Program-made: the position numbers and the translations under genes
The notes under the pieces: generated by a model
What the model was told of the DNA's origin: nothing
Seen by the model: the letters and a program-made list of their open reading frames with translations, nothing else
Databases searched by the model: none
From: Saprospiraceae bacterium
GTDB taxonomy: Bacteria > Bacteroidota > Bacteroidia > Chitinophagales > Saprospiraceae
NCBI GenBank assembly: GCA_027488935.1
Contig: JAIYAP010000011.1
Span: 1 to 64,000 of the forward strand
Direction: 5' to 3'
DNA length: 64,000 nucleotides
In this document: piece after piece, positions 1-64,000 of the stretch
Position numbering within the stretch: the first letter of the stretch is position 1
Layout: every line of letters begins with the position of its first letter

Positions 1-2
1 AG

Positions 3-62
3 CATAAAGCGGCAAGCGAGCCTGCCGTCATCTTACCAATACCCGATTTTAACATACTTTAA
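3..62 (+). CDS. Possible C-terminal tail of a gene that starts before the window
   Basis: One frame is open from the window edge to a TAA at 60-62, giving HKAASEPAVILPIPDFNIL. A strong intrinsic terminator follows 18 bases later, which is what the end of a plus-strand gene would look like. The piece is far too short to identify, and a chance open frame is possible. Confidence 0.35.
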   Translation, partial: HKAASEPAVILPIPDFNIL

Positions 63-79
63 AATCGGTTTTTGGGATG

Positions 80-114
80 GCCTCTCTCCTAATAGTAGGA
101 GGGGGGCTTTTTTT
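80..114 (+). terminator. Intrinsic terminator
   Basis: Bases 80-90 pair with 97-107 (11 bp, two G-U pairs) around a 6-base loop, followed by a run of seven T. A second hairpin lies just upstream (43-52 with 59-68, 10 bp, then five T) and overlaps the putative stop codon. Together they would end transcription from a plus-strand gene left of the window. Confidence 0.75.
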
Positions 115-120
115 ATATAG

Positions 121-533
121 TAAGTACCAGAATTTTAAATAAAAATGAAGAAAATGAAATAGAAGGAAAACAGGAGAAACGCACTGTTTTTCTTTTCTTT
201 ATTCTGAATATTTGTTTATTTAATGTTTTATATTTTAAAATTACTTAAAAAGTCGGATTAATATACTTGTATGCTACGGGGTGGTTTTTAAATTCATTTT
301 TTCAAAACGGGTATTTTTCGCTGAAATTCATTTAATTTTGCCCTGTCAAGCATTGTTTCGGCGCATTAAGGTGTTTTTTTAAAACGATTTTTACCTGATT
401 TCGCTAAAAAAAAAGTGTTTGGCAAGATTTTGGTCTAAATGCATGTGCTTGTATATTTCAAAATAATATCTTGTATCTGCTTGGATATCGTTGACCACGA
501 TACTTGTCATTTGTAACACAACCGCTCAACTAT
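121..533. other. AT-rich upstream region of glutamine synthetase
   Basis: About 410 bases with no convincing gene. The composition is strongly AT-rich. A -7-like box TAATTTTG sits at 333-340, but no TTG lies at the expected distance upstream, so the glnN promoter is not settled. I see no riboswitch or clear operator here. Confidence 0.5.
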
Positions 534-2726
534 ATGTCCATTACTCGTTTTAACGCATTAAATACCATCGAAAACCGTCCTGATCCTTTGTTTTTCGACA
601 CAGGTGAATCGGAGTTTGATACCATCGCTTCTTATTTTGGTGAAAATGTTTTTGGCGAAGACGCCATGAAAAAATATTTGCCAGAAGACGCTTATTTGAG
701 TTTGAAAGCTGCTGTACAGAGTGGCCAAAAATTGAGCCGTGGTTTGGCCGATGTTATAGCCAATGGTTTGAAAGAGTGGGCACAACAAAAAGGTTGCACG
801 CACTTTGCCCACTGGTTTCAGCCTTTAACCGGAAAAACTGCCGAAAAACACGACTCGTTTTTTACCATGACCCACGATGGGCGGGTAATTGAAGAGTTTA
901 CGGGCGGTGCTTTGGTACAGCAGGAGCCAGACGGTTCTTCTTTTCCTTCTGGAGGTATGCGGAGTACATTCGAAGCGCGCGGTTATACCGTATGGGACCC
1001 AAGTAGTCCGGCATTTATCATGGAAGTAGGCGAAGGTAAAACCCTTTGCGTACCAACCATTTTTGTAACCTACGGTGGGGAGGCCCAGGATTTTAAACTG
1101 CCCTTGTTGCGTTCACAATCTTTTTTGGATCGCGCTGCCGTACCGGTTTGTCAGTTATTTGATGCAAACGTGAACAAAGTGATTGCGACCCTGGGTTGGG
1201 AGCAAGAGTATTTTGTCGTAGATGAGGCTTTGTTTAATGCCCGTCCAGACTTAGCCATGACAGGTCGTACCTTGTTAGGTCGCCCAGCCAGTAAGCATCA
1301 ACAGTTGGAAGACCACTATTTTGGCTCCATTCCTGAGCGTATATATGCATTTATGCGCGATTTGGAAACAGAAAGCCATAAGTTAGGTATTCCTGTACGC
1401 ACGCGCCACAATGAGGTTGCGCCTTCACAGTATGAGGTTGCGCCTATTTTTGAAGAAATCAATGTTGCAGTTGACCATAACCAGTTGTTGATGGACTTGA
1501 TGGAGCGTGTGGCACGTCGCCATAAATTGCGGGTGTTGTTGCATGAAAAACCATTTGCGGGTGTGAACGGTTCTGGGAAGCACAACAACTGGAGCATGGG
1601 TACAAATACCGGGGTGAACCTCCTATCCCCCGGAAAAGAACCAAGCAAAAACCTGAGTTTCCTCACGTTCTTTGTCAATACCGTGATGGCGGTGTACAAA
1701 TACGCCGATATCCTGCGCGCAAGCATTGCACATGCGGGCAACGACCACCGTCTTGGCGCCAACGAAGCTCCACCAGCGATCATTTCTGTGTTTATTGGGG
1801 AAGCCATGTTCAAGTTGCTCGCCCAAATTGCCAATGGCAAAAAAACCGACGATGCGGCGGTGAAACGCGCAATAGACCTGATTTCAAAACTGCCCAATCT
1901 GGAGTTGGATAATACCGACCGTAACCGGACCTCCCCCTTTGCCTTTACAGGCAATAAATTTGAAATTCGTGCGGTAGGATCGAGCCAAAACTGTGCAGGA
2001 CCGATGACGGTCATGAATACCATGATGGGTCTACAACTAATTGAATTTAAAGCAGATGTGGATAAGCTGACCAGCAAAGGTACTGAACAAGGCGAAGCGA
2101 TTCTGATGGTATTAAAGAACTATATCCGGAAGGCAAAACCAATTCTGTTTGAAGGAAATAACTATTCTGACGAATGGAAAGAAGAAGCGAAGGAGCGCGG
2201 CTTGAACAACTTTACCAATACGCCAGAAGCCTTGGATGTACTGAGCAAAAAACTGGCTCAAGAGTTTTATGGCAAATCAGGAATCATGAACGCCGTAGAA
2301 TTGGATGCATTTCATCAGGTTCAACTGCATGGCTATGTGACCAAGTTGGATATTGAGGCAAAATCGCTGGTAGAGTTGGTGCATTCGTATATAATGCCCG
2401 CCGTATTGCGCTACCAAACCGAGTTGGCTGATAATATTGCAGCAATGAAGGCCCTTGATATGGACGATTCAATTGGTTATCAAAAAGATGTGTTGAAGCG
2501 TATTTTGAAAAATTCAGGTGAAATCAAGGAAGGTTTAGATAAACTCCACAAGGCGTTAGAAAAAGTACACCACGCAAATGATTTGCGGGAAGAAGCGGAT
2601 ATTCTCTGCAATAAAGTCAAGCCGCAAATGGAAATCATTCGCGATGCTGTGGACGACTTGGAGGGAATTGTAGATGATCAATATTGGCCGCTGGTGAAGT
2701 ACCGTGAGCTGTTGTTTCCGCGTTAA
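534..2726 (+). CDS. glnN: Glutamine synthetase type III
   Basis: Makes glutamine from glutamate, ammonia and ATP in the cytoplasm, the main entry of ammonia into organic nitrogen. The 730-residue length is typical of the type III family and much longer than GSI (about 470). Family motifs include GSGKHNNWSMGTN near residue 350, NEAPPAIISVFIG near 410, and the arginine-rich NRTSPFAFTGNKFEIRAVGS. The open frame reaches upstream to a TTG at 504, but the ATG at 534 begins the family-like sequence MSITRFNALNTIE and is preferred. It is transcribed alone and followed by a terminator. No amtB or glnK neighbour is seen. Confidence 0.96.
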   Translation: MSITRFNALNTIENRPDPLFFDTGESEFDTIASYFGENVFGEDAMKKYLPEDAYLSLKAAVQSGQKLSRGLADVIANGLKEWAQQKGCTHFAHWFQPLTGKTAEKHDSFFTMTHDGRVIEEFTGGALVQQEPDGSSFPSGGMRSTFEARGYTVWDPSSPAFIMEVGEGKTLCVPTIFVTYGGEAQDFKLPLLRSQSFLDRAAVPVCQLFDANVNKVIATLGWEQEYFVVDEALFNARPDLAMTGRTLLGRPASKHQQLEDHYFGSIPERIYAFMRDLETESHKLGIPVRTRHNEVAPSQYEVAPIFEEINVAVDHNQLLMDLMERVARRHKLRVLLHEKPFAGVNGSGKHNNWSMGTNTGVNLLSPGKEPSKNLSFLTFFVNTVMAVYKYADILRASIAHAGNDHRLGANEAPPAIISVFIGEAMFKLLAQIANGKKTDDAAVKRAIDLISKLPNLELDNTDRNRTSPFAFTGNKFEIRAVGSSQNCAGPMTVMNTMMGLQLIEFKADVDKLTSKGTEQGEAILMVLKNYIRKAKPILFEGNNYSDEWKEEAKERGLNNFTNTPEALDVLSKKLAQEFYGKSGIMNAVELDAFHQVQLHGYVTKLDIEAKSLVELVHSYIMPAVLRYQTELADNIAAMKALDMDDSIGYQKDVLKRILKNSGEIKEGLDKLHKALEKVHHANDLREEADILCNKVKPQMEIIRDAVDDLEGIVDDQYWPLVKYRELLFPR

Positions 2727-2757
2727 TTTTCCCCGCAACAAATCTAAATATACCTTT

Positions 2758-2794
2758 ACGGCAGTTTCCTTAAGTGGGAACTGCCGTTTTGTTT
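2758..2794 (+). terminator. Intrinsic terminator of glnN
   Basis: Bases 2758-2769 pair with 2776-2787 (12 bp, one G-U) around a 6-base loop, then TTTTGTTT. It lies 31 bases after the glnN stop. Confidence 0.85.
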
Positions 2795-2955
2795 AAATTG
2801 AATAGAGCAGCGGAAAGATCGTCAACGTAAGTTCGGATTGGTTATTCGTTGACAAATTCGCGTAAATAATGGATATTTGCAGGTAAATATGCTAAGGATG
2901 GCCAACCTATTGGTATCTTGAAGCGTTATAGGTGCAAGTACTTAATGATTAGAAA

Positions 2956-3387
2956 ATGATATTTCGCCGTAAATCGCCCGAATCAGCATTAGACCGACTT
3001 GAAAAAGCGGGGAATGATGATTTTAGCCTGCTCAGTGAGCTGGGCCCTGGTCATTTTGGCATAGAGCATTTGTTGGAGTTGCGGGAAAGGTCTTACCAAC
3101 GTATGGATCAGTTTTTAAGCCGACAAAAATTAGCCATGATGATTGGTGCCAGTGCCGCAGTGTGGATTATGATGGCTTTTTTATCGAAAATTTTGAATTT
3201 TATTTGGCTTGCTTTTGCCGCTTTTGGGTTGGGCGCTTTAAGCCTGATCGCCTTTTTGGGGCTGATTCTTTTACAACAAAAACAATTTGGTACCAAAGGA
3301 GAACTTGATTACACACAACGTATGATCGAAGAAGAGTTGCGCCGCCGGGCAGGAAAAATGCCTCAAAATCCACGCCCGAAACAATAA
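2956..3387 (+). CDS. Small membrane protein of unknown function
   Basis: A 143-residue protein that I do not recognise. It has a charged N-terminal half of about 55 residues, two adjacent hydrophobic segments (about residues 60-78 and 82-103) joined by a very short turn, and a basic C-terminal tail rich in Arg and Pro. It is probably a two-span inner-membrane protein with both ends in the cytoplasm. The next gene starts 4 bases after its stop, so the two are very likely co-transcribed. That gene is a methyltransferase, but this gives little hint of the role here. Confidence 0.7.
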   Translation: MIFRRKSPESALDRLEKAGNDDFSLLSELGPGHFGIEHLLELRERSYQRMDQFLSRQKLAMMIGASAAVWIMMAFLSKILNFIWLAFAAFGLGALSLIAFLGLILLQQKQFGTKGELDYTQRMIEEELRRRAGKMPQNPRPKQ

Positions 3388-3391
3388 GCAC

Positions 3392-4585
3392 GTGTTACAA
3401 GACAGTCATTTAGCACCCGTTTCCCAGTTTTATGCACATTTTAAAACCGCATTTACAACCGGTGCCTTTTTAAAATGTACGTTGAGTAAACCTACCGCCA
3501 AAGCGCAGTTCGATTTGAAAAACGTGTACCTGCGACCTGTTGAAATCAAGCAGGTACTACAACTCAGCTTTACTTTTCGCTATAAAACCCGCGATGAAGT
3601 CAAGAACTTTGGACTAGAAATGGGCTTAAGTTACCTTCAAACATTGTTGGGAGAAGCCTTTTTACATGCCGATTTTTTTAGTACGACACAGGATATTTCA
3701 CTTGATTTTGACAAAAAAGGTACGGCTTCTATCCAAACTAAAAAAGCAAGTCAGGCCGCTCCGGCCGAAACAATGCATGATCGGAACAAGCAACGCCTGT
3801 TAGATCCTGCCGCGCCTTGGCTACATCGGCTCGGAATTACCAGTGCAAAAGGAGAAGTGCTGGCCGCTGCGCAGGATAAATGGAAGCAAATCAATAAGTT
3901 TCTGGAAATTATTGCATCTGTAATTAAAACAGATGCATTGCCAACAGACCTGCACATTGCAGATATGGGGTCTGGAAAGGGATACCTGACTTTTGCATTG
4001 TATGATTTTTTAAGTAATAAACTGGGACTTACACCCCATATTACCGGTATTGAGTTGCGGCAGAATCTGGTAGATTTTTGCAATAACCTATCCAAGGAAG
4101 CAGGGTTTACGCATTTAGAATTCCTGGCGCAGGATATTAACAAGTACCATCCCGAGCGGCTTGATATGCTGATTGCCTTACATGCTTGCGATACGGCAAC
4201 CGATTTGGCCTTGGCAAAAGGGATATTAGGGCAGGCTAAGGCCATCGTGGTAGCACCTTGTTGCCACAAACAAATTCGGAAGGCCATGCATACTCAAAAT
4301 GAATTGGCTCCTCTGGTGCGTTTTGGTATCCTGGAGGAACGGCAGGCCGAAATTGTCACCGATGGTATCCGCGCCTTATTGTTGGAATCGGAGGGTTATA
4401 AAACGAATGTTTTTGAATTCATTTCTACCGAGCACACTGCAAAAAATGTCATGATCACAGCAGTGGCGGATGTGCGTTTGAAAGCGCAGGCGTCACAAGC
4501 ATTGGCAAAGGTGGCTGCCTTAAAATCGGGATTTGGGATCGACAAGCATTTTTTGGAAGGCTTGCTGGCAGCAAATATCATCTGA
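3392..4585 (+). CDS. SAM-dependent methyltransferase (Methyltransf_32-like)
   Basis: A 397-residue protein. The C-terminal half is a class I methyltransferase fold. The SAM-binding loop is ADMGSGKGYLTFAL (about residues 190-203), the acidic end of strand 2 is GIELRQNLVDF, and a later motif is VVAPCCHKQIR. The PCCH signature is shared with METTL25/GSTCD-type methyltransferases, whose substrates are RNA or protein. The N-terminal 130 residues are unassigned. The start is GTG, 4 bases after the preceding stop, with no ATG nearby that keeps the N-terminus. Substrate unknown; assignment to the superfamily is secure. Confidence 0.82.
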   Translation: MLQDSHLAPVSQFYAHFKTAFTTGAFLKCTLSKPTAKAQFDLKNVYLRPVEIKQVLQLSFTFRYKTRDEVKNFGLEMGLSYLQTLLGEAFLHADFFSTTQDISLDFDKKGTASIQTKKASQAAPAETMHDRNKQRLLDPAAPWLHRLGITSAKGEVLAAAQDKWKQINKFLEIIASVIKTDALPTDLHIADMGSGKGYLTFALYDFLSNKLGLTPHITGIELRQNLVDFCNNLSKEAGFTHLEFLAQDINKYHPERLDMLIALHACDTATDLALAKGILGQAKAIVVAPCCHKQIRKAMHTQNELAPLVRFGILEERQAEIVTDGIRALLLESEGYKTNVFEFISTEHTAKNVMITAVADVRLKAQASQALAKVAALKSGFGIDKHFLEGLLAANII

Positions 4586-4641
4586 TTGTTGGAAAAATAG
4601 TATATGCTTTTGTGAACAATGAATAGCTTGCAAATTTTGTT

Positions 4642-4649
4642 TAGTTTTG
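4642..4649 (+). promoter_or_regulatory. Putative -7 box upstream of hppA
   Basis: TAGTTTTG matches the Bacteroidota -7 consensus TAnnTTTG. No well-spaced -33 TTG is evident. It would give a leader of roughly 100 bases before the hppA ATG. Confidence 0.4.
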
Positions 4650-4757
4650 CCCCCGTTTTAAACTTTTCAGGTAGTATTTTTGGAGGCTGTCTGAACAAGC
4701 AAGACGTGCAATAAAACGAATTTCCAACAATTTTTCACATCAAAACAAAGATTCCGG

Positions 4758-6995
4758 ATGAGTTCTTTGCTTTACTTAATTCCATTTTTCGGTGTAGTGG
4801 GTCTGGTTTATATGTTTATCCTCCAGCAATGGGTGGTTAAGCAAGATGCCGGCGACGAAAAAATGAGCGGCATTGCCGCCAATATTGCTGATGGTGCCAT
4901 GTCCTTCCTTAAAGCGGAATACCGCGTACTAGCCATCTATGTGCTTGTTGCCAGTGTACTTTTAGGCTGGTTGAGCATGCAAGTAACAACCAGTCACCCA
5001 CTTATTGTTGTCGCTTTCGTGATTGGTGCTATTTTCTCCATCACAGCAGGCTTCATCGGTATGCGTATCGCAACCAAAGCCAATGTACGTACGACACAAG
5101 CGGCGCGCACAAGTTTGGCCCAGGCACTTAAAGTTTCTTTCAATGGCGGTTCTGTTATGGGACTTGGTGTTGCAGGTTTGGCCGTAATTGGCTTGAGTGT
5201 CCTGTTTATGGCTTTCTATATGTATTTCATGAATGGGACTTACGGCCGCGACGGGCATATTGTAATGTCGCGGGTGCTGGAAGTATTGGCGGGTTTCTCG
5301 CTGGGTGCTGAATCAATCGCGCTGTTTGCCCGTGTAGGTGGCGGTATTTATACAAAAGCAGCCGACGTAGGTGCTGACCTTGTAGGTAAAGTAGAGGCTG
5401 GTATCCCAGAAGATGATCCTCGTAATCCTGCAACCATTGCCGATAATGTAGGTGATAACGTGGGTGACGTTGCTGGTATGGGTGCCGATTTGTTCGGTTC
5501 TTATGTTGCAACGGTATTGGCTGCCATGGTATTGGGCAACTCTGTTATTCGCGACAGTGGTGGCATCGACGACGCATTTGGCGGTATCGGTCCGATCTTG
5601 TTGCCGATGCTGATTGCAGGCCTGGGTATTTTGTTCTCTATTGTTGGGATGTTGCTGGTGCGCGTTAGCAAAACGGCTGAGTTGAGCGCAAGCATCGTTC
5701 AGAACGCGTTGAACCGCGGTAACTGGGCAAGTATTATCATTACCGGTATTGCTTGTTACCCAATTATTCAGTGGATGTTGCCAGCACAGATGACCATGAA
5801 TTTCTTTGGTCGCGGCTCGGTGATTGTTTCTAATACAAACGTGTTTTTCGCGGTAGTGGTGGGCCTCGTTGTAGGCGCATTGATTTCGGCGATTACCGAA
5901 TACTATACAGGATTGGGTAAAAAGCCGGTATTGGCCATTGTTCGTCAATCTGCTACAGGCCACGGTACAAACGTAATTGCTGGTTTAGCCACTGGTATGA
6001 TGTCTACCTGGATGCCAATCGTAATGTTTTCTGCAGCAATCTGGGGCGCATACAGCCTGGCTGGTTTCTATGGTGTAGCCATTGCGGCATCTGCCATGAT
6101 GGCAACGACTGCGATGCAATTGGCCATTGACGCGTTTGGTCCGATTGCCGATAATGCAGGCGGTATTGCTGAAATGAGCGAATTGCCCAAAGAAGTACGG
6201 GAGCGCACCGATATTCTGGACTCTGTTGGTAACACAACGGCGGCAATCGGTAAAGGTTTCGCGATCGCATCTGCGGCGTTGACGGCCTTGGGTTTGTTTG
6301 CAGCATATGTAGATTTCACGGGTATTGAAGGGATTAATATTTTTAAAGCCGATGTATTGGCTGCCTTGTTCTTAGGCTCCATGATTCCGGTTGTATTCTC
6401 TGCGCTTGCCATGCAAAGTGTAGGTCGTGCTGCCATGGATATGGTAGAGGAAGTGCGTCGTCAATTCCGCGAAATTCCAGGTCTGTTGGAAGGTACAGGC
6501 AAAGCAGAATATGGTAAATGTGTAGAAATTTCTACCAAAGCGGCTTTGCGCGAAATGATGCCTCCTGGTTTGATCACGATTATTACGCCAATTGTGGTAG
6601 GTTTCCTGATGGGACCAGAAGCATTGGGTGGTTATATGGCTGGTGTGACCGTAAGCGGTGTATTGTGGGCTTTGTTCCAATCAAACGCTGGTGGTGCATG
6701 GGATAATGCCAAGAAGTCTTTTGAAAAAGGCGTTGAAATAAATGGTAAGACCTACTACAAGGGATCTGAGCCACATAAAGCTGCAGTAACCGGTGATACA
6801 GTAGGTGATCCATTTAAAGACACGTCTGGTCCTTCTATGAATATCCTGATCAAATTGACTTGTCTGGTTGGTTTGGTGATTGCGCCTATTTTAGGTGGCC
6901 ACATGGATGAACCGGCTACAGGTTTGAACGAGCCTGCTCCAAAGGTACAACCTGTGGATGCACCAGCTACACAGACGGCGGCTCCAGTACGATAG
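4758..6995 (+). CDS. hppA: K+-dependent membrane-bound pyrophosphatase
   Basis: A 745-residue polytopic membrane protein that couples pyrophosphate hydrolysis to ion pumping across the inner membrane. The catalytic segment [18 protein letters not shown] is intact, as is [17 protein letters not shown]. The segment [15 protein letters not shown] carries Ala and Gly where K+-independent enzymes have Lys and Thr, so K+ dependence is expected. The gate glutamate that follows DLF/DLY in Na+-pumping enzymes is Gly247 here, while a Glu is present in TM5 at residue 185 ([13 protein letters not shown]). This resembles the relocated-glutamate H+-pumping type described from Flavobacterium, so H+ is the more likely ion. 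It ends with a Pro/Ala-rich tail. Confidence 0.96.
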
Positions 6996-7029
6996 TTGAA
7001 ATAACCTGTAATAAGTAATAGTTCCGGAA

Positions 7030-7063
7030 AGCGGCTCGAACACTAAGTTCGGGCCGCTTTTTT
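7030..7063 (+). terminator. Intrinsic terminator of hppA
   Basis: Bases 7030-7041 pair with 7047-7058 (12 bp, one G-U) around loop ACTAA, then six T. The hairpin overlaps the 3' end of the convergent kinase gene. The T-run lies on the plus-strand side, so it serves hppA. Confidence 0.85.
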
Positions 7064-8329
7064 AATGGGCATTTTAATTTCAATTTTAGTTCCTGTGCCG
7101 GGTTCGCTTTCCAGCCGTAGTTTCCAGCGATGTGCCGTACACATGGTTTTTACATAAAACAACCCAAGTCCAAACCCTTTGATATTGTGCACATTGCCCG
7201 TCGGCACGCGATAAAACTTGTCGAATACCCGCTTTTGATGTTCTTTGGGTATGCCAATGCCGTTGTCTGATACCGTTAATACGAGTTCTTTGCCTTCCTG
7301 GTACAATTTGATTCCAATGGCTGGGTTGTTCTGCGAATATTTAACTGCATTGTCTACCAGGTTGTGCAGGATGTTGGTCAAATGCATCCGATCCGCACGA
7401 ATGATGGCGTTTTCAGCCTGGAGATCAAGCGTAAAAAAGCCTTGTTTTTCATCCACTTTTAGCGACATCGAGGCGGAAATATTTTGAATTAATTCCTGTA
7501 GGTTAATCTCTTCAAGGTTTAACTCGATGTTATTACGTTCAATTTTAGCCAGTTGTAATACCTTTTCTACCTGGGTATTGAGGCGCAGCACCTGTTCTTT
7601 GATGATGCCGGCATACCGGTTTAGGCGCGGATCCTGTTTGATGAATTCGTTTTGAAGGAAAACATCGGTAGAGATATTGATGGTCGAAATGGGTGTTTTA
7701 AACTCATGCGTCATGTTATTGATAAAGTCGCGTTGCAGTTCAGAGAGTTGCTTTTGGCGCAAAATAATAAACATGGAATAAGTAAAAAACGCAACGGTCG
7801 TGAGCATAAGCACGGAAAATACCACGACCCACCACATATTGCTCAAAATATTGGCTTCCATACCGGGGAATTGTACCCCGAAGTAATGGTTAAACTCGCT
7901 GCCGCTATGCCGGGGTAATGGAGATTCGCCTTCACTGACCGCTTTGTTGTCGTATTTAACCATTTTCCCTTTCACCATTTGATCGCTGGTGCAGTCGAAA
8001 ATGCCGTATTGATAATCTTCTTTCAGGCCTTGTACTTCAAACGCCTTATTGAGGTAAAACTCTAGAATATCGGCTTCAAAGGGGTTGTCTACATTTACTA
8101 CCCAATAATTTGAGGACAGTTGTTCGACTAGTTTTTGCTTTTGGAGGGTGAATTCATTGAGCACCGAAAGGCCATTTGCGGCATCGAGCAGCGCCTGATT
8201 AACCTTGCGGTTGAATTCTCTTTCCTGGAGGTCCCAGGTGCGGAGTACCCAATAAGTTTGTACGGTGAGCAGGCTCAGGATGGAAAGTGCTCCGAGCAGC
8301 ATTACCCTTCTGACGATGGTGTTGGTCAT
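7043..8329 (-). CDS. Two-component sensor histidine kinase
   Basis: A 428-residue inner-membrane kinase. TM1 is about residues 10-28, an extracytoplasmic sensor of about 135 residues with no recognisable fold follows, and TM2 is about 165-188. The HisKA domain follows with phospho-acceptor His208 in NNMTHEFKTPIS. The ATP-binding domain has the N box LHNLVDNAVKYS, the G1 box SDNGIGIPKEHQ and the G2 box GFGLGLFYVK. No response regulator lies beside it in this window, so it is an orphan here. It is convergent with hppA. The signal it senses cannot be read from the sequence. Confidence 0.92.
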   Translation of the reverse strand: MTNTIVRRVMLLGALSILSLLTVQTYWVLRTWDLQEREFNRKVNQALLDAANGLSVLNEFTLQKQKLVEQLSSNYWVVNVDNPFEADILEFYLNKAFEVQGLKEDYQYGIFDCTSDQMVKGKMVKYDNKAVSEGESPLPRHSGSEFNHYFGVQFPGMEANILSNMWWVVVFSVLMLTTVAFFTYSMFIILRQKQLSELQRDFINNMTHEFKTPISTINISTDVFLQNEFIKQDPRLNRYAGIIKEQVLRLNTQVEKVLQLAKIERNNIELNLEEINLQELIQNISASMSLKVDEKQGFFTLDLQAENAIIRADRMHLTNILHNLVDNAVKYSQNNPAIGIKLYQEGKELVLTVSDNGIGIPKEHQKRVFDKFYRVPTGNVHNIKGFGLGLFYVKTMCTAHRWKLRLESEPGTGTKIEIKMPIKKAART

Positions 8330-8348
8330 ATCATTTTACAGTAAGCAA

Positions 8349-8356
8349 CAAAGATA
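8349..8356 (-). promoter_or_regulatory. Putative -7 box of the histidine kinase gene
   Basis: The minus strand reads TATCTTTG, matching TAnnTTTG, 19 bases before the kinase ATG. No clear -33 element is seen. Confidence 0.4.
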
Positions 8357-8415
8357 CGGGTGCTGGTGGGTGCGTTCAGGGCATTAGGAAAATGTTTGCT
8401 TTTGGGGGAAATAAA

Positions 8416-8451
8416 AAAAGCAAAACCAACCCTTAGGCCGATTTTGCTTTT
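8416..8451 (-). terminator. Terminator of the rpsF-rpsR-rplI operon
   Basis: Bases 8442-8451 pair with 8416-8425 (10 bp AAAAGCAAAA/TTTTGCTTTT), and on the minus strand a T-rich run follows. It lies 24 bases downstream of the rplI stop. Confidence 0.6.
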
Positions 8452-8475
8452 AAAAATGCGATAGAAACAAGTGAA

Positions 8476-8928
8476 TTATGCTTGTTCTGGCACTACATCA
8501 AACAGGACACTTACAATAACGGCAGGGTGGAATTTTACCGTAGCCGTGTAGGTACCCAGGTCTTTTACTTCTTCTGGCATTTCGATGATGCGTTTGTCGG
8601 CATCAATACCCAATTGTTCTTTCAGTGCCGTAGAAACGTTTTGTGCACTTACAGAACCGAAAAGGCGACCGCTTTCTCCTGCTTTTGCATGGATACGGAG
8701 GCTAAAGCCTTTCATTTTATCGGCGAGTTCGTTGAAAGCAGCGATAATAACCGCTTCTTTTTTAGCGCCTTGTTTTTTCAATCCATCCAGACGCGCCATG
8801 TTGGTTTTGTTGGCTACGATAGCCAGGCCTCTGGGGATCAGGTAGTTGCGGCCGTAACCGTCTTTTACTTTGACGACATCATGTTTGGCGCCTACCTTTT
8901 CGATATGATCGAGCAGAATGATTTCCAT
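8476..8928 (-). CDS. rplI: 50S ribosomal protein L9
   Basis: A 150-residue L9 that binds 23S rRNA at the base of the L1 stalk. The N-terminal signature is MEIILLDHIEKVGAKHDVV followed by VKDGYGRNYLIPRGLA. A long connecting helix is followed by the C-terminal domain. It is the third gene of the S6-S18-L9 operon, 54 bases after rpsR. Length and gene order are standard. Confidence 0.98.
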   Translation of the reverse strand: MEIILLDHIEKVGAKHDVVKVKDGYGRNYLIPRGLAIVANKTNMARLDGLKKQGAKKEAVIIAAFNELADKMKGFSLRIHAKAGESGRLFGSVSAQNVSTALKEQLGIDADKRIIEMPEEVKDLGTYTATVKFHPAVIVSVLFDVVPEQA

Positions 8929-8982
8929 TGCTGTTGCGAATTGTTGAGTGATGAATAAAGGTGGAACTTGGGGTTAATTGAT

Positions 8983-9252
8983 TTATTTCATCAAGTCGGC
9001 GATAAACGGCAACATACCGAGGTGACGGGCGCGTTTTACAGCGGTCGCTACACGGCGTTGGTATTTGAGGCTGTTGCCGGTGATACGGCGTGGCAGCAAT
9101 TTGCCTTGTTCGTTGATGAATTGGAGCAAAAAGTCGGAATCTTTGTAATCAATGTATTTGATACCGAATTTGCGGAAACGGCAATATTTTTTGTGTTTCA
9201 GCCCGATTTTCGGGTTGCTAAGAAACTTTACATCTTCTCTTGAAGCAGCCAT
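8983..9252 (-). CDS. rpsR: 30S ribosomal protein S18
   Basis: An 89-residue S18, which binds together with S6 on the platform of the 30S subunit. The core motif [17 protein letters not shown] and the basic segment [16 protein letters not shown] are intact. It sits 77 bases after rpsF and 54 before rplI. No zinc-type cysteine motif is present, as expected for this lineage. Confidence 0.98.
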
Positions 9253-9329
9253 CGTAAAGGTTATTGTTGAAAAGTGGATGGTGAAGGATGGTGAAAACGG
9301 TTTGATAAACTAAACCGGTTGCCGTTGGT

Positions 9330-9761
9330 TTAAGCGTCGAGATCGACTACAACTGGAGCGGGTGGTGCAGCAGGCGTTGCTTCGGCTACAGCAGGTGTTG
9401 TTTCACCGTCTGTTGCTTTTTTGCGTTTGCCGATGCGACCATTGCGCTTATCGTCGTTGTATTTTACGCCGTATTTGTCGAGTTTTACCGTGAGGAAACG
9501 GAGCAAACGCTCGTTACGTTTCAGGTTCAACTCAAACTTGCCCATGAAATCGGCTACTACGCACGCAAACTCGATGCAATAGTAAAAGCCGGAGGAGCGG
9601 CGGTTGATACTGTAGGCCAACTGGCGGAGGCCAACTTCATCCACAGCAATGACGGTAGCGCCATAACTTTCTAATTCTGCCTGGATGTTTTCTGCTGTCG
9701 ATTTAACTTCATCGCCCGACAGCACCGGATCTACGATAAAGGTGACTTCGTAATGTCTCAT
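9330..9761 (-). CDS. rpsF: 30S ribosomal protein S6
   Basis: A 143-residue S6. The ferredoxin-like core begins MRHYEVTFIVDPVLSGDEV and contains GLRQLAYSINRRSSGFYY. The last 30 residues form an Ala/Pro-rich acidic extension absent from the shortest S6 proteins. It heads the operon and is preceded by a well-formed promoter at 9809-9839. In other bacteria the S6:S18 complex binds its own leader; the leader here (about 45 bases) is too short for me to point to such a structure. Confidence 0.97.
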   Translation of the reverse strand: MRHYEVTFIVDPVLSGDEVKSTAENIQAELESYGATVIAVDEVGLRQLAYSINRRSSGFYYCIEFACVVADFMGKFELNLKRNERLLRFLTVKLDKYGVKYNDDKRNGRIGKRKKATDGETTPAVAEATPAAPPAPVVVDLDA

Positions 9762-9808
9762 TATCAGTCTGTTGTGAAAAAAATGTGAACTTTTGTTAAA
9801 AGCGGGTG

Positions 9809-9839
9809 CAAAGGTATATTTTTATTGCGAATTAGCAAA
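9809..9839 (-). promoter_or_regulatory. Promoter of the rpsF-rpsR-rplI operon
   Basis: On the minus strand a -33 TTTG (9836-9839) is followed after 19 bases by the -7 box TACCTTTG (9809-9816). Box sequences and spacing fit the Bacteroidota consensus. The expected start gives a leader of about 45 bases to the rpsF ATG. Confidence 0.75.
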
Positions 9840-9857
9840 GCTGGAATTGTAATTTTG
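9825..9857 (+). promoter_or_regulatory. Promoter of the enoyl-CoA hydratase-like gene
   Basis: TTG at 9825-9827 and the -7 box TAATTTTG at 9850-9857, 22 bases apart. It overlaps the divergent rpsF promoter. The -7 box lies about 40 bases before the ATG at 9899. Confidence 0.55.
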
Positions 9858-9898
9858 CAGCATCAATCAATGATTTTCAAGGGTTTCGCACATTTAGC

Positions 9899-10669
9899 AT
9901 GGATATTACACAACAAGGTTACGTTCAAACTGCCGTTTCGGCTAAAGGGTTGGCTACGATTACTTTTTTTCACCCCAACCACAATAGCCTTCCAGGCAAA
10001 TTATTGGCTGATCTGACCGCTGCTTTTGAGGAAGTGGGAGAAAATTCGGCGGTTAAAGTAGTGTTGCTGCAAAGCGCGGAGCATAAAACTTTTTGCGCGG
10101 GCGCCAGTTTCGACGAATTGGCCTCCATTGCCGATTTTGAAACCGGACAGCGTTTTTTTGCCGGTTTTGGAAATGTGATCAACGCGATGCGCACTTGTCC
10201 AAAAATCATTGTAGGCCGGATTCACGGAAAAGCGGTAGGCGGTGGCGTTGGATTGGCTTCGGCGACCGATTATTGTTTGGCTTCCATGTATGCCTCGGTG
10301 CGGCTGAGCGAACTGGCCGTTGGTTTTGGTCCGTTTGTCATTGGGCCAGCGGTAGAACGCAAAGTGGGGTTGGCTGCTTTTAGTCAAATGGCGCTTGCCC
10401 CTACCGAGTGGCAAACTGCTACTTGGGCCAAAGAAAAAGGCCTGTTTCAGGAGGCTTTCGACAGTATAGAACAACTAGACGCGTATATTACACACTTCAC
10501 TGGGCTGCTTTGTGGGTATAGTGCGGAGGCTTTGACCGAATTAAAGCGGGTTTTTTGGCAAGGCACAGAACACTGGGACGCACTGTTGTATGAGCGTGCG
10601 GGCATTAGTGGTCGCCTCGCGTTGTCGGATTTTACGAAAGCGGCGATTTTGGCATTTAAGAAAGGTTAA
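9899..10669 (+). CDS. Enoyl-CoA hydratase/isomerase family protein
   Basis: A 256-residue crotonase-fold protein. The oxyanion-hole segments are KTFCAGASFDEL (about residues 62-73) and HGKAVGGGVGLASATDY (about 106-122). Glu at LSELAVGF aligns with the first catalytic glutamate of enoyl-CoA hydratase. The position of the second catalytic glutamate reads AAFSQMAL and lacks it, so simple hydratase activity is doubtful; an isomerase, hydrolase or methylglutaconyl-CoA hydratase-like activity is possible. It is transcribed alone, divergent from the S6 operon, and ends 15 bases from the convergent ligA. Confidence 0.85.
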   Translation: MDITQQGYVQTAVSAKGLATITFFHPNHNSLPGKLLADLTAAFEEVGENSAVKVVLLQSAEHKTFCAGASFDELASIADFETGQRFFAGFGNVINAMRTCPKIIVGRIHGKAVGGGVGLASATDYCLASMYASVRLSELAVGFGPFVIGPAVERKVGLAAFSQMALAPTEWQTATWAKEKGLFQEAFDSIEQLDAYITHFTGLLCGYSAEALTELKRVFWQGTEHWDALLYERAGISGRLALSDFTKAAILAFKKG

Positions 10670-10684
10670 ACGGGCTGCTGGGCT

Positions 10685-12889
<2,205 letters not shown>

Positions 12890-12904
12890 CTAAAAAACAG
12901 GCAG

Positions 12905-13516
12905 TTACATTTTTTTAAGCGCAATTGCTGCCAATTCCTTGGCTTTGGGCAAGTTGTCGTGGGGCGTATCTACGGCATTGAGGGCAATGCTCAACACCAA
13001 GTGTCCTTTACGTACCAGCAGGGTTTCGGTGTTGGTACTCCACAGCGCCTCGTCACCCAGATTTTGGACGTCTTCCTCGTAGGTATTCCTGCGGTCGCGC
13101 CGCAATTGTGCCAACTGCAATTTGCTTTGTTCATTGGTAAGATAGCCAAATACCTGCACCACCAGGCGATTTTGCGGGTCGAACCACTGTGCGCCTTCTT
13201 TTTCATTGTTGCTTTCGCGTTCGCGCCAATCAGGTTTGTTCCAGGTGCGCAGGCAAAAAGCCTGATCGGGCAGTGTACGGGAGTTTAAAACGTCCTCTTT
13301 CGGATTTATGCCAAACAATTGAACCAACTCGGCATCGGTGATCAGTTCGCAACCATGGTCTTTCCAGAGGTTGTTGCGTTGGGTAGAAGCGGTGCTGCTG
13401 GTATCCGAAACCGCTTGATCTGGCAGGCGGGCAGTATCACGTTGCTGCACACTGCCTGAATTGCAGGAAAAAAGGGTAGCGGCAGACAAGACGGAAATGT
13501 AAAAGGCGATGCGCAT
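12905..13516 (-). CDS. Predicted lipoprotein of unknown function
   Basis: A 203-residue protein with an N-terminal hydrophobic stretch ending in LFSC, a lipobox, then a Ser/Thr-rich linker of about 30 residues and a globular domain. The domain has two further cysteines (HGCELIT, AFCLRTW) that could form a disulfide, and a repeated W/E/R-rich middle. It is likely anchored in the outer membrane or facing the periplasm. No family recognised. It is upstream of ligA on the same strand, but a functional link is not obvious. Confidence 0.72.
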   Translation of the reverse strand: MRIAFYISVLSAATLFSCNSGSVQQRDTARLPDQAVSDTSSTASTQRNNLWKDHGCELITDAELVQLFGINPKEDVLNSRTLPDQAFCLRTWNKPDWRERESNNEKEGAQWFDPQNRLVVQVFGYLTNEQSKLQLAQLRRDRRNTYEEDVQNLGDEALWSTNTETLLVRKGHLVLSIALNAVDTPHDNLPKAKELAAIALKKM

Positions 13517-13595
13517 TGCAGAAAGATAAATTAGGTTAGTTGTTTTTCAGGGGCGCTTAAAAAAGCAAAGCAGTGAAAGATTTGCAAAATAAGGG

Positions 13596-13603
13596 CAAAG
13601 ATA
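13596..13603 (-). promoter_or_regulatory. Putative -7 box of the lipoprotein-ligA unit
   Basis: The minus strand reads TATCTTTG about 80 bases before the lipoprotein ATG. The -33 TTG is not at the usual distance. Confidence 0.4.
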
Positions 13604-13791
13604 GCGCCATATCAGGCAAAATACACATCCTCTCAAACGTCTATGTGCTATTTTAAACCACAGCATCGAGGGAACTTAGATATTTATTCGGTTGAAAAAA
13701 TAGTCAAGGGGGTTAAAATTGGTACTTTATTCCGTTCTTTTGCCCTCATTAAAACGAAAATTTCAAATCAAGTTCAAGACAATAAACAGGT

Positions 13792-15447
13792 ATGCAACAA
13801 CAGAACAAAGAAATTTGGGGCCATCCCCGCGGACTTGCACTGCTTTTCTTCACAGAAATGTGGGAACGCTTTAGTTATTATGGCATGCGGGCCATTTTTA
13901 CGCTGTATATGATGAAGGCGTTGCTTTTTTCAAAAGAGACTGCTTCTTCTATTTACGGTAGTTACACCGGTTTGGTTTACCTCACGCCCTTGATTGGTGG
14001 TTATGTGGCGGATCGCTACTGGGGCAACCGCAAATCCATTGTAGCAGGCGGGATGTTGATGGCCATTGGTCAGTTTTTGATGTTTGGCAGTGCTTCCATG
14101 TACCAAAATGTGGATGTTGCAAGCAGTTTGTTGTGGACTGGCCTGGTTTTTTTGATTGTGGGTAATGGCTTTTTCAAACCGAATATTTCATCCATGATTG
14201 GGCAGATGTACACGGAAGGCGACAAACGCCGGGATGCTGCCTACACCATTTTTTATATGGGTATCAACCTGGGTGCGTTTATTGCTCCCTTGGTATGCGG
14301 ATTTGTTGGCGATACCGGTAATCCAGCTGATTTCAAATGGGGCTTCTTATCGGCCGGTATCGGGATGATCCTGGGCACCATTTTGTTCCAAACCCAAAAG
14401 GATCGTTACGTTATCGCCCCCGATGGCAGCCCAATTGGTGCACAACCCAACACGTCTATTAAATCAGATGATGGCAATGAATCTGCAGGCCTTGGTGCCA
14501 AACAATTGTTGTTGGGCGGCGGCATGTTGGTAGGTTTATTCTTCTTATTTTTCTCGGTATTAGGTTTCGACTGGATTGGCGGGTTGATCTATTCGGCCAC
14601 CATTTCGATGATGACCATGATTATCACGGATGGTTCGCTCACCAAAATTGAGCGGGATCGAATCCTGGTCGTATACGTTTCTGCCTTTTTCGTAATCTTT
14701 TTCTGGGCGGCTTTTGAGCAGGCGGGTGCATCGCTTACCTTTTTTGCAGAAGAGCAAACCAATCGGAGTCTGTTTGGGATGATCATCCCTGCCAGTTATT
14801 TCCAATCGGTCAATGCAGTGGCGGTCGTATTATTAGCGCCACTAACCGCCGCAATCTGGGTAGCCCTGGCGAAACGCAAATCGGAACCCAATTCTTTGGT
14901 AAAACAGGCCCTGGGTTTGGTTATCCTTGCGTTGGGTTATGCGGTGATCGCGATCGGTGTTAAAGGATTGGGCCTTGATTCAAAAGTCAGCATGTTTTGG
15001 TTGATCGCATTGTATGTGATCCATACCATTGGTGAATTGTGTTTGTCGCCCATCGGCTTGTCGTTGGTATCCAAACTGGCACCCATGCGTTTTGTTTCTT
15101 TGTTATTTGGTGTATGGTTTTTGGCAAATTCAGTGGCCAATAAAGCGGCAGGTCAGTTAAGCGGCCTGTACCCACCAGCAGGCAGCGAGTACAAAAAAGC
15201 CATGGACAATGGTATTGATGCTACGACCTACCGCGGTATCTTGGAAGGCACGGTTCAAATGACGCCCGAGCAAGCACAAATAACCGAAGCAAAAGAAATT
15301 CCTACCCAATATCCCAAGTTCTTGGGTAGCCCAATCAAAGATCTGTATCAATTCTTCATCATCTTCCTGGGGATGTCGGGGGTAGCAGGGCTTATTTTAT
15401 TTGGGCTCTCGTTCCCCTTGCGGAAAATGATGCACGGCGCGGATTAG
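13792..15447 (+). CDS. POT-family proton-dependent oligopeptide transporter
   Basis: A 551-residue major-facilitator protein that imports di- and tripeptides with protons. Family signatures are intact: the E-x-x-E-R-F-x-Y-Y-G motif (TEMWERFSYYGMRA, about residues 20-33), the loop motif GYVADRYWGNRKS, and the PTR2 signature FYMGINLGAFIAPL. About 13-14 membrane spans are predicted by eye. It is transcribed alone with a roughly 275-base upstream gap in which I find no good promoter match. Confidence 0.95.
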   Translation: MQQQNKEIWGHPRGLALLFFTEMWERFSYYGMRAIFTLYMMKALLFSKETASSIYGSYTGLVYLTPLIGGYVADRYWGNRKSIVAGGMLMAIGQFLMFGSASMYQNVDVASSLLWTGLVFLIVGNGFFKPNISSMIGQMYTEGDKRRDAAYTIFYMGINLGAFIAPLVCGFVGDTGNPADFKWGFLSAGIGMILGTILFQTQKDRYVIAPDGSPIGAQPNTSIKSDDGNESAGLGAKQLLLGGGMLVGLFFLFFSVLGFDWIGGLIYSATISMMTMIITDGSLTKIERDRILVVYVSAFFVIFFWAAFEQAGASLTFFAEEQTNRSLFGMIIPASYFQSVNAVAVVLLAPLTAAIWVALAKRKSEPNSLVKQALGLVILALGYAVIAIGVKGLGLDSKVSMFWLIALYVIHTIGELCLSPIGLSLVSKLAPMRFVSLLFGVWFLANSVANKAAGQLSGLYPPAGSEYKKAMDNGIDATTYRGILEGTVQMTPEQAQITEAKEIPTQYPKFLGSPIKDLYQFFIIFLGMSGVAGLILFGLSFPLRKMMHGAD

Positions 15448-15564
15448 TTTTTTTCGCTAATAACGGCTGAACGTGTTGTGTTTTATGCTATGTTTGTAGC
15501 AAGGACTATCTTTGATGCTCCTAGCCGTTAATTGTCTTTATTTCAAATTGAATTTCAACACATT

Positions 15565-18207
15565 ATGCAGTACAAGAACACAAAACTGCTACTGATCGTT
15601 TTGTTTGCACTCGTAACCGGGTATGCCAACCACGCACAGGCGCAATGCAATTTCACGTTGGAAATGGGCGATGCCTTTGGTGATGGGTGGAATGGTGGCA
15701 CGGTGACCATTCTAAATGGTGATTCAACCTATGTTTTTGGGTTAAATAATCTCTCGGACGATGGAAACGACAGTACCGTTGTTTTTTCTGTAAAAGATGG
15801 ATTGCCCATTATTCTGAGTTGGCAGCCTGGCTTTTTTGACGCGGAAGTTTTTTTTAGTCTGTACGATGCGGATGGAACGTTGCTTTATTTTGATTCTATC
15901 CCCAATCAGGGTGGACTATATAACGGCATTGCCAATTGTCCAAGTTGTTATAAGCCGACGAAGTTGACCAATGAGAATATTTACGATACACGCGCCAAAT
16001 TGAGATGGACCAATGTTAATCCGGTTGCACCCGCGGGTTGGTATGTAATTTATGGCAAAAAAGGGTTTGTTCCGGGTCCGGGTGTTGGAGATACGGTGTA
16101 CACTACCCTGCCCAAAATTACCCTGACGGGCTTAGAGAAAAAAACGGAGTACGATTGGTACTTACGCCAGGATTGTGGCAATAATGACTTGAGTTTGCTC
16201 ACAGGGCCGGTTCGTTTTGAAACCTATTGGACCAATGATGTGGGTATAGTGGGTGTTGAAGGGCCTCAAACCGCTTGCGATTTGGGCGTAGAGACTGTGA
16301 AGATTTTGATGAAAAATTTTGGCGCAAACCCACAGTCTCTGATTCCTTTCCGGTACAGTGTGAATGGCGAAGATGCGGGTGTTCCACAACCGCAAGACGG
16401 TTTTTATACAGGGGTTTTGGGCAAAGACAGCATTGAACTGATTTCATTTGAAACGACATATGACTTTTCGGAGGCGGGCGAATACCTGATCACCGTGTAC
16501 ACCCAAATGGGCGGTGAGGAAGATTTTACCAACGACACCTTTAATTACTATATCGTAAACCGCCTAACCGCACCCTACAAACAAGACTTTGAAGTTTGGT
16601 CGGGTGGCTGGTATGTTGATACGGCCAGTGTAGCGCCTTCCTGGGTATTGGGCGACGCTGAAAAAATGGGCCTGGATACGGCTGCAAGTGGTGCTAATGC
16701 CTGGTTGACGAGTCTGACCGGTGGATATAATCTTAGTGAAAAATCCTACCTCGCTTCGCCTTGCTTTGATTTTTCGGAGGCTAATTCGGATCCATATATT
16801 TCATTTGCGTTATACCTTGATTTAAACACATTTTTTGATGCGGCTTATTTAGAAATGAGCCTGGATGATGGTGCCAGCTGGAAAAAGGTTGGGGCACAAA
16901 ATGAAGGAGTAAACTGGTATAACACGGTCAATTCCTTTCAGAATTTGGGGGATGTGTGGTCTAATGGAACGCAAGGCTGGGTAAATGCACGGCATCGGTT
17001 GAACGGGGCGCAAGGGCAGGCGCAGGTGCGTTTGCGTTTTGTATTATTCGGCAGTCCGTTTTCACTGGGCAATTTGAATGGAATGGGTATCGATGACATT
17101 CGTGTGGATGTTCCATTTGTAAAAGACCTTGCTGGTCAAAAAGTGAGCACCCAGGGCCAGTCTTCTGAATGTGGTTTGCAAGCTGACAAAATCACTTTTG
17201 TATTTACCAACCTGGGTTCAGCCCCCCAGTCGTTTTTCAAAGTGGCTTATTCCGTCAATGGCGGAACACCCGTCGTGGAAAACCTGAATAATGTCGTGCT
17301 AGCGCCGGATGCAACGTATACCTACGTTTTCAATACCCCATTCGACAGCCGCGATGGCGCATTTGAAGTTAAATGCTGGCCGGTACTGACTGGAGAACAA
17401 CAGGTTAATAATGATACGGTTATTTATAATGTACGTCATTTGCCCCTGCAATTGCCTTTAAAAGAGAATTTTGAAGCATTGGGTGCGAATGGTTTATTGC
17501 CAAGCGGGTGGAAAGCAAGCGCCGGATTTGTAGGTAATGGCCACGCCAATGTATCCTATGTGTATTATGTTAACATGTACGACGGGCTTGATAGTTTTGC
17601 CCTGAGTTCACCGCGGTATGGAGTGCTTTCGAGCGACGATTCCTTGAATTTTCAATACCGCATCACCAACTGGAATTCCAACGGAGCGGTTGGAACTGTT
17701 TTGGCCACGGGGACCCAATTCAAGGTGCAAGTGTCGGATGATTGTGGTGATTCGTTTGCCACACTTTATACTATTAATAAATCGAACCACACGCCAACCG
17801 CCAATTTGCGCAAAGTGTTTGTAGACCTCGCTAGTTATGCAGGCAAATCGCTTATTGTGCGTTTTGTAGGGAATTGGACTGCTGGCGATTTTAATTTTGA
17901 CTTGGATAATATCAACCTGGATGCGGGTATTTCAGCGACAAAAAGCCTCGACGGTTTGACCTTATTGACGCTGCAGCCGAATCCGACCACGGGTTATTTT
18001 ATCATTCGTGCACAGTTTGAACAAGCGGTAGAAAACCTGCAAGTGTCCGTATTCGATTTGGTTGGCAATCAGTTATGGAGCCAGCAGAACGATAAAGTAA
18101 CCGATTTGAACGCGCAATTTGATTTATCGGCTTATCCAGCAGGGATGTATTTTGTACGCTTGATGGCGGAGGGCAAAATTTTGACCAAAAAGATTGTAAA
18201 GCAGTAA
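15565..18207 (+). CDS. Secreted T9SS cargo protein with a GWN-type N-terminal domain
   Basis: An 880-residue protein. The signal peptide ends near HAQAQC. The N-terminal domain contains DAFGDGWNGGTVTI, a motif I associate with secreted proteins of this group. A fibronectin type III-like domain follows (WTNVNPVAPAGWYVIYGKKG, about residues 150-220). Then come CARDB-like and MAM/jelly-roll-like segments twice (YKQDFEVWSGGWYVDT; LKENFEALGANG). The last 80 residues are a T9SS sorting domain (LQPNPTTGYFIIRA ... GMYFVRLMAEGKI). The open frame extends to a TTG at 15532, but the ATG at 15565 starts directly at the signal peptide. It ends 1 base from the convergent AtpI-like gene. Function unknown; probably adhesin-like. 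Confidence 0.85.
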   Translation: MQYKNTKLLLIVLFALVTGYANHAQAQCNFTLEMGDAFGDGWNGGTVTILNGDSTYVFGLNNLSDDGNDSTVVFSVKDGLPIILSWQPGFFDAEVFFSLYDADGTLLYFDSIPNQGGLYNGIANCPSCYKPTKLTNENIYDTRAKLRWTNVNPVAPAGWYVIYGKKGFVPGPGVGDTVYTTLPKITLTGLEKKTEYDWYLRQDCGNNDLSLLTGPVRFETYWTNDVGIVGVEGPQTACDLGVETVKILMKNFGANPQSLIPFRYSVNGEDAGVPQPQDGFYTGVLGKDSIELISFETTYDFSEAGEYLITVYTQMGGEEDFTNDTFNYYIVNRLTAPYKQDFEVWSGGWYVDTASVAPSWVLGDAEKMGLDTAASGANAWLTSLTGGYNLSEKSYLASPCFDFSEANSDPYISFALYLDLNTFFDAAYLEMSLDDGASWKKVGAQNEGVNWYNTVNSFQNLGDVWSNGTQGWVNARHRLNGAQGQAQVRLRFVLFGSPFSLGNLNGMGIDDIRVDVPFVKDLAGQKVSTQGQSSECGLQADKITFVFTNLGSAPQSFFKVAYSVNGGTPVVENLNNVVLAPDATYTYVFNTPFDSRDGAFEVKCWPVLTGEQQVNNDTVIYNVRHLPLQLPLKENFEALGANGLLPSGWKASAGFVGNGHANVSYVYYVNMYDGLDSFALSSPRYGVLSSDDSLNFQYRITNWNSNGAVGTVLATGTQFKVQVSDDCGDSFATLYTINKSNHTPTANLRKVFVDLASYAGKSLIVRFVGNWTAGDFNFDLDNINLDAGISATKSLDGLTLLTLQPNPTTGYFIIRAQFEQAVENLQVSVFDLVGNQLWSQQNDKVTDLNAQFDLSAYPAGMYFVRLMAEGKILTKKIVKQ

Positions 18208-18208
18208 G

Positions 18209-18589
18209 TTACATTTTGGCAAGTTTGGTCATAAACCAAACTTCAAACCCGGTGTAAATTACATAGCACCATAGGAAAATACCCACAAACCAAGTGTTTT
18301 GTGGGTGTTTTGCTTCTTGGTATAAGAGTAAAAAAGCGATTGCCAGGACCATTTTTCCAAAAACCGAAAGGGATATTAGGTTATTGAAGGCGTACTTATC
18401 GCTGCTTTGCGCGGTAGCACTGCCTGCGTAGTAAAGACCGGTGCACACCAGCATAAACAGCAATACCGATGCAATGGATAATTGCCAATGCATTTGCGCT
18501 GCGGGTACCAAAAAGTGTAAAAAACCTAACGCGGTGGCAACGCAGAGCGTCAGGCCTATCAAGTTCAGGTAAAACGATTTGGCGCGCAT
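18209..18589 (-). CDS. AtpI-like membrane protein
   Basis: A 126-residue protein with four hydrophobic spans (about residues 7-28, 35-56, 70-88, 96-117). Its size, topology and position right after AtpZ fit the small membrane protein that precedes atpB in Bacteroidota ATP synthase operons, thought to help c-ring assembly or Mg2+ supply. The ATG at 18589 is chosen because longer starts would overlap AtpZ. The frame continues upstream without a start that makes sense. Sequence identity to AtpI itself is weak; the call rests largely on context. Confidence 0.6.
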   Translation of the reverse strand: MRAKSFYLNLIGLTLCVATALGFLHFLVPAAQMHWQLSIASVLLFMLVCTGLYYAGSATAQSSDKYAFNNLISLSVFGKMVLAIAFLLLYQEAKHPQNTWFVGIFLWCYVIYTGFEVWFMTKLAKM

Positions 18590-18618
18590 ACAGGGTACTA
18601 AGTTTTGTAAAATACGAA

Positions 18619-18852
18619 TCACCCGTCGCGCAACAGTTGCCGATAAAGGGCATACAACGAAGCGATCATAAAAAGAATGGTGAGAAAAACAGCCCATAAA
18701 GGGCGTTCGAGTTGGAAGTAGGCATCCAGGTATTTACCAATCAGGACCCCTGCCAGGCAGGCGCCGAATAGTTGAAAAGCCATGCCACTGTACTTACCAG
18801 CCGCCCGAATTGCAGCCTTACGCTTTTCCTCCGGCGAGGGTGCTTGTGCCAT
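18619..18852 (-). CDS. atpZ: AtpZ/AtpI family protein
   Basis: A 77-residue protein with a basic N-terminus and two membrane hairpin segments (about residues 23-43 and 50-70), including FQLFGACLAGVLIGKYLD, typical of the ATPase_gene1 family encoded before the F0 genes. It starts inside the 3' end of the bactofilin gene (35-base overlap in another frame), so translation is probably coupled. The expected atpB-E-F-H-A-G genes do not follow. Confidence 0.8.
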   Translation of the reverse strand: MAQAPSPEEKRKAAIRAAGKYSGMAFQLFGACLAGVLIGKYLDAYFQLERPLWAVFLTILFMIASLYALYRQLLRDG

Positions 18853-19273
18853 TGTTGGCTGGTTTTAAATCTGCGTTTTTAACTGCGCCATTGGAGGCAC
18901 CGAGATCCATTTTACAGGAAACATTAAATTTGGCACCGCTTTGTACCAAAAGTTTGTTGGTCGTGATTTCGCCGTCTACTTCAGCGGTTTCGCGCACATT
19001 GAGCAATTCACTTACGTGTAGAATACCGCTGAATTTGCCTTCAATCACGGCATTTTGGCATCGGATTTCGCCTTCGATAGAGCCAGTAGGGCCAATGATC
19101 ACTTTTGCCTGACAAACAAGTTTGCCTTTGATGGTACCGTCGACCCGGAGATCACTTTCACAGCGCACATTGCCTTCAATAACCGTTCCTTTTACCAGTG
19201 CGTTGATGGCTCCTGCAGTAGGTGTGCTTGCAGGTTTTTTGATATCTTCTGTAGTCTTGGTGTTGCCAAACAT
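18818..19273 (-). CDS. Bactofilin (polymer-forming cytoskeletal protein)
   Basis: A 151-residue protein. A disordered N-terminus of about 28 residues is followed by the right-handed beta-helix domain of bactofilins, with repeated G-x-I/V turns (GTVIEGNVRCESDLRVDG, GTIKGKLVCQAKVIIG, SIEGEIRCQNAVIEG) to about residue 125 and an Asn/Ala-rich tail. Bactofilins form nucleotide-free filaments at the membrane that shape cell-wall growth. It overlaps atpZ by 35 bases. A strong terminator of the upstream porP-like gene sits 32 bases before its start, so it must have its own promoter in that short space. Confidence 0.92.
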   Translation of the reverse strand: MFGNTKTTEDIKKPASTPTAGAINALVKGTVIEGNVRCESDLRVDGTIKGKLVCQAKVIIGPTGSIEGEIRCQNAVIEGKFSGILHVSELLNVRETAEVDGEITTNKLLVQSGAKFNVSCKMDLGASNGAVKNADLKPANNGTSTLAGGKA

Positions 19274-19304
19274 AGTAGCTTGTTTTTTTGATTATACAAA
19301 AATG

Positions 19305-19345
19305 AAAAAGATTTCCGACGCACCCAAGCAATCGGAAATCTTTTT
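19305..19345 (-). terminator. Terminator of the PorP/SprF gene
   Basis: Bases 19332-19345 and 19305-19318 form a perfect 14-bp stem with a 13-base loop. The stem ends in five T on the minus strand. It lies 41 bases after the PorP/SprF stop. Confidence 0.75.
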
Positions 19346-19385
19346 ACAAAAATGCCCCTAAATGCGGGGAAAACCCTTAAAATAC

Positions 19386-20432
19386 TTAGAAGTTCGGGCA
19401 GTAAACACCACGACGTTCTGGTCCGCAGATTTTGTACACCAGCGAAAATTCGAAGGCGCCATTACCGTTAGAAGCCGTAGAAAGGCTTGACGTATTGATA
19501 TCGTAGCTGAAGCCGATGGTAAATTGTTCGTAGTCGAAGCGGGTGCTCAAAATCAAAGCATCCATCAATTTGCCATCTGAAAGGCGGTTGGCCAAACGTG
19601 CCCAAGCACCAATTTGGAAAGCCTGGTTGTAACGACGGCTATTGCCCAACAAGAATTTGAAGGAGTTACCGAAGTTTACCTGCCAGGATGGTCCTTGGAA
19701 GAACGATACAACCCCAGGTACCAAGCCAAAACGCTGCCCAGTCAGGAATTCACCACCTGCATGGAACGTAAATTTGCTGTACAAAGGAATGTTTGCGTTT
19801 TCAAACGACTGATCTGCGCGGTTCAAGTGGCTGAAAGCTCCACCGAAGTAGAAGTTGTTGTTTTCATCAAATACGCTGAACCACAGCGCGCCCGCTGAAA
19901 GATCTACAAAGATGAAATTAGGATCCAGGATTATTTCACCTGGCAAATTTGGATCAAACTGACCATTGTTGTTTTGGCTTGGCCATTGCAGATTGGCACT
20001 GTTGATGCTCCGCTGGCTTACACCGGCATCAGCACCCAACACCAGGTAGTGTGCTTTTTTGCGGTAGCCACCCATTTTCTTGGCGTATGAGCCAGACAAA
20101 CGCGCTTGAATTGTTCCGAACTCGGAAGCGCCCGCTTTGTCACCCCATAGAGTACCGCCTAATCCGAAATAATCGTAGCGACCCACTGGGATTTTCTGAT
20201 CATACGATGCAGAATAGGTGTTGTAAGCATTGCTTTTCAATACAGAAGCCCACTGGTTGCGGTAATTGGCAACAATGCGGTGGTTGCAATTCATCACCCC
20301 AGTTAAGGCAGGGTTCAAATTGAGCGGGCTCTGGTAAAACTGAGAGAAGTGGATATCCTGGGCTTGTACCGCCACAGCCGCCAGCATCATCGTCAGGCAA
20401 AGCGCATAGAAGTGTAAAGTAGTTTTTTTCAT
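19386..20432 (-). CDS. PorP/SprF family type IX secretion membrane protein
   Basis: A 348-residue outer-membrane beta-barrel. The signal peptide ends at AVAVQAQ. The family opening is DIHFSQFYQSPLNLNPALTG, followed by NHRIVANYRNQW. PorP/SprF proteins sit with the T9SS attachment machinery and are often encoded beside giant adhesins. Here the neighbours are a bactofilin and tgt, so the paired cargo is not obvious. Likely one of several paralogues in the genome. Confidence 0.93.
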   Translation of the reverse strand: MKKTTLHFYALCLTMMLAAVAVQAQDIHFSQFYQSPLNLNPALTGVMNCNHRIVANYRNQWASVLKSNAYNTYSASYDQKIPVGRYDYFGLGGTLWGDKAGASEFGTIQARLSGSYAKKMGGYRKKAHYLVLGADAGVSQRSINSANLQWPSQNNNGQFDPNLPGEIILDPNFIFVDLSAGALWFSVFDENNNFYFGGAFSHLNRADQSFENANIPLYSKFTFHAGGEFLTGQRFGLVPGVVSFFQGPSWQVNFGNSFKFLLGNSRRYNQAFQIGAWARLANRLSDGKLMDALILSTRFDYEQFTIGFSYDINTSSLSTASNGNGAFEFSLVYKICGPERRGVYCPNF

Positions 20433-20712
20433 AAACGGACGAACCTTGTTGTTTGGTTGAAATCAGCGTACAATATTAGGCAGGGCGTGCGTAATTGCCA
20501 AGCTTTTTTTGTTAAAGTGTGCGAAGGTAAGCTTTTTCGGGTTTTGCTAAAAAGGATTCAAAGAATTGAATTCGAAAAATAAAAATTTAACGTTTTAACA
20601 AGAACCAAAACGAAGCAAGGCAAATTTCTATTTTGGACAAAACGTTAAGGTTTCGGGAAATAAGAGGTTTTAACATTTGAAAACGCTGCCTAAGCATAGA
20701 GACAATCTTTTT

Positions 20713-21843
20713 TTATCGCTTCATTGCTACTTGCTGAACCATTTTATTTTTCCAAGCGCTAAATGTACCATTTATTATCTGTTTGCGCGCTTCTTTTACC
20801 AACCAAAGATAAAAGCCTAAATTATGTAATGTGGCAATTTGCATGGCGAGGATCTCTTCGTTTATAAAAAGGTGCCGCAAATAGGCCTTTGAATGCATGC
20901 GACTGGTTTCAATCGGACTCTCTGCATCAATCGGACTGAAGTCATTTTTCCATTGCAGGTTGCGGATGTGGATGATGCCTTCCGCAGTATAGAGCACCCC
21001 ATGCCGGGCGTTGCGCGTTGGCAACACACAGTCAAACATATCAATACCACGGGCTATGCACTCCAATATATTTTCAGGTGTACCTACCCCCATCAGGTAC
21101 CTTGGTTTGTGTTTGGGCAAAATTTCGGTGACCAATTCGGTCATTTCATACATTTCTTCGGCAGGCTCCCCTACCGACAGGCCGCCAATTGCGTTGCCTT
21201 CCCGCCCGAAACTGGCGATGGTTTCGGCCGATATTTTGCGCAATTCAGGATAGGTGCTTCCCTGTACAATCGGAAACAAGGTTTGGGAAAATCCATACAA
21301 GGGCGTTGTCGCATCAAAGCGATCAATACAACGCTTCAGCCAACGATGGGTCATTTCCATCGAATCTTTGGCATATTTATATTCACATGGGTAAGGCGTG
21401 CATTCATCGAAGGCCATAATAATATCTGCACCAATCACCCGCTGGATATCCATCACACCTTCCGGGGTAAACTCGTGTTTCGAACCATCAATGTGGCTTT
21501 GGAAGGTCACTCCGGTTTCTTTGATTTTTCGCCGATGACCAAGCGAATATACCTGGTAGCCGCCACTATCGGTGAGTACCGGACCTTTCCAGCCGTTAAA
21601 TCCATGTAATCCGCCGGCCTGCTGTATCACGTCCAAACCAGGTCGCAGGTACAGGTGGTAGGTGTTGCCCAGGCATATTTGCGCCTTGATGGTCCGCTCC
21701 AATTCGTGCTGATGTACTGCTTTTACGGTACCCGCTGTACCTACCGGCATAAAAATGGGCGTTTCTATCGCGCCATGATCGGTTTGTATCAGTCCAGCCC
21801 GTGCGTGCGTATGCGTATCTGTATGTAAAAGGTCGAAAGTCAT
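20713..21843 (-). CDS. tgt: tRNA-guanine transglycosylase, lacking the zinc cysteines
   Basis: Exchanges the wobble guanine of Asp, Asn, His and Tyr tRNAs for a queuosine precursor. The 376-residue protein keeps the catalytic Asp motif DSGGYQVYSL, GGLSVGEP, and the nucleophile segment FDCVLPTRNARHG. The canonical zinc site C-x-C-x2-C (CDCYTC in E. coli) reads SPIETS here: all three cysteines are missing, though the fourth ligand His is kept (TLHNLGFY). Either the fold is stable without zinc or this is a lineage variant. It is co-oriented with rodA, 21 bases downstream of it. Confidence 0.95.
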   Translation of the reverse strand: MTFDLLHTDTHTHARAGLIQTDHGAIETPIFMPVGTAGTVKAVHQHELERTIKAQICLGNTYHLYLRPGLDVIQQAGGLHGFNGWKGPVLTDSGGYQVYSLGHRRKIKETGVTFQSHIDGSKHEFTPEGVMDIQRVIGADIIMAFDECTPYPCEYKYAKDSMEMTHRWLKRCIDRFDATTPLYGFSQTLFPIVQGSTYPELRKISAETIASFGREGNAIGGLSVGEPAEEMYEMTELVTEILPKHKPRYLMGVGTPENILECIARGIDMFDCVLPTRNARHGVLYTAEGIIHIRNLQWKNDFSPIDAESPIETSRMHSKAYLRHLFINEEILAMQIATLHNLGFYLWLVKEARKQIINGTFSAWKNKMVQQVAMKR

Positions 21844-21864
21844 ATTGCTTAAATCAATGCGCGC

Positions 21865-23343
21865 CTACGCCTGGTTCCGATGGCTGTCTAGTTTGAGTAA
21901 CACTGCAATCATCAAGGTAGACCCTATTAAAGAGGTGCCCCCATAGCTTATAAACGGCAGTGGAATGCCAATTACCGGAAACAATCCCATGGTCATGCCA
22001 ATGTTGACAATGAAGTGAATAAAAAAGATGCCTGCTACACAATAGGCATAGCATCGCGAAAAATTGGAACGTTGCCGTTCGGCCAATACGGTAATGCGGT
22101 ATAATAATAAGGTGAACAATGCAATGATCGCCGCCACGCCAATAAAGCCTTGCTCTTCTCCAATGGTGCAAAAAATAAAGTCGGTGCTTTGCTCGGGCAC
22201 ATATTTGAGTTTGGTCATGTTGCCTTCCAAGAAGCCTTTGCCGCTAAAACCACCCGAACCGATGGCCATTTTGGAGTGCAACATATTATAGGCTGAACCG
22301 CGCGCCTCGGCTGCTGCTTCGGCAGGTTTGAGCCATATCTTGATGCGCAACTGCTGGTGTGGGGCTAAAACCGTATAACAGGCAAAATTGGCCGCAAAAA
22401 CCAGGCCCGATGCCAATATCAAAATCAACATGCGCACTTGTAACTCCCGCTGAATCAGGTTGTTTTTGCGCAAATAATTAGGTAAAAAAGCCGCAATAAG
22501 CAACGCTAAGTGCGGGGCTAAAACCCAATATTCGTATATTGGGGTGCTCAGCGGATCAATTTTTGATTTTTCCAAAAACCAGGAAAAAATGGGCGTCCAC
22601 CACAAAATAAGCGGAACGGTAACCGCAAAAGCGATCCACCACGGACGGGTGTGTTCTTTAAAACGGCTAATCAATTGATAATTCGTGAGCAGGATCAGCC
22701 AGGCCGCAATCAAGGGTGGCTCAAACACCAGGCCCAAAATGACCATCGCTGCACTGCCAAATCCTAAAACATACCAACTTGGGGACAATCCTTCGCGGTA
22801 CAAAACCAACAAAAACGAAAAGAAAACCAGGGCAGAACCTGTATCTACCTGTAATAAAACAATGCCTACTGGCACTAAAAAAATTGCAAAAGCGATGAAT
22901 CGGCTCCTCCATTGTCGCAAATCGACCCCGGCAGCACTTAGGTAACCTGCCATTGCCAAACAAGTGCCAAACTTTGCTAATTCGGAGGGCTGAAACGAAA
23001 ATCCACCGATGTGGTACCAGGCATATGCGCCATTAATTTCCCGGCCGAATAAGATCGTACCAGGGAGTAAGGCTAAGGTAAAAAGGTAAATAATAAAACC
23101 GTAAGTGCGCCAAAACACCCAATCGGTCATCATAATAACGAAGATAAGCACAAAGCAAACGACCATAAAAAACAACTGCTTGCCCGTGTTGTTGCTCAAA
23201 TTGAAAAAAGCATAAGGGGCTGAGCTGTCATAATTCACCGCATAAATCATCAACCAGCCAATAGAAACCAAGGCAATGTACATGCCAAGGGTCACTTTAT
23301 CTATTTCGCCAAGTTGAATTGGCGTGTTGCGGAAGCGAGACAC
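21865..23343 (-). CDS. rodA: Rod shape-determining protein RodA
   Basis: A SEDS-family peptidoglycan glycosyltransferase for cell elongation. The 492-residue protein has about 10 membrane spans. Family motifs: FSFQPSELAKFG (about residues 113-124), KMAIGSGGFSGKGFL, and FPVIGIPLPFISYGGTSLI near the C-terminus. The start is GTG at 23341-23343, with no ATG before TM1. The tgt gene follows 21 bases after the stop, suggesting one transcript. A cognate transpeptidase is not adjacent. Confidence 0.95.
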   Translation of the reverse strand: MSRFRNTPIQLGEIDKVTLGMYIALVSIGWLMIYAVNYDSSAPYAFFNLSNNTGKQLFFMVVCFVLIFVIMMTDWVFWRTYGFIIYLFTLALLPGTILFGREINGAYAWYHIGGFSFQPSELAKFGTCLAMAGYLSAAGVDLRQWRSRFIAFAIFLVPVGIVLLQVDTGSALVFFSFLLVLYREGLSPSWYVLGFGSAAMVILGLVFEPPLIAAWLILLTNYQLISRFKEHTRPWWIAFAVTVPLILWWTPIFSWFLEKSKIDPLSTPIYEYWVLAPHLALLIAAFLPNYLRKNNLIQRELQVRMLILILASGLVFAANFACYTVLAPHQQLRIKIWLKPAEAAAEARGSAYNMLHSKMAIGSGGFSGKGFLEGNMTKLKYVPEQSTDFIFCTIGEEQGFIGVAAIIALFTLLLYRITVLAERQRSNFSRCYAYCVAGIFFIHFIVNIGMTMGLFPVIGIPLPFISYGGTSLIGSTLMIAVLLKLDSHRNQA

Positions 23344-23392
23344 AGTGTTGTATTTTTAAGATCGAACGTTGATGCGGGAGCAGCCTAAAGGG

Positions 23393-23400
23393 CAAATATA
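23393..23400 (-). promoter_or_regulatory. Putative -7 box of rodA-tgt
   Basis: The minus strand reads TATATTTG, matching TAnnTTTG, 49 bases upstream of the rodA GTG. The -33 box is unclear. Confidence 0.45.
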
Positions 23401-23448
23401 GCCAAAATCGTTAGGATGCTGGTTAAATATTCTTACTGCCGCGCAGTA

Positions 23449-23847
23449 TTAGTAGCGTTGTAAAAAATCGCGGGGATGAATCTGACTGTCTTTGGCCGGG
23501 TATGCACCCGCAAATTCGCTCAGGTTGGTGATGAATGCCAGGGCTTCCAGTCGGCTTTTAAATGCACCCACTTTCAACTTATAATACGGCTTTTCATGAA
23601 TCATTTCAACGGGTACTTCTGGGTAGGCGTTGCGGAAGCGCACCCGGCCTGCTTCTATTTGGGTGCGGTCGGTACTGGCCATGATTTGCACCCGCCAGCC
23701 TTCCAAATGGGGCATGCTACGGTTTTGATTGGTCCAGGTTTTGTATAATTCGGCTATTTCCGGGGTTTCGTTGAGTTGTACTTCCTGTGCGCTTGTTGAT
23801 TGGTACACAAAAAACAAACATAACAGGCTAAGAGCGATTTTAATCAT
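23449..23847 (-). CDS. Secreted SPOR-domain protein
   Basis: A 132-residue protein with a signal peptide (MIKIALSLLCLFFVYQSTSAQ) and a C-terminal SPOR domain: GWRVQIMASTDRTQ, then KPYYKLKVGAFKSRLEALAF (about residues 50-115). SPOR domains bind denuded peptidoglycan glycans, often at the division site. The frame extends upstream by 35 residues, but the ATG at 23847 starts at the signal peptide. It follows deoC by 55 bases on the same strand. Confidence 0.85.
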   Translation of the reverse strand: MIKIALSLLCLFFVYQSTSAQEVQLNETPEIAELYKTWTNQNRSMPHLEGWRVQIMASTDRTQIEAGRVRFRNAYPEVPVEMIHEKPYYKLKVGAFKSRLEALAFITNLSEFAGAYPAKDSQIHPRDFLQRY

Positions 23848-23902
23848 GGCGGGTGCTGGTTTGGTTAAACTGGAGCAAGGAAAGCAGGATGTTGCAGGTG
23901 TT

Positions 23903-24556
23903 TTATTTTCCAATAATTTGCATGGAGGCGGATGTTCCAATGCGATCTGCACCCGCTTCCAGCAGGGCTTTTGCCTCGGGATGGGTTTTTATGCCTCCTG
24001 CTGCTTTTATTTTCATATGTTCGGGTGCCAGTGTGCGCAATTGTTGCACCATGGGTAAGGTTGCCGGAAAGCCATTGAATCCGGTGCCGGTTTTTAGCCA
24101 TTTTATGCGTACCTCATCGGCTATTTCAATGATGCGCTGCATTTCTGCTACATTGAGCAGGCCGCATTCCAAAATTAATTTCAAGGTGTTGCCACGCAAT
24201 TGGGTGGCCCGGGCAATGCTGTCAATGTCATTAAAAACAACCGACCAGTTTTCGCTTTTAACGGCAGCAATGTTTAGGACGGCATCGATATCATCGGCCC
24301 CTTCATCCACGGCGCGTTTAATTTCTTCGCTTTTTGCAGCAATCGCACTATAACCAAGCGGGAAGCCTACCACGGTTGCAAGGCGCAAGTTGCTTCGTTC
24401 GCCAAGGAGCCGGCGTGCATCCCGAACATAAAAAGGCGGAATACACACTGCGGCAAATCCATATTGAATGGCTTCTTCACAAACACGGCGCACATCCGTC
24501 AGGGAAGTATCTGGTTTGAGCACGGTATGCTCCAAAAACTTAGCGATTTCAATCAT
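23903..24556 (-). CDS. deoC: Deoxyribose-phosphate aldolase
   Basis: Splits 2-deoxyribose 5-phosphate to glyceraldehyde 3-phosphate and acetaldehyde in deoxynucleoside salvage. The 217-residue TIM barrel keeps the Schiff-base Lys155 (IKWLKTGTGF), the activating Lys184 (KIKAAGGIKT) and Asp91 (DDIDAVLN). Its length is normal. It heads a unit with the SPOR protein. A -7 box lies only 4 bases before the ATG. Confidence 0.96.
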   Translation of the reverse strand: MIEIAKFLEHTVLKPDTSLTDVRRVCEEAIQYGFAAVCIPPFYVRDARRLLGERSNLRLATVVGFPLGYSAIAAKSEEIKRAVDEGADDIDAVLNIAAVKSENWSVVFNDIDSIARATQLRGNTLKLILECGLLNVAEMQRIIEIADEVRIKWLKTGTGFNGFPATLPMVQQLRTLAPEHMKIKAAGGIKTHPEAKALLEAGADRIGTSASMQIIGK

Positions 24557-24560
24557 TGGG

Positions 24561-24568
24561 CAAAAATA
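24561..24568 (-). promoter_or_regulatory. -7 box 4 bases before the deoC start
   Basis: The minus strand reads TATTTTTG, then CCCA, then ATG. If used, transcription would begin at or within a few bases of the start codon. No TTG is seen at -33. Confidence 0.45.
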
Positions 24569-24661
24569 ATGGATGAAACGCTTGATTCCATTTAAATAAT
24601 GAATTTTAATCTAAAGTGTCATTAAACAACCATTCTAATGCTGGAATGCAGGCTTTTTACT

Positions 24662-24702
24662 AAAAAAAGCAGGCCTCCTCGCCTGGGTAGAACGAGAAGG
24701 CC
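24662..24702 (-). terminator. Intrinsic terminator downstream of obgE
   Basis: On the minus strand, 24702-24693 pairs with 24681-24672 (10 bp, one G-U) around an 11-base loop. Seven T (24668-24662) follow 3 bases later. It closes either the obgE transcript or a separate small RNA from 24.7 kb. Confidence 0.8.
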
Positions 24703-24714
24703 CTGTGCTTTCAT

Positions 24715-24769
24715 GTGGTTTTCGCCTCAAATGTAAGGGCTCTACTTGAAATGAACCACTTTGTGAGGC
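24715..24769 (-). ncRNA. Possible pseudoknotted RNA element in the obgE 3' region
   Basis: Two interleaved 6-bp complementarities are present: 24715-24720 (GTGGTT) with 24754-24759 (AACCAC), and 24724-24729 (GCCTCA) with 24764-24769 (TGAGGC). Their order A-B-A'-B' is that of an H-type pseudoknot. The element stands between the obgE stop (24822) and the intrinsic terminator at 24662-24702, on the same strand. Six-base matches can arise by chance, and no known RNA family is recognised. Confidence 0.3.
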
Positions 24770-24821
24770 TATAAAAAATCAATTTTTTTATTTAACATGG
24801 TATTTACGCACGCTCAAACGC

Positions 24822-25820
24822 TTATTCGGCATTCAATTGCTTCCAAAGCATGTCTTTTAACTTTTGTATATTGGAATTGGAAACGGCCGAAATAAAGATA
24901 CAGGGCACGCCTTCCGGCAGGGTTTCGCGCAGCATTTGCTCCAGGTCCTGATCGATCAAGTCACATTTAGATACGGCCAAAATGCGGGGTTTATCCAACA
25001 AATCAGGATTGAACTCCCTTAATTCGTTCAATAAAATATGATATTCTTCCGAGATATTGCGAATCGTGTCGGCCGGAACCAAAAACAGCAGGATGCTATT
25101 GCGTTCAATATGCCGCAAAAAGCGATGTCCGAGGCCTTTGCCTTCGTGTGCGCCTTCGATGATACCCGGTATATCGGCCATGATGAACGTTTGGCCTGGC
25201 CTGGATTCAACAATGCCTAGATTGGGTGTCAGGGTGGTAAATGCGTAATCTCCGATTTTGGGTTTGGCAGCCGAAACGGAACTTAAAAGCGTGCTTTTCC
25301 CAGCATTGGGGAAGCCTACGAGCCCTACATCGGCCAAAACTTTAAGTTCGAGGATGATCCATTTTTCAAGGCCGGGTTCGCCTGGTTGTGCATATTTTGG
25401 TGCGCGGTTGGTGGAGGTTTTGAAAAAATCATTGCCTTTACCTCCACGGCCACCGGGCAGCAAAATCTTTTCTTCGCCTGCTTCGGTGATTTCCAACAAA
25501 ATTTCTCCCGTTTCCGCATCTTTTGCGACGGTACCCAAGGGGACATTCACGATAATCGTATCGCCATCGCTGCCCGATTTGAGTCCGCCGCGCCCACCTT
25601 GACCATCCTCGGCAAAAATGTGCTTTTTATAGCGCAAACTCAATAGGGTCCACTCTTGGGGATCTGCCCGAAGGATAATATGCCCACCGTGTCCGCCATC
25701 TCCGCCATCTGGCCCACCCAAGGGCATGGCCGGTCCGCGATAAAAATGCGAACTACCCGCTCCGCCTTTGCCTGATCGGAACATGATTTTTACGTAATCA
25801 ACAAAATTTTGCTCTGCCAT
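24822..25820 (-). CDS. obgE: GTPase Obg
   Basis: A conserved ribosome-associated GTPase needed for 50S maturation. The 332-residue protein has the glycine-rich Obg fold (FRSGKGGAGSSHFYR, GGPDGGDGGHGGHI; residues 1-160) and the G domain with GFPNAGKST (G1), DIPGIIEGAHEGKG (G3) and SKCD (G4). It lacks the extra C-terminal OCT domain. The frame extends 18 residues upstream, but the ATG at 25820 (MAEQNFVDYVKI) matches the family start. Confidence 0.96.
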   Translation of the reverse strand: MAEQNFVDYVKIMFRSGKGGAGSSHFYRGPAMPLGGPDGGDGGHGGHIILRADPQEWTLLSLRYKKHIFAEDGQGGRGGLKSGSDGDTIIVNVPLGTVAKDAETGEILLEITEAGEEKILLPGGRGGKGNDFFKTSTNRAPKYAQPGEPGLEKWIILELKVLADVGLVGFPNAGKSTLLSSVSAAKPKIGDYAFTTLTPNLGIVESRPGQTFIMADIPGIIEGAHEGKGLGHRFLRHIERNSILLFLVPADTIRNISEEYHILLNELREFNPDLLDKPRILAVSKCDLIDQDLEQMLRETLPEGVPCIFISAVSNSNIQKLKDMLWKQLNAE

Positions 25821-25890
25821 GTATGGAACTGCTGTCAGCAACCAGTCTTCAAATTCGAAAACGGTTGAGTACAAATAGGTTAAAACCGGG

Positions 25891-25898
25891 CAAAGGTA
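25891..25898 (-). promoter_or_regulatory. Putative -7 box of obgE
   Basis: The minus strand reads TACCTTTG 70 bases before the obgE ATG. A TTTTG lies 13 bases upstream of it, closer than the usual 19. Confidence 0.45.
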
Positions 25899-25985
25899 GG
25901 TAAAATTATAGCAAAAGCCTTGGTTTTCTTTATTTTATAAAACAAAACTCGATCTTTGACGCCAATAAAAATATAAAATCAAATC

Positions 25986-26738
25986 ATGTTGGAAGATCGC
26001 AGTACAAATGCTCCCTTAATTGAACGAAATGAATCTGAACATGTGTGGTTAGAAGGCCCCAAAAGTCGGGGTTTTGAATTGTGGTTTGCCGTACGGGTCT
26101 TTTTTCAATTCGTAAAAGGCTTTCGTGCTCTGCATTTTAGCGGTCCCTGTGTTACGGTGTTTGGGTCGGCCCGATTCAAAGAAGGTCATCCCTATTACGA
26201 AGCCGCGCGGGAAATCGGTGCCAAGATTGTCACTGAATTGGGCATGACGGTGATGACGGGCGGCGGTCCGGGCATCATGGAAGCGGCCAACCGGGGCGCG
26301 CGTGAGGCGGGCGGACCAACCGTAGGCTGTAACGTGGTACTTCCGCATGAGCAAAAAGCCAACCCTTACCTGGATAAATTTGTGACCATCGATTACTTTT
26401 TTGTGCGTAAAGTATTGTTGGCCAAGTATTCCTATGCGTTTGTGATTCTGCCGGGCGGATTTGGCACCATGGACGAGTTTTTTGAAATGCTGACTCTGAT
26501 TCAGACCAAAAAAGTGATCAATTTTCCGATGGTGGTGATGGGGACCGACTATTACAAGCCGCTGCTCGAATATATGCAATGGATGGTGGCGCAGGGTACC
26601 ATTGCCGCTGCGGATTTGGATTTATTGTTGTTTACCGACGATCCGAACGCGGCCATTGCGCACATTCATAAATATGTAAAATCAAATTATGTGATTAAGC
26701 GTGGCAGGCCCATTTCCTGGTTATTCGAACGGGCTTAA
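25986..26738 (+). CDS. LOG family protein (TIGR00730)
   Basis: A 250-residue Rossmann-fold protein with the LOG signature PGGFGTMDEFFEM and the upstream MTGGGPGIMEAANRGA. Characterised members are nucleoside 5'-monophosphate phosphoribohydrolases, known for releasing cytokinin bases in plants and acting on purine nucleotides in bacteria. The N-terminal 45 residues (with HVWLEGPKSRGFELW) extend beyond the minimal fold. It is divergent from obgE. The exact substrate cannot be told. Confidence 0.9.
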   Translation: MLEDRSTNAPLIERNESEHVWLEGPKSRGFELWFAVRVFFQFVKGFRALHFSGPCVTVFGSARFKEGHPYYEAAREIGAKIVTELGMTVMTGGGPGIMEAANRGAREAGGPTVGCNVVLPHEQKANPYLDKFVTIDYFFVRKVLLAKYSYAFVILPGGFGTMDEFFEMLTLIQTKKVINFPMVVMGTDYYKPLLEYMQWMVAQGTIAAADLDLLLFTDDPNAAIAHIHKYVKSNYVIKRGRPISWLFERA

Positions 26739-26753
26739 CAATATTTTGGGCAT

Positions 26754-26786
26754 AAAAAAACCGGATTGTGTTTCCACAACCCGGTT
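26754..26786 (-). terminator. Intrinsic terminator of the 26849-27325 gene
   Basis: Bases 26775-26786 pair with 26759-26770 (12 bp, one mismatch) around a 4-base loop. The minus strand continues into a T-run (26758-26754). The same hairpin may also stop the convergent LOG gene. Confidence 0.75.
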
Positions 26787-26848
26787 GCATTCAACAAGAA
26801 TTTCCTCTTTTGTCATTAAATCCAAATCACTTCAAATCATTATTCACT

Positions 26849-27325
26849 TTATTTTGAAACGGTCGGGCCGTTTTTTTTCTTTTTTTCGCTGTCTTGTACT
26901 TCTTCTGCCTTTGGTGTTACAACCACCGGTTCTGGCGCTTTGGCCCCTTTCTTCTTGTCCGCTACTGCAGTAGTCACTTGTTTTTTCTTCGCTTTTTGTT
27001 CTTTGGATGATTGCGGAACCGCGGTTTCTCTAGACCATTGATCGAGCCATTGGTACAGGCGTTGTTTGCTTAGGTTTGCCGCCAATTGCTGGAAATGCAA
27101 CATATGTTTTGACTGGCGATAGGCCGTCAATAGTTCCATCATCAGCATTCCGTCTTTTTCTCCGCGCTGAACTGCAGCCTGGTAAGCGGTTTTGGTAGCC
27201 GCTTTATCCAACTTTGCCTGTTTTACACTGTTTTTTGCGTCCAAATAACCTTTATGTAAAGGTGCCAAGATTTCATTCCCCGCCAAGCGCTCATCCAGGA
27301 GCATCCGCTCAAATACTTTTTTCAT
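26849..27325 (-). CDS. Conserved-looking hypothetical protein with a lysine-rich tail
   Basis: A 158-residue soluble protein. The first 100 residues are helical and amphipathic (KVFERMLLDERLAGNEILA; AYRQSKHMLHFQQLAANLSK). The last 45 are low-complexity, rich in Lys, Val and Pro, ending KKKKNGPTVSK. It resembles histone-tail-like or nucleic-acid-binding extensions, but no family is recognised. The ATG at 27325 is chosen; the frame runs 36 residues upstream without family-like sequence. It is flanked by its own terminator. Confidence 0.65.
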   Translation of the reverse strand: MKKVFERMLLDERLAGNEILAPLHKGYLDAKNSVKQAKLDKAATKTAYQAAVQRGEKDGMLMMELLTAYRQSKHMLHFQQLAANLSKQRLYQWLDQWSRETAVPQSSKEQKAKKKQVTTAVADKKKGAKAPEPVVVTPKAEEVQDSEKKKKNGPTVSK

Positions 27326-27545
27326 AGTTTTAAAAATTGAAATTCTAATCACTTCCCCAAATTGGACTGGCAAAAGTACGTAACTTAACACTAACTTAAT
27401 ATTAAATTTACAAAAGAGACGCAAACTTAACATTAGGCGTTAAAAATTGAAATGAAAGAAGGTTTTAAGATTCCCATAAAAAAGCAGACCTTTGCGCCCC
27501 AAAAGCGCTACTTGCAAACAATCAGCGCACCAACCTTCATCGCTC

Positions 27546-28646
27546 ATGGCCAATGCAATTTTACTGCTCGAAGATGGCACCGTTTTTCGCGGAAAATCTG
27601 CCGGAAAAATCGGTGCTACCACTGGTGAAATCTGTTTTAATACCGGAATGACCGGTTACCAGGAAATTTTTACCGATCCCTCTTATTTTGGTCAAGTGCT
27701 GGTCGCAACCAATGTGCATATTGGCAATTACGGTATCAAAAAGGAAGAAGTAGAGAGTGATGGTATTAAAATTGCGGGTTTTGTTTGTCGCAATTTCAAC
27801 ACCAATTACAGCCGAAAATTGGCCGACCAGGCGATTGATGATTATTTTGAGGCAGAAGGACTGGTTGCAATCTCGGATGTGGATACGCGCGCCATTGTGC
27901 AGCATATCCGCGAGCGCGGGGCCATGAACTGCATTATTTCTTCCGAAACAGACGATATCGAGGCGCTTAAATTACAACTTGCGGCTACCCCCAAGATGGC
28001 GGGCCTGGAGTTGTCGAGCCTGGTAACTACCAAAGCACCTTATTTTATTGGCAACCCGGATGCTGCGCGCAAAATTGCGGTGATGGATTTTGGCGTAAAA
28101 AAGAACATTCTCCGAAATTTTGACGCCCGCGATTGTTATTTGCAGGTGTTTCCGGCCCGCACGCCTTATGCGGAAGTAAAAGCCTGGAATGCTGATGGTT
28201 ACTTTCTTTCCAACGGACCGGGCGACCCTGCCTCGATGGAATATGCTGTTACACTGGTGAAAGAGATGCTTGCGGAAGAAAAACCACTGTTTGGCATTTG
28301 CCTCGGACAACAATTATTGGCTTTAGCAGCAGGTTTGCCTACCTATAAATTACACCATGGTCATCGGGGTATCAACCACCCTGTGAAAAACCTGCGCACC
28401 GGCCGTTCGGAAATCACCAGCCAGAACCATGGTTTTGGGGTCGTAGAACAGGCCGTATATGACAACCCAGGTTTGGTAGAGCCAACGCATATCAACTTGA
28501 ATGACAATACTGTAGAAGGTATTCGGTTGAAAGGGAAGCCAGCCTTCAGCGTACAGTACCACCCGGAAGCAAGTCCTGGTCCGCATGACGCCCAGTATCT
28601 GTTCGACGATTTTGTTACGTTGATTGATGCGCAGAAAGTTGGCTAA
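27546..28646 (+). CDS. carA: Carbamoyl-phosphate synthase small subunit
   Basis: The glutaminase subunit that feeds ammonia to CarB for pyrimidine and arginine synthesis. The 366-residue protein has the CPSase small-chain domain (ILLLEDGTVFRGKSAG) and a class I glutamine amidotransferase domain with nucleophile Cys252 (FGICLGQQLLAL) and His339/Glu341 (VQYHPEASPGPHD). The open frame begins with a TTG at 27492; the ATG at 27546 fits the family start. carB is not adjacent. It ends 2 bases from the convergent barrel gene. Confidence 0.96.
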   Translation: MANAILLLEDGTVFRGKSAGKIGATTGEICFNTGMTGYQEIFTDPSYFGQVLVATNVHIGNYGIKKEEVESDGIKIAGFVCRNFNTNYSRKLADQAIDDYFEAEGLVAISDVDTRAIVQHIRERGAMNCIISSETDDIEALKLQLAATPKMAGLELSSLVTTKAPYFIGNPDAARKIAVMDFGVKKNILRNFDARDCYLQVFPARTPYAEVKAWNADGYFLSNGPGDPASMEYAVTLVKEMLAEEKPLFGICLGQQLLALAAGLPTYKLHHGHRGINHPVKNLRTGRSEITSQNHGFGVVEQAVYDNPGLVEPTHINLNDNTVEGIRLKGKPAFSVQYHPEASPGPHDAQYLFDDFVTLIDAQKVG

Positions 28647-28648
28647 TA

Positions 28649-29419
28649 CTACAAAGGACGCCAAGGCTCGTTGATAAAATACGAAGCCGTAATGCCCATA
28701 AAGTAGTACAAATCCCCTTTCTTAGGATTTCCGTTGATGCTGATGCCGTCCAAGTTGTCGTTGAAAACCGGGCGCCAGCCCCCTTCTATGCCAAATGTTA
28801 GGCGTTCGGAATAGTCGAACCTGATGCCCATGCCAATGGGCATCGAGATAAAATACCGGTTTACGATATTGTTTTCTGGCAAAGAAGTTCGGAGGTATTT
28901 GGCACGGTCGCTGGCCAAGCCATAATACTCCGGCTCAGGTTTGCTGTGGGCAGCACCTATACCGATAAAGAAGTAAGGCGACACATAAAAGTTATGGATA
29001 CCGGTAAGGGTAACGTGTTCGAGCGCAAGTGGAATCCATTCGCCTACGACGGCAACTTCATGGATACGGGTATAAAATCGGAATTTTCGGCCATTAAGTG
29101 TCGGTGAATTGACATCATCACCAGAAATGGAGCCAGAATAATATTGCGCCTTTACATGAATTTTTTGTGAAATATGGTAGCGGAAGAACGCCCCAAAGCC
29201 AAGGTCGGTTTGCTTCAACTCGATGTCGCGTTCTGCTACATCGCCCGAATAATTGGTAGCGCCGATCATCAACCCTAATTCCATATAATGTTGATAACGC
29301 TTGTATTGGGCTTTGTAAAAAAACTGCGCGTTGGCAACCAGTGGAAAGAAAAGAATCGGCAGTAGGATTAAAAGGAGCGGTTTTGCGACCGTCGGTGTTT
29401 GCTTAGTGTTTGTCGTCAC
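28649..29419 (-). CDS. Outer-membrane beta-barrel protein (DUF6089-like)
   Basis: A 256-residue protein. The signal peptide ends at VANAQ. A small beta-barrel follows that starts YMELGLMIGATNYSGDVAE and has alternating hydrophobic strands to the end, closing with YFMGITASYFINEPW. This matches what I know of the DUF6089 outer-membrane family of Bacteroidota. The start is GTG at 29417-29419, since no ATG precedes the signal peptide. Role unknown. Confidence 0.8.
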   Translation of the reverse strand: MTTNTKQTPTVAKPLLLILLPILFFPLVANAQFFYKAQYKRYQHYMELGLMIGATNYSGDVAERDIELKQTDLGFGAFFRYHISQKIHVKAQYYSGSISGDDVNSPTLNGRKFRFYTRIHEVAVVGEWIPLALEHVTLTGIHNFYVSPYFFIGIGAAHSKPEPEYYGLASDRAKYLRTSLPENNIVNRYFISMPIGMGIRFDYSERLTFGIEGGWRPVFNDNLDGISINGNPKKGDLYYFMGITASYFINEPWRPL

Positions 29420-29620
29420 GATAAAGATTTTTTTCTGGGCGTGTTAAGACCGCAGAAGGATTAAAAGTGAGTTGCAAAGATTAGGGGATTTGTTGGCACT
29501 TGCACGGTTTTTTTGATAGTAAGACTTTAAATTAACGTAAAGTTTTGATTTGTTTTACCGTTTTTATAGCATTATTGTGTAGTATTTAGCATTTTTTATG
29601 TAAGTTGACATTGTGGTGGG

Positions 29621-29651
29621 TTGACGCACTATCTTAAATCCGGTAGATTTG
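29621..29651 (+). promoter_or_regulatory. Promoter of the 29680 T9SS cargo gene
   Basis: TTG at 29621-29623, a spacer of 20 bases, and the -7 box TAGATTTG at 29644-29651. The leader would be about 22 bases. Confidence 0.65.
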
Positions 29652-29679
29652 CAGACATTCCAAAACAAACGACAAACCT

Positions 29680-32600
29680 ATGAAAAGCGCCCAATTCATT
29701 GTTGGCCTCTTATTTTCACTATGTGTAATTAAGTTAAATGCACAGATTAGTATAGTCGATACCAACCCAATCGTTGAAAATTTTGATGGCATGGGGGCTG
29801 ACACATTTTTGCCTTCAGGTTGGAGGATACATAGAAGCGCTGCGCCAACTTGGTCTGCCGCGAAATCAACTTTATCGTTTCAAGCTAGTTCGGGTAGTCC
29901 AACTACGGGTGGCACCTATAACTGGGGGGCCGATGCTTTTGAGCGTGCTGCAGGTTGTATGACTTCGGGTGGTTTTGCCAGTCCGAACAGTTTATTGGCA
30001 TTTTTCCGAAATACCAACAGCGCCGAGTTGACTAGCCTGACCATTTCTTATAGTGTGGAGCGCTATCGTGTTAATACGGCCGCTGCTTCTATTCAATTCT
30101 TTTATTCTTTAAATGGCAGTACCTGGACGGCCGTAAGCGCTGGTGATGTGGCCGCCGCAAGCTTACCAACGGGAGCAAGTGCATATAGTTTTCCACCTAT
30201 ATTAACGGTCAATGTCGCGGCCTTTAATATAACAAATTTGGGGATCACCCAAAATTCAGATATTTACCTGCGTTGGAACATCAATACAACAGGAGGTAAT
30301 TCACAGGGTTTAGGCATTGATAATGTGAGTGTTACCGCCACTTTTGCCGGGGTCGCTGATATTAACATTCAAAGTCCGGTGGGGGTAAATGCGGCATGCG
30401 GGTCTGCTACGGCGGCTTTTGGCAATGTAGGGGTGGGTAGTACGGGTACGACAACGGTTCGGATTGAAAACTTGGGCACGGCTGACTTGACTTTGACCAA
30501 CCTGCCATTCACCATTACCGGGGCCAACGCCAATCAATTTAGCATTACCACCCAACCGAGTACGCCAATTACAGCGAATGGTTTTTCGGATATGGTGATT
30601 GAATTTATTCCGACCAGCACCGGTGCCAAAACAGCGACCATTTCTATTTCGAGCAATGACGTAAATGAAAGTCCGTGTACCATTACACTCAACGGAACTG
30701 GCATTGCGCAATCCCTTTATTTTCGGTCAAAAAACTCGGGCGACTGGACGGATGTGAACACCTGGGAAACTTCTTTGAATGGCAGCAGCTGGTCGAACGC
30801 AACCGTGACACCGGTTAATTTTGCAAGTGACTTGACTGTAACGATCCAAAGTCCGCACGTCGTCAACCTCTTAGACGACCTGACAGTGGATGAACTGGTA
30901 GTTGCAGCGGGCGCAACGTTGAGTGCCAGCAGCATTACCAAGTTAAATTTTAACAACGGCACCGGGGTCGACTTTGACCTGCAAGGGACTTTTGAAGATA
31001 ATGCCGGCTCGGCCAACACCGCGACGTTTGTTTCCGGGGCAAGATGGCGAATGGGCAGCGCGGCCACCTTTTTAAAAACCAGCGATTCGGGCATCGCGAT
31101 TTACCGGGATAATTACGAGGGCGGCATTTCAACCATTCCGGCGGGTGCCCAATGGATTGTTCGCCTCACAACCAATATTGATTTGGCGGCAGTGGGCATG
31201 TTTTATCCCAATTTATCGCTCGAATGCGTTTCGGGTGCGGTAGATATGGGCATGGCGGGCAGTACCGGCGGTTTTTGTACCATCAAAGGCAATTTGGATG
31301 TTGGGGTCAATGGCGCGGGTACGGTTAGGTTGAACAATGCCAATTTTAATGCGACCGCCTGTCAGGTGTTGGGAAATTTGACCATTGGCGACCGCAGTAA
31401 GATTCGGAATACGAATTCGGGCGGCACTACTTTTGGTACAGGCTTTGATTTGTTTGGCAACTTGGACGCTTCCGGTGATGTTGAATTAAAGTTAGGAACC
31501 GGACTAACAAAAGGGGTACTTGGGTTTAAAGGAAGCGGATCGCAAGATGTAACCGGCGATGGTGTGATTGATGTAAACAACTGGCTGGTAAACAAAACGG
31601 GCGGAACTGTCAACTTTACCGGGTTGAGCTACCCACCCACCGTGTATGAAAATATCAACCTGACCAACCGAAACATCGTACTCAATGATGAAGATTTGAA
31701 GTTGGAGAAAAACTGCACGGTAACCAACGCGTCCAACAACTCTTTTGTGCAGACCAACAGCACCGGCACCGTTTTTCGGGAAACGACCTCCACGCATCCT
31801 TTCCCGATCGGATTTAGTACGTATAACCCAATCACGGTGACCGGATCGGGCGCTTTGGATTTTTTTCATGCGCGGGTAGAAGACGTAGTGTATACGGATG
31901 GCACCAGCGGCGCACCATTTACCACCAACGTGGTAGATCGTACCTGGTTTGTTACCGAAGAAACCGCGGGCGGCAATACCATGAATTTGACCGCAACCTG
32001 GTACAGCAGCGATGAATTGAGTGGGTTTACCCGCAGTGCCTGTTATGTATCCCACCATGATGGCACACAATGGAATCCGACCACTGCGGCAGCCGCAAGC
32101 GGTTCCGGTTCTGGGCCGTTCACGCGCACGCGCACGGGGCAAACGAGTTTTTCGCCTTTTGCCGTGGGCAGCAATGGGGCCTTGCCGGTGGAGTTGATTG
32201 ATTTTACGGCCGTTGCGCGCGATCGGGCGGTTCAATTAGACTGGAAAACGGCGACCGAGCAAGACAATGCATGTTTTGAGGTAGAACGCTCGGTGGATGG
32301 ATTACAATTTGAGGTGTTGGGCAAGGTAGCGGGTGCTGGGAATAGCACCTCCATCCAGCAGTATCAGTTTGTGGATGCGGCGCCGGTTGCGGGGGATAAT
32401 TTTTATCGGTTGCGGCAGGTGGATTTTGATGGGGGGTATCAATATAGCCCCGTTGTGGCAATCGTTTGGACAACGAAAGGGGAATTACAATTATCGCCTG
32501 TGCCGGTAATGGATCGTTTGAAAATAAGTCTTCCCGAACCACAGTTAGAAAATGCGCACTATGTCATTTTTGATTATTCCGGGCAAATAGTGCGCGCGAG

Positions 32601-32721
32601 TACCTTACTGGAGCTACCCACGGCTCTGGAAATTGATGTTTTGTCGCTTCCAAAAGGGATGTATGTATTGCAGCTGCAGGCAGAACGGACCTTGTGGCGG
32701 GGGCGTTTTTTGAAAATGTAG
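29680..32721 (+). CDS. Secreted T9SS cargo protein with a choice-of-anchor D domain
   Basis: A 1013-residue protein. The signal peptide ends at KLNAQ. The N-terminal domain (about residues 25-225, PIVENFDGMGADTFLPSGW) looks jelly-roll-like. An ASPM/choice-of-anchor D domain follows (about 230-345, GTTTVRIENLGTADLTLTN). A long beta-rich region runs to about 830. The last 180 residues are the module LPVELIDFTAVARDRAVQLD plus a T9SS sorting domain (LSPVPVMDRLKI ... GMYVLQLQA). It is the first of three consecutive cargo genes sharing that module. Likely exported and attached to the surface; target unknown. Confidence 0.85.
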   Translation: MKSAQFIVGLLFSLCVIKLNAQISIVDTNPIVENFDGMGADTFLPSGWRIHRSAAPTWSAAKSTLSFQASSGSPTTGGTYNWGADAFERAAGCMTSGGFASPNSLLAFFRNTNSAELTSLTISYSVERYRVNTAAASIQFFYSLNGSTWTAVSAGDVAAASLPTGASAYSFPPILTVNVAAFNITNLGITQNSDIYLRWNINTTGGNSQGLGIDNVSVTATFAGVADINIQSPVGVNAACGSATAAFGNVGVGSTGTTTVRIENLGTADLTLTNLPFTITGANANQFSITTQPSTPITANGFSDMVIEFIPTSTGAKTATISISSNDVNESPCTITLNGTGIAQSLYFRSKNSGDWTDVNTWETSLNGSSWSNATVTPVNFASDLTVTIQSPHVVNLLDDLTVDELVVAAGATLSASSITKLNFNNGTGVDFDLQGTFEDNAGSANTATFVSGARWRMGSAATFLKTSDSGIAIYRDNYEGGISTIPAGAQWIVRLTTNIDLAAVGMFYPNLSLECVSGAVDMGMAGSTGGFCTIKGNLDVGVNGAGTVRLNNANFNATACQVLGNLTIGDRSKIRNTNSGGTTFGTGFDLFGNLDASGDVELKLGTGLTKGVLGFKGSGSQDVTGDGVIDVNNWLVNKTGGTVNFTGLSYPPTVYENINLTNRNIVLNDEDLKLEKNCTVTNASNNSFVQTNSTGTVFRETTSTHPFPIGFSTYNPITVTGSGALDFFHARVEDVVYTDGTSGAPFTTNVVDRTWFVTEETAGGNTMNLTATWYSSDELSGFTRSACYVSHHDGTQWNPTTAAAASGSGSGPFTRTRTGQTSFSPFAVGSNGALPVELIDFTAVARDRAVQLDWKTATEQDNACFEVERSVDGLQFEVLGKVAGAGNSTSIQQYQFVDAAPVAGDNFYRLRQVDFDGGYQYSPVVAIVWTTKGELQLSPVPVMDRLKISLPEPQLENAHYVIFDYSGQIVRASTLLELPTALEIDVLSLPKGMYVLQLQAERTLWRGRFLKM

Positions 32722-32912
32722 TGTTCAACAGGATTTGTGTAAGTTAAACGTTTTCAATTGTTTACAGTGTTTGTGCTGTTTTTGATTACTTAACACAATG
32801 GTAAAGTACAAGGGCGATGTAGCCTATATGGAAGTTATACTTTTGTGAGATTTAACATGCCGATTTATGCAAACGCCAAGCCATTTGGGGGATCGGATCA
32901 CAAGCAAACACT

Positions 32913-34601
32913 ATGAAAAGTAAAACATTACGCAGTGCGTACTTTTTCCTCCTATTCCTTGGATTAAGCCCCTTTTTACAGGCTCAAAACGCTGCTGGTT
33001 CGGGCGATATTATATTTACCTATATCAACTCCGATGGTGACGGTTTTGAATTTATGACGCTCACTCGGCTCGATCTTTCTTCTGTAAAATTTACGGATTG
33101 TGGGTTATGTACGCTCGACAATTATAGAAATACGGAAACTTCAAACATTACCACCAATGCTTCCTCCTGGACAGATGTCCCAGCAGGAACTTTTATTCGG
33201 GTTTCGATGGATGGCTCGGGATCCGGAGATTTAAACTCAAATGACGGAATTTTGGCTTCGGTGGGAAGCCAGGGAAACCTGAATGCAAGAGACGGGGAGT
33301 CAATTATAGGTTACACGGGCACCATGAATGCTGGTCAGTGTACAGGAACGGGTTACAATACTCTTATTTCGGGTATTATGAACAATAATGACTGGAATAC
33401 TGGGGCAACAGGGAGTAATGAGTCCAGGGCACCCGGTTCTTCTACTGATTTTACATCTTCGAACGGAAGTAACAACCAATTTGATTCCTGGCGTTTTAAC
33501 GGAAGTATTGTAGGTGACCCGGGTACCTTAGCCTCTGGAGGAAGTAACGGAATTTTGAACGCCTCGGTATGGACAGCCTCAACGACAGGAAGTGCCTTTA
33601 TGGGTTCGGATTTGAATTTAAAAGATATTAAATTCCATGAATCCAATTATTCAAGTGGCACCATCAATGTTACAGTTTTAAGTACCACAAGCATCAAAAT
33701 AGATGCATCCAGCTTGTCTTTTGGAGGCGCTGATGGTGATTCTCGCTATATAATTGTTATTCGGGCAGGATCGCTTCCCAATGGGCCGGTGGACCGGTAT
33801 ACTTGTTATTTAGGCGTTTCCGGGAACTTTAATACGGCACCCAGTGTCGTGATCAGCGCAACGACTAATTCGACAAACGCTTGTGCCTCAGCAACAGCAG
33901 GTGTTGGGAAGGTGGTTTATTTCAATTATGACCTTCCATCTGCATTAACCATTACCAACCTATCCTCTGCGCAAACTTATAATATTGCAATCTATGCGGT
34001 CAATGGCAATGGTTATACGGCAAATATGAGCACTACGCCAGCCACGCTGGCCAGCGTATCCTTACCTATTGAATTGCTTAGTTTCACGGGAAAAAAAGTG
34101 GGTAAAATGGTCAAGATAAATTGGTCCACTGCTACCGAACGCCAAAATGATTTTTTTGAAGTGGAACGTGCCGAAGATGGGATTCAATTTTCAGCAATTG
34201 GTAAAATTAAAGGCGCTGGCGATTCTCAATCCACCCTGGACTATGAACTCCTGGATGCTGCGCCCAAGCCCGGTACCAACTACTACCGCCTGAAACAAAC
34301 CGACTTCGATGGCCAATACACCTACAGCCCGGTAGTCACCGTACAATTCGACGGGCTCGGTAGTTTTCGTTTGTTCCCGGTACCCGTAAAAGACCAGTTA
34401 CAATTGCAACTCGACGAACCGGATGCCTTTGAAAGCCAATGGACGGTGTACAATGCGTTGGGCCAGTTGGTATTATCGGGCCAAATACCAGAAGATCAAA
34501 GCACGATTGATTTGAATGTAAGTGATCTTACGCCTGGCATGTACCTGTTGCAGCGCACATCCGATCGCGCGCGCAGCAGCCGGATGTTTGTGAAGGAATA
34601 A
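32913..34601 (+). CDS. Secreted T9SS cargo protein
   Basis: A 562-residue protein. The signal peptide ends at PFLQAQ. The N-terminal domain (about residues 25-390) begins AGSGDIIFTYINSDGDGFEF, a pattern resembling lamin-tail or CalX-like beta domains, with spaced Asp/Gly that could bind calcium. The C-terminal module is LPIELLSFTGKKVGKMVKIN followed by the sorting domain (LFPVPVKDQLQL ... GMYLLQRTS). Codon use turns C-rich from about 34,225 to the end, unlike the AT-rich first part. It lies 191 bases after the preceding cargo gene. Confidence 0.83.
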   Translation: MKSKTLRSAYFFLLFLGLSPFLQAQNAAGSGDIIFTYINSDGDGFEFMTLTRLDLSSVKFTDCGLCTLDNYRNTETSNITTNASSWTDVPAGTFIRVSMDGSGSGDLNSNDGILASVGSQGNLNARDGESIIGYTGTMNAGQCTGTGYNTLISGIMNNNDWNTGATGSNESRAPGSSTDFTSSNGSNNQFDSWRFNGSIVGDPGTLASGGSNGILNASVWTASTTGSAFMGSDLNLKDIKFHESNYSSGTINVTVLSTTSIKIDASSLSFGGADGDSRYIIVIRAGSLPNGPVDRYTCYLGVSGNFNTAPSVVISATTNSTNACASATAGVGKVVYFNYDLPSALTITNLSSAQTYNIAIYAVNGNGYTANMSTTPATLASVSLPIELLSFTGKKVGKMVKINWSTATERQNDFFEVERAEDGIQFSAIGKIKGAGDSQSTLDYELLDAAPKPGTNYYRLKQTDFDGQYTYSPVVTVQFDGLGSFRLFPVPVKDQLQLQLDEPDAFESQWTVYNALGQLVLSGQIPEDQSTIDLNVSDLTPGMYLLQRTSDRARSSRMFVKE

Positions 34602-34686
34602 AAGGGTGAGCGATAAGGGGTTTGTGTTAAAACGGGCTTTTATTGCATCTGAAAGTATTCTTAACAATTCGGTAATATTGAGAGGG

Positions 34687-34716
34687 TTGTACCCACATAC
34701 AAGCCTCTTACTTTTG
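34687..34716 (+). promoter_or_regulatory. Promoter far upstream of the 35038 cargo gene
   Basis: TTG at 34687-34689, exactly 19 bases, then the -7 box TACTTTTG at 34709-34716. This is one of the best promoter matches in the window. It implies a 5' leader of roughly 310 bases. Confidence 0.6.
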
Positions 34717-35037
34717 CGGCATTCCTCCGAAAGATTTTACCTCGCTTCATGTGCGCCGCTCTGGCGCTTTAATCGGTATTGGGTTTTGGGGATCATGTGT
34801 TTCGAACAAAACATGTGCACACTCGAATATCCAATTATCTAATTTGGGGTTTACATCCAATCATTTCTAAGTCTTATCACTTCCAAGTTTCGAATTCGGA
34901 ACAGGGGTATGATTGACCTATTGTAATTTAAAGTCTTAACTTTTGGAATAAGGTTTATTCCAAAGTGTATCCAAAATCCATTCAAATTGTAACTTCAGAC
35001 AACATTTTTTAAATGTTGCTAAAAAACATACTTCAAG
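34717..35037 (+). other. Long leader region with two hairpins before the 35038 gene
   Basis: No gene is seen here. Two perfect hairpins stand out: 34942-34951 with 34955-34964 (10 bp, 3-base loop), and 35000-35007 with 35011-35018 (8 bp, 3-base loop), the latter ending 19 bases before the ATG. They could act on translation or as protein sites. Neither has a T-run that would make it a terminator. Confidence 0.45.
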
Positions 35038-37206
35038 ATGAACAAAATGCAATTCAACGGCTTATTGACATTGATTTTATTGTTTCAAATCAGTTTTGTC
35101 ATTGGCCAAACGAACTATTATTACGATGGTTCTGGCAGTGGTACGGTAACTACTAATTGGTGGACTAACACAAACGGTACAGGAAGTAATCCGACCAACT
35201 TTACTGCCGCTAACCAGATTTTTAATGTTCAATCAGGGCAAAATCTTACGTTTTCTACAACTTGGAGCGTTTCAGGATCTGGTTCTAGAGTTGTTGTTCT
35301 CTCTGGCGGAACAATAACATCTACCTCTAATCATACTATGACTCTGGATATGCAAGGAACTGCCAAATATGATCAAACTGGTACGTATACTAGCTTAACT
35401 TTCGGTTCTTTGGCTAGTACAAGTACTTTTCAGCTTCGCACAAGCAATATTAGGAGTTTATCTTACCCAACTCTTGAAATATCTGATAATTCAATAGATA
35501 TTTCCTTTACTCCATTTTCGATAAGTGGAGATTTAATTATATCGAATAACGGCATATTACGATTCACTGGTACAAGCGCAGTCATTACGATCGGTAATAA
35601 TGTTCAGATAAATAGTGGTTGTACTTTTAACTTATCTAATAATTCTACATCTACATACAACGTTAGTGGAACAATTACGAATTCGGGTACGATAGGTATA
35701 ACTGGGACTGGATCTTCAACAATAAATTTTAATGGAAGCAATTCCGTTACTGCCACATGGGGTACACAAACTACAAGTAACTTTAATGTTAATATTGCCA
35801 GCACTAAAACTGTCGCCTTAGGAAGTGCACTTTCAATAGGTTCTGGTAGGACCGTCACGGTAAATGGCCGGTTGGATTGCGGGACAAATAATATAACTGG
35901 GGCAGGAGCCTTCACCCTTACTTCAGGTGGTACCTTAGGTGTAGGCTCAACAAATGGCATTACCTCATCAGGGGCCTCAGGTAATATTCAAGTTACAGGT
36001 ACTCGTACTTTCCCTGGAGGGGGAAATTACGAGTATAATGGAAGCAGCGCTCAAAGTACAGGTACAGGTTTGCCAACTCCTTTATCTGGTACTTTATTTA
36101 TCAACAACAGCAACGGTGTAAGTTTGACAAATGCAACCACAATCAGCGGTACATTAAACTTCCAAAGTGGAACCTTATTGTCAAATAATAATACACTTAC
36201 ATTGTCAGGAACAGTTAGCAATGCATCCAGTTCTAGTTTTGTTTGTACCTGCACAACTAGTGGGCCTGCTACCAGTGGCGGCGTGACCCGCACGGTCACC
36301 ACATCTGGCTTTTTGTTCCCCGTAGGACCGTCAACTTCTTCTTATATGCCAGCCACCATTGCAACTTCAAGTGGCTCGGCCCCCTTCACAGTCCGCGTAT
36401 TAAATCTTGCAAATGCCAATAATGCCAGCGCCGCAGTTCAACGTATGTGGAATATTACGGGTTCTGGTACAGCCAGTCTGACCTTACAGTGGAATGCTTC
36501 CGAAGAAGGCGGCTCATTCGATCCTAGCGGAGCCTTGCGTATCGGTCGTTATACTGGCGGTACTCCTTCATGGGTAGAAGTTTCGGCGAGTTATAATGCA
36601 GGAGGCCCATCTGCTACGGCCTCAATTAGCGCGTGGGGCACAAATTTTGGTGTAGGTACAGCCTCTTCCCTCCCCATCAAACTAATTTCCTTCAACGCCA
36701 CCCGCCAAAACAACCAAGCCCAACTTACCTTCTCCACCGCCACCGAAGAAAACAACAATTTCTTCGCGATCGAGCGCTCCGGCAATGGTACAGACTTCCG
36801 TACCATTGGTAAAGTAAACGGTGCGGGTACCACCACCAGCATCCAAAACTACACCTTCTCGGATGAAACGCCTTTGAGCGGCATCAATTACTACCGCTTG
36901 AAACAAGTGGATTTTGATGGTCAGTTTTCATACAGCCCGGTCGTCAATGTAGTGTTTGACAACAAAGCAGGCATTCGGCTCGCGCCTACGCCCGTGCAGG
37001 ATCAGTTGCGCGTGGAATTGGATGAAATGTTCCAAGAGGACGCCCAATGGCAGTTGTACGATTTCGCGGGCCGCCTGGTTCAAACCGGGGTGTTGTCTGC
37101 TGAAAACACGGTGTTCAATGTGGAAGTGGGAAGCCTTACACCGGGTAATTACGTGATCCGCGTGGTAAGTGGCCAAACTACCTTGACGAAGCAATTCCAG
37201 AAATAA
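35038..37206 (+). CDS. Secreted T9SS cargo protein with a Ser/Thr/Asn-rich beta passenger
   Basis: A 722-residue protein. The signal peptide ends near FVIGQ. Residues 22-540 are low-complexity, rich in Thr, Ser, Gly and Asn, with repeated short beta motifs (SGTVSNASSSS, GTITNSGTIGITGTG), as in beta-helix adhesins. The last 180 residues are the shared module LPIKLISFNATRQNNQAQL plus a sorting domain (LAPTPVQDQLRV ... GNYVIRVVSG). Base composition switches from AT-rich to C-rich at about 36,660, exactly where the module begins. An alternative ATG at 35047 is possible. Probably a surface adhesin or matrix protein. Confidence 0.82.
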   Translation: MNKMQFNGLLTLILLFQISFVIGQTNYYYDGSGSGTVTTNWWTNTNGTGSNPTNFTAANQIFNVQSGQNLTFSTTWSVSGSGSRVVVLSGGTITSTSNHTMTLDMQGTAKYDQTGTYTSLTFGSLASTSTFQLRTSNIRSLSYPTLEISDNSIDISFTPFSISGDLIISNNGILRFTGTSAVITIGNNVQINSGCTFNLSNNSTSTYNVSGTITNSGTIGITGTGSSTINFNGSNSVTATWGTQTTSNFNVNIASTKTVALGSALSIGSGRTVTVNGRLDCGTNNITGAGAFTLTSGGTLGVGSTNGITSSGASGNIQVTGTRTFPGGGNYEYNGSSAQSTGTGLPTPLSGTLFINNSNGVSLTNATTISGTLNFQSGTLLSNNNTLTLSGTVSNASSSSFVCTCTTSGPATSGGVTRTVTTSGFLFPVGPSTSSYMPATIATSSGSAPFTVRVLNLANANNASAAVQRMWNITGSGTASLTLQWNASEEGGSFDPSGALRIGRYTGGTPSWVEVSASYNAGGPSATASISAWGTNFGVGTASSLPIKLISFNATRQNNQAQLTFSTATEENNNFFAIERSGNGTDFRTIGKVNGAGTTTSIQNYTFSDETPLSGINYYRLKQVDFDGQFSYSPVVNVVFDNKAGIRLAPTPVQDQLRVELDEMFQEDAQWQLYDFAGRLVQTGVLSAENTVFNVEVGSLTPGNYVIRVVSGQTTLTKQFQK

Positions 37207-37264
37207 TATAGTCCTATTTAATGCCCCGTCTTTCCGGGAAAAACAAACACTTTACTTGCCCTTG

Positions 37265-37297
37265 GCCCTTTCTGCACACGCAGGAAGGGCTTTTTTT
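37265..37297 (+). terminator. Intrinsic terminator of the cargo gene
   Basis: Bases 37265-37275 pair with 37280-37290 (11 bp, one G-U) around loop ACAC, followed by seven T. Confidence 0.9.
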
Positions 37298-37305
37298 GTT
37301 TTTTT

Positions 37306-37438
37306 CTACAAATGCACGACCCCTCCGAGGTCGTAAGGAGGGGATTGTGCGCTGGTTTCTACAAATGCGCGACCTCTCCGAGGTCGGTGGGAGGGTTTTC
37401 GTTTTTGTTTCTACAAATGCACGACCGCTCCGAGGTCG
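37306..37438. repeat. Three tandem copies of a 28-bp palindromic repeat
   Basis: Copies at 37306-37333, 37359-37386 and 37411-37438, each CTACAAATGC(A/G)CGACC followed by an imperfect palindrome of the form CGACC-n-CTCC-GAGGTCG. Spacing is 53 and 52 bases. The same family recurs at 46413-46531. It looks like a REP-type dispersed repeat. The stretch 37439-37680 holds nothing else that I can support. Confidence 0.8.
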
Positions 37439-37680
37439 GTGGGGGGCGTTTTCTTCGATTTTGGGCTTTTCTTATGCTGGTTCAATGTTTATCATTCAAT
37501 GTGGGATGCAAAAAGCCTCCTTGCTAAAATTCAAATAGCATAAAAATCAAATTATCGGCAGTAACTATTGTTTTGTGCCAATATATAGAAGATGAAAAGC
37601 GCGTGTTTTTTTACCTGTCGAAGGATGAGATCTTTTAATTATATTGATAATAAAACTTGTAAATTTGTTTAATATATTGG

Positions 37681-37715
37681 AAAAGATATTGGGGTCGACA
37701 ACCCCAATATCTTTT
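37681..37715. repeat. Perfect 15-bp inverted repeat
   Basis: Bases 37681-37695 and 37701-37715 are exact complements around a 5-base loop. It directly abuts the stop codon of the truncated DUF433 frame on the minus strand. There is no T-run beyond the stem. It may be a terminator-like element or the footprint of an insertion. Confidence 0.7.
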
Positions 37716-37850
37716 CTATTGCTTAGTATATTTACAGGATATTTGAAGCCACCCCAAAATGTCCTGAACACTGATTCGAGTGCCGATTACGCAAGGTTTC
37801 CCAAAGCGAATTTCTGGGTCTAATGCAATAAATTCATTGAATTGATACAT
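37716..37850 (-). pseudogene. Truncated DUF433 (antitoxin-like) gene
   Basis: A 44-codon frame with an ATG at 37850. Its N-terminus matches DUF433 proteins: DPEIRFGKPCVIGTRISVQD, then ILGWLQ. Complete members run about 75 residues and continue with a helix-turn-helix containing a G-x-S-x-E-E-I pattern. Here the frame diverges after GWLQ and stops at 37716, next to a perfect inverted repeat. DUF433 proteins often pair with DUF5615 PIN-like toxins; I find no such partner downstream. Most likely a decayed toxin-antitoxin remnant. Confidence 0.65.
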
Positions 37851-37857
37851 ATTTTTG

Positions 37858-38201
37858 CTATTTAAAAACATCCGCCAACCGCAACGCAAATCCCGTCAAA
37901 ACCGTGCCGCCGGATAGCGCTTCCTCAAATGGAATTGTCTGAATGTCTCCATTGTCGGCGTACACCCAGGTTTTGCGGGCCTCTGGGTCGATGAGCCAGG
38001 CCAAGCGGCAGCCTGCGGCGATATAGTCTTCCATTTTGTTTTTCAGGTCGCTGAAATTTTGGTAGGTGGCATAATGATAACGTTCAAATCCGAATCACGC
38101 TCAATCCGCATATTTGGGTTCAGTTGGCAAAACGCAAGGAATTGCTCGTCCGACATGGGCGGGAAGTGAATACCATTGAATAAGCGGCGCTCGGCAACCA
38201 T
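37858..38201 (-). pseudogene. Uma2-family endonuclease pseudogene with internal deletion
   Basis: The minus strand starts with an ATG at 38201 and reads FPPMSDEQFLAFCQLNPNMR then IERDSDLNVIIMPPT, the typical N-terminus of Uma2/DUF820 proteins. It then hits a stop in a shifted frame. In the next frame the C-terminus continues: FSDLKNKMEDYIAAGCRLAW, LIDPEARKTWVY, ending at TAG 37858. The central 70-80 residues with the catalytic PD-(D/E)xK core are missing, so the gene has an internal deletion plus a frameshift. It lies 7 bases upstream of the DUF433 remnant. Confidence 0.7.
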
Positions 38202-38292
38202 ATTGTTGTGTTATTTTATGCAAAAATAAGGGTTTTTGAGTTAGATGCAAGGGGTTTTTGTGATTATGGTATGCCCGCGTAGAGGAGGTTTC

Positions 38293-38384
38293 GCGCAGAT
38301 TTTACGCAGATTTGAAGGCGCAGATTTTACGCGGAAAAATTCTGTGTAACATCTGGTGCTTTTAAATCTACGTAACATCTGCGC
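38293..38384. repeat. Inverted and direct copies of a 21-base repeat
   Basis: GCGCAGATTTTACGC occurs at 38293-38307 and again at 38318-38332. The 21-base arm at 38293-38313 is the reverse complement of 38364-38384 with two mismatches. A further perfect 8-bp hairpin follows at 38396-38403/38415-38422. These are probably dispersed genomic palindromes, not genes. Confidence 0.65.
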
Positions 38385-38456
38385 GAAAAATAGTTGATTG
38401 TGGCGACGCTGTCACCACAATCTCAGCGTCCGAACACATTCTAATAATTCCCATCT

Positions 38457-38606
38457 TCACCCCAACTCATTCCTCAAAAAATCGCCTAAATTAATCACCC
38501 GAACACCGTTTTCTTTCGGGTAAGCCGCGCCAGCAGGTATAATAACAAAGGCCTTATCGGGTTTGAGATCTTCTATCGATTGATAAGGTATCAACCGAGT
38601 AATTCC
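38457..38606 (-). pseudogene. C-terminal remnant, possibly of an AAA ATPase/DUF4143-type protein
   Basis: An open frame without a start reads RLIPYQSIEDLKPDKAFVI then IPAGAAYPKENGVRVINLGD and ends at TGA 38457. Such sequence resembles the tail of DUF4143-containing ATPases, but the match is from memory and weak. Its upstream edge runs into the palindrome at 38587-38639 and a stop at 38607. Confidence 0.4.
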
Positions 38607-38639
38607 AACATCTCATGTTAAAATTACTCGGTTGAAACC
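38587..38639. repeat. 53-base near-perfect palindrome
   Basis: Arms 38587-38604 and 38622-38639 pair over 18 bp with one mismatch. Inside, a 2-base mismatch is followed by five more pairs (AACAT/ATGTT) and a 3-base loop. It lies 40 bases downstream of the giant protease stop on the minus strand, so it may act as a transcript end. It also marks the edge of the ATPase-like remnant. Confidence 0.7.
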
Positions 38640-38679
38640 TTGTCTGTCCATTTGCTTTTAAAAATTCCGCCACCAAAAA

Positions 38680-41600
38680 CTATTCAATATTCAAAAAACG
38701 CTGCGTCCATTGCCGCCCGTCGTCGAACCGCACATCTAATACGTGCAGACCGGTTGTCAACGACTCCGGCAAGCGGATGGTGGCAGGATGTTCGGGTTGA
38801 TTGACCCGCTCGGCGTACACCAAACGGCCCTGATTGTCCAATACCCGCAACTGCAAACCGCCCGCTTTCCAGTCGGGCGCTTCCAGGTACAATAAGCCAT
38901 CGGTCGGGTTGGGATATAACAAGATGTTGGGGTCGGATGCGCCGCGCTCGGTTGCAGACGGGCGCGACGATTCATATACCACCGGACAATAGAACGTATT
39001 GAGGTGTGCTGCGTGGTAAATCTGGTCTTTTAAGCGGACCGTCACGTGGATGTAATTCGGATCTGCCTGCGCCGGCAAGGTGTAGGTAAATATCTCCGAC
39101 TGACCGTTGGCAATGCTGTCGGTGGTAGACGAAAACCGCAGGGAATAGAAAGGGGTAAAATTGGGGTTTCGAACCAGATAGTTCCGGCCGGAAGGGGCTG
39201 GGTATACCGCATTATTCAAAGGCGCAACGGCCAGCAAACCATCGGGGAGTTGCGCCGCGAAATAAATCATTTTCTGTGTGCAATTATTGGTCACCCGGAT
39301 CCGATAACGCTGCTGTCCGGCAGGATTTTGGGTAATACCGACCAATTCAAATTTAATACAGTTAATCACTTTTACATCGCAGGACGACTTTTCCTGTACC
39401 ACCACCTTGAAGCAACAGGTAATGTTGGCGCCACAGGAATCTTTTGCCGTGTAACACACATCGGTGCTGCCAAGCGGGAAATTAGCGCCAGATGGAAAAC
39501 CTTGTTGCAGTTTTATCTGAACACCCGGACAAATACAATCCGTTGCTGCGGTTATCTGCGGATAGGTAACCAATGCCTCCTGATCGCCCGGCGGAATATC
39601 GACGTAAAAGTCATTCGGGCACTGGATGATCATGGATGATTCAAAATCCGTTGAACTGTATTGCAGGGTGTAGGTAACCAGCGTGTCGCAGCCCGTCGTA
39701 GCCGGAACGATGCCCGTAATGGTGCCGGGCTGGTTGTATGCTTGGCCTCCAATCGTTACGGATTCTCCCGGACAAAACAGGATGGTTTTGGTAGCAGTCG
39801 GGAGCGGGGCAAAGGCCAGTGTGTAAGTCACGAGGGTGTCGCAACCCGTCAAAGCAGGCACCGTGCCCGTGGCTGAACCGGGTTGGGTGTACGCTTGTCC
39901 GCCGATGAGCACCGTGTCGCCCGGACAGAACAAAATGGTCTGGATACCAGTAGGTTGTGGTGCAAATTCGAGGATATACGTCACCACTGTATCGCACCCA
40001 ACCGCAGCAGGCAGCAGGCTTTGTACCGTACCGGGTTGCGTGTATGTTACGCCATCGATGCTGACGGAAGTGCCCGGACAAAAGGCAAGGTTGCGGGTTA
40101 GGGTCGGCGGATTGATATTCCGAATGATGTAGGTAGCCAAGGTGTCACAGCCTTGCGTGGCTGGGATGGTCAGGGTAAATGTAGTAGCCGCAAAATAGGC
40201 TTGTCCGAAAACAAATACGGTATCTCCGGGGCATAGTCCGATGGTATCCGCGCGTGTCGGGATCGGCGCAAAGCGCAGGGCGTAACTGACAATTGTATCG
40301 CAACCCACCAGCGCCGGAAGGGTATCTTGCACAAATCCAGGCTCTGTATAGGGCAATCCGTTGACAAAAAGGGTGTCACCGGGGCACAGGAACAAGGTTT
40401 TACTTATGGTAGGCAACAATTGTTCCTCCAATATATAGGTGCGCAGGGTGTCGCAAACGCCGGATCCCGGTATGGTAAAGGTAAGCATCGTATCGCCCAC
40501 GGGTATCAGGAATTGCCCTGCCAACAACAGCGTATCGCCAGGACAATACGGCACCAGGATTGTATCGGAAAGTTGGCTTGCCGTGATGGTCAGGGAATCA
40601 ACAGAAATGCAACCGTCTGCTGTTTGGGCAATCACTGTGTAGGTCGTGGTGCCATTGGATCCCACCGTTACGGGGGTGCAATTGGTGCAATTTAAGCCCG
40701 TTGCCGGCGACCAGTTCCAGGACTGAAACCCAATTGGAAGATCGTAACTTATTGTAGTACAGGTGGCAGTGTCTGGTCCGATGTTGAGCACTGTATTGGG
40801 CAAAATAGAAATCAGCACGGTGTCGGATTGTTGTTTTCCGCATTGATCCCATACATCCACCCAGTATTTACCGGGGAAAAGCGTGGTGCGTGTTTGTTCG
40901 GCGCTACCGTCATCCCAGCGGTATTTGGCAAATCCGGCACCGGCATCCAGTACCCGCACTCCATTTTCACACAGGGCAATATCCGGCCCGAGATCAAGCG
41001 TACGCATGCCGCTGGTATCCACGTAAATCAGGAACGTATCGGCTTCTACAATACAAGGCGAAAACACCAGCGCGGTCAGGCGATAGGTTCCGGGCTGGTC
41101 AAAAACGGCCGTTACTAATTTTGGATTTACCACATACAAGCCGCCGCCGTTAAGTTTCCAAATGACAGAATCTACGCTACAGGCTTTGAATTGGAGGGTG
41201 TACTGCAGGGAATCTCCCAGGGTACAAATTGAATCCGGCCCTGCGATTTCCGGGTTGATTTTGCGGGGTAAAAAGTTTTGTGGAAAAGAAGGTAACCCAA
41301 TGTTAGCGGATCCAGGCGACAAAGGCAGGGCGGTTTCCTGATACATACATCCGGTGCCTTTTACATCGGGGGCATTGATCACCCCCAAACTTGGTGAAAA
41401 CTCAAGCGGCGCTGTATTGGGCACATATATTTTCCCGTTTGGTGCGCGTTGCAACTGTCCATACCGGTAAGTAGCGGCGAAAGAAGCAATGGTAACGCCA
41501 TTGCCGATTTGGGCCGGGGGGAGGGTAAGGTCGAATTGGGTAATTCTGGAAGTACCCAGTAAACTGCTTACGTACAATAAGTTACCATCATTGGAAAACT

Positions 41601-44600
41601 CAACGCCGTAAGGGCCATTCAGCACATTTGGCTGAATAATGGAAACTGCGTTGCTTAGGATACCGGTATTTTGATCAAATTGCATGAGATCAATCCCGCC
41701 CGTATGAAACAACGTATTCACCAGCAAGTTACCCTCGGGGTTGAATTTCATAACCCCTACACTGTTAAAGGTTGGCGCGGGCGGCAACGTGCCGATTCCA
41801 ATGACAAAAGGTGGTTGTATCCCGTTTTCGTTCAATAGATAGCTCCTAAACAGGTTGTTGCCTTGTTCTTTCACCAAAATCCACCAATCCTGGCCGTTAC
41901 AATGCCGGGTTGCCGTAATTTTTTCTGTAAACAAAGACGGTTGCACGATTTCAAGGTTCAATTCGTTGGGCGGGATGTCTCCCAGCCCACCTTGAAGCTT
42001 CATGTCCACCACCGAATACGTGGTACCGTTGCCGCTGGCAAGGTTGTCAAAACTGTTGGGTGTAAATACATAATAACGCCAAGGTTTGCCCGGTTGCGGC
42101 AAAATCAGCATTTGTGTTGTAGATGGGTGTCCAAACAAGTTGCCGCCATTGGGCATCACCTGATGGTTCCGGTTGTACACCTTTTGCCCGTCGGAGTAGA
42201 ACAACAAATTTCCGAATGCATCCACGGCCACAGCAGAGGCTTCCCGGCTCAATGTTTTTCCATTCCCCAACACGGTTGGCGGCTCGGTGCTGAAATCCAG
42301 TCCAGCACTTTTGCCAAAATACCAAATACTTGCTTGTTGCCCATCGCAGGCCTGGCAATTACAATCGGTATCAAAACAGTCTATCAGACCATCGTTGTCG
42401 TCGTCAAGGTCATTATTGCAAATTTCTGTAGGACAAAGTTCCGCGCATTCTGTGTTTTGCACCAAATTTTGAAGGTCTGGCGCAACGGTTCTGAAGGATT
42501 GTTGAATTGGGCTAGGGTACCGCACCAGGGTCACCAACTGTCGGAAAGGCTGAAGTACCGTGGTATTTACGGTAAGCGGCTGCGGTGCCGGGCAATCGCT
42601 GTATGCCAGCCCCGTGGCAACGCTGACTTTCATGACAGCAATATTTCCCGAGCGCGTGCCAGTGAGGTACAAATCGTCGCCACGCAGCATCATGGGTTTT
42701 TCAGCCCGGAAACCGCCAAAATCGTTGTATTTCCAGGCCCAGATCAGGGTTCCTTTCCGGTTAAATTTGATGAGATAGGTATTTGAAAAGGAATTTATAT
42801 CGTAGGCCATCACCACCAAACCGTCGGATACATATTGCACCGTACGCGGATACACGGCGAATTCGGTTGGAAGGGTGTAGCGTTTCGCCCAATTCATGAA
42901 AAAATTGCCCAAACTGGTTTCAAACAAGGCGAATTCATTGGTCACAGACGCTTCCCCCGCAAAATCGCCATAAACCACCGTTACCATCGAATCGTTGTCG
43001 ATGGTAAAATCGGGGGCGTAATTGCGTGCAACTGCGGTGCTCGGGTACAAAGCCATGGCCGACGATTGGTGGTTTCCCTGCAAATCGAACCGCGAAATAG
43101 CGCCCCGCATGCCGGAAAAGGCAGCACCGAAAGTATATCGTCCGCTGGTATAAACGCGCCCATTGTACACTTTGGCCTCCTGGACTCCTTCCGAACTACC
43201 GTACGAAAAGCCAAACTTCGAGGTTGTCAGCAGTCCCGTAAACCGGTTGATTTCTACCCAATGCACATCGTCGCCGCTGCCCGGCGCGGGAGAATCGTGG
43301 TAGGAATTAAAAATGATATAGTTCCCGCCCGGCGACTTTTCCACCATCGTAAAATTGAAGGTTTGCGGGTTTTCCGGATTTTCATGGGCCCAAATAACCT
43401 GGTTGGCAGCAGGACTATATTTAAAGGTAAATCCAATAAACGTGAAGCCGTTTGAACTAAACCCGCAGCCCACGAGATTTTTGTCGCTGTCTTCAAAAAA
43501 GTAACTGATTTGTTCCGACGCATGTGTGGAAAACTTGAATAAACGTGTCCAAATCAGCGTTCCATCGGGACTTAGGGCCATCAACAGGGTGCTGTCGTTG
43601 CGAAATCCGCTCACATAAATATTGCCATTGGATGCCGAAACAAGGTTGCCGGAGCCTTCGTTCACATTGGGCGCGCCGTAGTTTTTCAACCAACTTAGGG
43701 CACATTCCGAGGTATTTGGGGCTTGCACCACCATGTATTCATATTTCAAATCCTGGCAGTTGGCGTCGCTTGCTTCTAATCGAACGATATTCAGACCTTG
43801 CGCTTGCGGCGTAAATCCTGTAAAAGTAGAGCCTTGCGCCGCGCCGTTCAAAAACCATTGATACGCCGTTGCATTTTGGCTCAAATTCGTGATCGTGACC
43901 AGTTCGCCCGGCAGCGGAAAACGGTTGCTCACCGAAAAGTCGGCCACAACCGGACATGCGACCGTGATCAGTACCGCAGCAGTCGACTCGGCACAACGAT
44001 CCGGATTGCCAGACAAGGCCCTGAGTTCAACCTGATACACGCCGGTTTGGGTAAAGGTGTAAGACGGATTGACTGCGTTGGAAAACACGGTGCCATTCAC
44101 CGTCCATTCAAAGCCGGCGGCATTGCTGCTGCCGTTGGTGAATGTAACCGTTTGTCCTGGTAAAATGGTGGTATTGGAAGATGAAAAAACGGCATTTACC
44201 AAATTCGGGCAAGGTTCTGCGCATCCTTTTGCGTCGAGCAGGCTTTTGCGTACGTTTTCCAAAACCCATTGCATGCGGTTACTTTGGCCTTCCGTAAAAT
44301 CATGGAAACAGTTGAAGTCTGTGTAGTCCATGAAATTCAGGATCATGTCATTTTGATCGCTGCTGAAGCCCGATTGTGCATCGGTGTTACAGCTGTTTAC
44401 CAAGGCATTGCAGGGCGTCCATGCCGTACTTTGGTCGGGCGGGGTATCGCATACCCGGTCGCCGTTGGCCAGGCAGTCGTCATTTTTGCAGCCCTCTTGA
44501 AAAGTGTGATAAAGACCCAGGTAATGCCCCATTTCGTGGCTGAGTACCCCTGTGTTGCCCGGTGAAGAACCCATCCAGCGGGCTTCCATCACGATCCCGT

Positions 44601-45201
44601 CTTCTGGCTGGCCATAGGAACTTGGGAAATACGCATACCCGGCCACACCACATCCGATACCGCCGCCGCATATTTCTTTCACCAACCAAATATTTACATA
44701 TTCTTTTGGATTCCAACGGTTTATGTTTTTAAGTGCAATGTCCTTGGTGCCATAATCGAGGTTTGTCAGTCCATTCACATCGCGTGTAATGCCCGTACTT
44801 GCCTGGTTATTGGGGGTGCGTTTGGCCAGGCAAAACTGAATCATGGTGTTGTAGCCGCTGCCCTGGTCGTAATAAGCGGTGTTGGCAAATGATTCGTTGA
44901 GTTGTTGAATGCCTGTTATGATTTGGGCATCTGAAATATTTTCCGTGCCGTTTTGATGAATCACATGGACCACCACGGGCAAGGTTTTGATGGCAAGTTT
45001 GGCACCGGTGCGCGGACGTTCCCGGTTTATAAAATGCTGGTAAATTTGTTCTTCAATTTGTTCGTGCAGGTTGCGGCTGCCTTCCTTGCGCAGGGATTCC
45101 TCCAATAATTGATCGGTGGCGCAAAAAGGTGGCTGCACTTGGGCAAAAAGCATCATTGGCAAGGCCAAGAGCAGGGTTAGTAAGTAGTTTTTTGTTGTCA
45201 T
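38680..45201 (-). CDS. Giant secreted M43-type metalloprotease with PKD, propeller and repeat domains, T9SS cargo
   Basis: A 2173-residue protein. The signal peptide is MTTKNYLLTLLLALPMMLFAQ. The zinc protease domain (about 65-345) has HEMGHYLGLYH at 222-232 and the Met-turn NFMDYTDFNC, as in the pappalysin/M43 family. Then come PKD-like domains (about 350-510), a WD/SBBP-like propeller (about 515-900), the acidic motif NNDLDDDNDGLIDCFDTDC (about 925-945), a second propeller (about 955-1315), and Ig/PKD-like segments. Six 51-residue repeats (CPGDTLFVNGLPYTEPG type, about 1535-1850), a HYR-like domain and a T9SS sorting domain (LLYPNPTDGLLYLEAPD) follow. The ATG at 45201 starts at the signal peptide. 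Likely an extracellular or surface protease. Confidence 0.88.
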   Translation of the reverse strand: MTTKNYLLTLLLALPMMLFAQVQPPFCATDQLLEESLRKEGSRNLHEQIEEQIYQHFINRERPRTGAKLAIKTLPVVVHVIHQNGTENISDAQIITGIQQLNESFANTAYYDQGSGYNTMIQFCLAKRTPNNQASTGITRDVNGLTNLDYGTKDIALKNINRWNPKEYVNIWLVKEICGGGIGCGVAGYAYFPSSYGQPEDGIVMEARWMGSSPGNTGVLSHEMGHYLGLYHTFQEGCKNDDCLANGDRVCDTPPDQSTAWTPCNALVNSCNTDAQSGFSSDQNDMILNFMDYTDFNCFHDFTEGQSNRMQWVLENVRKSLLDAKGCAEPCPNLVNAVFSSSNTTILPGQTVTFTNGSSNAAGFEWTVNGTVFSNAVNPSYTFTQTGVYQVELRALSGNPDRCAESTAAVLITVACPVVADFSVSNRFPLPGELVTITNLSQNATAYQWFLNGAAQGSTFTGFTPQAQGLNIVRLEASDANCQDLKYEYMVVQAPNTSECALSWLKNYGAPNVNEGSGNLVSASNGNIYVSGFRNDSTLLMALSPDGTLIWTRLFKFSTHASEQISYFFEDSDKNLVGCGFSSNGFTFIGFTFKYSPAANQVIWAHENPENPQTFNFTMVEKSPGGNYIIFNSYHDSPAPGSGDDVHWVEINRFTGLLTTSKFGFSYGSSEGVQEAKVYNGRVYTSGRYTFGAAFSGMRGAISRFDLQGNHQSSAMALYPSTAVARNYAPDFTIDNDSMVTVVYGDFAGEASVTNEFALFETSLGNFFMNWAKRYTLPTEFAVYPRTVQYVSDGLVVMAYDINSFSNTYLIKFNRKGTLIWAWKYNDFGGFRAEKPMMLRGDDLYLTGTRSGNIAVMKVSVATGLAYSDCPAPQPLTVNTTVLQPFRQLVTLVRYPSPIQQSFRTVAPDLQNLVQNTECAELCPTEICNNDLDDDNDGLIDCFDTDCNCQACDGQQASIWYFGKSAGLDFSTEPPTVLGNGKTLSREASAVAVDAFGNLLFYSDGQKVYNRNHQVMPNGGNLFGHPSTTQMLILPQPGKPWRYYVFTPNSFDNLASGNGTTYSVVDMKLQGGLGDIPPNELNLEIVQPSLFTEKITATRHCNGQDWWILVKEQGNNLFRSYLLNENGIQPPFVIGIGTLPPAPTFNSVGVMKFNPEGNLLVNTLFHTGGIDLMQFDQNTGILSNAVSIIQPNVLNGPYGVEFSNDGNLLYVSSLLGTSRITQFDLTLPPAQIGNGVTIASFAATYRYGQLQRAPNGKIYVPNTAPLEFSPSLGVINAPDVKGTGCMYQETALPLSPGSANIGLPSFPQNFLPRKINPEIAGPDSICTLGDSLQYTLQFKACSVDSVIWKLNGGGLYVVNPKLVTAVFDQPGTYRLTALVFSPCIVEADTFLIYVDTSGMRTLDLGPDIALCENGVRVLDAGAGFAKYRWDDGSAEQTRTTLFPGKYWVDVWDQCGKQQSDTVLISILPNTVLNIGPDTATCTTISYDLPIGFQSWNWSPATGLNCTNCTPVTVGSNGTTTYTVIAQTADGCISVDSLTITASQLSDTILVPYCPGDTLLLAGQFLIPVGDTMLTFTIPGSGVCDTLRTYILEEQLLPTISKTLFLCPGDTLFVNGLPYTEPGFVQDTLPALVGCDTIVSYALRFAPIPTRADTIGLCPGDTVFVFGQAYFAATTFTLTIPATQGCDTLATYIIRNINPPTLTRNLAFCPGTSVSIDGVTYTQPGTVQSLLPAAVGCDTVVTYILEFAPQPTGIQTILFCPGDTVLIGGQAYTQPGSATGTVPALTGCDTLVTYTLAFAPLPTATKTILFCPGESVTIGGQAYNQPGTITGIVPATTGCDTLVTYTLQYSSTDFESSMIIQCPNDFYVDIPPGDQEALVTYPQITAATDCICPGVQIKLQQGFPSGANFPLGSTDVCYTAKDSCGANITCCFKVVVQEKSSCDVKVINCIKFELVGITQNPAGQQRYRIRVTNNCTQKMIYFAAQLPDGLLAVAPLNNAVYPAPSGRNYLVRNPNFTPFYSLRFSSTTDSIANGQSEIFTYTLPAQADPNYIHVTVRLKDQIYHAAHLNTFYCPVVYESSRPSATERGASDPNILLYPNPTDGLLYLEAPDWKAGGLQLRVLDNQGRLVYAERVNQPEHPATIRLPESLTTGLHVLDVRFDDGRQWTQRFLNIE

Positions 45202-45419
45202 TGGATTCGTAAGGTTGGACGAAACGTAAAAGAATGGAGCGCGAAAGGCAACGCTTTCGATGCAAGATACAACGTACGGGGAAACTGTTGCTTTTCGCAA
45301 AGAGGCTTAATCGTCCTTTTGTCACATTGAAGCCTTATTAAGTTTAAAAAAACCTCCATTTTGCGGCTTAATTTGCTGTCCAGTATTTGGAAGCATATCA
45401 TACTAAACACAAAACACGC

Positions 45420-46088
45420 ATGCTAAAACATATCCTATTCGACAACGACGGCACCATCGTAGATTCCGAAATCATTGCGGTGCGCAGTACCTTACAACTC
45501 TTGAAGGAGCATGGACTTACGCTTGATGAACAAACGTACAGTAAGCGTTTCCCGGGTTTGCTGGAGCGCGATATTCTGGCGATATTGAAAGAAGAATATG
45601 GGGTGGAAGTGGGACCCGATTATTTTGAACGCCTGCGCAAACTGCACCACGATGGCTTCGCCCAAAATCTGCGGGTAATTCCGGGAATGGCGGGATTGTT
45701 TCGCGCCCTGCGTACGCCGCGCAGCATGGTGTCCAATGGCAGTGTTCGGCATGTGGAATATTGTCTGCGCCGGGTGCGCTTGCATAGCGCGCTGGATGGT
45801 CAGATTTTCTCCGCAGAACACGTGGAAAACCCCAAGCCCCATCCGGATGTGTACAAATATGCCCTCGATCAATTGGGCCTGCAAGCAAATGATACCGTGG
45901 TCGTAGAAGACAGTCCCACCGGCGTACAAGCAGCAAAAGCCGCAGGAATTCGCGTGGTAGGCTTTTTGGGAGCTGCTCATATCCACGACGGACATGATGA
46001 AAAATTGCTGGAACGCGGCGCCGATTTTATTGCAGCCGATGCAAAAGCATTGCATAAAATATTCGTACAACTGGGTGCAGCCTTCTAA
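45420..46088 (+). CDS. HAD-superfamily hydrolase (beta-phosphoglucomutase-like)
   Basis: A 222-residue protein of HAD subfamily IA. Motif I is FDNDGTIVDSE (residues 6-16; nucleophile the first Asp), motif II MVSNGSVRHV, motif III Lys in ENPKPHPDVY, motif IV VVVEDSPTGVQAA. The helical cap is type C1. Such enzymes dephosphorylate or isomerise sugar phosphates. The ATG at 45420 is chosen over the TTG at 45387. A GH65 enzyme lies 0.7 kb away on the other strand. Intracellular GH65 phosphorylases pair with beta-phosphoglucomutase, but that GH65 is secreted, so the link is uncertain. Confidence 0.88.
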   Translation: MLKHILFDNDGTIVDSEIIAVRSTLQLLKEHGLTLDEQTYSKRFPGLLERDILAILKEEYGVEVGPDYFERLRKLHHDGFAQNLRVIPGMAGLFRALRTPRSMVSNGSVRHVEYCLRRVRLHSALDGQIFSAEHVENPKPHPDVYKYALDQLGLQANDTVVVEDSPTGVQAAKAAGIRVVGFLGAAHIHDGHDEKLLERGADFIAADAKALHKIFVQLGAAF

Positions 46089-46226
46089 ACGCCCCCCTTT
46101 GTCAGCACTCGGACATCTTCTTTTCGAATGTTTGAACTTATTGATTTCATGACAATTCTATGACAATGTTTGTTTTTCTTGTTCCGTTCTTTGTCCCAGT
46201 TTTCATTTGGTTTTTTGGGGTTTATT

Positions 46227-46268
46227 AGCCGCTGGTATACGCAAGTATTACCGGCGGCTTTATTTTTA
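46227..46268 (+). terminator. Intrinsic terminator of the HAD hydrolase gene
   Basis: Bases 46227-46237 pair with 46249-46259 (11 bp, one G-U) around an 11-base loop, then TTATTTTT. It is 140 bases after the stop; nothing else is seen between. Confidence 0.7.
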
Positions 46269-46412
46269 CTACGGCGGGTAAATGATTTAGTTGACAGTTG
46301 TTAGTTGATAGTTGTTAGTTTGGACAATGGACAAGTTATTTACAATCAGCCTTAAGATGACCACCAATGCCGTTTTTAAGTAGCGGTTTTTATCCCCCCC
46401 CCTATTGTCCAA

Positions 46413-46531
46413 TACAAATATGCGACCTCTCCGAGGTCGGGATAAATTGTCGCCCCATTGTTGCTACAAAGATGCGACCCCGCTGGGGTCGTAATGATTT
46501 GTTTTTCAGGTTTTTGACCCCGATGGGGTTG
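46413..46531. repeat. Second cluster of the ACAAATATGCGACC palindromic repeat
   Basis: Copies at 46413-46439 (GCGACCTC-TCC-GAGGTCG) and 46464-46491 (CGACCCC-GCT-GGGGTCG), plus a degenerate one at 46511-46531. Same consensus and spacing (about 51 bases) as at 37306-37438. The palindrome bases covary: CCTC/GAGG in one copy, CCCC/GGGG in the other. Confidence 0.75.
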
Positions 46532-46574
46532 TTGTGATTGACAATGAATTAGATCCAAAGTTGGGATGTTTGCA

Positions 46575-46792
46575 CGCGTACACATTGTCTGAACCGGGAT
46601 TTGGGGGGATTTTGGGATGTTAGGATGCGTTAATTGTCTGAACCGGGATTTGGGGGGATTTTGGGATGTTAGGATGCGTTAATTGTCTGAACCGGGATTT
46701 GGGGGGATTATGGGATTTGAGGATTTTTGAGATCATTAATTGTAATACATCCATAAATCCACCCAAATCCAGGTTCAGACAATGTGTACGCG
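46575..46792. repeat. 218-bp MITE-like element with terminal inverted repeats and a 49-bp tandem array
   Basis: The outer 20 bases (46575-46594 and 46773-46792) are perfect inverted repeats, and the match continues inward for about 15 more bases with few mismatches. Inside are three head-to-tail copies of a 49-base unit starting TTGTCTGAACCGGGATTTGG at 46585, 46634 and 46683. It has no coding capacity of note. It may be a non-autonomous mobile element or an expanding palindrome. Confidence 0.65.
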
Positions 46793-46818
46793 CTAAAGTC
46801 CACATCACTCCTCACTCC

Positions 46819-48864
46819 TCACTCATTCCCCACTCGATAAGTTTTCTTCTCCACCCCTATCCCTGTAATCGTCATCGATTTCCAGCGTTTCGGCAGTTTC
46901 GTTTTCATTTGTACGATGCCTGTGGGCGTAATATCCAGTCCGCCAAAGCCCATGAGGGTGCCTTGTAAGAAGCCGCCAGCGCCGGTGGCAAAATAGGGGT
47001 TGGTGCCGCCTGCTGTTTCAGACAATACCCCAAACGGCGGCACTTCATTCGGTTTGTAACTTTTTACCCATAAGCCATACGCGCGCTCGGAATCGCCTGC
47101 GCGGGCAGCTGAAACGGTGAGGATTGCGCTACCCATGGCAGGTCCGTCGGGCGACATGCGTGGATCGTAATAATCGAGGTCTTTTTTGATTTGGGCTGGA
47201 TCGGTGATGACTTTCAAAGGGTACGCCAACAGGTTTACATCCGCTTGTTTGATTACCTGACCGTTGTACGTCGCGTTCTCGCGGGTGGTGCCGTCCGGAA
47301 ATTTCAGAATCGGGATGTTGTTGGCCACATGCATCCAATCGGGATCCGGGGTAAGACCCAGTACTTTCGCAGCATCGGTAGCATATGCGAGCACCGTTTT
47401 AGCCATACCATTGGTAAATGCATTGTTGTCAATGTTTTCCTCCCATTCATTGGCACCGATCACATTGATGATGTCGTAATGCCCCGGACCATTGCGGTCT
47501 ACCCGACTGGTCCAAAAATCAGCAATTTCCTTCAGCATGGGCCAGCCTCTTTCCTGTAACCAAACTTTGTCTTTGGTGACCAAATAATACTGCCAGGCCG
47601 CCCAACCGACACACCCGGTAATATGGTGCTGAAATGGACCGGTAAGTGCCCAAACCGGCGTTTCTTCTTGTCCGGTCGTGGTACTTTCCCAAGGATACAT
47701 CGCGCCTTTATAACCATGTGAAAAGGCGTTTTGCTTGGCCTGTTCGAGCAAATTATAGCGGAATTCGAGCAGGGATTTGGCAATTTCGGGATGTAACACC
47801 AACATCGGCGGGTACATCCACAACTCGGTATCCCAAAAAACGTGTCCGTTGTAGCCGAGGCCCGACAAGCCCATGGGTGATAAACTCAAAGCGGAACCTG
47901 CGCGCGCAAAAGAGTACAGGTGGTACATGGCCGAATGCACATCGCGGGTGGCATCCACATCGCCTTCAATGGTTATGTCGGCGCTCCAGAGTTCGTCCCA
48001 GGCAGCCCGGTGGCGTTTGAGCAGGCGTTCGGTGCGTTCGAGGGCGGCATAAATGGTAAGCCGCTCTGCTTCGTTGTGTGCGTCGATGGTATGCGCACTC
48101 GAAATAACGGAGCCAACGATGGCAAAACGATAGGTTTCACCCGCTTTTAGTTTTTTATAAAATTTGAGCAGGTGCATGTTATAATCCCAGTCTTCGTGGA
48201 TCAAAGCGGGTTCCGAGCCATGGGGTTCTTCGAAAATAAATGCGTTGCTGGCTGCTACCGTGTGTTTGCCACTTGGACTTTTACCGACGGAAGTAAGCAA
48301 GGGAATCAACACATGCGGGCGGTCAATCTGCGCATAATAATTGCGCACATCTTGCAGCATTTCAGGTGCTTCAATGACCGACATTGGTGTGATGGTTACG
48401 TCCTTTTTTGCCTTAATTTCTACGATACTCAAGGCCGAATAGGGCAAATGTCGCAGTGCCATCAAACTGTGTTTTACCTCCAGTTTGTCGCCCACATCGA
48501 AGGTGGTAGTCAGTTCGGCCTTGCGCATATCGAGGGTTTGTCGGTAATTGCTTACGGATTTGCGGCTCATCCGCGCGCCATCTACATCCAGGTTCATGTT
48601 TACAAAATTGAACCCTTTCAGGATATTGCTCACGCGCCCGCGCAGGTAGTTGTCGTAAGCGCCATTGAGTACCACGTCTTTTACTTTCATGGGTTCGGGC
48701 GAGGAAACCAGTCCGATCATCCCATTGGCTACGGTGATGCCGTAATAATTATTTGGATCAATTTTGTCGGCTACAATGTGCCAGGCATCGGGTGGACTGG
48801 ATTGCGCGTGCACGCACAGCATCAATAAGTTACATGCAATAACGGAAATCAATTGTTTGATCAT
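46819..48864 (-). CDS. Secreted GH65 alpha-glucosidase (kojibiose hydrolase-like)
   Basis: A 681-residue protein with a signal peptide ending at MLCVHAQ, an N-terminal beta-sandwich and an (alpha/alpha)6 catalytic barrel. The catalytic acid is Glu473 in IGANEWEENIDNNAFTN. A second carboxylate, Glu616 in FGVLSETAGGTNPYF, lies where GH65 hydrolases have their base and phosphorylases have a phosphate-binding loop. From memory, the Flavobacterium johnsoniae enzyme FjGH65A (an alpha-1,2-glucosidase) uses Glu472 and Glu616, a nearly identical spacing. Hence hydrolysis in the periplasm or outside is expected, on kojibiose-type or other alpha-glucosides. No TonB/SusD partner is adjacent. Confidence 0.88.
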   Translation of the reverse strand: MIKQLISVIACNLLMLCVHAQSSPPDAWHIVADKIDPNNYYGITVANGMIGLVSSPEPMKVKDVVLNGAYDNYLRGRVSNILKGFNFVNMNLDVDGARMSRKSVSNYRQTLDMRKAELTTTFDVGDKLEVKHSLMALRHLPYSALSIVEIKAKKDVTITPMSVIEAPEMLQDVRNYYAQIDRPHVLIPLLTSVGKSPSGKHTVAASNAFIFEEPHGSEPALIHEDWDYNMHLLKFYKKLKAGETYRFAIVGSVISSAHTIDAHNEAERLTIYAALERTERLLKRHRAAWDELWSADITIEGDVDATRDVHSAMYHLYSFARAGSALSLSPMGLSGLGYNGHVFWDTELWMYPPMLVLHPEIAKSLLEFRYNLLEQAKQNAFSHGYKGAMYPWESTTTGQEETPVWALTGPFQHHITGCVGWAAWQYYLVTKDKVWLQERGWPMLKEIADFWTSRVDRNGPGHYDIINVIGANEWEENIDNNAFTNGMAKTVLAYATDAAKVLGLTPDPDWMHVANNIPILKFPDGTTRENATYNGQVIKQADVNLLAYPLKVITDPAQIKKDLDYYDPRMSPDGPAMGSAILTVSAARAGDSERAYGLWVKSYKPNEVPPFGVLSETAGGTNPYFATGAGGFLQGTLMGFGGLDITPTGIVQMKTKLPKRWKSMTITGIGVEKKTYRVGNE

Positions 48865-48946
48865 TTCAAATTGCTTTTTTCTTTAGAACGGGTAAAATAG
48901 GGATCATTTATTGTATTTTATGCATTTAATGCGATGTATCCAAACA

Positions 48947-48984
48947 ACAAGCGCCAAGGCCCCCGGTAGGACCTTAGCGCTTGT
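48947..48984 (-). terminator. Terminator-like hairpin after the thioredoxin pair
   Basis: Bases 48972-48984 pair with 48947-48959 (13 bp with one G-U on the minus strand) around a 12-base loop. It lies 46 bases after the stop of the 49031 gene. The following T content (TGTTGTTTGG) is modest. Confidence 0.6.
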
Positions 48985-49030
48985 GCATCATAGGGTATTG
49001 CAATGGTTGATAATGTTCCGTTTGTGCGGT

Positions 49031-49639
49031 TTATTTTTTTGTCCATTTAATCGAGCAGCCGATTGCGCGGGTAGAAGTTACTTCCACGGGTTTTCCTTGC
49101 AAAAGCGCATCTACGGCATTTTCGAGGTATTTAACCTTCACTTTTTCCGGGTTTTCTGAGTCGTCGTCAATGGCACCAATGTAGCGTACCGTTTTGGTAT
49201 TGTCGAGCAGGTACACGTGGGGCGTGCGGGTAGCGCCAAACGCATGGGCTACTTCCTGGCTTTCATCGTACAGGTACACAAAAGGATAGGCTTTGTCTTT
49301 GGCGCGTTCCTGCATCTTTTCGAAGCTATCGTCGGGTTGTGCCACCTTATCGTTGGGATTAATGGCCACAACCGGGTAGCCCAGTGGTGCGTATTTTTTG
49401 TGCAAATCAATGATGCGTTGCTCGTAAGCCTGCGCATAAGGACAATGGTTGCAGGTAAACACCACAATGTAGCCCTTGGCATTTGGAATGCCGGCGAGGG
49501 ATACATTTTTACCATCTACATTTTTCAGGTTAAAATCGGCGGCTTTATCACCCACGCCGTATGCTTCTGGTGCAATGGTTTGAAAAGACAAAGTAAGCGC
49601 CGCAAATACTACGGTGAGGAGTGCAAATACTTTTTTCAT
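49031..49639 (-). CDS. Exported thioredoxin-fold protein with a CNHC active site
   Basis: A 202-residue protein. The signal peptide (MKKVFALLTVVFAALTLSFQ) is followed by an AhpC/redoxin-like domain starting GDKAADFNLKNVDGKNVSL. The redox motif is FTCNHCPYAQAYEQR (about residues 78-92), a CxxC with an unusual Asn-His core. The cis-Pro segment is TRTPHVYLLD. The C-terminal region has one further Cys (AIGCSIKW). It probably acts as a periplasmic oxidoreductase. It lies 38 bases downstream of a TlpA-like gene on the same strand; the ATG at 49639 starts at the signal peptide. Confidence 0.87.
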   Translation of the reverse strand: MKKVFALLTVVFAALTLSFQTIAPEAYGVGDKAADFNLKNVDGKNVSLAGIPNAKGYIVVFTCNHCPYAQAYEQRIIDLHKKYAPLGYPVVAINPNDKVAQPDDSFEKMQERAKDKAYPFVYLYDESQEVAHAFGATRTPHVYLLDNTKTVRYIGAIDDDSENPEKVKVKYLENAVDALLQGKPVEVTSTRAIGCSIKWTKK

Positions 49640-49677
49640 GGTGTATTTATGATTGATTTTAGTGAAAATGCAGGGTG

Positions 49678-50163
49678 TTACTTGTTTTTCCATACCGCTT
49701 GAACGGCCAATTCCAATTCGTCGTCCTCAAACTTTTTTTCAAAAAACTGGTGTATACCCTTCGATTTGCATACCAGCAGGGTGCCCGGCAGTGCGCCCGA
49801 CCACTCGGTGCTCACCAGATCGACCCAGGTATTGGGATCTTTTTCAGCCATGTGCACAACCAGCCCCTCGATGTTTTTTTGCCGAATAAATGGTTTGACT
49901 TTGGTTTCCAAATCGCGGTTAAAATCGCAATCAACCAGAATCACTTTTACCTTTTGGGGGGCATATTTTTGATGCAGGGCCAAAAAGGACGGAATTTCGG
50001 CCACGCAAGGTGCGCACCAGGAGGCCCAAAAGTTAATTACATATAAGGTGTCGTTTTCTGCATTTTTCCATTCCGTCAATTGCGCTGCTTTGATGGATGG
50101 TATATGTTGCGCGTGCAGGTTTTGCAGCACCAAAAAGCAGAAAAGGAGCATCAAATTTCGCAT
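49678..50163 (-). CDS. TlpA-like exported thiol-disulfide oxidoreductase
   Basis: A 161-residue protein with a signal peptide ending at NLHAQ and a TlpA/ResA-type thioredoxin domain. The active site is INFWASWCAPCVAEIPSF (about residues 44-61); the cis-Pro loop is GALPGTLLV. It probably reduces periplasmic disulfides, as in cytochrome c maturation. The frame extends 25 residues further, but the ATG at 50163 places the signal peptide at the N-terminus. First of a two-gene unit with the CNHC protein. Confidence 0.88.
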   Translation of the reverse strand: MRNLMLLFCFLVLQNLHAQHIPSIKAAQLTEWKNAENDTLYVINFWASWCAPCVAEIPSFLALHQKYAPQKVKVILVDCDFNRDLETKVKPFIRQKNIEGLVVHMAEKDPNTWVDLVSTEWSGALPGTLLVCKSKGIHQFFEKKFEDDELELAVQAVWKNK

Positions 50164-50388
50164 AAAAGGAGCATTCGGAAATGACCGACGCACAAAATGA
50201 ACGCTTAAATAGATAAGTTGTTGAATATAAAAAGACAAATACTTCGAAATTACGCCTGAACAACGGCATCAATGCAGAAAGTGATGAGGGATCCAGCCAA
50301 AAATCAGGCAATGGATCTCCTGTTTACATGTAGAAAACCCTTTCTGGTTCTGATTGTTAGAGGGCATTACATAAACTACTGCTCGACC

Positions 50389-51288
50389 ATGCAAACAATC
50401 CTTATTGCCGGTGGTACCGGACTCATCGGCGATCGACTAAGCGCCTTGTTACAACAAAAAGGGTACACGGTACGCCTGTTGAGCCGAAAGCCGAAAGGCA
50501 CGGGGCAATACGCCTGGGATCCTGCAAAAGGCACCCTCGATGCGGCAGCCCTCGAAGGTGTTGAGGCTGTCATCAATCTTGCTGGTGCCGGTATTGCGGA
50601 TGGCCGCTGGACGGCAGAACGCAAGCAATTGATCATCGACAGTCGTGTTGAAAGCGCCCGCGTATTGCGTACTGCTTTTCAAAAAAGTAATATTTTGCCC
50701 AAAACTTATCTATCTGCTTCAGCCATAGGTTATTATGGTAATAGCGGCGAGCAATGGATGGATGAAACTACCGCGCCGGCAGATGATTCCTTTATGGTGG
50801 AATGTTGTGGGGCCTGGGAAAACGCTGCGGAAGAAATAGGCGCTTTGGGCATCCGGACCGTGATTTTACGCATCGGCGTGGTGTTGGCCAAGGAAGGTGG
50901 TGCCTTGCCAGAATTTGTGAAACCCTTACGCTTTGGTTTGGGTGCTTATTTTGGCAATGGACAAGCCTGGTATTCGTGGGTACACCTCGACGATATTTGC
51001 CAGATGTTTATTTGGGCGCTCGAAAATGAGCAAGTAGCAGGTGTTTTTAACGCGGTAGCACCCAATCCTGTCCGTAATATTGATTTGGTAAAAGCAACTG
51101 CTAAGGCCATGCGGCAGCCTGCTGTATTTGCACCAGCGCCGCCTTTTGCGTTGCGTTTGATGTTGGGAGAAATGTCGGCGGTGGTATTGAACAGCAATCG
51201 AGTATCCTCAGAGAAAATCCGGGCCGCGGGGTTTCATTTTTCGTTTCCGCAGGTAGAAGGCGCTTTGGCGGCGGCATTGGGTGTATAA
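50389..51288 (+). CDS. TIGR01777 family NAD-dependent epimerase-like protein
   Basis: A 299-residue extended short-chain dehydrogenase fold. The Rossmann motif is ILIAGGTGLIGDRL (residues 4-17), followed by EAVINLAGAGIADGRW and the Ser/Tyr-x3-Lys-like region SASAIGYYGNSGEQW. A C-terminal DUF1731-type segment includes LMLGEMSAVVLNSNRV. E. coli YfcH belongs to the same family; the substrate is unknown. The ATG at 50389 fits the Rossmann start; the frame extends upstream by 39 residues without homology. Confidence 0.88.
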   Translation: MQTILIAGGTGLIGDRLSALLQQKGYTVRLLSRKPKGTGQYAWDPAKGTLDAAALEGVEAVINLAGAGIADGRWTAERKQLIIDSRVESARVLRTAFQKSNILPKTYLSASAIGYYGNSGEQWMDETTAPADDSFMVECCGAWENAAEEIGALGIRTVILRIGVVLAKEGGALPEFVKPLRFGLGAYFGNGQAWYSWVHLDDICQMFIWALENEQVAGVFNAVAPNPVRNIDLVKATAKAMRQPAVFAPAPPFALRLMLGEMSAVVLNSNRVSSEKIRAAGFHFSFPQVEGALAAALGV

Positions 51289-51295
51289 GTGCACT

Positions 51296-51333
51296 TAAAA
51301 AAAACGGCCGCCCAAGTTCCCTCGAGCGGCCGT
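51296..51333 (-). terminator. Intrinsic terminator of the 51419 gene
   Basis: Bases 51326-51333 pair with 51304-51311 (GC-rich 8 bp), and the minus strand runs into eight T. It ends the convergent minus-strand gene; on the plus strand only a short A-run follows. Confidence 0.75.
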
Positions 51334-51418
51334 AAAAACGTTACCAATCTGTATCATCCGCAGGGCTGGTCTTCCATTCCAGTTGCCCGCTGTTTGTGTT
51401 TGTTGTTTGTATTATCCC

Positions 51419-51955
51419 TTATCTTTTGAAAACCTGGCTAAAAGTGCCTTCAAAGCCCACGAAATAGCCGAGGCTGATGGCGAGGCTTTGCAAGCCAATG
51501 TCCATCAATTTGTGTCCAAGTTTTTCTTTTTTGCCGTGTTTTACGAGCGGAATAGTTGCGCTGATCACAGCCGTTGCCAAAAATGCGTTGTGTGTCGTAG
51601 TGAGCACTTTGTGTGCTTTTGAATAAGGCTGCGCGTTTGCGGGTGCGTCAACCAAAGTGTTTGGTGCGGTCCAGAAATTGCGGTTGGCATTTGGGAAGCG
51701 CTTAAAGAACACATCTTTTCTCCACAGGATGGATTCGCGCAAGCCACCGGAAACACCAGAAGCGAAAGCCAACGTACCTGGCAGGATGGCCTGGCGGATG
51801 CCGCGTTTCCAGTTGTATTTTACGGTGTTGGTGGTGGAGGTATTGTTGAGGTGCAGTTCAGCAGCGACTGGGCTGGATGCGTTTTGCAATTTTGCAGCGA
51901 ACTGCGCGGTGAGCAACATTGGGAAGAAAACGAGGACGATTGCGAAGAATTTCAT
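51419..51955 (-). CDS. Exported hypothetical protein
   Basis: A 178-residue protein with a signal peptide (MKFFAIVLVFFPMLLTAQ) and two hydrophobic stretches (about residues 57-72 and 122-138). A C-terminal amphipathic segment follows (LMDIGLQSLAISLGYFVGFEG). No cysteine or catalytic motif stands out. It may be membrane-associated in the periplasm. No family recognised. Transcribed alone. Confidence 0.7.
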   Translation of the reverse strand: MKFFAIVLVFFPMLLTAQFAAKLQNASSPVAAELHLNNTSTTNTVKYNWKRGIRQAILPGTLAFASGVSGGLRESILWRKDVFFKRFPNANRNFWTAPNTLVDAPANAQPYSKAHKVLTTTHNAFLATAVISATIPLVKHGKKEKLGHKLMDIGLQSLAISLGYFVGFEGTFSQVFKR

Positions 51956-52106
51956 GGTAACTTTTTTTTGATGTTGTAGCGTTGTGCGCTGTTTGATGAT
52001 ACAAAGATGGGGCGAGGGGGCGCTGGAGTTGTGGGGCTTTCGTTTTTTGGTGGGGATTGGGCTGTATTTGGTAGGAAAAAAGCGCTTGCGCGCTTTGAAG
52101 GGGGGG

Positions 52107-52150
52107 CCACGGAGAAGCTTGGAGGGACGGAGTTACGCGGAGTTAAGAGG
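52107..52150. repeat. Purine-rich dispersed-type repeat before the pseudouridine synthase gene
   Basis: CCACGGAGAAGC and GGACGGAGTTACGCGGAG-type units follow one another. This composition recurs as a noncoding dispersed repeat in many bacterial genomes. The surrounding 51960-52170 is G-rich and unlike its neighbours. Confidence 0.35.
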
Positions 52151-52175
52151 GGTGCTTGTGATCCTTTGGTTTGCC

Positions 52176-52183
52176 TATCTTTG
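52176..52183 (+). promoter_or_regulatory. -7 box 4 bases before the pseudouridine synthase start
   Basis: TATCTTTG, then TGCG, then ATG. A TTG lies 17 bases upstream. A transcript from here would have almost no leader. Confidence 0.5.
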
Positions 52184-52187
52184 TGCG

Positions 52188-52853
52188 ATGGAAATACTAT
52201 TTGAAGATTATTATATCATTGCAGTGCATAAACCGGCTGGTTTGAGCACAGAAAGTGGCCATGCCAAGCATCCTTCCATGGAACGGGAACTGATGTTTTA
52301 CATCACAGAGGAGTTAAATAAAAACTCGAGTTCCTCCCGTTTGAAAAAAACGCCTTATTTGCGGGCAATTCATCGCCTGGATCGGCCTTCGAGTGGGGTG
52401 TTGTTGTTTGCCAAGACGAAATACGCGCTTACCGCGGTGATGAACCAGTTTGAGGCAGGTACCGTTCAGAAATCTTATTTTGCCAAAACCCAAAAGGCCC
52501 CACCCCAGGAAAGTGGCACCTTGCAGCATTTTATCAAAAAAGATGAATCCGGAAAGTTCGCGATTGTTTCCGCACTACAAACCAAGGGCGCGCAAGCCTG
52601 TTCACTCGATTATACGATACTATCTACCGCGAATGGCGAAACCCTGCTGGATATACAACCCAAAACGGGAAAGTTTCACCAAATACGGGCACAACTCGCT
52701 TTTATTGGCTGCCCAATTGTAGGCGATATACAATATGGTGCACGTCCGTGGCGCGACCACGAAATTAAATTGATGGCGTATCGTTTATCCTTCAACCACC
52801 CAAAATCCAACGAACCCATGACCTTTATCATTGATCCGCCAGCGACCTGGTAG
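52188..52853 (+). CDS. RluA-family pseudouridine synthase
   Basis: Converts uridine to pseudouridine in rRNA or tRNA. The 221-residue catalytic domain has the RluA motif with catalytic Asp in RAIHRLDRPSSGVLLFAKT (about residues 60-78) and the late motif GKFHQIRAQLAFIGCPIVGD. No N-terminal S4 domain is present. The size and sequence resemble TruC, but I would not assign the target. The frame extends upstream 68 codons, but that part is G-rich noncoding DNA; the ATG at 52188 is right. Confidence 0.92.
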   Translation: MEILFEDYYIIAVHKPAGLSTESGHAKHPSMERELMFYITEELNKNSSSSRLKKTPYLRAIHRLDRPSSGVLLFAKTKYALTAVMNQFEAGTVQKSYFAKTQKAPPQESGTLQHFIKKDESGKFAIVSALQTKGAQACSLDYTILSTANGETLLDIQPKTGKFHQIRAQLAFIGCPIVGDIQYGARPWRDHEIKLMAYRLSFNHPKSNEPMTFIIDPPATW

Positions 52854-52857
52854 GTCT

Positions 52858-52865
52858 TACTTTTG
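52858..52865 (+). promoter_or_regulatory. Putative -7 box of the T9SS plug gene
   Basis: TACTTTTG lies in the 23-base gap between genes, 11 bases before the ATG at 52877. A TTG lies 24 bases upstream, inside the previous gene. Confidence 0.45.
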
Positions 52866-52876
52866 ATTGAAAACCT

Positions 52877-54160
52877 ATGTTGACACGATTTTTTTTATTG
52901 GGCCTCTGTTTTTTCCTCTCCCAGCACCTTTTGCAGGCGCAGGATACCGACAATCCTGGAAATGAAAACAACATCATAGATCCCAATATCCGTTCAGCAC
53001 AGTTGGTGCTCGAAGGCGCTGCTTTGTTTTTGCCCATTATGGACATCAATGCGGCCAACAATACCATGCGCTTGCAATTTGATCACATCGGGGAGGAAAT
53101 CATGGATTATTCCTACACCATTGTGCATTGCAACAGCGATTGGCAGCCGTCCGAACTGGAAGACAATCAATACATTAAAGGGTATCCGGTCAACAACGTC
53201 GACAGTATTTTTATTTCGCAAAATACCATCATCGATTATACCCATTATTTTGTGAAATTGCCCAATACCAACATGCGCTGGACTAAATCGGGCAATTACC
53301 TGTTGAAAATACTGGATAACCAGGACGATTTAAAGGTGGTGCTGGTGCGCCGTTTTGTGGTGGTTGAACCACAATGGAGCATTGATCCGCGCCTGGTGCA
53401 AACGGCCATGGTGGATAAATTGCGCACCCACCAGGAATTGGACTTTACCATTAACCTCAAAAATACCCGGGTAAATGCGCCTGCCAATGACATCAAGGCC
53501 TTTGTGTTGCAAAACAGCCGCTGGGATAATTGCATTGGCCCCATCGCCCCTTTCGGCGGCGGATCCAACACGGTGCGTTTCGATTATCAGGATAAAATTG
53601 TTTTTCCAGCAGGCTTGGAATACCGTTTTTTTGACATGCGCCCCCTCGATTACAAAGGCGAGTTTGTGCGCAAGATTGATCAGTTTCCCGACCATATTGA
53701 AGTGACCCTCAAAACGGATAACAGCCGCTTCGAAACCCAAGTGGTGGTAAGAAAAGATATAAACGGACGCTATATCATCGACAATGCTTCCCAAAATCGC
53801 AGCCTTTTGCAGGCCGAATATGCCAATGTGCTGTTTTCAATCAGCCAAAACCTGCCGCTGGAGGACGAAGACGTGTATGTTTTTGGCGAATTGTCGGACT
53901 GGCAATTAAAGCCGGAGTTCAAAATGGAATTCAATGAAGAAGCCAAAGTGTATTATTGCGAAGTACTGCTCAAGCAAGGCTATTATAATTACGAATACAG
54001 GGTTGTAGACCGCAATACCGGCTTGCCTTCGAAGTACGGATTTGAAGGAAACTGGGCGGAGACCGGGAATAAATACACCATTTTGGCCTATTTTAGACCG
54101 TTCGGGGCCCGCTATGACCGACTGATGGGCGCGGCAAGCACGGATACAAAACCAAACTAA
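52877..54160 (+). CDS. Type IX secretion system plug protein (DUF5103)
   Basis: A 427-residue protein. The signal peptide ends at HLLQAQ. The DUF5103 domain opens with [20 protein letters not shown] and contains [20 protein letters not shown], the family hallmark. A carbohydrate-binding/E-set-like C-terminal domain follows ([18 protein letters not shown]). In Flavobacterium the homologue closes the periplasmic end of the SprA translocon. Thus this gene and the PorP/SprF protein are T9SS parts serving the cargo genes of this window. dtd follows 8 bases after the stop. Confidence 0.92.
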
Positions 54161-54168
54161 AACATCGT

Positions 54169-54621
54169 ATGCGGGTAGTAATACAACGGGTGGCCCATGC
54201 CGCAGTTACCATTGATGGCGTCGTGAAATCGCGGATTGGCCCTGGACTATTGATCCTTTTGGGCATCGAACAGGAAGATGGGTTGGAGGATATTGACTGG
54301 TTGTGCAAAAAAATTGCCGCCATGCGCATCTTCTCCGATGAGGCTGGTTTGATGAACAAATCGGTGCAAGACATTGCGGGCGAACTGCTCGTTGTGAGCC
54401 AATTTACCCTGCATGCCAGCACCAAAAAGGGCAATCGGCCTTCGTTTATCAAAGCAGCGCGCCCGGAAACCGCCATTCCACTGTACGAACAATTTGTACA
54501 AATGTTGGCTGCAGAATCCGGGCGCCCTGTATATACCGGCACTTTTGGCGCTGATATGAAAGTGGAATTGTTGAATGATGGGCCGGTGACGATTATGGTG
54601 GATAGTCGAGATCGACAGTAA
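54169..54621 (+). CDS. dtd: D-aminoacyl-tRNA deacylase
   Basis: Removes D-amino acids (and glycine from tRNA-Ala) mischarged on tRNA. The 150-residue protein keeps both active-site motifs, SQFTLHAS (about residues 83-90) and [11 protein letters not shown] near the C-terminus. It lies 8 bases after the plug gene, hence probably co-transcribed. Its stop codon is directly adjacent to that of the convergent cysS. Confidence 0.96.
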
Positions 54622-56124
54622 CTACCCCTTTGCCCAACTTACACCTTCTTTCCCATCTTTCACGGCAATCCCCACTTCCGCAAGCGCATCGCGGATTTTA
54701 TCACTCATGCCAAAGTCTTTTTGCGCACGTGCATTGGCGCGAATATCCAAAATCAGCGACATCAGGCCATCTACTGTGCCATCGGAGCCGCCATCTGCTT
54801 CTTCTTTCAGACCAAAAATTTCAAAAATGAAGTTGTGGTACACGGTTTTGAGGCGTTCGAGCACCCAAGGCGCAAGCTCTTTGGCATCCAATTGCTTGTT
54901 GGCAATTTTGTGGAAATAACCGCCCATTTCATTCAGCGCTGCCAAAGCCACCGCGGTGTTGAAATCATCGTCCATGCCACTGTATGCCGCTTCGATCAAA
55001 TCCAGCAAAGCCCGGTCGGTCGCACTTTCCGAGCCATCAAAATCTTCGGTGTGCGGTGTCAGGCTTTCCAACACTTTATAGTTGTCCATCAAACGACGGA
55101 AACCTTTTTCAGCCGATTCCAGGCCGTGGTCGGTAATGTCAAGCGGACTGCGGTAATGCGCCTGCAACATGAAAAAGCGTAATGCCATCGGGGTATAGCC
55201 TTTTTCAATATGCTCGCTTTCACCCAGGAACAATTGCTCCGGCGTGATGGTATTGCCGTCCGATTTGCTCATTTTTTTGCCATTGAGCAACAACATATTG
55301 GTATGCAGCCAGTAATTGGCTGGTGCATGGCCGCAAGAACCTTCACTTTGCGCCACCTCGTTTTCATGGTGCGGGAATTTCAAATCATTACCACCGCCGT
55401 GAATATCAAAGGTTTGTCCGAGGTATTTGGTGCTCATTGCCGAGCATTCCAAATGCCAGCCCGGGAAGCCAGTTGACCATGGACTTTTCCACACCATAAT
55501 ATCTTGCGGGCGGGCTTTCATCCAGATCGCAAAATCGGCAGGATGTTTCTTTTCTTCCTGATTTTTCAGTTCACGGGTTTCGGTAAACAACTCGTCAATG
55601 ATCCGGCCCGATAGTTTTCCGTATTTGCCCGGATTTTCGGTATTGAATTTCATGACATCAAAATACACCGAGCCATTGCTTTCATAGCCATAGCCGCGAT
55701 CTATAATTGCTTGAACCAGATCAATTTGTTCTGGAATATGCCCGGTAGCGCGCGGCTCAATGCTAGGTGGCAGGGTGTTAAAAATCCGCATCATTTCATG
55801 GAAACCCACGGTGTATTTCTGGGCAACCTCCATCGGTTCCAGTTGTGCCACTTTGGAGCCTTTTGCCATGCGATCCTCGCCATCATCGGTCAAATGGCCC
55901 ACATCGGTGATGTTGCGCACATACCGCACCTTGTAATGCAGGTTTAAAAGATAGCGGTAAATGATGTCAAAACTCACAAACGTGCGGCAATTGCCCAAAT
56001 GCACATCGCTATATACGGTAGGTCCGCATACGTACATGCCCACCAGGCCGGGTACGAGGGGTTGGAAAACTTCTTTTTCGCCGCTGAGGCTGTTATAGAG
56101 TTTGAGGGTGCGTTCTGTGTTCAT
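54622..56124 (-). CDS. cysS: Cysteinyl-tRNA synthetase
   Basis: Charges tRNA-Cys. The 500-residue class I synthetase has the zinc-binding start YVCGPTVYSDVHLGN (HIGH-type HLGN at 43-46), the zinc ligands GWHLECSAMS and HHENEVAQSE, and KMSKSDGN at 284-291. The anticodon-binding tail is of normal length. Its stop abuts that of dtd. A -7 box sits 4 bases before the ATG. Confidence 0.97.
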   Translation of the reverse strand: MNTERTLKLYNSLSGEKEVFQPLVPGLVGMYVCGPTVYSDVHLGNCRTFVSFDIIYRYLLNLHYKVRYVRNITDVGHLTDDGEDRMAKGSKVAQLEPMEVAQKYTVGFHEMMRIFNTLPPSIEPRATGHIPEQIDLVQAIIDRGYGYESNGSVYFDVMKFNTENPGKYGKLSGRIIDELFTETRELKNQEEKKHPADFAIWMKARPQDIMVWKSPWSTGFPGWHLECSAMSTKYLGQTFDIHGGGNDLKFPHHENEVAQSEGSCGHAPANYWLHTNMLLLNGKKMSKSDGNTITPEQLFLGESEHIEKGYTPMALRFFMLQAHYRSPLDITDHGLESAEKGFRRLMDNYKVLESLTPHTEDFDGSESATDRALLDLIEAAYSGMDDDFNTAVALAALNEMGGYFHKIANKQLDAKELAPWVLERLKTVYHNFIFEIFGLKEEADGGSDGTVDGLMSLILDIRANARAQKDFGMSDKIRDALAEVGIAVKDGKEGVSWAKG

Positions 56125-56128
56125 GGTG

Positions 56129-56136
56129 CAAAGGTA
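56129..56136 (-). promoter_or_regulatory. -7 box 4 bases before the cysS start
   Basis: The minus strand reads TACCTTTG, then CACC, then ATG. It implies a leaderless or nearly leaderless mRNA. It lies within the 28-base gap to the upstream receptor gene. Confidence 0.5.
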
Positions 56137-56152
56137 AGCGCGGAAGTTTAAA

Positions 56153-58696
56153 TTAAAAATCCATCCGTATCCTGAAATTGATGCGGCGGCCGGTCAGGTA
56201 GTTTGGAATGGCGTATTGGGTGTTCGTAATGGTTTTTATCCAGATATTGGATGCTTCGTTGGATACCTGCAACAAATTAAACACCTCCAAACTCGCCCAG
56301 GTATTGCGGCTAAAGCGCAAAATATGGTGCGGACGTCGACTCAGCCACTCCGATTTCCACAATTGAAAGCCAAAGCCGATGTCTACCCGGTGGTAAGGTT
56401 TGAAGCGGTACGTGTTGCGGTACACAATATTATTATCTACAATACCAAAAGGCAGGCCAGAACCGACGGTCAGGTTGAGGTGCATGCGCAAATTTTTGTT
56501 TTTAGGCAGATAATCCTGAAAAAACATGGATAAATTCATCAAACGGTCGGTCGGGCGCGGCACATCGGCCACCTCCTCACCATCTCTTTGGCCCACTTTC
56601 CGAATTTTATGTTGAATGTCGTATAAGCTTTCGCGGGTGCGCAGGAAGGAAAGGTTGATCCAACTTTCGGCCCCTTTTACAAATTCGCCGTTCAATCGCA
56701 TGTCAATACCCGTAGCATATCCGCGGGAATCATTTTTGCCCGCATACCGAACCCGCACATTGTCCAGGTCGTACGACACCATGTCCCACATTTTTTTATA
56801 ATAAATTTCGGTAATCAGGCGCATTTTAACCGGGCGGTTTTTGCCCCACAAAAAATCGTAGGTAAAGCCGCCCAGAAAGTGCGCTGATTTTTGCGCCCGC
56901 ACATTGGGGTTAACAATCCCGTTCGGGCCCCGCAATTCGCGGTAAAAGGCTGGCTGGTAGTACAATCCGGTCGAAAAACGGTAGGAAAGGTCTTTTTGGG
57001 TGTTGAGTGGTTTGTACAACATTTGAGCACGCGGCGTCACAAACGCTTCATTGTTGAGGTCCCAATATTGTCCGCGCACCCCGGCAATCACTTGTATTTC
57101 CCGTACGCCATCTTTGCGCCAGGTCCATGTATCCTGGAAAAAACCGCTTAATCGGTTGCTTTGCAGGCCATTCCGGGTTTTCAGGGTGCGGCGTACAAAC
57201 AAGGCATTGGTATCAAAAGGCAGGGAGTACAAGGCAGAGTCGAGCCGTTCCCATTCGTTGATTTTATCGGCAATTTGTTCGTTTTGATATTTTACCTGCC
57301 ATTGAAAAAAGTGGCTGCGCACTAGGCCTTCTTCCGGTTTGTCTTTTTGAATTTCGAGGCCGCCGCGGTATTCGGCATTGCGCACATCGACGGTGAGGTA
57401 GTTGCGCACCCAGGTTTGTTGGGTGCCCGTACCGAGGATGTTGACGATTTGGCCAAAATTGTCGGAACCCAAATTGGAGTCGAGTTCGCCTAAAATATAC
57501 GAACCCGAAATATCGAACCGTTCATTTTCCTGCGAGCGCCAAGCCGAGGCTAAAAATTTATGGTACAACGGATTATGGTCGCGTTCGGGCAAAAAAGTAA
57601 GCGAAATGCCGCCCATGGCCTGGGTAAAATCGTCCACTTCCTGGCCTTCAAACGCGGTGCGAATTTGGAGTGCATAATCAATCAAGCCAAAGGCGCGCAC
57701 CAGACTTTGCGGTTTAAACCGATAGACCGATCGATTGTAATTGCCAATCACGCCCACTTGCCAGTCGCGGTTGATGTCGTAGGTTAAATAGGTTTGTATA
57801 TCGCTAAAATCCGGTTGGTATTCTCCTTTTACGTCCAAACTGCCCAACAGCAAACGCGTCGTTTTGTACCGTGCGCCTGCGAGGTATCGAAAAGCGCGGT
57901 AACTGTCTTTTTTGGGCTTGATGCTGCCCTCTATATGCGCCGAGGCACCGAGCAAACTGGCACTCGCACTGGCCCGCAAACTATCCGGGCGCTTGTATTT
58001 CACATCGAGTACGGACGAAAGTTTGTCTCCGTACTTTGCCTGAAAACCGCCAGAGGAGAAGGATAAATCGCGCACCAGATCAATATTGGGAAACGTAAGA
58101 CCTTCCTGCTGGCCTGCACGGATTAATTGCGGCCGATAAATTTCAAAATCATTGACATACACCAGGTTTTCATCGTAGTTGCCGCCCCGCACCTGGTATT
58201 GCGAACTCAATTCGCCGCCGGTGCCGGTATTGGTGCCCAATGCGATGTGAGGTAAAACACTTTCTAAATTTCCCGTCGTACTCGGCAACAACCGCAAGTC
58301 CTTGATATTCTTCTCTTTAATCATGCCTGTTTCATCCAAACGGCGCTCACGGATGACCACTTCCAGGTTCGATTGGCTGGGAGCAAGGGCAATATCGAGC
58401 ACAAAACGAGCGCCCGGGTTGAGCGGAATCAAGTCGGCGCTGTGGTCTTTGTAGGCCACCCGTTTAAATCCCAGGGTCAGGCGTTGTTCGGCCGGGACTT
58501 GCAAGGCGAAATTGCCCCGTTCGTCGGTACTGACCGCGTTTCCAGTCCCTTTTATAAAAACGGTTACAAATTCGATGGGCTGTTCATTGGATGCATCCCG
58601 GATGGTACCCAATACGGTGGCGGTTTGTTGGGCCAACAAGGGTTTGCTGCAAACAGATAAAATCACCAACAGCCAAATATTCAAGCCTGCCTTCAT
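56153..58696 (-). CDS. TonB-dependent receptor with carboxypeptidase-regulatory-like domain
   Basis: An 847-residue outer-membrane protein. The signal peptide ends at KPLLAQQ. A CarboxypepD_reg-like domain covers about residues 28-115 (GTIRDASNEQPIEFVTVFI). The plug domain includes SQYQVRGGNYDENLVYVNDF (about 165-185), and the rest is a 22-strand barrel ending in RINFRIRMDF with a terminal Phe. No SusD partner follows, so the substrate may be a siderophore, vitamin or metal complex. The ATG at 58696 is chosen over the TTG at 58711. Confidence 0.92.
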   Translation of the reverse strand: MKAGLNIWLLVILSVCSKPLLAQQTATVLGTIRDASNEQPIEFVTVFIKGTGNAVSTDERGNFALQVPAEQRLTLGFKRVAYKDHSADLIPLNPGARFVLDIALAPSQSNLEVVIRERRLDETGMIKEKNIKDLRLLPSTTGNLESVLPHIALGTNTGTGGELSSQYQVRGGNYDENLVYVNDFEIYRPQLIRAGQQEGLTFPNIDLVRDLSFSSGGFQAKYGDKLSSVLDVKYKRPDSLRASASASLLGASAHIEGSIKPKKDSYRAFRYLAGARYKTTRLLLGSLDVKGEYQPDFSDIQTYLTYDINRDWQVGVIGNYNRSVYRFKPQSLVRAFGLIDYALQIRTAFEGQEVDDFTQAMGGISLTFLPERDHNPLYHKFLASAWRSQENERFDISGSYILGELDSNLGSDNFGQIVNILGTGTQQTWVRNYLTVDVRNAEYRGGLEIQKDKPEEGLVRSHFFQWQVKYQNEQIADKINEWERLDSALYSLPFDTNALFVRRTLKTRNGLQSNRLSGFFQDTWTWRKDGVREIQVIAGVRGQYWDLNNEAFVTPRAQMLYKPLNTQKDLSYRFSTGLYYQPAFYRELRGPNGIVNPNVRAQKSAHFLGGFTYDFLWGKNRPVKMRLITEIYYKKMWDMVSYDLDNVRVRYAGKNDSRGYATGIDMRLNGEFVKGAESWINLSFLRTRESLYDIQHKIRKVGQRDGEEVADVPRPTDRLMNLSMFFQDYLPKNKNLRMHLNLTVGSGLPFGIVDNNIVYRNTYRFKPYHRVDIGFGFQLWKSEWLSRRPHHILRFSRNTWASLEVFNLLQVSNEASNIWIKTITNTQYAIPNYLTGRRINFRIRMDF

Positions 58697-58848
58697 GTCT
58701 TGTTTTTGCAAAATCTAAAATTGTTCAGCATTTTAGCGCGAAACTGGTCGTTTTTTTAAACAATTGGCGCAAAATATACGTTTACAGGGTATATTTTTTG
58801 TTTGTTTATAGTTATTGGGCATTCGAGCGTAAGCCAGAATGCTTTTTT

Positions 58849-60903
58849 TTACATCAACATTTGGAGTAATTCCTGCGCTGCTTTGGCGATCACCGTACCC
58901 GGTCCAAAAATGGCGGCGACCCCCGCTTCCTTCAAAAATGCGTAGTCCTGTTGGGGTATGACGCCGCCCACGACCACCAGAATATCTTCCCGGCCCAGTT
59001 TTTTAAGTTCTTCGATGGTTTGCGGTGCCAGGGTTTTGTGCCCTGCCGCCAAAGAAGAAATTCCCAGAATATGCACGTCGTTTTCAGCAGCCTGTTTGGC
59101 GGCCTCTGCGGGTGTTTGGAACAATGGGCCGATGTCGACATCAAAGCCGAGGTCGGCAAAGGCCGTGGCAATTACTTTTGCACCGCGGTCGTGGCCATCC
59201 TGGCCGAGTTTGGCGACCATAATACGTGGACGGCGGCCTTCCATTTCCGCAAATTCGTTGGCCAAATGTGCGGCTGTTTCAAAATCATCATTGTGTTGCA
59301 TGGCACTGGAATAAACGCCCGAAACGGTGCGGGTCGTGGCCACATAACGGCCAAAAGCGGTTTCCATGGCGCTCGAAATCTCGCCCAGGCTCGCACGTAC
59401 GCGGGCCGCCTGTACTGCCAGTTCGAGCAAATTGCCTTCGCCGGTTTCGGCGCAATGTTTCAAAGCGGCGAGGGCTTCCTTTACCGCTGCGTCGTTTCGA
59501 TTGGCCTTCACGGCTTGTAAACGCGCAATTTGCCCGTCCCGAACCGTCGAGTTATCTACCTCTAAAATGTCAAATTTGGCATCTTCGGCTACTTGGAAAA
59601 TATTCACCCCGATAATTTTATCCGCCCCGCTGTCGATGCGCGCCTGTTTGCGGGCTGCCGCTTCTTCAATGCGCAATTTGGGTACACCCGCTTCAATGGC
59701 TTTCGACATGCCGCCGAGGGCTTCTACTTCCTGAATCAGTTCCCAGGCTTTTTCTACCAGTTCATTGGTAACCTGTTCCACGGCATAAGCGCCTGCCCAG
59801 GGGTCTACCCCGCGACAAACATCACTTTCCTGTTGAATGTATTTTTGGGTATCGCGGGCTATTTTCGCCGAAAAATCGGTAGGCAAGGCAATGGCCTCGT
59901 CAAACGAATTGGTGTGCAAACTTTGGGTGCCGCCCAGCACCGCAGCCATCGCTTCAACGCAAGTGCGCGCCACATTGTTGAAAGGATCCTGCTCGGTGAG
60001 CGACCAGCCAGAGGTTTGGCAATGGGTGCGCAGGGCAAGGCTTTTGGCACTTTTAGGGTTAAATTGCTGCACCAGTTTGGCCCAAAGCAGGCGACCGGCG
60101 CGCATTTTGGCAATTTCCCGAAAATGCTGCATCCCAATGCCCCAGAAAAAAGAAAGGCGTGGTGCAAATTCGTCGATGTCCAAACCCGCTTTCAAGCCCG
60201 TGCGGATGTATTCCAGCCCATCGGCCAGGGTGTAGGCCAGCTCAATTTCGGCAGGCGCACCCGCCTCGTGCATGTGGTAACCCGAAATGGAAATGGAATT
60301 GAATTTGGGCATAAACCGGGCGCAATACGAAAAAATATCGCCGATGATGCGCATGCTTGGTCCGGGTGGATATATATAGGTGTTGCGCACCATGAATTCC
60401 TTCAAAATATCATTCTGGATGGTGCCCGAAAGTTGTTCGGGTTTGAAGCCCTGCTCTTCGGCAGCAATGATAAAAAACGCCATCACCGGAATCACCGCGC
60501 CATTCATCGTCATGGAAACCGACATCTGATCGAGCGGAATCTGATCGAACAGCACCTTCATATCTTCCACGGTATCAATGGCTACCCCGGCTTTTCCCAC
60601 ATCGCCAAATACCCGCGGATGGTCAGAATCGTAGCCGCGGTGGGTGGCCAGGTCGAAAGCGACCGACAAGCCTTTTTGTCCGGCCGCCAAATTGCGCCGA
60701 TAAAACGCGTTGCTGGCCTCTGCGGTGGAGAAACCTGCGTACTGGCGGATGGTCCAGGGCTGGGTAACATACATGCTGCTGTAGGGGCCACCCAGAAAAG
60801 GGGGGATGCCTGCTACAGAACGCAACCCCGTCACCGCAGGATGTACGGGATGGAGGCGCAAAGAAAGGTCGAGCGGAAGCTTGGTCAGGTCAGGCGTGGG
60901 CAT
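58849..60903 (-). CDS. mutB: Methylmalonyl-CoA mutase, large subunit
   Basis: Interconverts methylmalonyl-CoA and succinyl-CoA with adenosylcobalamin. The 684-residue protein has the substrate-binding TIM barrel ([35 protein letters not shown]) and the C-terminal cobalamin domain with the axial His571 in [12 protein letters not shown]. The first in-frame codon is TTG (60907-60909); ATG at 60903 is preferred. The small subunit mutA and the chaperone meaB are not adjacent. Co-occurrence with a methylmalonyl-CoA epimerase cannot be checked here. Confidence 0.95.
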
Positions 60904-61060
60904 AAACAAACATTTAAAAGAAGCCGAAATATCCGACTTTTTTTGGTGTTTGACAGATGATTCATGTTGTTCGTCGGTAATTCTTAAGCAGACAAAATAG
61001 ACGACAAAAGAAAGCGTTAAGATTAAGTTAAAAAAACGTTAAAATAAAAGACGAAGCCTT

Positions 61061-61489
61061 ATGAAAAATGCCCTTTTTGCCTTGTTTGCTTGTGCGATTT
61101 GTTTGAATGCTTGTCAAAAAAACGAAACCGCCAACCCTGAAACTGCCCTGTTGGGTACCTGGTCGATGTGCAACATTGAACACAGTACAGAACCCGATGA
61201 AAGCCTTTTAGGTCCGGGCTTTACCTTTGAAAGTTTCAATGAATTGTTTTCCAGTTATGATGTTGAATTCACGGATCAAGGAGTGATTCAATTTATTCCA
61301 ATTAGCCCCGAAACTGAACCAGAAGAAATGGGAACCCTTCGGTTTAGGGAGCGGCCTGCGCAACAAATATTACAGTGTTTTTTGGGTAGTGATTCGGAGC
61401 CGCTTGTGTTTATGTATCGTTTTTTGGAGGAGGGTAAAATGGAGATTGTTACGGAAGATGGGGTTCGGATGGTATTTTTGGCGCGATAG
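61061..61489 (+). CDS. Small predicted lipoprotein
   Basis: A 142-residue protein with a signal peptide and lipobox ending LNAC (Cys18). After a short linker, the domain starts ALLGTWSMCNIEHS and ends KMEIVTEDGVRMVFLAR, resembling the lipocalin-like or META-type small beta barrels found in many Bacteroidota lipoproteins. Two further cysteines could pair. No function can be assigned. A hairpin terminator follows at 61519. Confidence 0.75.
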   Translation: MKNALFALFACAICLNACQKNETANPETALLGTWSMCNIEHSTEPDESLLGPGFTFESFNELFSSYDVEFTDQGVIQFIPISPETEPEEMGTLRFRERPAQQILQCFLGSDSEPLVFMYRFLEEGKMEIVTEDGVRMVFLAR

Positions 61490-61518
61490 CAATTTTATGG
61501 AATACAATTTTGCCCAAT

Positions 61519-61552
61519 AATACCGCTTGTTTAAATATTAGCGGTATTTTTG
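61519..61552 (+). terminator. Terminator-like hairpin after the lipoprotein gene
   Basis: Bases 61519-61527 pair with 61540-61548 (9 bp) around a 12-base loop, then three more T. An outer GCCCA/TGGGC pair flanks it. Confidence 0.6.
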
Positions 61553-61695
61553 GGCATATGAATAAAATCATCAAATCCATTTTTACCAACCAGCCTTTGA
61601 GTTATTTTATAACGCAATCCCGCAGCAATTAATGAATTGAAAGCGTACTATTAAGTATTACCAAGTCTATTCAAAAAGTAAAAATAGCCCTTAAA

Positions 61696-63231
61696 ATGAA
61701 ATGTAAAATCTTTTTATATCTTGTTTGCCTACTACCCTTATTTGCCACCGCCCAAAATGCTTACGACAACATTTGGCTTTTAGGGTACACCCCCAACGAC
61801 TCTGTTGGCTTATTTGGAGGTACGCGTCTGGATTTTTCTAAAGGCGAACCCGTTTTAAGTTATTTCCCACTCCCTTTTGGAGTTGGAGATGATGCCTGTA
61901 TGATGAGTAATAGTGTTGGTTTACTGCAATTTTATACAAATGGTTGTCAGGTTGCCAATGTGGACAATGTTGAAATGAAAAACGGCGACAATTTGAATCC
62001 CGGTCCACTGCGTAAAAGTTGGTGCGAAAATTTATCGTACAATTTGCATCAAGGATCTGTTTGTTTACCTCGTCCAGGGCACAAGGATCAGTATGTACTG
62101 TTCCACTTGGCTTGGGAGCAGGCAACCATTTCTCCATATTCTTATTATTTAAATTTGTTTTATGCTACCAGCATTGATATGCAGTTGGAAAATGGCCTTG
62201 GCGCGGTAACAGAAAAAAACCAGTTGTTGCAAACAGATACTAATTTTATAGACAATATCTCCGCCGTTAGGCATGGCAATGGACGGGATTGGTGGATTTT
62301 GTTGCCCAAGGGCCTTTCTGATACCATGTACCTGTATTTGTTAAGCCCAAGCGGCATTGAAGGTCCAAGGATAGAACGCACAGGCATTAAAACATCGGAA
62401 ACTATGTTTTCGGGTAGCCAGGTTGTGTTTTCGCCTGATGGCCGTAAGTATATCCGGGCAATGAATAATGGTGGGATTTCAATTTTTGATTTTGACCGCT
62501 GTGCCGGGAAATTTATATGTGGTAAAAATTTGGCATATCCGGGGGAGGATGATACTTTTATATGTGGTGCAGCAGTGTCGGCGTCTTCCCGGTTTTTATA
62601 CATATCTGCATTTGCTCAACTCTTTCAATACGACCTGTGGGCAGAAGATGTGGAAGCAAGTAAGGTTAAAATAGGTGAATATGATGGTTTTGTCGATACA
62701 TTTGGTACCCAGCCTGCCTTTTACCAATTAAGGCTAGCGCCAGATCACCGGATATATATATCCAGTCCTAGCGGCGTTCGGTTCCTTCATGTAATTGATT
62801 ATCCCGATAGTGCCGGGGTAGCCTGCGGTTTTCGGCAACGGGGTATGAAATTATTTACCCATCATGGTTTTTGTCTGCCCAATTTCCCGCATTTCCGCTT
62901 GTTTGATGTGCAAGGTAGTCCCTGCGATACCCTGGGTATTGACGCACCGGAGGAATACCGAACCTTGTATGCGCCGGAAAAACGGGTGCGGTTTACGCCC
63001 AATCCGGCATCTGGCATCGTGTTGTGTACCTTACCGCCTTGTGCAGGTGCTACCTTGCGGGTGTATAATGCGGCAGGTGTTATTATCGAGGAACACCAAG
63101 TTGCAGGTGTGCAGGAATACGAACTGGATTGCACGCAGTGGCCTTCAGGCCTGTATATCGTATCCATGATTCCCAAAGATGGACATAAACCAAAATCCGG
63201 GAAATTGGTGGTGGTGCATGGGAGAAATTAA
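61696..63231 (+). CDS. Secreted beta-propeller-like T9SS cargo protein
   Basis: A 511-residue protein with a signal peptide ending at LFATAQ. Residues 25-400 form a propeller-like region (NIWLLGYTPNDSVGLFGGTR; VRHGNGRDWWILLPKG; VVFSPDGRKYIRAMNNGG) that is homologous to a segment of the giant protease (RHCNGQDWWILVKE). The last 80 residues are a T9SS sorting domain (RFTPNPASGIVLC ... GLYIVSMIPKDG). Exported, probably surface-bound; ligand unknown. Confidence 0.84.
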   Translation: MKCKIFLYLVCLLPLFATAQNAYDNIWLLGYTPNDSVGLFGGTRLDFSKGEPVLSYFPLPFGVGDDACMMSNSVGLLQFYTNGCQVANVDNVEMKNGDNLNPGPLRKSWCENLSYNLHQGSVCLPRPGHKDQYVLFHLAWEQATISPYSYYLNLFYATSIDMQLENGLGAVTEKNQLLQTDTNFIDNISAVRHGNGRDWWILLPKGLSDTMYLYLLSPSGIEGPRIERTGIKTSETMFSGSQVVFSPDGRKYIRAMNNGGISIFDFDRCAGKFICGKNLAYPGEDDTFICGAAVSASSRFLYISAFAQLFQYDLWAEDVEASKVKIGEYDGFVDTFGTQPAFYQLRLAPDHRIYISSPSGVRFLHVIDYPDSAGVACGFRQRGMKLFTHHGFCLPNFPHFRLFDVQGSPCDTLGIDAPEEYRTLYAPEKRVRFTPNPASGIVLCTLPPCAGATLRVYNAAGVIIEEHQVAGVQEYELDCTQWPSGLYIVSMIPKDGHKPKSGKLVVVHGRN

Positions 63232-63249
63232 TCGTTTCGGGGCCTTTTA

Positions 63250-64000
63250 TCAAGAACCCTGAATAATCCCCATCTTCTTCATCAAAAACGTAGCACTTTT
63301 ATTCACACAAACCCCATCGCGCAAGCGGTAATCAAATACCAGCTGATCAGCGGTCATTTCCACTTCAAAACACATATTGCGCAGGGCGTTGGGGTAGGTT
63401 TGCGTCAGGGCGCACACGGCCAAATCGTGGGTGGCCAAAATACCCGTAGCCTGCAGGCGCACCATGGTTTCTACCAGGCCCAGCGTACCTTGTAATTTGT
63501 CGTTGGAGTTGGTGCCGCGCAGTACTTCATCCAAGAGTACAAAGCCTTTTTGGCCATCCTCTAATTCTTGTATAATCCGTTGAATACGTTTGAGTTCTGC
63601 ATAAAAATACGACTCGTTGTGGTGCAAGGAGTCACTCAGTTTCATACACACGAAAATCGAGAACGGATAGGTCGTACACGTGCGCGCGCATACGGGCACA
63701 CCGGTTTGTGCCAACAAAAGATTGATGCCCACGGTGCGCAAAAACGTGCTTTTGCCCGACATGTTGGAGCCGGTAAGTACCACAAAGCCCGGCTGTTGGA
63801 ATGCGAGGTCGTTCAACACCCGTTTTTCAGCAGGAATAAGTGGATGGCCCAGGCCCTGCATATCAAATATCGGCGATTCGGCGATTTCCGGATACACAAA
63901 ATCGGGGTTGTTAAAGGCAAAATGAGCCAAACTCGACAAGGCTTCCAGTTCGCCGGTGGTGCGAATCCAGTCTTTTACCTGTTGCGCATACCGGGATTGC
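63250..64000 (-). CDS. MutS-family ATPase, C-terminal part (runs off the window)
   Basis: A frame open to the window edge, ending at 63250. It carries the MutS ABC-type ATPase domain: Walker A LTGSNMSGKSTFLRTVG, Walker B with FVLLDEVLRGTNSNDKLQG, and the His switch ILATHDLAVC. It lacks the C-terminal helix-turn-helix extension and Smr domain of MutS and MutS2, and ends KSATFLMKKMGIIQGS. This resembles the shorter MutS-related proteins common in Bacteroidota, whose role is unclear. The upstream part is missing, so mismatch-recognition domains cannot be judged. Confidence 0.88.
   Translation of the reverse strand, partial: QSRYAQQVKDWIRTTGELEALSSLAHFAFNNPDFVYPEIAESPIFDMQGLGHPLIPAEKRVLNDLAFQQPGFVVLTGSNMSGKSTFLRTVGINLLLAQTGVPVCARTCTTYPFSIFVCMKLSDSLHHNESYFYAELKRIQRIIQELEDGQKGFVLLDEVLRGTNSNDKLQGTLGLVETMVRLQATGILATHDLAVCALTQTYPNALRNMCFEVEMTADQLVFDYRLRDGVCVNKSATFLMKKMGIIQGS

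What the first reader, a model, noticed from the sequence alone, without database searches (positions are those of the whole stretch)
29680..37206. Three tandem T9SS cargo genes share one C-terminal module but carry unrelated passengers, with a composition switch at the joint
The genes at 29680, 32913 and 35038 all end with the same module of about 180 residues (LPVELIDFTA / LPIELLSFTG / LPIKLISFNA, then YYRLKQ-x-DFDG, then a sorting domain), while the N-terminal parts share nothing obvious. In the third gene the DNA is AT-rich up to about 36,660 and abruptly C-rich from the first residue of the module. In the second the switch falls at about 34,225, inside the module. This suggests that the module is exchanged or converted between genes as a cassette, letting new passengers be captured for T9SS export.
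Basis: partly seen in the sequence, partly recalled or inferred. Interest (0 to 1): 0.62.

Follow-up and report, generated by a model that had tools for sequence, protein, structure and literature searches.

The report
Swappable cargo on bacterial export tags
Three neighbouring genes encode secreted proteins with different front parts on the same kind of export tag, and comparison with related bacteria indicates that the front part can be replaced while the tag stays, a simple way to put new proteins on the cell surface.

Summary
The three modules are real: each gene ends in a 178-179 aa unit, 41-43% identical between genes, modelled as a fibronectin-III-like domain (no Pfam or NCBIfam model of its own) plus a T9SS type A sorting domain. 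The g3 composition switch is real and falls at the module's first codon; g2's lies inside the module. The three modules did not exchange sequence recently: fourfold sites match at chance level. The cassette idea nevertheless holds in relatives. In a sister species (93% DNA identity) g3's place after g2 holds a different cargo gene. That passenger's relative in a third species ends in the module most like g3's (66%; support 100/96). So at g3 the passenger changed and the module stayed. In three other relatives, tandem genes share module DNA (86.6-94.4%) while passengers are unrelated, barely related or saturated; in one, the shared 552 bp run exactly from the module's first base to the stop codon. 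Module replacement at g1 is suggested, not shown. Best reading: export-tag genes that recombine at the joint, a new variant of known modular shuffling; recombination route, direction and T9SS export are inferred.

The parts
29680..32181 (+). g1 passenger (834 aa): Ig-like choice-of-anchor-D domain about 235-340; region 533-795 related to the g3 passenger
   Evidence: 68% identical over residues 240-834 to contig C430 of G004
32182..32718 (+). g1 module (179 aa): FN3-like domain + type A sorting domain
   Evidence: 52% (N-half) and 21% (tail) identical to the module of its G004 passenger ortholog
32913..34061 (+). g2 passenger (383 aa), no significant match to g1 and g3 passengers; no NCBIfam family, only a sub-threshold Pfam fn3 hit
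34062..34598 (+). g2 module (179 aa); GC3 switch about 170 nt inside it
34602..34802 (.). g2-g3 spacer, left part, conserved with sister species G023; homology ends at about 34802
   Evidence: with the end of g2 (34445-34802) 90% identical to G023 contig C104, which then carries a different cargo gene
34803..36669 (+). AT-rich segment read as replaced: rest of spacer plus the g3 passenger (35038-36669, 544 aa)
   Evidence: no DNA match in the 8 genus genomes searched, G023 and G004 among them; passenger GC3 0.31, z -12.4; a different passenger at this place in G023
36670..37203 (+). g3 module (178 aa); modelled as FN3-like sandwich (about residues 1-97) + T9SS type A sorting domain (about 102-177)
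   Evidence: 66% identical to the module of G004 C474, sister support 100/96; AlphaFold2 mean pLDDT 94.9; FN3 match of residues 1-97

Best explanation
This is a small tandem array of T9SS cargo genes. Each gene is built from a signal peptide, an exchangeable passenger and a roughly 540-bp C-terminal export cassette: an FN3-like domain fused to a type A sorting domain. Recombination at or just inside the joint (the LPxxLxxF motif) and in the upstream leader or spacer swaps passengers against the resident cassette, and in some relatives copies the cassette between neighbouring genes. At g3 the passenger was replaced after the split from the sister species, while the cassette was kept. Proposed mechanics: Sec exports the preprotein; the sorting domain is recognised by the T9SS translocon and PorV shuttle; the FN3-like domain gives the sorting domain a matching neighbour, so that a new passenger can be joined in front without rebuilding that contact. 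Shown: homology, joints, species difference, DNA-level cassette sharing in relatives, predicted fold. Inferred: the direction of change at g3 (G004, the more distant genome, shares the sister's passenger), RecA-type recombination, T9SS export and the docking role.
For: g3 place: G023 contig C104 continues g2's tail and spacer (357 bp, 90%) into another cargo gene. That passenger's end is 88.5% identical over 148 aa to the passenger of G004 C474, whose module is 64%/68% (N-half/tail) identical to g3's, against 47-56%/16-36% for the other 14 module pairs compared, C373's tail being truncated; g3 + C474 support 100/96. g3 and C474 passengers have no BLASTP match at E 1e-3. DNA identity of g3 and C474 per 30 nt goes 0.13 (-60), 0.43 (-30), 0.73 at the module's first base, 0.37 (+30), 0.73, 0.80. 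The G023 gene (query of 1167 aa) is matched in 2 of 42 genus genomes at E 1e-20 (itself and G004), not in G000. Relatives: G006 552-bp ungapped block 86.6%, edges +0/+0; G003 92.5% over 506 bp from +42 nt; G043 modules 86% identical at 4-fold sites against 30% for the homologous passengers; L137 (Flavobacteriales) 82.6% over 511 bp from +42 nt. Same-array modules median 51% identical (66 pairs) against 33% (854 pairs elsewhere in the same genomes). Module-to-C-terminus distance is 173-188 aa from the 5th to the 95th percentile of 175 ORFs (range 53-193, duplicates not yet removed). Of 175 genes measured, 15 have a module GC3 at least 0.2 above the passenger and 1 at least 0.2 below.
Against: The three window modules are saturated relative to each other, so no exchange among them is visible. 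G004 C474 has the same AT-rich-passenger/GC-rich-module pattern, so the switch does not date the swap. The G023 gene is cut by its contig end before the module, so its module was not seen, and C474 starts inside its gene, so its own neighbours are unknown. The g3 passenger's C-terminal part is itself related to g1's, so it need not have come from outside the array. In nine cross-genome pairs of G002/G010/G018 the passengers (70-79%) are more alike than the modules (52-70%) without any swap being evident. Between G007 and G008, three of four array orthologs show equal divergence of passenger and module. Most cases rest on contigs of draft genomes.
Confidence: 0.65

Rival explanations
1. Differential loss. 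The ancestral array held both the g3 gene and the G023/G004-type gene, with modules already homogenised; each lineage kept one.
For: An array of 5 module genes exists in G053, and modules of neighbours are more alike than elsewhere. The g3 passenger's C-terminal part is related to g1's, and whole-protein searches give long alignments at 28-35% that run from the module into the passenger, for example G004 C430 and G013 C480.
Against: No DNA match to the g3 passenger in 8 genus genomes and no protein match of g3 in G023 at E 1e-20. With the passenger alone as query, 19 of 396 order genomes match at E 1e-15, its own included; of the 12 same-genus genomes listed only G000 and G008 match. The scenario still needs module sharing between genes with unrelated passengers.
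Confidence: 0.25
2. Ordinary old modularity. Sorting modules were joined to different passengers long ago and have only diverged since; the composition switch reflects codon usage of Ser/Thr/Gly-rich beta-solenoid passengers.
For: Modules in the window are only 41-43% identical, with saturated 4-fold sites. AT-rich passengers recur in C474 and in the gene after C430 (GC3 0.35 and 0.26). The module is found in 38 of 40 genomes searched, its own included.
Against: The g3 deficit stays at z -12.4 after amino-acid correction, 41 other cargo genes show no comparable step, and the G023 comparison shows a different gene at this place since a 93%-identity split.
Confidence: 0.2
3. Module replacement at g1: the passenger is orthologous to G004 C430 (68%) but the module was swapped in one lineage, about 30 nt inside the module.
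For: Protein identity 30/30 at residues 810-839, then 0.53, 0.47, 0.50, 0.23, 0.17, 0.21 per 30 residues; the module pair is no closer than unrelated pairs.
Against: The DNA step is not clean: 0.90 in the first 30 nt of the module, then 0.43, 0.73, 0.60, 0.57, with the steep fall only beyond +330 nt (ungapped). An AU test does not reject g1 and C430 modules as sisters (p 0.53); modules of orthologs can diverge faster than passengers.
Confidence: 0.42

Closest known systems
T9SS type A C-terminal sorting domain (PF18962 / TIGR04183)
   Same: The last about 75 aa of each module are a member of this family; CTDs are known to act as portable export signals: swapped CTDs dictate localisation in F. 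johnsoniae (PMC12618676, passages read).
   Different: The exchange unit here is larger: an FN3-like domain of about 97 aa plus the CTD, nearly always at the same distance from the C-terminus. No Pfam or NCBIfam family that could be the FN3-like part recurs widely in the 87 members scanned (match positions are shown for the first member only).
Domain preceding the CTD in P. gingivalis cargo (RgpB)
   Same: A folded domain directly before the CTD; a point mutant disrupting CTD contact with its preceding domain prevented RgpB secretion (PMC11285876, abstract and passages).
   Different: No sequence match to it was seen: PDB matches of the module profile at E 0.01 or better all lie within profile positions 93-184. 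Analogy of role is inferred.
Domain rearrangement among P. gingivalis surface proteins (Kgp, RgpA, HagA; PMC5266723, passages read)
   Same: T9SS-exported surface proteins diversified by recombination between shared modules.
   Different: There, by the passages read, adhesin domains vary inside related proteins; here whole passengers without similarity sit on a shared C-terminal cassette, in tandem arrays.
Polymorphic toxins (PMC3482391, start of abstract in the listing; PMC7073777, passages)
   Same: A conserved trafficking part combined with a variable part, by recombination with cassettes (PMC3482391).
   Different: Polarity reversed (conserved C-terminus, variable front; the polarity of the toxins is recalled for the general case), and no toxin family was recognised here.

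Membership tests
T9SS type A cargo (TIGR04183 / PF18962) | C-terminal sorting-domain HMM above curated cut-off | tested here: met
   g1 31.7, g2 49.9, g3 30.6 bits against 27 (Pfam); 27.4, 42.2, 30.5 against 23 (TIGR04183)
T9SS type A cargo (TIGR04183 / PF18962) | Seven-stranded CTD homologous to solved CTDs | tested here: met
   Seven strands in 102-177 of the g3 model, pLDDT 94.9; module profile matches solved chains named Por secretion sorting domain in its tail region (8glj_D, E 2e-6). Sheet topology not checked
T9SS type A cargo (TIGR04183 / PF18962) | N-terminal Sec signal peptide | not tested
   Hydrophobic N-termini ending in ...AQ / ...GQ are visible in the translations; no predictor was run
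T9SS type A cargo (TIGR04183 / PF18962) | T9SS machinery in the same genome and T9SS-dependent export | not tested
   150 sorting tails listed, the number scored of 378 candidates; GldK/L/M/N and SprA were not searched; export needs the bench
Fibronectin type III domain (N-half of module) | FN3 beta-sandwich fold | tested here: met
   Model residues 1-97 on Ihog FNIII, Z 10.5, rmsd 2.5 over 96 residues
Fibronectin type III domain (N-half of module) | Sequence match to a curated fn3 model | tested here: not met
   No FN3 family among the 14 Pfam and 12 NCBIfam families matched by any of 87 modules at E 0.01
Gene-conversion cassette | DNA-level module identity far above that of passengers within one genome | tested here: met
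   Met in G006, G003, G043
Gene-conversion cassette | The same among the three window genes | tested here: not met
   4-fold sites at chance level; no long DNA match
Polymorphic toxin system | Toxin domain with neighbouring immunity gene | tested here: inconclusive
   No toxin family in Pfam or NCBIfam for the three window proteins or the g2 and g3 passengers alone; immunity genes not sought
P. gingivalis cleaved-adhesin (CAD/DUF2436) proteins | CAD or DUF2436 domains | tested here: not met
   Absent from the Pfam tables of the three proteins at E 0.1

The most novel reading that the evidence does not exclude
The arrays are standing export sites with conserved ends (5' leader and 540-bp FN3-CTD cassette) and a replaceable middle, through which these bacteria repeatedly load new, often AT-rich passengers onto the T9SS. 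The two-domain cassette, not the CTD alone, is the unit of exchange because the CTD must keep its own docking domain.
Probability: 0.3. Interest if true: 0.72.

Novelty: new variant of a known kind. Interest (0 to 1): 0.52.

Why it matters
T9SS cargo are numerous (at least 150 sorting tails in this genome), yet I found no paper showing how new proteins become cargo (searches named under Tried and rejected). Here there is a fixed place where the passenger differs between species at 93% DNA identity, and relatives where the exchanged DNA block ends exactly at the module. That turns cargo acquisition into something testable in closed genomes. It also points to an apparently uncatalogued FN3-like domain found in 38 of 40 genomes searched, the window's own included, and in 318 confirmed stretches of a species-representative genome collection, which helps annotation and gives a natural fusion tag longer than the usual CTD.

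Tried and rejected
Rfam and tRNA scans of the window found nothing. Recent conversion among the three window modules was rejected by the own-genome DNA search and 4-fold sites. Amino-acid composition as the sole cause of the g3 switch was rejected after amino-acid correction and 41 control genes (a first version of the control, measured only 19 loci because minus-strand loci were read on the wrong strand). Module replacement at g1 was tested with a tree and not established (AU p 0.53). A close donor for the g3 passenger was sought in 396 order genomes: best 43% over residues 182-496, in another genus of the family. In PDB sequences the module profile's matches at E 0.01 or better lie within positions 93-184; weaker hits elsewhere (such as an antibody chain, E 0.043) were set aside. 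Foldseek and its second look mostly list FN3 pairs of animal proteins: a common fold, no clue to function. The p-value counts non-independent pairs and is not used. G021 and G053 arrays were first thought to show conserved ends with a variable middle; most of their passengers proved related over much of their length, so only one G053 gene (passenger without hit to its four neighbours, modules 54-58% identical) fits the cassette picture. Literature: eight searches, each showing at most its 20 best papers, listed no paper that by title and abstract start describes this two-domain cassette or passenger swapping on it; most subscription journals and all bioRxiv preprints are outside that library.
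Full report
WHAT IS THERE. Three same-strand ORFs (29680-32721, 32913-34601, 35038-37206) end in homologous modules of 178-179 residues starting at 32182, 34062 and 36670. Pairwise protein identity is 41-43%. In them Pfam and NCBIfam recognise, above cut-off, only the last 75 residues or so, as the T9SS type A sorting domain. No family for the first 97 residues stands out: of 87 modules scanned, 84 hit PF18962 and 84 hit TIGR04183, while the other families have few members (at most 9 in Pfam) or are themselves T9SS models. AlphaFold2 with 87 aligned modules models the g3 module at mean pLDDT 94.9 as two strand-only halves (pTM 0.66, so their mutual orientation is less sure). Residues 1-97 match fibronectin-III domains (Ihog 2ibg, Z 10.5, rmsd 2.5 over 96 residues).

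COMPOSITION. After correcting GC3 for amino acids with the window's other genes, g3 has the strongest changepoint of the 23 genes tested (9.51 against at most 3.59 outside the three), at informative codon 529 where the passenger holds 530; the passenger is at GC3 0.31 (z -12.4), the module at 0.63. g2's changepoint is inside its module; g1's is in its passenger near residue 214-220, not at the joint. Of 48 other T9SS loci from this genome, 41 could be measured (5 duplicates and 2 short ones dropped); none has a step like g3's.

PASSENGERS. g1 and g3 passengers are related near their C-terminal ends (E 7e-8). g2's shows no significant match to either. So the statement that they share nothing is only partly true.

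NO RECENT EXCHANGE AMONG THE THREE. The g3 module DNA finds 68 bp at 76% in g2 and otherwise only matches of 18-24 bp in the genome. The FN3-like half occurs in full only in these three genes, with one weak partial match elsewhere, although 150 sorting tails were listed for the genome, all that were scored of 378 candidates. 4-fold sites of module pairs agree at 0.19-0.34, chance being 0.27-0.29.

THE PLACE OF g3 IN RELATIVES. G023 is a sister genome at 93% DNA identity over 23237-29875; its contig ends inside g1. Another of its contigs (C104, L257) starts in g2's tail, follows the window at 90% to 34802, and then carries a different cargo gene, open for 1167 codons to the contig's end. The end of that passenger is 88.5% identical over 148 residues to the passenger of G004 contig C474. 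C474 ends in a module 66% identical to g3's, and the two modules are sisters (100/96). Passengers of g3 and C474 have no match at E 1e-3. Between them DNA identity per 30 nt is 0.13 and 0.43 before the joint, then 0.73, 0.37, 0.73, 0.80. The G023 gene is not matched in G000 or in 39 other genus genomes at E 1e-20. Reading: one place, one module lineage, two unrelated passengers; since G004, the more distant genome, shares the sister's passenger, the window's is the likelier newcomer. Gaps: the module of the G023 gene lies beyond its contig end and was not seen, and C474 starts inside its gene, so its own left neighbour is unknown.

THE PLACE OF g1. G004 contig C430 carries a g1 passenger ortholog (67.9% over 595 residues), but the modules agree at only 52% and 21%. 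Protein identity is complete at residues 810-839 and about half thereafter; in DNA the fall after the first 30 nt is uneven (0.43, then 0.73, 0.60, 0.57). This suggests replacement, but an AU test does not reject sister modules (p 0.53), and in nine cross-genome pairs of G002/G010/G018 modules (52-70%) are less alike than passengers (70-79%). G004 contig C373 has, next to the orthologous outer-membrane gene, yet another cargo passenger where the window has g1; its other side matches a distant part of the window, so this synteny is one-sided. The gene after C430 and the G023 gene share a 45-residue leader region (64%, partly upstream of the likely start) but then differ.

CASSETTES AT DNA LEVEL IN RELATIVES. 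From 180 genus and order module genes, 21 pairs have module DNA identity of at least 72% over at least 300 bp, 9 of them within one genome; most of the 21 also have related passengers. The telling ones: G006 C220, a 552-bp ungapped block, 86.6%, from the module's first base to the last base of the stop codon in both genes, with passengers matching only over 113 residues (31%); the two genes also share 86 bp (77%) around the start codon. G003 C190: 92.5% over 506 bp from +42 nt to +2 past the stop, passengers without a hit. G043 C234: modules 86% identical at 4-fold sites, homologous passengers 30%. A Flavobacteriales locus (L137) shows 82.6% over 511 bp from +42 nt, passengers without a hit. 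Between species, G006 and G046 share a module (74.9% DNA from +64 nt) with passengers without a hit. As a baseline, three of four G007/G008 array orthologs have equal passenger and module identity (97/97, 95/94, 93/92); in the fourth the module is 94% and the passenger 71%.

HOW IT LIKELY WORKS. The FN3-like domain and the sorting domain travel together: the distance from module start to C-terminus is 173-188 residues from the 5th to the 95th percentile of 175 ORFs. In P. gingivalis, breaking the contact between the CTD and its preceding domain stopped secretion (PMC11285876, abstract and passages), and CTD swaps redirect cargo in F. johnsoniae (PMC12618676, passages). I infer that a cassette with its own docking domain tolerates many passengers in front. 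Shared module DNA in arrays gives homologous recombination a right-hand anchor. The left-hand crossover at g3 lies in the spacer (about 34802). Neither the recombination route nor export was tested.

TAXONOMY. Two genus contigs have the same lengths as named Saprospiraceae records: G008 C4 and L126 at 660,884 bases, G019 C332 and L078 at 48,195; a third, G003 C190, equals a record titled Chitinophagales (L103, 7,468). The window is therefore probably from Saprospiraceae or its surroundings (inference). The module also occurs in records titled Cytophagales, Flavobacteriales, Bacteroidales and, once, Ignavibacteriales.

VERDICT. New variant of known modular shuffling.

Noticed in passing
window 37299-37453: Three 52-bp tandem repeats with a CCGAGGTCG palindrome just downstream of g3; many dispersed matches in G023 and one in G004.
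   Followed up: partly
window 38289-38391: Imperfect inverted repeat matching many places on both strands in G023, and places in G052, G056, G044, G020 and G012: a dispersed palindromic, REP- or MITE-like family (label recalled).
   Followed up: no
L245 1810-2840: In sister G023 about 1 kb with ATPase-like reading frames (named by eye, no search) lies between the M43 gene end and the palindromic repeat, where the window has no gap.
   Followed up: no
window 38680-45300, minus strand: 2206-aa pappalysin-like M43 metallopeptidase with PKD and HYR domains and a sub-threshold sorting tail.
   Followed up: no
window 46561-46724: 3.3 copies of a 49-bp tandem repeat, 92% matches.
   Followed up: no
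L193, L194, L195, L257: G004 and G023 carry further cargo at this array, including passenger-associated-transport-repeat (PATR) proteins in G004 and a shared 45-residue leader region on different passengers.
   Followed up: partly
L177 and L178 (G007 and G008 arrays): Of four orthologous cargo pairs one has a passenger at 71% while its module is at 94%; the dip lies mainly in residues 41-200.
   Followed up: partly
genus genomes: Among the genomes, module matches range from 0 to 31 within the genus and reach 40 in one order-level relative.
   Followed up: no
window about 30320-30340 (g1 residue 214-220): g1 has its own GC3 changepoint shortly before its choice-of-anchor-D domain.
   Followed up: no
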